IMG/VR virus record: IMGVR_UViG_3300047562_000529
Coordinates: 1 to 30,694 of that record
Length of the DNA: 30,694 nucleotides
Direction: 5' to 3' (one strand)
Source: a virus
This document shows positions 1-30,694 of this stretch, piece after piece. The first letter of the stretch is position 1; each line of letters opens with the position of its first letter. The translations under genes were made by a program, and so were the position numbers. The notes beneath the pieces are model-generated. The model did no database searches. It was given only the letters and a program-made list of their open reading frames with translations, and was not told the origin of the DNA.

Positions 1-471
1 ATTCTGTTCCGGATGCATAAATCCAAACTTAAAAAATTCTCTAAGCACATACCTAGGGCAATGTGGATTTGTTTCTGACAAATTAAGTTCAGGATAGGCA
101 GTATTCAATGAATCAATAATATAAGAAAAATATTTGCTGTTAAAAAGTTTATTATAGGTGTCGTCTTCTAAATTGTTCAACTCAATATTAGAATCTCCCG
201 CTCGTAAAAAGGTCCCAGCAGTTAAGGGCAACAAATCGTCAGAATCAAATACAATTCTAATAACTTTATTTGATAATTCTTTACTGTCAATCGAATAATG
301 CTCTGCTCTAAACAGTTTATTCTTATTGTACTGTTTGTTATTAAATTTTGTATGACTTGCGCCAAGCGAATTGAATGGATCAAAATCAATATCTTGTCCC
401 ATTATGTATTTGTTACACATCAACTCTAAGAAATGTCCGTGTGTTCCAGGAACAAAATCAATTGAAATCAT
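1..471 (-). CDS. Hypothetical protein, 3' part missing (runs off left edge)
   Basis: Reading leftward from ATG at 471-469, the frame stays open to base 1, giving 157 codons without a stop. The protein starts MISIDFVPGTHGHFLELMCN and later has a His/Cys-Pro motif, NPHCPRYVLREFFKFGF. I do not recognise a named family. The FVPGTHGHFLE start is reminiscent of uncharacterised proteins of marine myoviruses, but this is memory, not a search. The start overlaps the end of the preceding minus-strand gene by 14 bp, and no clear Shine-Dalgarno sequence lies upstream, which suggests translational coupling. The gene is the last visible member of the leftward cluster that begins with gp47. The C-terminus is outside the window. 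Confidence 0.75.
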   Translation of the reverse strand, partial: MISIDFVPGTHGHFLELMCNKYIMGQDIDFDPFNSLGASHTKFNNKQYNKNKLFRAEHYSIDSKELSNKVIRIVFDSDDLLPLTAGTFLRAGDSNIELNNLEDDTYNKLFNSKYFSYIIDSLNTAYPELNLSETNPHCPRYVLREFFKFGFMHPEQN

Positions 472-1006
472 AATTTTGTTTTAATTTCATTTCGATGTGT
501 ATGTGACCTGGAACAAAATTAAACAGGGTAACAATATATTCGTCAGGGACAATACTTAATAAATTATGTGGGCGATCTTCAAAGCGTGAATCGTTTAATG
601 TGATTGTAGTTGTACGAAAAACTATAACAGAGGATTTAAACTTTTCAACAAAATATTGTATTGACTGTTTTAGCTCTGCAGAGTTTTTGTATTTTAAATA
701 GGTCCCATTATCGTAAATCAAACTGTTTTCACCTACGTCAACAGTAGGTATTTTTTCATTGGTGAAAATATAATTAAATTTTTCTTTAGTGAATTTATAA
801 GAACTACAAGTATCTAAATGTTCAAACTTAATAATTTTTTGATTAGGGAAGTGTTGTTCATAATACCATCCTGCACTGTCAATAATAACCTTGTTACCAG
901 GTAAGTTATCTAGATTAATTAATTCAGCCTTTTCCATACTGACAACAGGATATACCTGTTTGTAAAAATCTTCTCGATTATCTTCTGTTACTTTAGTTTG
1001 TTGCAT
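458..1006 (-). CDS. Hypothetical protein (182 aa)
   Basis: Complete ORF starting MQQTKVTEDN, with no domain that I can name. It looks soluble: no signal peptide or membrane segment is visible. A segment around residues 35-60 (KVIIDSAGWYYEQHFPNQK) has a beta-strand/helix character, and the rest is mixed charged and aromatic. The start lies inside the end of the upstream minus-strand gene (14 bp overlap), and its own end overlaps the next gene by 14 bp, so the three small genes form a tightly coupled cluster downstream of gp47. Its C-terminus contains FNFVPGHIHIEM, which resembles the FVPGTHGHFLELM start of the following gene. The tail may therefore be a remnant or duplication. Function unknown. 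Confidence 0.75.
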   Translation of the reverse strand: MQQTKVTEDNREDFYKQVYPVVSMEKAELINLDNLPGNKVIIDSAGWYYEQHFPNQKIIKFEHLDTCSSYKFTKEKFNYIFTNEKIPTVDVGENSLIYDNGTYLKYKNSAELKQSIQYFVEKFKSSVIVFRTTTITLNDSRFEDRPHNLLSIVPDEYIVTLFNFVPGHIHIEMKLKQNYDFN

Positions 1007-1430
1007 ATACCCAAGTTAGTGGTTGTACAAAGTTAAAATATCGACCTCGGTCATTGTCTAACGATCCTGACTGCACTATATTGCAGTTTGGTAATACTTT
1101 TTTAACTGTCAAAATAAGGTTTTCGCTGTCGGTTTTGTTAACATTATCATATGTTAGTGTAGTGTCGTTGCCTAATAAAAGATAACGATTAATACCCAAA
1201 TAAAATGTTTTGTAGGTCTTTAATTGCGATACGAATGTAATAAAGTCAGACAGATATCCTGGTTGGTTGTATATTGCAACAGCGTGTTCGCTTTGCTCAT
1301 CTAGTATTAATCTTTGTGCAAACTCTTGGTCGTGACCTATATACTTTACACTAATATTCTTATAAAGATTTAGTATGATTTCATCCTGATCACAGTTGCT
1401 GTTACCTAATTGTACTGTGCGCCAACTCAT
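993..1430 (-). CDS. Hypothetical protein (145 aa)
   Basis: Small ORF starting MSWRTVQLGN and ending QPLTWVYATN. No catalytic motif, signal peptide or membrane span is visible, and I do not recognise the family. Its ATG overlaps the TGA stop of gp47 in an ATGA arrangement (4 bp), typical of translational coupling, and it overlaps the next leftward gene by 14 bp. Upstream there is only a weak purine stretch, so expression probably depends on ribosomes finishing gp47. Position suggests it travels with the replication/recombination genes rather than the virion genes, but that is inference only. Confidence 0.75.
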   Translation of the reverse strand: MSWRTVQLGNSNCDQDEIILNLYKNISVKYIGHDQEFAQRLILDEQSEHAVAIYNQPGYLSDFITFVSQLKTYKTFYLGINRYLLLGNDTTLTYDNVNKTDSENLILTVKKVLPNCNIVQSGSLDNDRGRYFNFVQPLTWVYATN

Positions 1431-2446
1431 AAGTTTCTATAAATGTCTAACAGCATTGTCGGGCTGTACTGATCGCTGTTAATACTGCTCAATTGGTTAG
1501 TAACAATAGTATCTACACTTTCAAATTTAATATTGCCCTGTGTATCAAACGAAATGTCCTCACCTATATGCTTTTGTGGGATAAGTGTGATCTCACGTAG
1601 TTTGTAAGTAGTTGCAAATGTTTCTTTAATAAATGTTGCTTCTTCATAACTGATCTCTACATCCAAATCAACACGAACGTGCATATTGGGCTGTAGTCTT
1701 GCTTCTGTATGTTGTAACAGGTCGCTCAATTGATACACACGATACTTGGGTTGATCATCCCAACTAAAGAATTCTGGATCCTTGCCCCACTCTAGTACCA
1801 TCATACCACGCTGATCATCTGCGGCGTCAGCATAATTGTGTGGGAAACAGTTACCAATATAGTTTATGTTACGCTGTACCTGTCGTTTGTGGAAGTGTCC
1901 TGTGAACACAGTTTCAATGCCACCAAACGCTTCTGCTTTGATCTCACCGTGATCTGGCATCTGTACCATAGCGTTCATAAAGAAGTTGGGCAACTCAAAG
2001 TGTCCAAACATATACTTGCCTGAATACTTAGGAACCTTTTTATAATCTTCACCTACCATCCAAGGAGCAAATATAACATCGCCCTCTTGACGCCAGTCAT
2101 TACATATCTGCACATTGGGCAAGTGCCTAGCCCATTCTACACTCTGCACATCACGCTTGTCTCTGTAGTACAAATCGTGATTGCCCGGAATAAAGAACAC
2201 AGTATCAAAGTTATTGTTCAAGTGTTCTAATGCTCGAAGGCTGTAGTTTAGAGTAACAATATTAATACTAGCACGATTGTTATGCCAATCACCTAAGAAG
2301 ATACAGGTCTCACATCCTTCTTCTTTTGCTTTGGCAGTAAACCATTTGATAAAGTTCAAACAGTCTTCGTTGTGTTGTGTGCTATTACTCTTTAATCCAA
2401 AGTGGATATCCGTGCATACGGCCGCTTTTCTAAATAGATTAGTCAT
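1427..2446 (-). CDS. 47: gp47-like recombination endonuclease subunit (SbcD/Mre11 family)
   Basis: A calcineurin-like metallophosphoesterase that would form the nuclease half of the gp46-gp47 complex, which processes DNA ends for recombination-dependent replication. All metal-binding motifs are present in order (numbered from the ATG): D-I-H at residues 13-15, GDWHNNR at 52-58, GNHD at 88-91, a GHFE motif near 147, and TGHFHKRQ further on. From the ATG at 2446 the length is 339 residues, the same as T4 gp47. The frame also offers a TTG one codon upstream (2449-2447), but ATG is preferred. No strong Shine-Dalgarno is visible. The usual ATPase partner gp46 is not in this window. The gene follows gp55 on the same strand after a short gap containing a hairpin. 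Confidence 0.93.
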   Translation of the reverse strand: MTNLFRKAAVCTDIHFGLKSNSTQHNEDCLNFIKWFTAKAKEEGCETCIFLGDWHNNRASINIVTLNYSLRALEHLNNNFDTVFFIPGNHDLYYRDKRDVQSVEWARHLPNVQICNDWRQEGDVIFAPWMVGEDYKKVPKYSGKYMFGHFELPNFFMNAMVQMPDHGEIKAEAFGGIETVFTGHFHKRQVQRNINYIGNCFPHNYADAADDQRGMMVLEWGKDPEFFSWDDQPKYRVYQLSDLLQHTEARLQPNMHVRVDLDVEISYEEATFIKETFATTYKLREITLIPQKHIGEDISFDTQGNIKFESVDTIVTNQLSSINSDQYSPTMLLDIYRNL

Positions 2447-2472
2447 CAAATAAGTTTAACAGATTAAATTGT

Positions 2473-2496
2473 ATTTGCCAACAGGTATTGGCAAAT
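2473..2496 (-). terminator. Perfect hairpin after gp55, possible weak terminator or mRNA-stability element
   Basis: A perfect 9-bp inverted repeat, ATTTGCCAA (2473-2481) and TTGGCAAAT (2488-2496), encloses a 6-base loop. It begins at the last base of the gp55 stop codon and lies 27 bases before the gp47 ATG. In the leftward direction it is followed by ACAATTTAATC, only a weak U-tract, so strong intrinsic termination is uncertain. It could instead protect the 3' end of gp55 mRNA or modulate readthrough into gp47. Confidence 0.45.
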
Positions 2497-3413
2497 TATT
2501 CTCCGCCGCCTTCGTCGTAAGTGCCGGAACTACCTCCGCCACTGCCTGCCCAACTGTTTAGGCCTTGACGAGTATAACTCGGAGTTAGATCATTCATTTC
2601 CAGTATGTCATCACGTAAGTTTTGATTACGTTTTTCCATATTCAATACTCTAGTAAATGAATTTGTGATAGCGGCAGTATAGTAGGCAAATGGGTTTTGA
2701 CTTTTGCTCTCGTCAAACTGTAAACCAATTTGACTTAACTGTACCAGTGCAGTACTGCGCATTTCGTCATTATATGTGTACCCACGCCAGTTACTACGTG
2801 TAGCGTAACGTTCACACAGTTTCATAAACATATGAGCTAGTTTGTTAGTCATAGCGCCGTGTTCTTTTGAAAACTCACCTGTTTCAAAGTCACCAATCCA
2901 GTGGCTTTTGCCTACTAGGTACGGCTCACCTTCTTCTGTTACCTTAAAATGCTGGAATGGTGGGAAGTTGCAACGAATGTGCTTCTTAGCGGCGGGACTA
3001 TCATCAACAATATCCTCATCATCGTCGTCACTGCTGTCATCATCGTCAACAAATAACTCTTTAATTACTTTCTTTTTCTTCTTACCACCACCGGGATCCA
3101 TGGGGATATGATCAAAAGTCATTACCCTAAACACTACATCTGTTGCTGGAACATCCCTAGTGTTTACGCTAAAATCATCTAGTTTTAGTTTAACATCGCT
3201 GGCCGCTTGTGCAACATCGTATGCGGCACGCCCTAAACGCTCTGCACGTAGTTTGCGTCCGTCGGCAATGTTTTTCTTGTTAATCTTTTCTACGCTGGCA
3301 ACAATAATGTCGTAATCGCCATCGTCTGGAGTCATAAAACTACAATATGTCTTTTTACTTTTGTGTATCTCCTTTAAGATATCTCGGTTATTGAGGTAGT
3401 TGTGTCGTTTCAT
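2496..3413 (-). CDS. 55: gp55-like late-transcription sigma factor with long internal insertion
   Basis: A minimal sigma factor that would bind host RNA polymerase and direct it to late promoters. The first 20 residues (MKRHNYLNNRDILKEIHKSK) match the start of T4 gp55 (NYVNNKELL). Residues about 188-270 match its core: helices through NWRGYTYNDEM, FDESKSQNPFAY and a basic MEKRNQNLRDD. At 305 residues it is much longer than T4 gp55 (185). The extra part lies between residues about 21 and 185 and includes K111-K115, then an acidic run at 123-134. The C-terminus is Gly/Ser-rich (GSGGGSSGTYDEGGGE) and lacks the hydrophobic SLDFLYE-type sliding-clamp motif that ends T4 gp55. The start has AAAGGA at 3428-3423, 9 bases upstream. 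It is divergent from the baseplate operon, which it presumably activates. Confidence 0.85.
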   Translation of the reverse strand: MKRHNYLNNRDILKEIHKSKKTYCSFMTPDDGDYDIIVASVEKINKKNIADGRKLRAERLGRAAYDVAQAASDVKLKLDDFSVNTRDVPATDVVFRVMTFDHIPMDPGGGKKKKKVIKELFVDDDDSSDDDDEDIVDDSPAAKKHIRCNFPPFQHFKVTEEGEPYLVGKSHWIGDFETGEFSKEHGAMTNKLAHMFMKLCERYATRSNWRGYTYNDEMRSTALVQLSQIGLQFDESKSQNPFAYYTAAITNSFTRVLNMEKRNQNLRDDILEMNDLTPSYTRQGLNSWAGSGGGSSGTYDEGGGE

Positions 3414-3484
3414 TTGGTACGATCCTTTATATAAGCACTTAATTTAACAAATAAATAATAAAAGAGCAAGAGGAATTTTAAAAA
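3414..3484. promoter_or_regulatory. Divergent control region between gp55 and the baseplate operon
   Basis: These 71 bases separate the leftward gp55/gp47 block from the rightward structural block and are the only strand switch in the window. The region holds AAAGGA facing left (3423-3428), AAGAGGAA facing right (3468-3475), the palindrome TTATATAA (3427-3434) and a late-promoter-like octamer at 3450-3457. A promoter for gp55 must lie here or upstream inside gene 48. I could not place it with confidence. Confidence 0.6.
3450..3457 (+). promoter_or_regulatory. Candidate T4-type late promoter before gene 48
   Basis: AATAAATA matches the T4 late consensus TATAAATA at 7 of 8 positions and sits 27 bases before the ATG at 3485, so a transcript start about 6 bases downstream would leave a short leader holding the AAGAGGAA ribosome site. 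In AT-rich DNA such a match can occur by chance. The position at the head of the operon supports it. Confidence 0.5.
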
Positions 3485-4432
3485 ATGGCAGTCGTAAAAT
3501 CCGGAATGTTTTCAAATCCTGCAGTCCCGACTAAGGCCGGTGATCCTAACGGGCCACGCGGAGGTTTCAGTGATTCTGAGTTTAGAAATGTTAATGGTTC
3601 ATCTCCAATTAAAACAGTAAACCTTAGTCCAGACCCAAGTAAACAGCGTTTAGATAATGCTGGGTTGAGTAAGGGAGGAGCAATGCTAGGATCGGGCGGA
3701 ATTGAAGGTGCGTCGGCGGCACAGGGTAGAGGCCCGATTGAACAAATACCTAATACCAATGAAGTTAGCTTCATCGAATCGGATGAGAGCGCAGATGCAC
3801 CGGCACAAGCATTTATGGATGGCGGATCTGCACAAAAAGGTCCTGCAGATTGGAGAATACGAATAAGTGTCGCTCCATCTTCTGGCATACTGTACAGAGG
3901 ACAAGCTGGGATCATGTATCCATTATTAGAAACAGACGGGGTAATATTCCCTCACCTACCGTCAGTGACCCTTAATCATTCTGCTAGATATAATTCTACA
4001 AACTTAACTCACTCAAACTATACAAATTATTTCTTTGAAAGTGCAGAAGTGCAAAGCATTTCGATATCGGGAGATTTTACCGCACAGACTCAATCAAATG
4101 CTGACTATGTGCTTGCGGCCCTATACTTTTTTAGAGCCGCAACTAAGATGTTCTTTGGTCAGTCTGGAGAATATCAAGGTTCTCCACCACCTATAGTATA
4201 TCTTGACGGATACGGTAAACATTATTTTCCGCACGTTCCTTGTTTAGTTACAAACTTTAGTCACTCAATGAGTGATGGTGTAGACTTTTTACCATCATCG
4301 AGCGGTACAAGAATTGCAACACTTAGTACATTTAATGTACAACTTCAACCAGTGTACAGTAGAAAACGCCAGCAAGAATTTAATTACGATGCGTTTGCCG
4401 CAGGAGCACAATTAGATAAAGGATTTATATAA
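3485..4432 (+). CDS. 48: Baseplate/tail-tube junction protein, gp48-like
   Basis: Likely caps the baseplate hub and starts tail-tube assembly. Residues 1-120 are Gly/Pro/Ser/Ala-rich and probably flexible. From about residue 123 a conserved-looking structural core follows, with SISGDFTAQTQSNADYVLAA, a run FFRAATKMFFGQ, then PPPIVYLDGYGKHYFPHVPC and a closing STFNVQLQPVYSRKRQQEF. This pattern (a tube-like beta core, then a short loop with PPP and GYG) is typical of tail-tube-initiator/cap proteins of contractile phages. Assignment to gp48 rather than gp54 rests on resemblance to marine T4-like phages and on position before gp53. It is the first gene of the operon, with AAGAGGAA 9 bases before the ATG. 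The 315-residue length is near T4 gp54 (320) and below T4 gp48 (364), so gp54 remains possible. Confidence 0.6.
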   Translation: MAVVKSGMFSNPAVPTKAGDPNGPRGGFSDSEFRNVNGSSPIKTVNLSPDPSKQRLDNAGLSKGGAMLGSGGIEGASAAQGRGPIEQIPNTNEVSFIESDESADAPAQAFMDGGSAQKGPADWRIRISVAPSSGILYRGQAGIMYPLLETDGVIFPHLPSVTLNHSARYNSTNLTHSNYTNYFFESAEVQSISISGDFTAQTQSNADYVLAALYFFRAATKMFFGQSGEYQGSPPPIVYLDGYGKHYFPHVPCLVTNFSHSMSDGVDFLPSSSGTRIATLSTFNVQLQPVYSRKRQQEFNYDAFAAGAQLDKGFI

Positions 4433-4737
4433 TGGCTAAGGTCAAATATTCTACTTCGAGCCCTTATGCGCATACCGGAACATACGGTGATTATTTAGAC
4501 GTAATGACTAATCGTCCTATTACAAAAAAATCAGACGATGTACTGTACTCAATCGATAAGGTATATGAGTATCGTCCGGATATACTAGCATTTGACTTAT
4601 ATGGTGATAGCAGATTATGGTGGGTATTTGCGCAACGTAATCCAAACGTTCTTAAAGATCCATTACGTGATTTTAGAGCAGGTGCTCAAATTTATATTCC
4701 TAAGAAACAAACACTTACAGCAGATTTAGGAGTTTAA
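4432..4737 (+). CDS. 53: gp53-like baseplate wedge protein
   Basis: Short protein (101 aa) with the LysM-like gp53 signature: a DILAFDLYGDSRLWWVFAQRNP segment at about residues 49-70, then DPLRDFRAGAQIYIP ending near 91. In T4, gp53 sits in the baseplate wedge inner ring and helps wedges bind the hub. T4 gp53 is 196 residues, so this is a compact version containing essentially the conserved domain. The first A of its ATG is the last base of the gene 48 stop codon (TAATG), and AAAGGA lies just upstream within gene 48, implying coupled translation. Confidence 0.82.
   Translation: MAKVKYSTSSPYAHTGTYGDYLDVMTNRPITKKSDDVLYSIDKVYEYRPDILAFDLYGDSRLWWVFAQRNPNVLKDPLRDFRAGAQIYIPKKQTLTADLGV
4728..4732 (+). 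promoter_or_regulatory. Ribosome binding site fixing the GTG start of the hub gene
   Basis: AGGAG lies 8 bases upstream of GTG at 4741, inside the end of gene 53. No in-frame ATG occurs until well inside the structured domain, so this site decides the unusual GTG start. Confidence 0.75.
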
Positions 4738-4740
4738 TCT

Positions 4741-7494
4741 GTGATTGTCAAACCAGAAGATAATACCGCAAAAGGTCAAACTGCAGGTGGCGCAATTGAA
4801 ACTCAAACTGTTCCTAGAAATCCTGGTGCGGGCGTAGTTGATAATTCAACAACAACTGATCAAAGAGCAGTAGCATTTGGCGGTGGTGCTGGCGGTGGCG
4901 GATTTAACAGTAATCAAGGAGCGAATGCCCCTGAGCTTACTCCTGAAGAAGAAGCAAAAGTTACTGGTCCAGTATTCAATCCTGAAGGAGAAGCAGTAGC
5001 GTTCCAACCAAACGGCGAGAGAGAAGAAGATCCTGTTGCTGAGGAAGTAAATTATGTTGAAGTAGGTCCTACAGAAGACAATACAGACTTGACCCAAGAA
5101 CCAGTCGTACCAACTAGACAGATAGACCTATTTCAAAATATTCTACACAATTACGCTAGTCATACCTATAGGTTGAGTTGGTTTGCTCTTACCAAAGAAG
5201 ATTATTCAACACTAACTAAAGACCCTGTTACTTTTGTTCCCAGCATTCTTCTTGTACAAAGCGGAGGAGGGCAAGGAGAATTTGGTAGACATCCTGATTT
5301 CGCAACAGACTTTCAAATTGATAATCTAAGGATGACTACAGTTGTTGGCTTGAATGCAGATGCAAAAGCTAGTAATGCAATCAGCATCGCTTTTGACATC
5401 TACGAACCATATGGAATGACGCTATTAGATAGAATAATCAGCGTTAATCAGGATATAGGAAGTCAGAATTATCTTACACAACCATACTTATTACAGATCG
5501 ATTTCCTTGGCAATGCCAGCGACGAAGATAACACAGGATACTTTAGGATTGATCAAAAGCGTTTCGCTATAAAGTTTCAAAAAATGACAATCAATCCTGG
5601 GGAAAATGGAACAACATACGGTATTACAGCAATACCATACAATCATCAAGCGTTCCAGCAGACTTATATGACTGTGCCTGTCCCGCTGTCGGTTGAAGCA
5701 GATACCATTGGTAAGTTTTTTGATAATGAGAATGACGAAAGTAAAGTTTTTAAGAATGGAGTTTCTGAAGAGACACAACGAGAGTTTAATTCTACTACGT
5801 CCTGGGGCAATCAAGGGTTGAAGCCTGAGCAAAAAGCAGTCCAGGCCCAACGGTTAGGACTACAAGGTGCATTAGTAAAAAGTTTCCCGGCAGCATTTAA
5901 TAACTATTGGCAGAGTATTTCCGGTCCAGAGTTTAAGTATAAACAGACACCAGTTCAGATTAAGTTTAAGGTAGATCCCAAATTTGTAGATTCTAAAATA
6001 TCAGTGTCGCTGACTACAGAAACAAGATCGACACCAATGGCTAGAAGATATGATCAGGTTGGTGCGTCTTGGAAGTCACCAACTCTAGTCAATGGCAAAA
6101 CAGTACAGGTTTATCAGGTTGCACAAGGCACTAATATTGTGGCCTTAATAGATAAAGTAATGCAAAAAAGTAGTTATATTATAGATCAAATAAAACAATT
6201 TGAGGAAGCAAGAGAGTCTGGCGAGAATTTAGATGAATTTAAGTTTTTAGATTGGTACAAAATTATCCCGCAATTAGATATCAGAGAGTTTGATAATGGC
6301 GAGGGACAAGATTATTCTAAGACGATAACTTACTCAATAGTACCTTATCGTGTTGCTAATGCATACCATCCTGATTTTAAGAAAACTAAGATCACCAAGA
6401 AGGATATAGTAAGAACATACAACTATAGATACACAGGATTAAATTCAGACATCATAAATCTTGATATCAACTTTGACAGTGCTTACTATACACAAATGAC
6501 CACGTTTCGAAAAAGAAAAGCACAAGCAGGTGCTGGTCAGCCAAAGAGGGCAGAATCTGGATCATTTGACAATGAAAACAAATCAGCTGCCGTGTCGGAA
6601 GGTGCTAAAGATTTACCAACGCCAACAATAGCAGTTGGATCCGATCAAAGTTCATCAGGTCAACTTAATAAAGCAGATGACTTTGACAGTTCTGCTATAG
6701 CAGATTTAGCAAAAAGCCTTTATACAACTTCTGCAGGTGATATGTTAACTATACGGATGCGAATCATTGGTGACCCAGCATTTATTAAACAAGATGATGT
6801 TTATTGGAACCCCGCACAGGATAACTATAAAGATAATTTAGAAACAATCAATGAAGATACCCCTATCACAAACCAAGGTCAGATTATATTCGATGCTAAA
6901 CAGGTTTTTGTGCAACTAATAATAAACAGTGCTACAGACATTGACGACGACACAGGTATTATTAATCCTAATAAAAAAATTAAACTTAAATATGGTCAAA
7001 TTGATTCAACATTCAGCGGAGCGTTTAAAGTGTTAAAAGTTGACAACAACTTTAGTGGAGGACAGTTTACTCAAGAATTGACTATTATAAAAATGCCAAA
7101 TTCTATTTTTGAGTCTGGTAATAACCCCGATGTAAAAACTGAGATAACATTAGACACAACAGACGAGAATGAAGTAAACTTCATCGAAGCAGAACCGGTG
7201 GAGTCTCCAGAACCACAGCAGATTAGTAACGCATTAGGTATACAGCCAGAAGCACAAAATGTACCAGAACCAGTACCAGAAACAACGCAACAGCCCAACA
7301 ATGTATTTGGCATTCAAGGTAATGATATCAGTCAACTACAACAGGCAAATAATAATCCAGATGATGCGTTCCCGATTGTCAATGGTGCAGGCACAACACC
7401 AACTACACAACAACCTACACAGGTTAGCCCAGTTAACATCGACGAGTCAAATATAGATATTCCATCGAGGGGTATAAATCTGATAGGAAACTAA
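4741..7494 (+). CDS. Probable baseplate hub protein (gp27-like candidate) with disordered tails
   Basis: A 917-residue virion protein between gp53 and gp5, the place where marine T4-like phages keep a large hub/structural gene. Residues 1-125 are Gly/Glu/Pro-rich and probably disordered. From about 126 a folded region begins (RQIDLFQNILHNYASHTYRL). It includes FQIDNLRMTTVVGLN and AISIAFDIYEPYGMTLLDRI, which look like a tube-type hub domain that binds the spike. Residues about 796-917 are again Glu/Pro/Gln/Asn-rich and contain two copies of an N(A/V)(L/F)GIQ motif (SNALGIQ, NNVFGIQ). No signal peptide or membrane segment is visible. It ends one base before gp5, consistent with a hub-spike pair. 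The gp27 role is inferred from position and the hub-like segment, not from clear sequence identity. Confidence 0.6.
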   Translation: MIVKPEDNTAKGQTAGGAIETQTVPRNPGAGVVDNSTTTDQRAVAFGGGAGGGGFNSNQGANAPELTPEEEAKVTGPVFNPEGEAVAFQPNGEREEDPVAEEVNYVEVGPTEDNTDLTQEPVVPTRQIDLFQNILHNYASHTYRLSWFALTKEDYSTLTKDPVTFVPSILLVQSGGGQGEFGRHPDFATDFQIDNLRMTTVVGLNADAKASNAISIAFDIYEPYGMTLLDRIISVNQDIGSQNYLTQPYLLQIDFLGNASDEDNTGYFRIDQKRFAIKFQKMTINPGENGTTYGITAIPYNHQAFQQTYMTVPVPLSVEADTIGKFFDNENDESKVFKNGVSEETQREFNSTTSWGNQGLKPEQKAVQAQRLGLQGALVKSFPAAFNNYWQSISGPEFKYKQTPVQIKFKVDPKFVDSKISVSLTTETRSTPMARRYDQVGASWKSPTLVNGKTVQVYQVAQGTNIVALIDKVMQKSSYIIDQIKQFEEARESGENLDEFKFLDWYKIIPQLDIREFDNGEGQDYSKTITYSIVPYRVANAYHPDFKKTKITKKDIVRTYNYRYTGLNSDIINLDINFDSAYYTQMTTFRKRKAQAGAGQPKRAESGSFDNENKSAAVSEGAKDLPTPTIAVGSDQSSSGQLNKADDFDSSAIADLAKSLYTTSAGDMLTIRMRIIGDPAFIKQDDVYWNPAQDNYKDNLETINEDTPITNQGQIIFDAKQVFVQLIINSATDIDDDTGIINPNKKIKLKYGQIDSTFSGAFKVLKVDNNFSGGQFTQELTIIKMPNSIFESGNNPDVKTEITLDTTDENEVNFIEAEPVESPEPQQISNALGIQPEAQNVPEPVPETTQQPNNVFGIQGNDISQLQQANNNPDDAFPIVNGAGTTPTTQQPTQVSPVNIDESNIDIPSRGINLIGN

Positions 7495-7495
7495 T

Positions 7496-9019
7496 ATGGC
7501 AAATACAACCAATAGAAAATCAGTTAAAGGTAATTACGATAAATCCAAGTCCACTGGTCTTATAACAGACTCGGGTCCATACATTGGAATCATAAAGAAC
7601 AATGTCGATCCTGCTAGACTAGGTAGATTGCAGGTATATATTCCTGATGTAGGCGGAGATCCCGAAGATCCGTCATCCTGGATAACAGTTACCTATGCTA
7701 GTCCATTCTTTGGATCTACAAAAGGTACTATAAGCACTGAAGTTGTGTTTTCTAACGAGAAACAAACTTACGGATTTTGGATGGTTCCGCCCGATCTTGA
7801 CAATCAAGTGTTATTAACATTTGTGAATGGTGATATCAGCAGAGGTTACTGGTTTGCTTGTATTCCCAACGTTGAATCAAAACATATGACTCCGGGACTA
7901 CCTGGACTTAGATGGGACAAAACTGTTACAGACGATCCCGAACTTGAGTCTAGAAAACTTCGTCAGGGAGAAGTTCATTTACCTACTAGTGAAATAAATT
8001 TAAATGATCCTAGACTAGGCCAACAGGGTAATTTACTTAATCTTGACCGAGTAGCACACTTACCTCAAGCCAAGACAGTAATCGAACAAGGATTAGAAAC
8101 AGACCCTACTAGGGGCACAATTACCAGTAGTAGCCAACGTGAAGCACCCAGTGGGGTATTTGGATTTAGTACTCCGGGGCGTCCTTATCCCGACATCGCT
8201 AATGTCTATAAAAATTCAATGGGTGACCCAGCTTTCAGACAGGTTATTAGAGATCTGTTAAATGACGAAGAACAAACAATTGAAGAAAGTCCGTTAAACA
8301 ATCCCTTAGGTCGTGTTGGTGGGCATACGCTTGTTATGGATGACGGTGATGTCTATGGTGACAACGATTTAGTCAGACTACGCACTGCTGGCGGGCATAC
8401 TATATTAATGCACGACACAGAGAACATTATCTATATTACAAATAAAAAAGGTAATGCTTGGATAGAACTTACTCCAACCGGTGCAATTAATGTATACGGC
8501 GCTAAGTCTTATAGTTTACGCAGTGAAGCAGACATTAACTTACACGCCAGTGCTAACGTAAATATACACGCAGGGGATAGTATTAACTGTTTTGCACAAG
8601 AACGTATAGAAACAGAAACAACAATTAAACGTGAACGTGTAAAAGATTTATACAATATTGATTCTGGCAATTACGGATTGTTAGTAGGTAATCAAATTAA
8701 AATTAAATCAGGTACTACCAGCGGATGGCACGTAGCATCTGGTGAATTATGGTTGACGGGTGGTACAGACATACACTTAAACACCAGCGGAAAAACTATC
8801 CCGGATCCGGAAAGCAATGCACCGTTTGAACAATTTCAAAAGCAGGATGTATTCTTTGATCCTGCAATACAACGCTGGGTAATAGATACACGTACAGAAT
8901 ATGAGTTTGAAAGTATTGCACCTTTCACTCCTACACACGAACCGTGGTCGAGAGAAACAGGACCACAAAAGTTAAATAGTGGAACATTAAAAGAAACTAA
9001 AAACCAATCAGACGAATAA
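7496..9019 (+). CDS. 5: gp5-like baseplate spike protein lacking a lysozyme domain
   Basis: Central spike of the tail. Residues about 26-165 form the N-terminal OB-fold seen in gp5/VgrG proteins (GPYIGIIKNNVDPARLGRLQ, VYIPDVGGDPEDP, then a WITVTYASPF strand). Around 275-330 comes the conserved spike junction (GGHTLVMDDGD, LVRLRTAGGHTILMHD, KKGNAWIELTPTGAINVY). A short beta-helix-like repeat follows (INLHASAN, VNIHAGDS, INCFAQER). T4 gp5 carries a lysozyme between the OB-fold and the helix; here residues about 170-270 look like linker and no lysozyme motif is visible. The 507-residue length compares with 575 in T4. ATG at 7496 follows the hub stop by one base, with AGGAAA upstream. The hydrolase role seems moved to the next gene. 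Confidence 0.85.
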   Translation: MANTTNRKSVKGNYDKSKSTGLITDSGPYIGIIKNNVDPARLGRLQVYIPDVGGDPEDPSSWITVTYASPFFGSTKGTISTEVVFSNEKQTYGFWMVPPDLDNQVLLTFVNGDISRGYWFACIPNVESKHMTPGLPGLRWDKTVTDDPELESRKLRQGEVHLPTSEINLNDPRLGQQGNLLNLDRVAHLPQAKTVIEQGLETDPTRGTITSSSQREAPSGVFGFSTPGRPYPDIANVYKNSMGDPAFRQVIRDLLNDEEQTIEESPLNNPLGRVGGHTLVMDDGDVYGDNDLVRLRTAGGHTILMHDTENIIYITNKKGNAWIELTPTGAINVYGAKSYSLRSEADINLHASANVNIHAGDSINCFAQERIETETTIKRERVKDLYNIDSGNYGLLVGNQIKIKSGTTSGWHVASGELWLTGGTDIHLNTSGKTIPDPESNAPFEQFQKQDVFFDPAIQRWVIDTRTEYEFESIAPFTPTHEPWSRETGPQKLNSGTLKETKNQSDE

Positions 9020-10005
9020 TGGCAGACTTTGGCATAACAGAAGCGTATAAAACTCCACTTACATCGGAGCAGTTAGCACCAAGAGAATCTCTTGGGCTAA
9101 CAACAAGTCCGTTTGGTGTTAGGATTAAGCGTACGAATATAAACATTCCGGGGCTTTTGAGATCTGCCGTTAAAGCACTAATGTTAGAAATTGCCTATTT
9201 AGAAACAGGTAACGATAATACATATAATCAAGATAATCGTTACGGGAAATACGCAGTACATAAGAATACGCTGACAAATTTTGGCTATCTAAGTGCAGAC
9301 GGAAGCGCCTGGACTGACAAGGAAGGTATTAGTGATACCGCCGGTTTTCTTGCTAGTACAAGATTGCAAGATAGAATAATGGAACGTTTTCTAGTAGAAC
9401 AATATGTTATGGGAATTAATATAGGTAGCATTAAAGATAATGACTCTATCGCCACAGTGGCCAGTATGTTAGCAGTAGCGTATCAGTTTCAAGATTATGT
9501 TTATTCGATAACAGAATATGATTCAAGTTATCTTGTTAGTACAGCCGCAAATTTATCTACAAATTTAGCCAATACTTTGAGTACTCTTGGCTATGCTAAT
9601 GTTGCTAAATCACACTACGACAATTCAGGTCTGTCAACACTAGCAAGTGACTTTACACAATCTCTTTCATTCTCTACAGTCAATAACGAGGTACAGAAAA
9701 GAATGTATGCAATAGTGCAAGATATAAACGATACTAGTTTAGTTACAACACAAACAGTCGAGTCTGCACTGTACGGGAACATTGAAGGTAGAAATAAACA
9801 GTTAGCTATTTCTTTGGCTCAAACAAGTATCACTACATTAAACAACAAAATTAATAACACATATCAGAATCTTCCTGCTATTAGAGCAAAACAGTGGAGA
9901 TCAGCTGGAAATATAAATGACAGTCGAGGCAGACCTGGCGCACTATTTTTTAATGCTGGAAAATATGCTATCGATGTGTTAGATGCTGATGTGGTAACTG
10001 GGTAA
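9019..10005 (+). CDS. Baseplate-associated lysozyme/transglycosylase-like protein
   Basis: Likely cell-wall hydrolase that helps the tail cross peptidoglycan. Residues about 50-130 resemble the lysozyme/soluble-transglycosylase fold: LMLEIAYLETGNDNTYN with E62 as candidate catalytic acid, followed by DNRYGKYAVHKNTLTNFGYL, comparable to the E-S/T-G ... YG-Y-Q/V pattern of phage muramidases, and a helical stretch to about 135. The remaining 190 residues are Ser/Thr/Asn-rich and helical-looking, with no recognised domain. The C-terminus (RGRPGALFFNAGKYAIDVLD) may anchor it to the hub. The ATG shares its first base with the gp5 stop codon (TAATG). Together with gp5 this looks like the T4 spike-lysozyme split over two genes. 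Catalytic activity is inferred. Confidence 0.65.
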   Translation: MADFGITEAYKTPLTSEQLAPRESLGLTTSPFGVRIKRTNINIPGLLRSAVKALMLEIAYLETGNDNTYNQDNRYGKYAVHKNTLTNFGYLSADGSAWTDKEGISDTAGFLASTRLQDRIMERFLVEQYVMGINIGSIKDNDSIATVASMLAVAYQFQDYVYSITEYDSSYLVSTAANLSTNLANTLSTLGYANVAKSHYDNSGLSTLASDFTQSLSFSTVNNEVQKRMYAIVQDINDTSLVTTQTVESALYGNIEGRNKQLAISLAQTSITTLNNKINNTYQNLPAIRAKQWRSAGNINDSRGRPGALFFNAGKYAIDVLDADVVTG

Positions 10006-10013
10006 ATATACAT

Positions 10014-10391
10014 ATGGCTATAAGATATAAAGGTTTCAGTACCGTAAACAGAATTAAAAAGTTTCACTTTGTTGACTATGAATTAGTTAAGCAAGACTTA
10101 ATTAATCATTTCAGCATTAGGAAAGGTGAAAAACTAATGAATCCAAACTTTGGTTCTATAGTTTGGAGTCTCCTTTACGAACCAATGACCGAGGATCTAA
10201 AGTCAAGTCTAATAGAAGATGTAACTAAAATAGTTCGATACGATCCGCGATTACGTGCAGATAGAGTTATTATCAATGAGTTTGAACAAGGTATAAAAGT
10301 AAGAATTGAATTAACTTTCCTCCCCGGAAATTTCAGCGACAGCCTAGTGCTAGAATTTAATTCTAACAGCAACGATTTAAACGTTTTATAA
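10014..10391 (+). CDS. 25: gp25-like baseplate wedge protein
   Basis: A 125-residue protein of the GPW/gp25 family, which forms part of the wedge core with gp6 and gp53 and contacts the sheath. Typical features are a start FSTVNRIKKFHFVDYELVKQ, then GEKLMNPNFGSIVWSLLYEP at about 38-58 (the conserved EP of the family), followed by LIEDVTKIVRYDPRLRADRV and a closing beta-hairpin. T4 gp25 is 132 residues, so the gene is full length. It starts 8 bases after the preceding stop and has only a weak purine-rich site (GGGTAAA). Confidence 0.9.
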   Translation: MAIRYKGFSTVNRIKKFHFVDYELVKQDLINHFSIRKGEKLMNPNFGSIVWSLLYEPMTEDLKSSLIEDVTKIVRYDPRLRADRVIINEFEQGIKVRIELTFLPGNFSDSLVLEFNSNSNDLNVL

Positions 10392-10411
10392 TAATAGCAC
10401 TTTTTAAATGC

Positions 10412-10419
10412 CATAAATA
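10412..10419 (+). promoter_or_regulatory. Candidate T4-type late promoter before gene 6
   Basis: CATAAATA matches TATAAATA at 7 of 8 positions and lies in the 52-base gap between genes 25 and 6, the longest gap in the plus-strand operon. A transcript would begin near 10425 and give a leader of about 18 bases. The longer string ATAAATACTGAA (10413-10424) recurs at 27866-27877. Confidence 0.6.
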
Positions 10420-10443
10420 CTGAATAATAGGTATTAATTAAAT

Positions 10444-13400
10444 ATGGCTACTACTACACGACAAACCAGTTTATTAGTTCAGCAAGACTGGACTAAAATT
10501 TACCAGACATTCAAAGAAGCAAACTTCCAAAGTTTTGACTTTGAAACTATACGCAAGAGTATGATAGAATACTTGCGTACCTATTACCCAGAAGACTTCA
10601 ACGACTTTACAGAATCAAGCGAGTATGTCGCACTCATTGATTTGATTGCTTTCTTAGGACAGAGTTTAGCATTTAGAACAGACCTAAATGCACGTGAAAA
10701 TTTTATTGACACTGCTGAGCGTCGTGATAGCATATTAAAACTAGCCAAGTTAATCAGTTATAATCCTAAGCGTAATATCCCTGCGTCAGGTTTCTTAAAG
10801 TTTCAAAGTGTACTCACTACAGAAACAGTATTTGACAGCGAAGGTAATAACTTATCAAACACCATTGTTAACTGGAACGACAGTACTAACGAGAACTGGC
10901 TAGAACAGTTCACAGCAGTATTGAATTCGTCTTTGGTGCCCACACAGGCCATTGGCAAGCCAGGTGCTACTAAAACACTGAACGGTGTTAAGACAGATGA
11001 GTACGGTGTTAGAATGTTAACTAACATCATTCCAGTGCAGTCGTTTAACGTAAGTGTGTCGGGCATTGCTACACGATTTGAGATAGTAAGTGCTACAACT
11101 GCAAACTATGAATATGTATATGAGAATGAACCTCGTCCTAATGGTGCATTTAATTTCTTATATAGAAATGATAATCAGGGCAACGGGTCTAATAATACAG
11201 GATACTTCTTGTACTTTAAACAAGGAGAATTAAAGAATCTCGACTTTAAGGTCAGTGACAGTTTACCTAATCGTGTTGTTAGTGTTAACTTTAATAACAT
11301 CAACAACAATGATGTATGGTTATACAATTTAAACTCAGACGGAACTATTGACACAGAATGGACTAAAGTTCCAGCAGTAAACGGTATAAACGTAATATAT
11401 AACAACACTGCTGACAGAAACCTGTACAGTGTTAACACTAGAGCAAACGATCAAATTGATTTAGTATTTGGTGATGGTTCATTTACTAATATTCCTGCAG
11501 GCAATTTTAGATTGTTTTATAGAATTTCAAACAATTTAACTTATAAGATCACCCCCGAAGAGATGAGCAGTATAACTATAAACTTGCCATATCGTAGTCG
11601 TTCGGGACGCACAGAAACTTTAACAATCCGTGCAAGTTTAGAATATACAGTAACTAATGCTACTGCTAGAGAATCACTTGAAGAAATTAGAACTAAAGCA
11701 CCACAACAGTATTACACACAGAATAGAATGGTGTCTGGTGAAGATTATAACGTTTTACCTTACACAACATTTAGCACGATACTAAAAGCAAAGGCAGTTA
11801 ATAGATCTAGCAGTGGTATCAGCAGATACTTAGATGTGATTGACTCTACTGGAAAGTATTCTAGTACAAATATATTCTCTCAAGATGGTATGATATATCA
11901 AGAAGAAGTTAATAACTTAGCTCTTACTTTTCAATTTACCAGTAGTAGTCAGGTTAACAATATAGTACAGTCTACTTTACAAAAACTGATCTCAGATAGT
12001 GAAGTAAAACATTTATATTATAGAACAGCTACACGACAAACACCAACTGCTACTTGGACACAATTAAGTAACAGTACCGGAAGAAGTACAGGTACTTTTA
12101 ATTCGGATAGTTATATCTACTTAAGACAAGGTGCACTAGTTAAGTTTACTGCACCCACAGGAAAGTTTTTTAATGCACAAAATCAGCTAGTAACTGGAAC
12201 ACCCGAAACAGAGTTTCAAAAGACTGAACTATGGGCTAGTATCATAAGTTACCCTACTCCAGGTATCGGCAATGCTATTTTAAGTACAGTGATTCCAAGC
12301 ACTGCCGTAGTGTCACAAGTTATACCTGTGTTTGAGAATTCGTGGCCTACTTCGTTAGTAGATAATATTGTTGCAAACATTTTAAGTTACAAAGACTTTG
12401 CACTCAGATACGACGTTTCTGAAATGGAATGGAAGATTATCGATGAAGCAAATATTGGAACTGGTAATTTTAGTTTAACCTATGCCGGCAATACAACCGG
12501 TACTAGTTTAGACAACAGCTGGTTTGTTAAACTTTCCTTCAGCAACGAAGAATATGATGTAACAGTACGTGGTACAAAGTACTTCTTCGAAAGTGTGAGA
12601 GAAACACGTTTTTATTACGACCCAGATGCTAAAGTATACGATTCAAGAACGGCAACAACAAGATTAGACGAGATTAAAATTCTTAGAACTAATACTAAGC
12701 CCGACACCTCAGATAGTTTATTCTACAGCCAATCTTGGAGAATAGATAATCGTGTATTAGCAAATGATGGAATTGAAGATAATAGAAAAATTTTAGTTAC
12801 ATTCCCAGACGACAACCTAGACGGTGTGCCTGATAACCCGGATTTGTTTATAACATTTGTTGCACCAACAGTTAATCCAGAGAACAAGTATGTGTATTTT
12901 ATAAAGTCAGAGTCTGTAACCAGTTTCCTACAGTATGATCCAGTAGCTAGATCCACAGTTGTTTCTAGTTACGGAACAGAAAGCGACATACTAAACAATA
13001 TCACATTGTATGCAATAGATACTGTGTTTTACGCATACTCAGAAGATAAGTTTTATCAGTCTGACGGCTCAGCACTTACCCTGCTTACTAACTACATAGC
13101 AAGAGTAGGTAGAGAAAACATTATGTTCCAATACACACATAATAGTCCTAATAATAGAAGAATAGATCCAAGTCCAAATAATCTAATAGACTTATATCTA
13201 TTAACCAGAGAATATAGCGATGACTATACTTCATATATTACTGACACTTCTGGAACAGTAGTTGAACCCACTGCTCCTAGTAGCGAAGATCTAAGATTAG
13301 ATTACAGCACCATCGAAAACTTCAAAACTGTTAGTGATAGTTTAATATACAATGCGGCAAAGTTTAAACCATTGTTTGGTAGTAAAGCTGATCCAGCACT

Positions 13401-13734
13401 AAGGGCAACGTTTAAGGTCGTTAAAAATCCTAGTGTTAATACCAGTGATAACGAAATAAAGAGTTTAGTGATTACAGCAATTAACTCATACTTTGATATT
13501 AACAATTGGGACTTTGGAGAAACGTTCTACTTTAGTGAACTAAGTGCTTACTTACATAGCGAACTTACACCTAACATAAGTAGTATCATCATTGTCCCTA
13601 ACCAATCATCAAATAGTTTTGGAAACCTGTATCAGATTAATGCAGATGCAGATGAGATCATTGTTAGTGCGGCAACAGTTAGTGATGTACAAATTATTTC
13701 TGCTATTACAGCAGGACAACTTAATAGGGTATAG
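10444..13734 (+). CDS. 6: gp6-like baseplate wedge protein
   Basis: Major wedge protein whose dimers make the inner baseplate ring. The first 110 residues are diagnostic (QQDWTKIYQTFKEANFQSFD, then ESSEYVALIDLIAFLGQSLA, FRTDLNARENFIDTAERRDS). A Baseplate_J-like core lies at about 335-440, with the DLVFGDGSFTNIPAGNFRLFYR pattern and MVSGEDYNVLPYTTF. The C-terminal part ends with a gp6/J-type element (FSELSAYLHSELTPNISSII, IVPNQ). At 1096 residues it is larger than T4 gp6 (660). The extra length lies mostly between about 500 and 950, a region rich in beta strands with Asn/Ser/Thr. The ribosome site is weak (AATAGG, over 12 bases upstream). Confidence 0.9.
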   Translation: MATTTRQTSLLVQQDWTKIYQTFKEANFQSFDFETIRKSMIEYLRTYYPEDFNDFTESSEYVALIDLIAFLGQSLAFRTDLNARENFIDTAERRDSILKLAKLISYNPKRNIPASGFLKFQSVLTTETVFDSEGNNLSNTIVNWNDSTNENWLEQFTAVLNSSLVPTQAIGKPGATKTLNGVKTDEYGVRMLTNIIPVQSFNVSVSGIATRFEIVSATTANYEYVYENEPRPNGAFNFLYRNDNQGNGSNNTGYFLYFKQGELKNLDFKVSDSLPNRVVSVNFNNINNNDVWLYNLNSDGTIDTEWTKVPAVNGINVIYNNTADRNLYSVNTRANDQIDLVFGDGSFTNIPAGNFRLFYRISNNLTYKITPEEMSSITINLPYRSRSGRTETLTIRASLEYTVTNATARESLEEIRTKAPQQYYTQNRMVSGEDYNVLPYTTFSTILKAKAVNRSSSGISRYLDVIDSTGKYSSTNIFSQDGMIYQEEVNNLALTFQFTSSSQVNNIVQSTLQKLISDSEVKHLYYRTATRQTPTATWTQLSNSTGRSTGTFNSDSYIYLRQGALVKFTAPTGKFFNAQNQLVTGTPETEFQKTELWASIISYPTPGIGNAILSTVIPSTAVVSQVIPVFENSWPTSLVDNIVANILSYKDFALRYDVSEMEWKIIDEANIGTGNFSLTYAGNTTGTSLDNSWFVKLSFSNEEYDVTVRGTKYFFESVRETRFYYDPDAKVYDSRTATTRLDEIKILRTNTKPDTSDSLFYSQSWRIDNRVLANDGIEDNRKILVTFPDDNLDGVPDNPDLFITFVAPTVNPENKYVYFIKSESVTSFLQYDPVARSTVVSSYGTESDILNNITLYAIDTVFYAYSEDKFYQSDGSALTLLTNYIARVGRENIMFQYTHNSPNNRRIDPSPNNLIDLYLLTREYSDDYTSYITDTSGTVVEPTAPSSEDLRLDYSTIENFKTVSDSLIYNAAKFKPLFGSKADPALRATFKVVKNPSVNTSDNEIKSLVITAINSYFDINNWDFGETFYFSELSAYLHSELTPNISSIIIVPNQSSNSFGNLYQINADADEIIVSAATVSDVQIISAITAGQLNRV

Positions 13735-13745
13735 GAAGGTAACAC

Positions 13746-16700
13746 ATGGCAGTATTCAAAACGCATCAGTTTTTACCTGACATTTTTCAAACTGATACTA
13801 ATAAAAAGTTTTTAAATGCTACATTTGACCAACTGGTTAGCGAACCACAACTTAAAAAAGTTAATGGATTCATTGGTCGTAAGTTAGCACCTTCGTATAA
13901 AGCAAGTGATAGTTATATCTTAGAGCCAACCAGCAATAGAGAAAATTATCAACTTGAGCCTAGTATTGTTATTAAGGATAAGTTTGCTAAAAATATCGAC
14001 TTTGCAACTACCTATGTTGATACTATTAATAAAATTAAGTACTATGGCGGTCTAATAGACAATCACAATAGACTGTTTGATAATGAATTTTATTCGTACG
14101 ATCCTAAAATAGATTTAGACAAATTTGTAAACTTTAGTCAGTACTACTGGCTTAAAGAAGGTCCTGACCCGATACAGATTACTTCTAGTGGAGTTAGCAC
14201 TAGTCAGACCTTTACTGTAACATATAATCCTATTAATAACGCCTACGAGTTTTCAGGTAGTGAAAATGTACCTAATCCAAGTATCACCCTTGCAAGAGGC
14301 GGAGTATATGAATTTACTGTTAATAGTATTGGAAATAACTTTTATATTCAAGGGAAGCCAGGCAAGAATGGTATTGACCCTGATCTAAGCAACATCCAAA
14401 CTAGAGATGTTTTTGGCGTTTCAGACAACGGTACTGATTCAGGAACTGTAAAATTTACTGTACCAAAAGCTACAGCACAAGACAAATTTATTAATTTACC
14501 AACTGTTGAAACTGTTAGTTACGCAACCGATCTTGCATTTAATCAGGTGCAGGGTGCCAAGCCACAAGACGTAATAGACAGTTACGGCGGGATTGACGGA
14601 CCTATCGCATACTTAGATGGTGCTACTATAGTGTTTGTGAATCGCGAATACATCGACGATACTTTTTGGGTAGATACTGTTAGAACAGAAAACGGAATAG
14701 TTTATTTTGATCAGAGCAACCAAATTGCTCTTGCTGATCGTACAAACGTTTATACTATCAGCATCCAAGTTGATTCAGACGGTAACGACAGAATTGTTTT
14801 ATTGTCTAAGATTGCTGTCCCTGAAGATCATAAAGTAAAGATTAAAGGTGGAGCATCTTATACTAGTAAAGAAGCATTTGTTCGAGATAGTGCATATGAA
14901 CTAGTGCCTTACATATCGGCGCCGTTTGATGTTTTATATTACCAAAGTGACACAGATAGTGATGCTGTTGGAATTATTAATATCATTGAACCAATATCCA
15001 ATGACGTTGACCCTGCTGTGGATATTGTTGGGGAATTATATTACACTAGTCCAAATGGTATAGTTCTAACAAACGGAATGAAAATATATTTTGATTCTAG
15101 TGTGCCTGCATCATGGCAGAACAAATACTATTACGTCGAAGGTGTAGGAACAGGTATTCGGTTAGTACCAGAATCTGAATTGATCAGCATAGAAACTATT
15201 AATGATAGTTTTGTAATTAGCGGTGGACTAGGATATGTTGTAGACGATAGACTTACTATTCAAGGCGGTACCTACGAGCGACAAGCAGTCGCAGTTGTTG
15301 ATGCTATCACTCCAAACACAGCAACATTTTCTGTTGCTATCAACACCATTACTGGTGTAGTAACTGGAGTCACTATTGTTAACGGCGGCGCCGGATATTT
15401 AACTGCTCCTACACTCACATTTACTAGTCCTGCAAGTGGTAGTTCTGCCACAGCATCAGCAACTATTACTGCAGGTGTGGTTACATCAGTAACACTTACT
15501 AGCGGCGGAAACGGATACGAAGCGCCCCCAATACTTACAGCAACTGACCCAGAGTCTGGCGCTATAAAAAGTTTTAAAATTAAAGATCTTGGTGATTATA
15601 CAGTACTACCTACTAATCCAGTTGATGTAACTGGCGGCTCTGGCGCAAGTGCGAGATTAGAAGTTTACCTTCAACCTGAGTACCCAGATTATATTACTAT
15701 AAACAGATCTAGTTTGGATAGAAATCCATGGAGTCGAGGAAATCGCTGGGTTCATAGAGATGTTATAGAAAAAACAGCGGTATATAATAATTCTACATTA
15801 ACATTCAACCAATCTAATCGTGCAAGCAGACCAATCATTGAGTTTGAAGCAGATTATCATTTGCACAACTTTGGTGCAGTAGCAAAACTACCTATTGACA
15901 TATTAGATGATACTGTTGAAAGAGCCTTCCAAGAAGTTCAAGGTAAGATTTGTATTGATACTACTACATTTGCAGTTCACAATGAGTTAACATTGACTCA
16001 TGGTGATAGAGTTGTTTTTGCTCGAGATCTTGACAATACCGTTAGAAACAAAATATACAATTTTACGATTGAGAAAGCTGTTGACGAACCTGCTGATGTT
16101 TACAAAGCATATTTGGTAGAAGCAGATGATGCTACTGTAGAAGAAAACAATACAGTGTTGGCTCTCTCAGGTAGACTCGGCGGACAGCAATATCATTACA
16201 ATGGAACAACATGGGTAACTTCGCAGGCTAAAACAGCTAGAAATCAAGAACCTTTATACGACATAGTTGATGACCAAGGTATTAGTTTTGCAAATGGAAC
16301 TACCTACACAGGGACAACATTTACAGGTACTAAAATATTCTCATACAAAAGAGGATCAGGTAACAATGACATCGAGTTAGGATTTCCGTTAAGTTATAAA
16401 AACTTTGCTAATCAAGGTGATATTGAATTTGAAAATAACTTTGATGCGCAGGTTTTTTCATATCTTGCAGGAAGTACCACTTTAATAACAGAACATAAGA
16501 TAAATTCAGGTTACTTACAAAAGAATATAACAACAACTACCTGTACAAGAGAAAACATTTGGAAGATTGCTAGAACATTTAGTAAACAATTTAAGATATA
16601 TGACTTTGTTTATGACGGAGTTACTAACTTATTCCCAATTGATAGTTTGCCCGATGTAAGCACAAACTTCCCACATATTAAAGTTTATGTTAATAATAAA

Positions 16701-19700
16701 ATTTTAACTTCGGGTAATTTTGCAACTACACAGGTTGTAGATAGATTTGCAATATTGGTCAACCCAGATCTGATAGTAAAAGATGATGTTGTATTTGTTG
16801 CAGTGTTTAACGAAGATATTCCTTTAGGAGACAATGCACATTACGAAATACCTATTAACTTAGATATTAATACTCTAAATAAAAATCATTCAACACTAAC
16901 CTTAGGTCAAATGCGTAACCATTTGATATCATTGAAAAATAATGGCCTAAATGTTGTTGGTAGTGTACCAGGTAACAGTAACTTACGAGATATAGTTTAT
17001 AAGAACACCTGCGGTAGTATTCTTCAACATAGTGCACCTGCGGTTTATTCAGGTCTATTCTTAAATCACCCAACAATGAATTTTGTAAACGCTATTAAGT
17101 TAGCAAACAGAGAGTATACAAAATTTAAGCATAGATTTTTAGAGATCGCTGGAAAGACCGACCTTGACTTTACAAATGTTCAAGATAGTTTTGAAACTAT
17201 CCTTACATCAATGCATTCAGTTAAGAATGATAGTTTCCCTTGGTACCATAGCGATATGATACCTCATGGAACTACTACTAGAACCTTATTACCAACATTT
17301 ACTGTTATTGACCCTGACCTGGTAACATTTGAATTAACAACAGTATTCAATGATAAAGTACCAAGCAACAAAGCAGTTCTAGTTTATGTAACAAGAACAA
17401 TTGACAATGTAACTAGCAAGACACTTGCAGTTAAAGGTAGAGACTATACATTCAATACAGATCGTGCCGCACTAACATTTACAAGCAATTTTAGATTGTT
17501 ATTTAACGATAAGATTGATATTGTTGAATACAGCGACACCGACGGAAGTTTTGTTCCTGAAACTCCAACTAAGATGGGTATGTACCCTAAGTTTGTTCCT
17601 GAAAAATATTTGGACAATACGCTACGTACACCAGTGTACATGATACAAGGACACGACGGTAGTTTAACACCAGCATTTAACGATTTTAGAGACGATTTAA
17701 TACTAGAACTTGAGCGTAGAATTTACAATAATATTAAAATTGATTACAATATTAATACTTTTGATCTTATTGATTATATGCCGGGTAAGTTTAGAGACAA
17801 TGACTACACAAGAGCAGAATTTAACCAAGTATTAAGCCAAGGCTTTCTAGCCTGGGTTGGTACTAATCGTTTAGATTTCTCAACCACCAAATATTTTAGG
17901 AGTAGTGATCCATTTACGTGGAACTTTAAGTTAATGACTGATGTTGTTAACGGTGAAAGTTTGCCAGGTACGTGGAGAGCTTGTCATCGTTATTTTTACG
18001 ACACAGATCGACCACATACACATCCCTGGGAGATGTTGGGCTTTAGTGAAAAGCCAGACTACTGGCAAGATCGTTATGGACCAGCTCCATATACCGGCGG
18101 AAATAGTGTACTATGGTCAGACCTGAGTGTAGGTTATATTCACGGTGGTGATCGTGCAGGTTTCGATTTACGCTATCAAAGACCAAACCTGTCAGACTTT
18201 ATTCCGGTTGACGACAATGGAAATTTACGTAGTCCTGAACAGATATTAACAGCAGACTTTGATGGGGATAAGGCTAATGTCAGTTATGCTGTTGGAGATA
18301 TAGGTCCAGTTGAATTAGCCTGGCGTCGTAGTAGTGAATATCCGTTTGCTGTGATGTTGGCGTTAGCACTAACTAAGCCAGCACGTTTCTTTGCACTTCA
18401 GGCAAATGTACACAGATATAATAGAAATCTGTTTACTGGACAATTTGAAATTAACGAAACAGGTCAGCATCTCACCCCTAGAGCAATCCAAGTTAATGGA
18501 TATGTAAACAGTGATGGCACTGTTCAAAGAACTGCTGGTTATGTGAACTGGATTAAAGACTATATTAAAAATTTAGGGGTAAGTGATGCGTCTGGCGTCA
18601 TAATTGATAACCTGTCAAGATTAAATGTACAACTTACATATAAAGTTGGAGGATTTACAGATAAAAAGTTTGTTGAGCTATTGGCTGAACAGAGTAGTCC
18701 TAGTAGTATTAATAATAGTGTTGTGATTCCCGATGAAAATTACAGAATACAAATGTACAAAGGATCACCTATTAGGAAAATTACTTATAGTGCTGTTATA
18801 GTTCAAAAGAGTGCTAGAGGATATACAGTAAGTGGTTACGATTTAACCAACCCATACTTCTTTATTATTCCTAGTATACCTAATAATAATGCATACGCAA
18901 TCACCGAAAACGATCAGAGAGTTGTTATCTATAGAGACTTTAGAAAAGTAAAATATACAGTACCATACGGGTTTGAATTTAATACCGTACAACAGGTAGC
19001 AGACTTTTTAGTAAGTTATCAGAGATACCTAAATAGTCAAGGATTTGTATTTACAGATAGGGACAATGATTTAGGAACTCAGAAAGATTGGGTATTAAGT
19101 GTACGAGAATTTTTGCATTGGAGCATCCAAGGATGGCGAAACAATAATATTATTGCACTAAGCCCAGTTAACAATGTTTTAAAAGTTTATGAACCTACAG
19201 CAGTGGTTGACGAAATAAAAAATACTCCGTTCAACAGCAGGGTATTAGATGTAAATTTTGAGCCTATTATTAAGAATGATTTTACTGTTTATCGAGAAAG
19301 TAATCTGTTTACACTACAATCAAACAGCGGTCAAACTGTGGGATTCGCAGAACTTGATTTAGTTCAGTACGAACATCTACTAGCATTGGATAACGTCACT
19401 GTGTTTAATGATGTGATTTATGTTCCAGAATTGGGTAATAGGCAATATAGACTTAAATTTGTTGGTCACAAGACAGATGCTTGGAACGGTAGTTTAGAAT
19501 TGCCTGGCTTTATGTTCTCCAGTGACTCAGTTGATTCTTGGTCTGCAGGATCTGATTATCTTAAAGGTACTATTGTACAGCACAAGAATCGATACTATAC
19601 AGCATTAGAAAATATAACTGCGGCAACAGATTTCCAAACACTTAAATGGAAACAGATTGAAAAATCAGAATTGCGTAGTGGAATGGTAAGAAACTATGCT

Positions 19701-22700
19701 TCTAATGCCAAACTTGGTGAGTACCTCTATAATATAGATAATCAACCAGATAACGAAGATTTACAATTATTCAGCAATGGCCTAATAGGTTTTAGAGAAC
19801 GAGATTATTTTACAAATCTTGGAATAGATGTTACTACACAGTCTAAGTACTATCAGGGATTGATAACACAAAAAGGTACACCTAATTCTATAAACGCATT
19901 AGAAGCTGGGGTCTTTGGCAATCTAGCATCTGACATAGATTGGTATGAAGACTGGGCAGTGCGTGTTGGAGAGTATGGTGCACTAGAAACAACTACATTT
20001 GTAGAGACTGTACTAGATGAAACAAAAATCAATAGTAATCCAACAACTGCACAGTTCACTGACAGCAATAGTCCGGCACAAAATGGTGTAGTAGAACTTA
20101 CGGTTGACGATGTTTATAAAATTTCAGATGAATATACTTCAAATGTTTTCAGAACTGAAAACCGTGCTGAATCAAGTAAATTACGTCCGTTGCCTGTTGC
20201 TGGTTTTGTAAACTTGTCAGACATTGACACAACATTGTTTAGTTTATCAAACTATCAATCATTATCTTCTCTGACAGATAGCATTGGTACAGGGTACAAA
20301 ATTTGGGTCGCAAAAGATTTCAATGACACCTGGAACGTATACAGAGCAAGCTATATCGATGGATCTGTATTTGTGATGCGACATCGCAATGAGGGAACTG
20401 TTGAAGTTGTCTTTAGTGCTAACCACGGGTTGGCTGTAAATGATGTTGTAGTTATAAAAAGTTTTGATGATAGATTTGATGGTGTATACAAAGTAGACAG
20501 TATTGTAGATTCCACTAGATTTAATATTACAGTTACACAGAATATAGAGGATCTGAAGAAAGAAGCAGTAGTTGTAGCAACTGGTATACTATACAACCTA
20601 ACAAGTGCTAAGATAGATAAGCCAGCAGATATACAATCTGTTATGCCAGTAACTGGTTGGAAAGAAAATGATAAAGTCTGGGTTGAAAATTTAGACAGCG
20701 AAGGTAATTGGGGAGTTTACAATAAGACTAGCCCTTGGGTGTACAATAGTAAAGCAGAATTAGACGGTAGTAAATTATCAGGCAATGATAACTTTGGAAC
20801 TACTGTTAGTATAGAACCTAATCTTGCACAATTGATGTATGTAGGATCACCAGGATCCGGAAGCGGAAGAGTTAACTCATTTGTAAGATCAAGTACAAAT
20901 GCTTGGACTCCGTCGTTTGCATTAGGAGCAAGCAGTACCGGACTAGACAGTTTCGGGGACAAAGTTGTTAATGCTGAGGGATATGTAGCAGTCAGTGCGC
21001 CAGATAGTTCAAGCGGAAAAGGTTATGTTTATGTCTTTAAGGATGGTATACTACAACAAATTATTACAGATTCTTCTGCTTCTCCTAACGACAATTTTGG
21101 TTCAAGTTTAGCAATAAGTAGAGATGCACTATATCTATATGTAGGTGCGAGTGGTGCTGACAAAGTATTTTGTTATCAACTAAAAACAAGAACAGCACTC
21201 GATCCTTATAGCTTACCAGTAGAAAGATACGAATTGACTCTTGACGCAAATGTAACGTTTGCAGTTGGCGATACTGTTACATATCAGAGTCCAGGAACAA
21301 CAACAACAGCCAGCGGTACTGTAGTTTTTGATAGCACCAGACCAGCTAATACAAGTGTTGTTATAGTTACAGGTAATATAGCGGCGTTCAGCGAGACAGA
21401 ATTGATAGCAGTTAACGGTGCTAACGTTGCGGCTAATATTGTATCAACAGTACAGTCTGCGGCTATATCAACATTTAGTAACGTATCTATTCTCTCAAGC
21501 GATCCAACTGAAGTTTTAGTATACTCACAGTTACGTGCGGCAGAATACGTGCCTACAGTAGAATATACAGTCAGTGGAGAAGATATTACATTTACATCAC
21601 CTCCAGCCGTAACTGAAGTTATACAGGTTATAAAACGTAGCAATTATTATACAAAGATTAGTGAGATCAGCGGAAACGCAAGTACTAACTTTGGTTCAAG
21701 TTTAGGTACAAATAGAGATGGTAGTGTTGTTGCTATTGGAAGTGATAAAGCAATCGTCAATAGTTATAGCAATGAAGGTTTAGTTTATGTTTACCATAGA
21801 ACAATCACCGAACTAGTTACTGACGGTGTGTCATCCACGTTTACAGCACCTGATGCATTTGGTACTGACTACAGAGTTTTACTCGATGGAGAAGTAATTG
21901 TTGAAGGTGGTGATTTCTTTACTATTGCTCCAAGTAGCGTACAGTTTCCATCTGCTCCTACGGCAGGTTTAACTCTCAGAGTTGAAACAAACAACTTTGT
22001 ACAAGATCAAATTATTACTCCAAGTCAGACCGGAGTAAACGGACAACGTTTTGGTACAGATGTTGCAGTCTGCGGAACAGGCTGTAACATATATTCAACG
22101 GCTCCATTATACTTTAAAGATATGTATTCATCAGGAGCAGTTTACAGATTAGTAAACGTTGGTAGACTATACGGTAATGTTACTGGTACTGTGAGCAATC
22201 CAACTGTTACAGTTGGCCAAAGTATCATAATCAATAACAGACCTGTAGAGTTTACAGGAACTTCATTGACTACAGTAATTAATAATATTAACGGAAAAAA
22301 TATTCCGGGTGTAACTGCTAGTAATGTAGATAATAAATTACATATCTCATCAGATGTTCAAGTCGCTACAGAAAAATTAAACATCAAACCTGGTAGCACT
22401 GGTACAGCCTTAACTGACTTAGGAATTCAACTTTACAAACACGTACAAGCAATTAGTCACCCTAATCAAATAGGAGAGAAGTTTGGTACTTCTATAGGTA
22501 TCAGTCAAGGCAGTGGTAAACTAGCTGTCGCAAGTGATGGGGCAGATATTACGGTACCTACTACTTTTGATAAGGACACCAACGAAACAATCTTTGACAG
22601 TTTATCAACATCATTTGTGAAAATTATAAAAGATTCTGGCGCAGTGTATATGTACGATCTAATGCCTAACCCTTTTGAGTCTGAAGAAAACCCAGCGGTA

Positions 22701-25700
22701 TTTACTTTCAGTCAAAAGTTAATAGCGGCTGATGTACAAACAGGATATAACTTTGGTGCAGATATCGACTTAGTCAATGACATTATGGTTATTGGCGTTA
22801 CAAACGATTCTAGTGTTGTTTTGGGTGGCGGTAGTGCTTATAGTTACTATAATGCAAACAGTAAGCCGGGCTGGGATTTAATTAGATATAAAGAACCAAG
22901 AGTTGCTATAGACAGCGTCAATTCAGCATTTATCTACAATAAAAAAACAAGTACTATCTTAAATTATTTAGATATCCTAGATCCTGTAAAAGGAAAATTA
23001 CTCGGGGTAGTTGAACAAGAATTAGATTATATTGAAGAATTTGATCCAGCATCATACAATACTGGTACTATAAGTGACATCATTGTTAATAACTCTTTCT
23101 ACTGGACCTCAAAACAGGTCGGTAAGACCTGGTGGGACACTGGCGTAATCAGGTTTATTGATTACGAACAAGATTCGTTAGTGTATAGAGGAAAGAACTG
23201 GGGCGGTTTGTTCCCAGGTAGCTCTGTTAGAATTTATGAATGGGTAGAAAGTGATTTTCTACCTAGTCAATATGTTGCAAACGGTGGAGACGGTATACCT
23301 AAATATGCTGACGATACAGCGTTTACACAAACAACTACAGTTGATCCTGCAACCGGTGTTATAATTAATAAATTCTATTTTTGGGTCAGCAACAAAGAAG
23401 GTGTAGATGCTAATTTAGCCAAGAGAAATTTAAGTATTTCGTTATTAGAAAGATATATTTCTAATCCTAAGGATCAAGGTATTCCTTATATTGGATTAAC
23501 ATCGCCAAGCAGTATCAATTTATACAATATCAATGATAAAACAGTTGGCCAGGATATTATACTTCATTTAGATACTTCTAAGATTAACAGTAGCAGTTTA
23601 ATTCACAATGAGTTTGAATTAATACAACAAGGAAATGCTAACAGTTTGGTACCTAAGAGAATCTTAGACAAACTGAGAGATAGCCTTAGGGGTGCTGATG
23701 CAAATGGAAGAGTAGTTCCTGACACGTTACTTAAACCACAAGATAGAATTGGTATATTGAACAGACCTCGTCAAGGTATTTTCGTTGACCGATTAAAAGC
23801 ATTAGAAGTTTATGTTAAGGAAGCAAATAAAATATTAATTAAGTATCCAGTACTTTTAATATCAAATCCTACAAGTTTATATCTTAAAGAAGACTTTCCT
23901 GCAGTCTACGATGCTGAAGTTGCATCCTTTACTGATGTTGAATATTTAGATACAACAGATTTTGCTGACGGTTATAAGATTCTTATTCCTGAGGACAGTC
24001 GTTATAACAATCGCTGGTCTCTATTAGAGTTCAACGGGGTGACTAGACAGTTTGAATTAATACGTGCGCAGAGTTTTAAAACTGATCTTTTATGGACGCC
24101 AAAAGATTGGTATGATAGTAGTTATATAGTAGGCAACGATATACATCATACTGTTAACACTTATGGTGATATTCAAACACAAACATTAAGCACTAATGAC
24201 TATATTAAGATACTTGATGATGGAGCAGGTCATTGGGCAATATACCGTTATGAAAGTACAGGACAACTTTTGTTAATTGCTTCGCAGTCTGCTACTATAG
24301 AGTTGAGTAGATCTTTATTTGATGCAACTACTGGTGTAGGCTTTGATACTTCTGTATTCGATGCTACTCCTTGGGACAATCAGGCCGGAACAGAAACAGC
24401 AAACATTTTTAACAGTATTGCTAATCAAATTTTTATTAACAGTCTTGCTATTGAATTTAATAACTTATTCTTTGCATTAGTTAATTATATATTCGAAGAA
24501 CAGAAGAATCCAGACTGGATTTTCAAAACAAGTTTCATTGACGTACTACACAATTTACGCTCACTTGAACAAATACCTAACTACAGCAGAGATAATCAAA
24601 ACTTCTATGAAGATTATATCAATGAAATCAAACCGTATAGAACCCAGTTACGTGAATTCATCCCTACATACAATAAACTAGATGAAGCTACCGGTAATTG
24701 GACAGATTTTGATATCCCGTCTCGTTGGTTCGCTGATGAAAATAGATTTAGAGCTCCAAATATTCAATTAAGCTCAGACAGTACACATTTCACTACTGAT
24801 TTGTATTCACCGTATTCAGACAACTATAAATTTAAGATTGGTGAAATTATTGTTGGAAATGCTGGTGTAAGATATACAACTATTCCTGCTGTAGAAATTA
24901 CAGGAGGTGGTGGATCAGGTGCTGAAGCACGAGCAGTAATTAATCCAGGACAAGGCACTGTTACTAGTATAACCGTTACCAAACCAGGATCGGGATATAC
25001 AAGTAATCCTACAATAACAATCAATGGAGTTGGTGAAGGTGCAACAGCTTATGCACTTTTAAATAACGAATACGACAGCGCAGGCAGTTATAACACTGTA
25101 CGCTCAATCAACAGCACAATTAAGTTTGATAGGATAACCTACACAAGTAATGTAACCCAATGGCAGGCTAATACTGCTTATCCAAATACTATAATTGCTG
25201 ACGGTAATAAAGCGAATGCTTATGATTTAAACAGAGTAGAATACAACTCTTATGTAGGTGTAGGTAGTCAAGACATAGATGTAACTGATGTGGTCTTCAA
25301 ACCTGATGGCACAAAGATGTATGTTTCAGGAAATAATACTGATACAATTTACGAATATACCCTAAGTACTCCTTGGGAAGTTAGTACAGCAAGTAATGTT
25401 GCTATCGCAAATGTTTATACTCAAGATTCTAGTGTACAAGGTTTGTTCTTTAGAGACGACGGTGAGCGTATGTATACTGTTGGTATTAATACTGACAGCG
25501 TTTATGAATATAGACTTGCTACACCGTGGAGTGTAAACACAGCCGCTAATATTTCAGTTAAGAGTATCGTAAGTGAAGAAGCAAGTGCTCGTGCTGTTGA
25601 GTTTGATAAACTTGGTACACGTATGTACATACTAGGTACCCTGGGTGACACTGTTTACGAGTATGAGCTAAGTCAACCTTGGAAAATAAGTTCAGCAAGT

Positions 25701-27854
25701 TACAGCTCACGTAGTCTATATGTTGGCGGCGAAGATAATATTCCAACAGGTATGCGATTCAAACACGACGGTACAGAGTTGTTTATTGTTGGCCAGCAGA
25801 CTAACAAAGTATGGAAGTATGCATTGTCTACACCTTGGGATGTTAGCACTGGTTCAGTAGTTGGTGATCATCTATTAGACACAACACAACCAACTGGAAT
25901 TGCTTTTAAAGGAGATGGCACACAACTTTTCGTTGCTGATCCTAGTAGCGATTGGGTACAGCAGTATAACTTTAGTAGTGATGGTATTGTTCCGATTGAA
26001 GGTAATGTTTATATTACTAGCGGTAACATTATATTCTATAACAATACAGCATACTTGGCAACTAATGCTAATGTAAGTTCGCAAACTGTATTTGACTTTA
26101 CACGTTATACAGAAATTAACAGTGGCAACGCACTATTAAGCGCCGCTGACAGAATTACCAGTTACTATGTGCCAAGCGAAGGTCGCCCAGCAAAAGACTT
26201 AGATCAGTTAATGTTTGGTGTAAACTATCCTGGCAATAAAGTACAAGGAAAAACATTTACAGCAAATAGTTTCTCGTTAACAAGTAATGTAATTGGATTT
26301 AGTTATACTGGACACAAAATCACCAGTGCTAATATACAGCAGGTTGACTTCATTGACAGTGGATTCAACCTAAATGATCCAATTCAAATCCAAGGTCAAT
26401 ATAACTTTAATTTTGAAAACAATGCTACATTTAGAGTTGTAAGTTTAACACGTGATGAGATGATGCTGTCAGGACAACCAATTGAAAGCGTTGTTACACT
26501 ATTCTTAGGCGCAAACATCACTGCCAACGAAGGCGATTACATTACGCAATCTAACTCAACTGCTAACGCCAGAGTGCTACACAACTACACCAGTTCAGCT
26601 AACATTTCTGTTATACAAGAAAAGTACGGTTGGACTGAAATGGACTCTAATGTTGTTAGCGTTAATGGTGTTGTTACAACTGCTAATGTCAGAGACGTAT
26701 TAAGCACAGGTACTGCTAACGTTAAGATTAATAATTTATACATTGACGATTTATTGGATAGTAATATTGTAAGTTTCTACACAGACACAGCAATTGGTAC
26801 AAGACCAGAAGATATTAACATTGTTGGTGGTTTCTACTTAGATGCTTACAACAGTCACGCACCAGAAGAACTTGTTCCTGGCAGAATGTTTGACGCACTT
26901 GAAATGCGTGTGTTTACCAACACAGCATCAAACACTGCAAGTTATGGATTTAGAGTATTTGAACCAATGAGTGGTGACAGACGTTACTACAGAATTAATG
27001 CTAACAGCTCAACGACACTTAGTGCTAACTTGTCTATAGGCGATGTGAACTTGTTTGTTGATGATGCAAGTGTACTGCCAGATCCAGGTGCCGCAGTTGG
27101 TATCCCAGGTGAAGTATTCATTAACGGTGAACTTATTCACTACTATCAGAAATACGATGCCGCTAAGATCCTTACAGCAAGTGTATGGACAGCAAACACA
27201 GAATTTGCTACAGATAGTTTGATCACATTTGATAGCAACGTGTTCTTGGTACTAGGCAATGTATATGCTAATAGTACAAGTTATATTGATACAACAAACA
27301 TTAAGCAAGTTTATGTTAACTCACTATCACAACTACGTCGTGGTGTTGATGGAACTGGTAGTGCTAATGTACACACAGCAAATACTCGTGTAGTTGATAG
27401 CTCATTGGCACAGATACTACCAAATATTGTACCAACAACTACAACAACGCTAACAGGTGAAAAAACTGTAACTGCTAATGTAACATGGCGTATAGGATTA
27501 AGCAAAACTATCAGTGCAAACATTGGTGACTATATGACAATGACCAGCCCTGCCGCTAATGTAAGAATACTGGACACAGTTGCTAATGCTAATGTGGTAG
27601 CAGTACACTTTGTCAGTGGTAACTTAACAATCGGAAGCACTGCTAACGTACTAATTAACGGCACTGCAACACAGGCTAATGTCGCAACAATGCAGATATT
27701 AGGTGCAGTTGAAAGCGACGGAAATGTCAGCGTTACTGGCAAGATAATTAAACAAGACTACTTGTGGAAACCATATGGCACTGGTGATACACTAGAGTCT
27801 AGCACTACAGAATGGGCTACCTGGATTAAAGATGAGAGGAGTTATACTCCATGA
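13746..27854 (+). CDS. 7: Giant gp7-like baseplate wedge protein with inserted beta-propellers (4702 aa)
   Basis: The N-terminus (FKTHQFLPDIFQTDTNKKFL, then NGFIGRKLAPSY) matches gp7 of marine T4-like phages; gp7 links the wedge core to the peripheral baseplate. T4 gp7 is 1032 residues, so this protein is heavily expanded. Visible modules: a beta domain near 178-255 (GVYEFTVNSIGNNFYIQGKPG); GGxGY repeats at 493-600; gp7-like central part with WYHSDMIPHG and the YMIQGHDGSLTPAFNDFRDD motif; seven FG-centred propeller motifs at 2350-3003; GGxGY-type repeats at 3706-3760; five tandem repeats of about 50 residues at 3845-4080; and a GD-type module at 2508, 4263 and 4594. The C-terminus is rich in Ala-Asn-Val. 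No frameshift or stop interrupts it. ATG is preceded by AGGAAGG. Its TGA overlaps the gp8 ATG (ATGA). Confidence 0.88.
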   Translation: MAVFKTHQFLPDIFQTDTNKKFLNATFDQLVSEPQLKKVNGFIGRKLAPSYKASDSYILEPTSNRENYQLEPSIVIKDKFAKNIDFATTYVDTINKIKYYGGLIDNHNRLFDNEFYSYDPKIDLDKFVNFSQYYWLKEGPDPIQITSSGVSTSQTFTVTYNPINNAYEFSGSENVPNPSITLARGGVYEFTVNSIGNNFYIQGKPGKNGIDPDLSNIQTRDVFGVSDNGTDSGTVKFTVPKATAQDKFINLPTVETVSYATDLAFNQVQGAKPQDVIDSYGGIDGPIAYLDGATIVFVNREYIDDTFWVDTVRTENGIVYFDQSNQIALADRTNVYTISIQVDSDGNDRIVLLSKIAVPEDHKVKIKGGASYTSKEAFVRDSAYELVPYISAPFDVLYYQSDTDSDAVGIINIIEPISNDVDPAVDIVGELYYTSPNGIVLTNGMKIYFDSSVPASWQNKYYYVEGVGTGIRLVPESELISIETINDSFVISGGLGYVVDDRLTIQGGTYERQAVAVVDAITPNTATFSVAINTITGVVTGVTIVNGGAGYLTAPTLTFTSPASGSSATASATITAGVVTSVTLTSGGNGYEAPPILTATDPESGAIKSFKIKDLGDYTVLPTNPVDVTGGSGASARLEVYLQPEYPDYITINRSSLDRNPWSRGNRWVHRDVIEKTAVYNNSTLTFNQSNRASRPIIEFEADYHLHNFGAVAKLPIDILDDTVERAFQEVQGKICIDTTTFAVHNELTLTHGDRVVFARDLDNTVRNKIYNFTIEKAVDEPADVYKAYLVEADDATVEENNTVLALSGRLGGQQYHYNGTTWVTSQAKTARNQEPLYDIVDDQGISFANGTTYTGTTFTGTKIFSYKRGSGNNDIELGFPLSYKNFANQGDIEFENNFDAQVFSYLAGSTTLITEHKINSGYLQKNITTTTCTRENIWKIARTFSKQFKIYDFVYDGVTNLFPIDSLPDVSTNFPHIKVYVNNKILTSGNFATTQVVDRFAILVNPDLIVKDDVVFVAVFNEDIPLGDNAHYEIPINLDINTLNKNHSTLTLGQMRNHLISLKNNGLNVVGSVPGNSNLRDIVYKNTCGSILQHSAPAVYSGLFLNHPTMNFVNAIKLANREYTKFKHRFLEIAGKTDLDFTNVQDSFETILTSMHSVKNDSFPWYHSDMIPHGTTTRTLLPTFTVIDPDLVTFELTTVFNDKVPSNKAVLVYVTRTIDNVTSKTLAVKGRDYTFNTDRAALTFTSNFRLLFNDKIDIVEYSDTDGSFVPETPTKMGMYPKFVPEKYLDNTLRTPVYMIQGHDGSLTPAFNDFRDDLILELERRIYNNIKIDYNINTFDLIDYMPGKFRDNDYTRAEFNQVLSQGFLAWVGTNRLDFSTTKYFRSSDPFTWNFKLMTDVVNGESLPGTWRACHRYFYDTDRPHTHPWEMLGFSEKPDYWQDRYGPAPYTGGNSVLWSDLSVGYIHGGDRAGFDLRYQRPNLSDFIPVDDNGNLRSPEQILTADFDGDKANVSYAVGDIGPVELAWRRSSEYPFAVMLALALTKPARFFALQANVHRYNRNLFTGQFEINETGQHLTPRAIQVNGYVNSDGTVQRTAGYVNWIKDYIKNLGVSDASGVIIDNLSRLNVQLTYKVGGFTDKKFVELLAEQSSPSSINNSVVIPDENYRIQMYKGSPIRKITYSAVIVQKSARGYTVSGYDLTNPYFFIIPSIPNNNAYAITENDQRVVIYRDFRKVKYTVPYGFEFNTVQQVADFLVSYQRYLNSQGFVFTDRDNDLGTQKDWVLSVREFLHWSIQGWRNNNIIALSPVNNVLKVYEPTAVVDEIKNTPFNSRVLDVNFEPIIKNDFTVYRESNLFTLQSNSGQTVGFAELDLVQYEHLLALDNVTVFNDVIYVPELGNRQYRLKFVGHKTDAWNGSLELPGFMFSSDSVDSWSAGSDYLKGTIVQHKNRYYTALENITAATDFQTLKWKQIEKSELRSGMVRNYASNAKLGEYLYNIDNQPDNEDLQLFSNGLIGFRERDYFTNLGIDVTTQSKYYQGLITQKGTPNSINALEAGVFGNLASDIDWYEDWAVRVGEYGALETTTFVETVLDETKINSNPTTAQFTDSNSPAQNGVVELTVDDVYKISDEYTSNVFRTENRAESSKLRPLPVAGFVNLSDIDTTLFSLSNYQSLSSLTDSIGTGYKIWVAKDFNDTWNVYRASYIDGSVFVMRHRNEGTVEVVFSANHGLAVNDVVVIKSFDDRFDGVYKVDSIVDSTRFNITVTQNIEDLKKEAVVVATGILYNLTSAKIDKPADIQSVMPVTGWKENDKVWVENLDSEGNWGVYNKTSPWVYNSKAELDGSKLSGNDNFGTTVSIEPNLAQLMYVGSPGSGSGRVNSFVRSSTNAWTPSFALGASSTGLDSFGDKVVNAEGYVAVSAPDSSSGKGYVYVFKDGILQQIITDSSASPNDNFGSSLAISRDALYLYVGASGADKVFCYQLKTRTALDPYSLPVERYELTLDANVTFAVGDTVTYQSPGTTTTASGTVVFDSTRPANTSVVIVTGNIAAFSETELIAVNGANVAANIVSTVQSAAISTFSNVSILSSDPTEVLVYSQLRAAEYVPTVEYTVSGEDITFTSPPAVTEVIQVIKRSNYYTKISEISGNASTNFGSSLGTNRDGSVVAIGSDKAIVNSYSNEGLVYVYHRTITELVTDGVSSTFTAPDAFGTDYRVLLDGEVIVEGGDFFTIAPSSVQFPSAPTAGLTLRVETNNFVQDQIITPSQTGVNGQRFGTDVAVCGTGCNIYSTAPLYFKDMYSSGAVYRLVNVGRLYGNVTGTVSNPTVTVGQSIIINNRPVEFTGTSLTTVINNINGKNIPGVTASNVDNKLHISSDVQVATEKLNIKPGSTGTALTDLGIQLYKHVQAISHPNQIGEKFGTSIGISQGSGKLAVASDGADITVPTTFDKDTNETIFDSLSTSFVKIIKDSGAVYMYDLMPNPFESEENPAVFTFSQKLIAADVQTGYNFGADIDLVNDIMVIGVTNDSSVVLGGGSAYSYYNANSKPGWDLIRYKEPRVAIDSVNSAFIYNKKTSTILNYLDILDPVKGKLLGVVEQELDYIEEFDPASYNTGTISDIIVNNSFYWTSKQVGKTWWDTGVIRFIDYEQDSLVYRGKNWGGLFPGSSVRIYEWVESDFLPSQYVANGGDGIPKYADDTAFTQTTTVDPATGVIINKFYFWVSNKEGVDANLAKRNLSISLLERYISNPKDQGIPYIGLTSPSSINLYNINDKTVGQDIILHLDTSKINSSSLIHNEFELIQQGNANSLVPKRILDKLRDSLRGADANGRVVPDTLLKPQDRIGILNRPRQGIFVDRLKALEVYVKEANKILIKYPVLLISNPTSLYLKEDFPAVYDAEVASFTDVEYLDTTDFADGYKILIPEDSRYNNRWSLLEFNGVTRQFELIRAQSFKTDLLWTPKDWYDSSYIVGNDIHHTVNTYGDIQTQTLSTNDYIKILDDGAGHWAIYRYESTGQLLLIASQSATIELSRSLFDATTGVGFDTSVFDATPWDNQAGTETANIFNSIANQIFINSLAIEFNNLFFALVNYIFEEQKNPDWIFKTSFIDVLHNLRSLEQIPNYSRDNQNFYEDYINEIKPYRTQLREFIPTYNKLDEATGNWTDFDIPSRWFADENRFRAPNIQLSSDSTHFTTDLYSPYSDNYKFKIGEIIVGNAGVRYTTIPAVEITGGGGSGAEARAVINPGQGTVTSITVTKPGSGYTSNPTITINGVGEGATAYALLNNEYDSAGSYNTVRSINSTIKFDRITYTSNVTQWQANTAYPNTIIADGNKANAYDLNRVEYNSYVGVGSQDIDVTDVVFKPDGTKMYVSGNNTDTIYEYTLSTPWEVSTASNVAIANVYTQDSSVQGLFFRDDGERMYTVGINTDSVYEYRLATPWSVNTAANISVKSIVSEEASARAVEFDKLGTRMYILGTLGDTVYEYELSQPWKISSASYSSRSLYVGGEDNIPTGMRFKHDGTELFIVGQQTNKVWKYALSTPWDVSTGSVVGDHLLDTTQPTGIAFKGDGTQLFVADPSSDWVQQYNFSSDGIVPIEGNVYITSGNIIFYNNTAYLATNANVSSQTVFDFTRYTEINSGNALLSAADRITSYYVPSEGRPAKDLDQLMFGVNYPGNKVQGKTFTANSFSLTSNVIGFSYTGHKITSANIQQVDFIDSGFNLNDPIQIQGQYNFNFENNATFRVVSLTRDEMMLSGQPIESVVTLFLGANITANEGDYITQSNSTANARVLHNYTSSANISVIQEKYGWTEMDSNVVSVNGVVTTANVRDVLSTGTANVKINNLYIDDLLDSNIVSFYTDTAIGTRPEDINIVGGFYLDAYNSHAPEELVPGRMFDALEMRVFTNTASNTASYGFRVFEPMSGDRRYYRINANSSTTLSANLSIGDVNLFVDDASVLPDPGAAVGIPGEVFINGELIHYYQKYDAAKILTASVWTANTEFATDSLITFDSNVFLVLGNVYANSTSYIDTTNIKQVYVNSLSQLRRGVDGTGSANVHTANTRVVDSSLAQILPNIVPTTTTTLTGEKTVTANVTWRIGLSKTISANIGDYMTMTSPAANVRILDTVANANVVAVHFVSGNLTIGSTANVLINGTATQANVATMQILGAVESDGNVSVTGKIIKQDYLWKPYGTGDTLESSTTEWATWIKDERSYTP
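20787..22860 (+). repeat. Seven FG-GAP-like propeller motifs inside gp7
   Basis: A phenylalanine-glycine motif, typically N-F-G-(S/T)-x-(V/L/I) followed by about 10 residues and a strand such as YVAVSAP or LYVGASG, occurs seven times. The Phe is at gp7 residues 2350, 2403, 2451, 2649, 2769, 2913 and 3003. Seven copies fit a complete FG-GAP (integrin-alpha-like) seven-bladed propeller. Spacing is about 50 residues for the first three and then widens to 90-200, so other domains appear inserted between later blades. Confidence 0.7.
25278..25985 (+). repeat. Five tandem ~50-residue propeller repeats inside gp7
   Basis: Each unit follows a pattern of hydrophobic strand, F-K-x-D-G-T-x-M-Y-V-x-G, a T/D-D-x-V-Y-E-Y stretch and L-S-T-P-W-x-V-S-T-A-S. 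Units start near gp7 residues 3845 (VVFKPDGTKMYVSG), 3899 (LFFRDDGERMYTVG), 3950, 4002 and 4050; the last is degenerate (IAFKGDGTQLFVAD). The pattern is that of bacterial and phage beta-propeller repeats of the NHL/YVTN-like kind, expected to bind partners or sugars at the particle surface. Confidence 0.75.
27834..27841 (+). promoter_or_regulatory. Ribosome binding site for gp8
   Basis: GAGAGGAG lies 9 bases before the ATG at 27851, inside the end of gene 7. It supports the upstream start over a second in-frame ATG at 27896, which has only a weak GGAA upstream. Confidence 0.75.
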
Positions 27855-28558
27855 TAAATTCCCAGATAAATACTGAAGATACGGAAAATACTAATATGCA
27901 AACTCTACCTGAACAATCAGATCTTGAACGCAAACCAGATGAACAAAGTGGTTTACACGTACAAGGTCATATTAAAATCTTTGACCCAGAGTCTGGGGAA
28001 GTATTCATTGACAAGCGCAATGCTATTCACTATGAAAACATCAGTGAAGCGATAGCATACAGTCTTGCCAACAAAGGACAAAGTTACATTTACGAAATGC
28101 ACTTTGGTAATGGTGGTACAAGTGTTGACCCAACCGGGGTTATTAACTACTTGCCATCAAATACTAATACCAGCAACAGTAACTTGTACAATCCAACCTT
28201 TGCTAAAATTGTAGATAATACCAGCACACTAAACGCTGATCCTACACGTAACAAAATGGAAATTAGACATACACCTGGTAGAGTGTATACAGACATCGTT
28301 ATAAGTTGCCTATTAGATTACGGTGAGCCCACAGGACAAAGCGCATTTGATAACTCAACGGCCCTTGATGACACATATACTTTTGATGAGCTTGGACTTA
28401 AAGCACGTAGTACAGACGGAACAAGTGGATTAGCAACAACAGGTAAGTTACTAACACACGTTGTATTCCACCCTGTACAAAAATCATTGAACAGATTAAT
28501 TCAGGTTGATTACACAGTTAGAATACAGACATTAACTAACTTAACCAGTCAATTGTAA
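27851..28558 (+). CDS. 8: gp8-like baseplate wedge protein
   Basis: A 235-residue protein resembling the gp8 assigned in marine T4-like phages; T4 gp8 (334 aa) bridges gp7 and gp10 in the wedge. Recognisable segments are GHIKIFDPESGEVFIDKRNA (about 39-58), IYEMHFGNGGTSVDPTGVIN (about 80-98), VISCLLDYGEPTGQSAFDN, and the end THVVFHPVQKSLNRLIQVDY. The first 35 residues are polar and probably flexible; a second Met at residue 16 (27896) could be an alternative start. The ATG overlaps the gene 7 stop (ATGA) with a strong ribosome site. Identity to T4 gp8 is not obvious by eye, so the name rests on marine relatives and position. Confidence 0.7.
   Translation: MINSQINTEDTENTNMQTLPEQSDLERKPDEQSGLHVQGHIKIFDPESGEVFIDKRNAIHYENISEAIAYSLANKGQSYIYEMHFGNGGTSVDPTGVINYLPSNTNTSNSNLYNPTFAKIVDNTSTLNADPTRNKMEIRHTPGRVYTDIVISCLLDYGEPTGQSAFDNSTALDDTYTFDELGLKARSTDGTSGLATTGKLLTHVVFHPVQKSLNRLIQVDYTVRIQTLTNLTSQL
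27866..27877 (+). promoter_or_regulatory. Possible internal late promoter at the start of gp8
   Basis: ATAAATACTGAA is identical to 10413-10424 before gene 6, and GATAAATA (27865-27872) matches the late consensus at 7 of 8. It would drive gp8 from the second ATG (27896) and the downstream fibre genes, but it lies inside coding sequence and may be chance. Confidence 0.3.
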
Positions 28559-28570
28559 GGGTAGAGGGTT

Positions 28571-29692
28571 ATGGCATATTACGTAAACAAAACAGATGGA
28601 ACAGCAATTATTGTACTAGATGGTACTAAAGATATTACCAGTACAAGCCTAACACTCTTTGGTCGTCTTGCCCAAAACTACGGCGATGCTACTAACGAAA
28701 ATTTCTTACATCTATTAGAAAATTTTGCCCTGAGTACAAGTCCTGCGAACCCAATCAAAGGACAACTTTGGTTTGATACTAGCGTTAACAATTTAAAACA
28801 TTATGATGGTTCCAATTGGGTTACTGTAGGTACAAATATTGCAGGAAACGTAGATGTTGCTGGTAACTTAACCGTTGGTGGTGGTGGCAATCTAGAAATT
28901 AAAGAATTAAGTGGGTTAGTGCATATTACTAACACAAACAACAATGGTAACATTGCATTCTTTGCTAACGTAGGCGGAACATATACCAATGTATTAAACA
29001 TACAAGGCAATACAGGATTAGTAACTGTAGCGGCAAATGCCACAGCAGAACTAGGTGTTACCCCTAAACTGCAAGTTGACAGTATTGATGCAAAAAATAG
29101 ATACGATGCTTATGTTGCAATGACAGCCAACGTAGCAACAATTAATGCTAACCTTACAGCAAGAGTTAATGCAGAAACACAACTTACAGCAGACATTACA
29201 GCGGCCAACGTTGAAATAGACACAACACAGGCCAACATTGGTTCGTATCAAACATTCTCAAACGCAAGAGCAGATACAACTAGTGCTAATTTAGGCACAG
29301 TGGTAGGAACAACTATTCCTAACTTAGACGCTAATGTTGGTAGTTTCCAAACATACGCAAACGCAAGCATTAGTGCAATTAATGCTAATGTTACTGGTGC
29401 TAATACAAGTATTAGTACATTGTCTAGTAGACTCGACAGTGTTAACCTAGCACAAACAGCGGCATTATCGGCCAATGTAAATTTAAAAGCAGACATTGCT
29501 TCTCCAACATTTACAGGAACACCTGTCGCACCAACACCAGCTTTTGGCGCAAATACAACACAAGTTGCTACAGCTCAATATGTAATGACACGCAGTGTAT
29601 TTTGGGACGGTAGTAGAAAGTTTGTTTCAACTAGTGACCCAACAGCCAGTGACGGCAACGATGGAGACATCTGGTTTAAATATACCCCATGA
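28571..29692 (+). CDS. Tail-fibre-like structural protein (373 aa)
   Basis: Probable trimeric fibre attached to the baseplate. Residues 1-90 form an N-terminal baseplate-binding domain seen in marine T4-like phages (MAYYVNKTDGTAIIVLDGTK, TLFGRLAQNYGDATNENFLH, NPIKGQLWFDTSVNNLKHYDG). Residues about 95-170 are a beta region (GNLTVGGGGNLEI). Residues about 175-300 are heptad-like and rich in Ala, Asn, Thr and Val (ARVNAETQLTADITAANVEI), suggesting a trimeric coiled coil. Then comes the phage-fibre motif ADIASPTFTGTPVAPTPAFG followed by TQVATAQYVM, and a GDIWFKY end. It begins 12 bases after gp8 with AGAGGG upstream and ends in ATGA overlap with the adhesin-like gene. The T4 gp9-gp12 equivalents are not seen; this may replace one. 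Confidence 0.75.
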   Translation: MAYYVNKTDGTAIIVLDGTKDITSTSLTLFGRLAQNYGDATNENFLHLLENFALSTSPANPIKGQLWFDTSVNNLKHYDGSNWVTVGTNIAGNVDVAGNLTVGGGGNLEIKELSGLVHITNTNNNGNIAFFANVGGTYTNVLNIQGNTGLVTVAANATAELGVTPKLQVDSIDAKNRYDAYVAMTANVATINANLTARVNAETQLTADITAANVEIDTTQANIGSYQTFSNARADTTSANLGTVVGTTIPNLDANVGSFQTYANASISAINANVTGANTSISTLSSRLDSVNLAQTAALSANVNLKADIASPTFTGTPVAPTPAFGANTTQVATAQYVMTRSVFWDGSRKFVSTSDPTASDGNDGDIWFKYTP

Positions 29693-30694
29693 CAACTAAA
29701 AAAATTGTTAAAGAGTTTACATATAGTCGATTCCCCAACGGAACTCCAGGTTTGGTCAATCGCACACTAGATGTATGGCCTAGTTTCTTAAACACATATG
29801 GTGTATGGCCAAACTTTGGCAATGGGATCGAAACACACACTCTAATATTTTACTGGACGGTTGTTAACGGAGGCCAATATAGATTTGAAGGCACATGTGA
29901 CAATTCATTTGCTTGGTCACTGACTGACGCTAATGTTACTAATAGTGCAGGAGGTTTTTCATATCCGTCAAGTGTTGTACCCAGTGGTGGCACGTATGCT
30001 GTTTTGAGTGGTAACTCATGGCAAACCATATGGAGTACTGTTCCAAAAGTATTTACTGATCCAAGAGCGACCAATCTTGGTGTCCCGGCAGAGTTTTCCT
30101 CTGGGCAAAGAGTTAAAATGACCATAAGAGTCACAAACGATGGTGGTGCAGCTGCCTTTGCTGGACGTATTACTCATGTCGACTCTGGCACAATTGAATG
30201 GACATCGAGAGACAGCATAACTGATACAAGCACCGGTAGATACGTAAACACTGACTTCCCATTTAATTGTACTATGAACGTACATGCTTGGGGAGCTGGT
30301 GGTGGCCATGGCGGAACAGACAATCAGTCTGGTGGCGACGGTGCTAATGGTAGTTATAACACAGAATCGATAGCCATTGCTAAAGGCGACACTGTTGAAG
30401 TTATAGTAGGCACAGGCGGTACTGTGGGTATTGGTGGGATCGTCCCACCAATTGGCAGAGGTGGTTCTAGCAGGATTAACATAGATAGCGACAGCACTAA
30501 ATCTTTTAGTGGCGGCAACGGTGGCCAAGGTATACTAGCAGGCTCAGGCGGTGCTGGCGGCGGAGCCAGTGTAGTTATGGTTAACGGCGTAGTACGTTTT
30601 GTAGCCGGAGGCGGCGGAGGCGGCGGCGGAGCAGGTATTGCTTGGCCAATTGGCGGAGGTAACTTTTCAGTACCAAATTGGGAAGGAATAATTA
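29689..30694 (+). CDS. Glycine-rich adhesin-like fibre protein, 3' end missing
   Basis: The frame from ATG 29689 is open to the right edge, giving 335 codons and one extra base. It overlaps the stop of the fibre gene (ATGA). Residues about 1-190 are Trp/Tyr/Thr-rich and beta-like (TLIFYWTVVNGGQYRFEGTC), possibly an attachment domain. From about 196 the protein turns into glycine-rich runs (WGAGGGHGGTDNQSGGDG; GTGGTVGIGG; VAGGGGGGGGAG), interleaved with short strands such as GDTVEVIVGTGG. This recalls the glycine-rich domains in adhesins and fibre tips of T-even phages and other phages, expected to select the receptor. The shape and target are unknown and the C-terminus is outside the window. 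Confidence 0.8.
   Translation, partial: MTTKKIVKEFTYSRFPNGTPGLVNRTLDVWPSFLNTYGVWPNFGNGIETHTLIFYWTVVNGGQYRFEGTCDNSFAWSLTDANVTNSAGGFSYPSSVVPSGGTYAVLSGNSWQTIWSTVPKVFTDPRATNLGVPAEFSSGQRVKMTIRVTNDGGAAAFAGRITHVDSGTIEWTSRDSITDTSTGRYVNTDFPFNCTMNVHAWGAGGGHGGTDNQSGGDGANGSYNTESIAIAKGDTVEVIVGTGGTVGIGGIVPPIGRGGSSRINIDSDSTKSFSGGNGGQGILAGSGGAGGGASVVMVNGVVRFVAGGGGGGGGAGIAWPIGGGNFSVPNWEGII

Follow-up and report, generated by a model that had tools for sequence, protein, structure and literature searches.

The giant reading frame of the window encodes a member of phrog_10938, a family of proteins in which a constant core, consisting of an N-terminal anchor, core 1 and core 2, alternates with variable slots. 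The window, by which we mean the whole stretch of DNA analysed here (30,694 bases), is an entire virus record, and the record may be a fragment. The protein follows directly on the baseplate wedge gene gp6, the place held by gp7 in T4, and our comparisons indicate that it is gp7 by position only, not by sequence. We think it fairly probable that it is the gp7-position virion protein of a contractile-tailed phage, that its scaffold assembles with the gp6/gp25 wedge and that its slots carry exchangeable modules for host contact or docking. The scaffold role is the best supported part of this reading and rests on gene order, conservation and the presence of relatives in virions; the modules, for their part, may serve in host recognition. 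The features are collected in Table 1.

Table 1 Positions of the giant reading frame, its parts and the neighbouring features in the window (ranges of length are those among 17 aligned family members).
Feature	Position	Strand	Basis or remark
Late sigma factor	2496-3413	-	
gp53-like baseplate wedge protein	4432-4737	+	phrog_7145, E=1.5e-27
Baseplate hub/tail lysozyme family protein	7496-9019	+	phrog_13211, E=3e-36
gp25 homologue, baseplate wedge	10014-10391	+	PF04965, 40.7 bits
Late-promoter-like 12-mer ATAAATACTGAA	10413-10424	+	ahead of gp6
gp6 homologue, baseplate wedge, 1,096 aa	10444-13734	+	phrog_10646, 1022 bits; HHalign 91.6% to T4-type gp6
Shine-Dalgarno-like AGGAAGG	13733-13739	+	upstream of the giant ATG, overlaps the gp6 stop
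Giant ORF, 4,702 aa, ~520 kDa, phrog_10938 member	13746-27854	+	ORF list; profile match, 1127 bits
N-terminal anchor, aa 1-140	13746-14165	+	conserved in all family members; 139-166 aa
N slot, aa 141-650	14166-15695	+	510 aa here; 13-548 aa
Core 1, conserved scaffold, aa 651-2200	15696-20345	+	1,481-1,948 aa
Weak CBM5/12-like (chitin-binding-type) segment, aa 1932-1961	19539-19628	+	Pfam E=0.01, below cut-off
Family-invariant KG motif region, aa 2015-2090	19788-20015	+	resembles gp7 KG in register, non-significant
Middle slot, exchangeable, aa 2201-3050	20346-22895	+	79-1,305 aa
FG-GAP beta-propeller, seven FG-type motifs, aa 2348-3032	20787-22841	+	Pfam, motif count
Core 2, conserved scaffold, aa 3051-3700	22896-24845	+	own gene in one lineage; 565-769 aa
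Glycine-rich repeat, aa 3698-3791	24837-25118	+	common to cyanophage giant proteins and phrog_460 members
C-terminal slot/tail, variable, aa 3701-4702	24846-27851	+	42-1,279 aa
YVTN/lactonase-like beta-propeller, five recognisable blades, aa ~3846-4080	25281-25985	+	Pfam, predicted fold
12-mer ATAAATACTGAA, identical to that ahead of gp6	27866-27877	+	directly after the giant ORF
Separate tail-fibre-type gene, after the giant ORF	28571-29692		

The frame opens with an ATG 11 nt after the end of gp6 and runs for 14.1 kb with zero internal stops, taking up 46% of the record, almost half of the window as the preliminary description had stated; its computed mass of 519,963 Da likewise agrees with the figure of more than 500 kDa given there. 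Eight complete close relatives (L009, L010, L012, L013, L018, L019, L024 and L025) carry the gene as a single frame of 4,716-4,720 aa with the same architecture. In comparisons with three relatives, against which synonymous sites are mostly saturated, pN/pS is 0.17-0.48 in all seven regions of the ORF. Because every region gives such values and eight relatives keep the gene in one frame, the ORF is real, with coding constraint over its full length: the whole of it is a genuine gene under purifying selection. An artefact, in which an assembly join or a missed frameshift fused several genes, could appeal to the one lineage that has two genes at this locus; the eight relatives of nearly equal length, many further relatives with one frame and the purifying selection in each region rule it out for all practical purposes. 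A broken giant frame was seen once, in L189, a near relative of L181, where the stretch 6530-21055 is interrupted in core 1 and leaves frames 6530-11977 and 12302-21055; this single case is likely a sequencing or assembly error.

A profile search matches the protein to phrog_10938 with 1,127 bits over four stretches, and tblastn finds the family in about 60 cultured jumbo-phage records, with N-anchor, core 1 and core 2 matched. Named members are RaK2 gp465, CBB_236, Atu_ph07 gp180, PA5oct gp355 and XacN1 ORF325, and the lengths range widely (RaK2 3,326, CBB 3,340, PA5oct 3,857, SCTP-2 3,807, Vibrio 2.275.O 3,771, Atu_ph07 4,449, Phosso 4,555, XacN1 3,313 and RAS14 3,138 aa). The largest relatives reach 5,212 aa in a complete member and at least 5,789 aa in one truncated by the end of its contig. 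At the post-gp6 locus of jumbo phages, a protein of giant size is known and usual, and the window member is not the largest. The cultured members, 3.1-4.6 kaa long, share with it a homologous N-anchor, core 1 and core 2 and, SCTP-2 excepted, the place after gp25 and gp6. What sets the window protein apart is its two propellers, FG-GAP in the middle slot and YVTN/lactonase-like in the tail; the scan of cultured members turned up no FG-GAP.

Members of the family are found in virions. CBB_236 is represented by 21 peptides in mass spectrometry of the virion (PMC5259590), and the record of PA5oct gp355 carries a note of virion detection by ESI-MS/MS. In phAPEC6, gp245 (382 kDa) yields 17 virion peptides and adjoins a 131-kDa wedge protein (PMC7247149); its gene order and size suggest that it is probably the orthologue of the giant. 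The closest large relative of the window protein, L009, sits on a 221-kb contig, so the source of the window is probably a jumbo phage too. A scan of metagenomic viral contigs with the PA5oct core returned zero matches, a PDB sequence search of the giant gave no significant match and an NCBIfam search gave none. In the RefSeq record of K64-1 (NC_027399.1), 16 hypothetical proteins are listed at the match; RaK2, though closely similar, has a single gene there, and the difference is probably a matter of annotation.

An alignment of 17 diverse members shows how these lengths arise. The N-anchor and the two cores are near-constant, and length variation falls mostly in the three slots, whose borders, in the most distant members, depend on the alignment to within some tens to hundreds of residues. 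The protein is thus a constant core with variable slots. The preliminary description had pictured modules spliced into a gp7 core, of which the first half stands, propellers lying between and after conserved core segments, and the second does not, the core giving no match to T4 gp7 above noise. Our search of the open-access literature, which was incomplete, found no published account of how the slots are arranged, of the FG-GAP module or of the fission described below.

The propellers that had been noticed in the translation are real: two exceed their Pfam cut-offs and contain repeated motifs. The middle slot scores 38 bits to PF14312 (FG-GAP_2) within the whole protein and 51.4 bits as a segment alone, against a cut-off of 23, and FG-GAP is over the Pfam cut-off in 12 of the 12 FG-GAP-type members scanned, the window included. 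Elsewhere in the family the same slot is filled differently: L028 has a YHYH domain (E=3e-29), in L163 it spans about 240 aa and gives no Pfam match, and in RaK2, CBB, XacN1 and RAS14 the slot measures about 80-115 aa. An insertion within the FG-GAP propeller (aa ~2810-2880; 22173-22385) looks Flagellin_IN-like by eye, and Flagellin_IN is over the Pfam cut-off within the propeller of L203. In the tail, the second propeller scores 26.1 bits to PF10282 (lactonase; cut-off 21.7), with five motifs spaced by about 51 aa (aa 3851-4054) and a predicted propeller fold that Foldseek matches to propellers with E=1.4e-10. The chitin-binding-like segment of the window does not reach its cut-off (16.3 bits vs 26.2), and its local fold matches to chitin-binding domains are weak. 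CBM5/12-type domains occur in the C-terminal part of several relatives and are over the cut-off in L038 and L031.

One lineage divides the giant into two genes. In L161, L162, L169 and L174, the first gene ends about 130 aa into the middle slot, and after the stop and a gap of about 20 nt follows the ATG of a second gene, about 20 aa before core 2. The layout of stop, 20-nt gap and ATG is identical among these contigs. In L162 the genes lie at 6455-13276 and 13297-17103; the second is ~1,268 aa long in three contigs, and in L161 it leaves the contig end soon after its start. Since L162, L169 and L174 are nearly identical, we count this as one lineage seen repeatedly, not as four independent events. 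The lineage is about 47% identical to L028 over core 1, and in a core-1 tree made by a quick method it groups with L028 and L163/L167 inside the FG-GAP clade, with group support 100. Nested as they are within a clade that bears FG-GAP, both the loss or replacement of the propeller and the gene fission look derived. The middle slot is thus a boundary between two units that are still side by side, and the two genes show a natural fission at a module boundary, not an error in the window. Whether relatives split the frame had been raised as a question beforehand: the close ones do not, and one distant lineage does, at the FG-GAP slot.

Apart from SCTP-2, the cultured relatives inspected share with the window the order gp25-gp6-giant. 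In all 46 sequences compared, the window plus 45 metagenomic loci, the end of a gp6-sized frame lies between -8 and +62 nt from the giant. On the other side, the next gene belongs to phrog_11259, and a profile search of the window for gp8 gave no match downstream of the giant ORF. In SCTP-2, no recognisable gp6 was found beside the giant gene. There, another giant of 3,096 aa (L004, 4612-13902) precedes it and contains, twice, a 64-aa stretch that resembles part of gp6; sequence comparison rejected this upstream protein as gp6.

Two copies of the 12-mer ATAAATACTGAA bracket gp6 and the giant. The motif resembles a T4-type late promoter, and the window also encodes a late sigma factor. ATAAATAC-type motifs stand at the corresponding places in the relatives L009, L013 and L018, and GGATAAATACAT is found just ahead of the second gene in the split lineage. 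Late promoters of the form TATAAATA number 0 in the whole window, against 4.5 copies expected by chance.

Position suggests gp7, and the N terminus had been called clearly gp7-like, a label that the comparisons do not uphold. Against 29 gp7 sequences, HHalign gives the family profile a probability of 0.2% at best, no better than the reversed-profile control, and as a positive control it recovers gp6 across the same distance at 91.6%. Profiles of the whole protein, the N-anchor, core 1, core 2 and the KG region were each compared with T4-type and cyanophage gp7, and none reached significance. A gp7 profile that picks up T4 and the cyanophage giants gives no match in the window or in any of eight large related records, where no second gp7 was found; the profile includes one cyanophage row, and T4-type profiles alone still find the cyanophage giants. 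Searches with T4 gp8-gp12 and gp53 gave no match to the giant. Tail_P2_I (PF09684) was dropped as a test for gp7 because it misses T4 gp7 itself and is therefore uninformative. For core 1, the predicted structure is poor (mean pLDDT 52); gp7 is absent from its Foldseek list and, because confidence is low, its PDB matches are left unused, save for the short chitin-binding-like stretch. As with T4 gp7, a baseplate wedge protein of 1,032 aa, the locus of the window giant is after gp6 and the protein is a presumed wedge component. Unlike T4 gp7, it has no detectable sequence homology to that family, a conserved core (~2.3 kaa) more than twice as long and no recognised gp8 downstream, and its 4,702 aa compare with 1,026-1,167 aa in the gp7 set.

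The post-gp6 giants of cyanophages differ in this respect. These proteins (ACG-2014b 6,422 aa, S-SRM01 3,895 aa) have the post-gp6 locus and glycine-rich repeats in common with the window giant, and they contain the KG segment of gp7 and do not match the core of phrog_10938; by sequence, they are a real example of gp7 enlargement, to 3.9-6.4 kaa. In L075 (573-19841) and L077 (from 22054), cyanophage proteins of ~6.4 kaa lie right after gp6 with the T4 gp7 KG segment at aa ~689-723, and appear to be hugely expanded gp7 that carries no annotation beyond 'virion structural protein'. VrlC of pelagi- and cyanomyophages is described as an apparent replacement of T4 gp7 (PMC7029224). It offers a precedent for gp7 replacement and is a different protein from the window giant.

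We consider it unlikely that the giant is a true, extremely diverged homologue of T4 gp7 that has kept its KG helix region at aa ~2040, with the remainder of the protein expanded around that remnant. Such an origin would agree with the locus directly after gp6 and with the eight large records that have no second gp7-like gene, and growth of gp7 to 4-6 kaa has a precedent, since gp7 sequence is present in the giants that cyanophages encode at this locus (HHalign 78.9-96%). The KG motif itself is invariant in the 17 family members and in register with its counterpart in the gp7 of T4 and of cyanophages. However, the best scores stay at the level of the reversed-profile control, and the KG alignment, at P=0.002 with the region chosen beforehand, is non-significant over the whole protein. 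The resemblance is a lead.

In the favoured reading of a gp7-position wedge scaffold with exchangeable modules, the N-anchor, core 1 and core 2 (~2.3 kaa together) would contact and assemble with the gp6/gp25 wedge, probably as one copy per wedge and hence six per baseplate, with core 1 and core 2 acting together as two units. Fixed slots would hold the FG-GAP propeller between the cores, the YVTN/lactonase-like propeller in the tail and the weak chitin-binding-like segment, and the most likely role of these modules would be contact with glycans or proteins of the host surface, or the docking of fibres. As opposed to this, the giant could be a fibre-like or adhesin protein encoded beside gp6 and lying outside the wedge scaffold, with the propellers as receptor-binding heads. 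Its variable adhesion-type modules (FG-GAP, YHYH, CBM5/12) and its lack of homology to a known wedge protein are compatible with an adhesin, but the large core is well conserved, its place beside gp6 hardly varies, the window has a distinct gene of tail-fibre type further on, and the translation gave no noticeable sign of a collagen-like or coiled-coil shaft, which makes an adhesin distinctly improbable.

Beta-propellers can be purely structural, and a variant that overlaps with the favoured reading, and that we rate as possible, keeps the giant in the wedge and takes its propellers as structural spacers or platforms for docking fibres. Host-range modules are often hypervariable. The FG-GAP propeller is not: it is stable in the close clade and conserved about like the core (pN/pS 0.23 vs 0.20 between the window and L009), which would also allow a structural or fibre-docking role. 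Against this stands the replacement or loss of the module between lineages that conserve the core, which would be odd for an obligatory part.

Jumbo-phage annotations usually give the largest proteins no label beyond 'virion structural protein' or 'hypothetical'. For one such protein, the comparison gives a constant scaffold, defined slots, a natural split point that yields expressible halves and, as a testable idea, exchangeable surface modules on the baseplate wedge itself, and it corrects the tempting label of gp7, which the sequence does not support. We tentatively propose that the jumbo-phage wedge has an evolutionarily open cartridge slot in its central scaffold, occupied by an integrin-type FG-GAP propeller, by YHYH or by no module, or marked by a split of the gene. 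If this is true, receptor-binding or docking modules would therefore be borne by the wedge itself and not by fibres alone.
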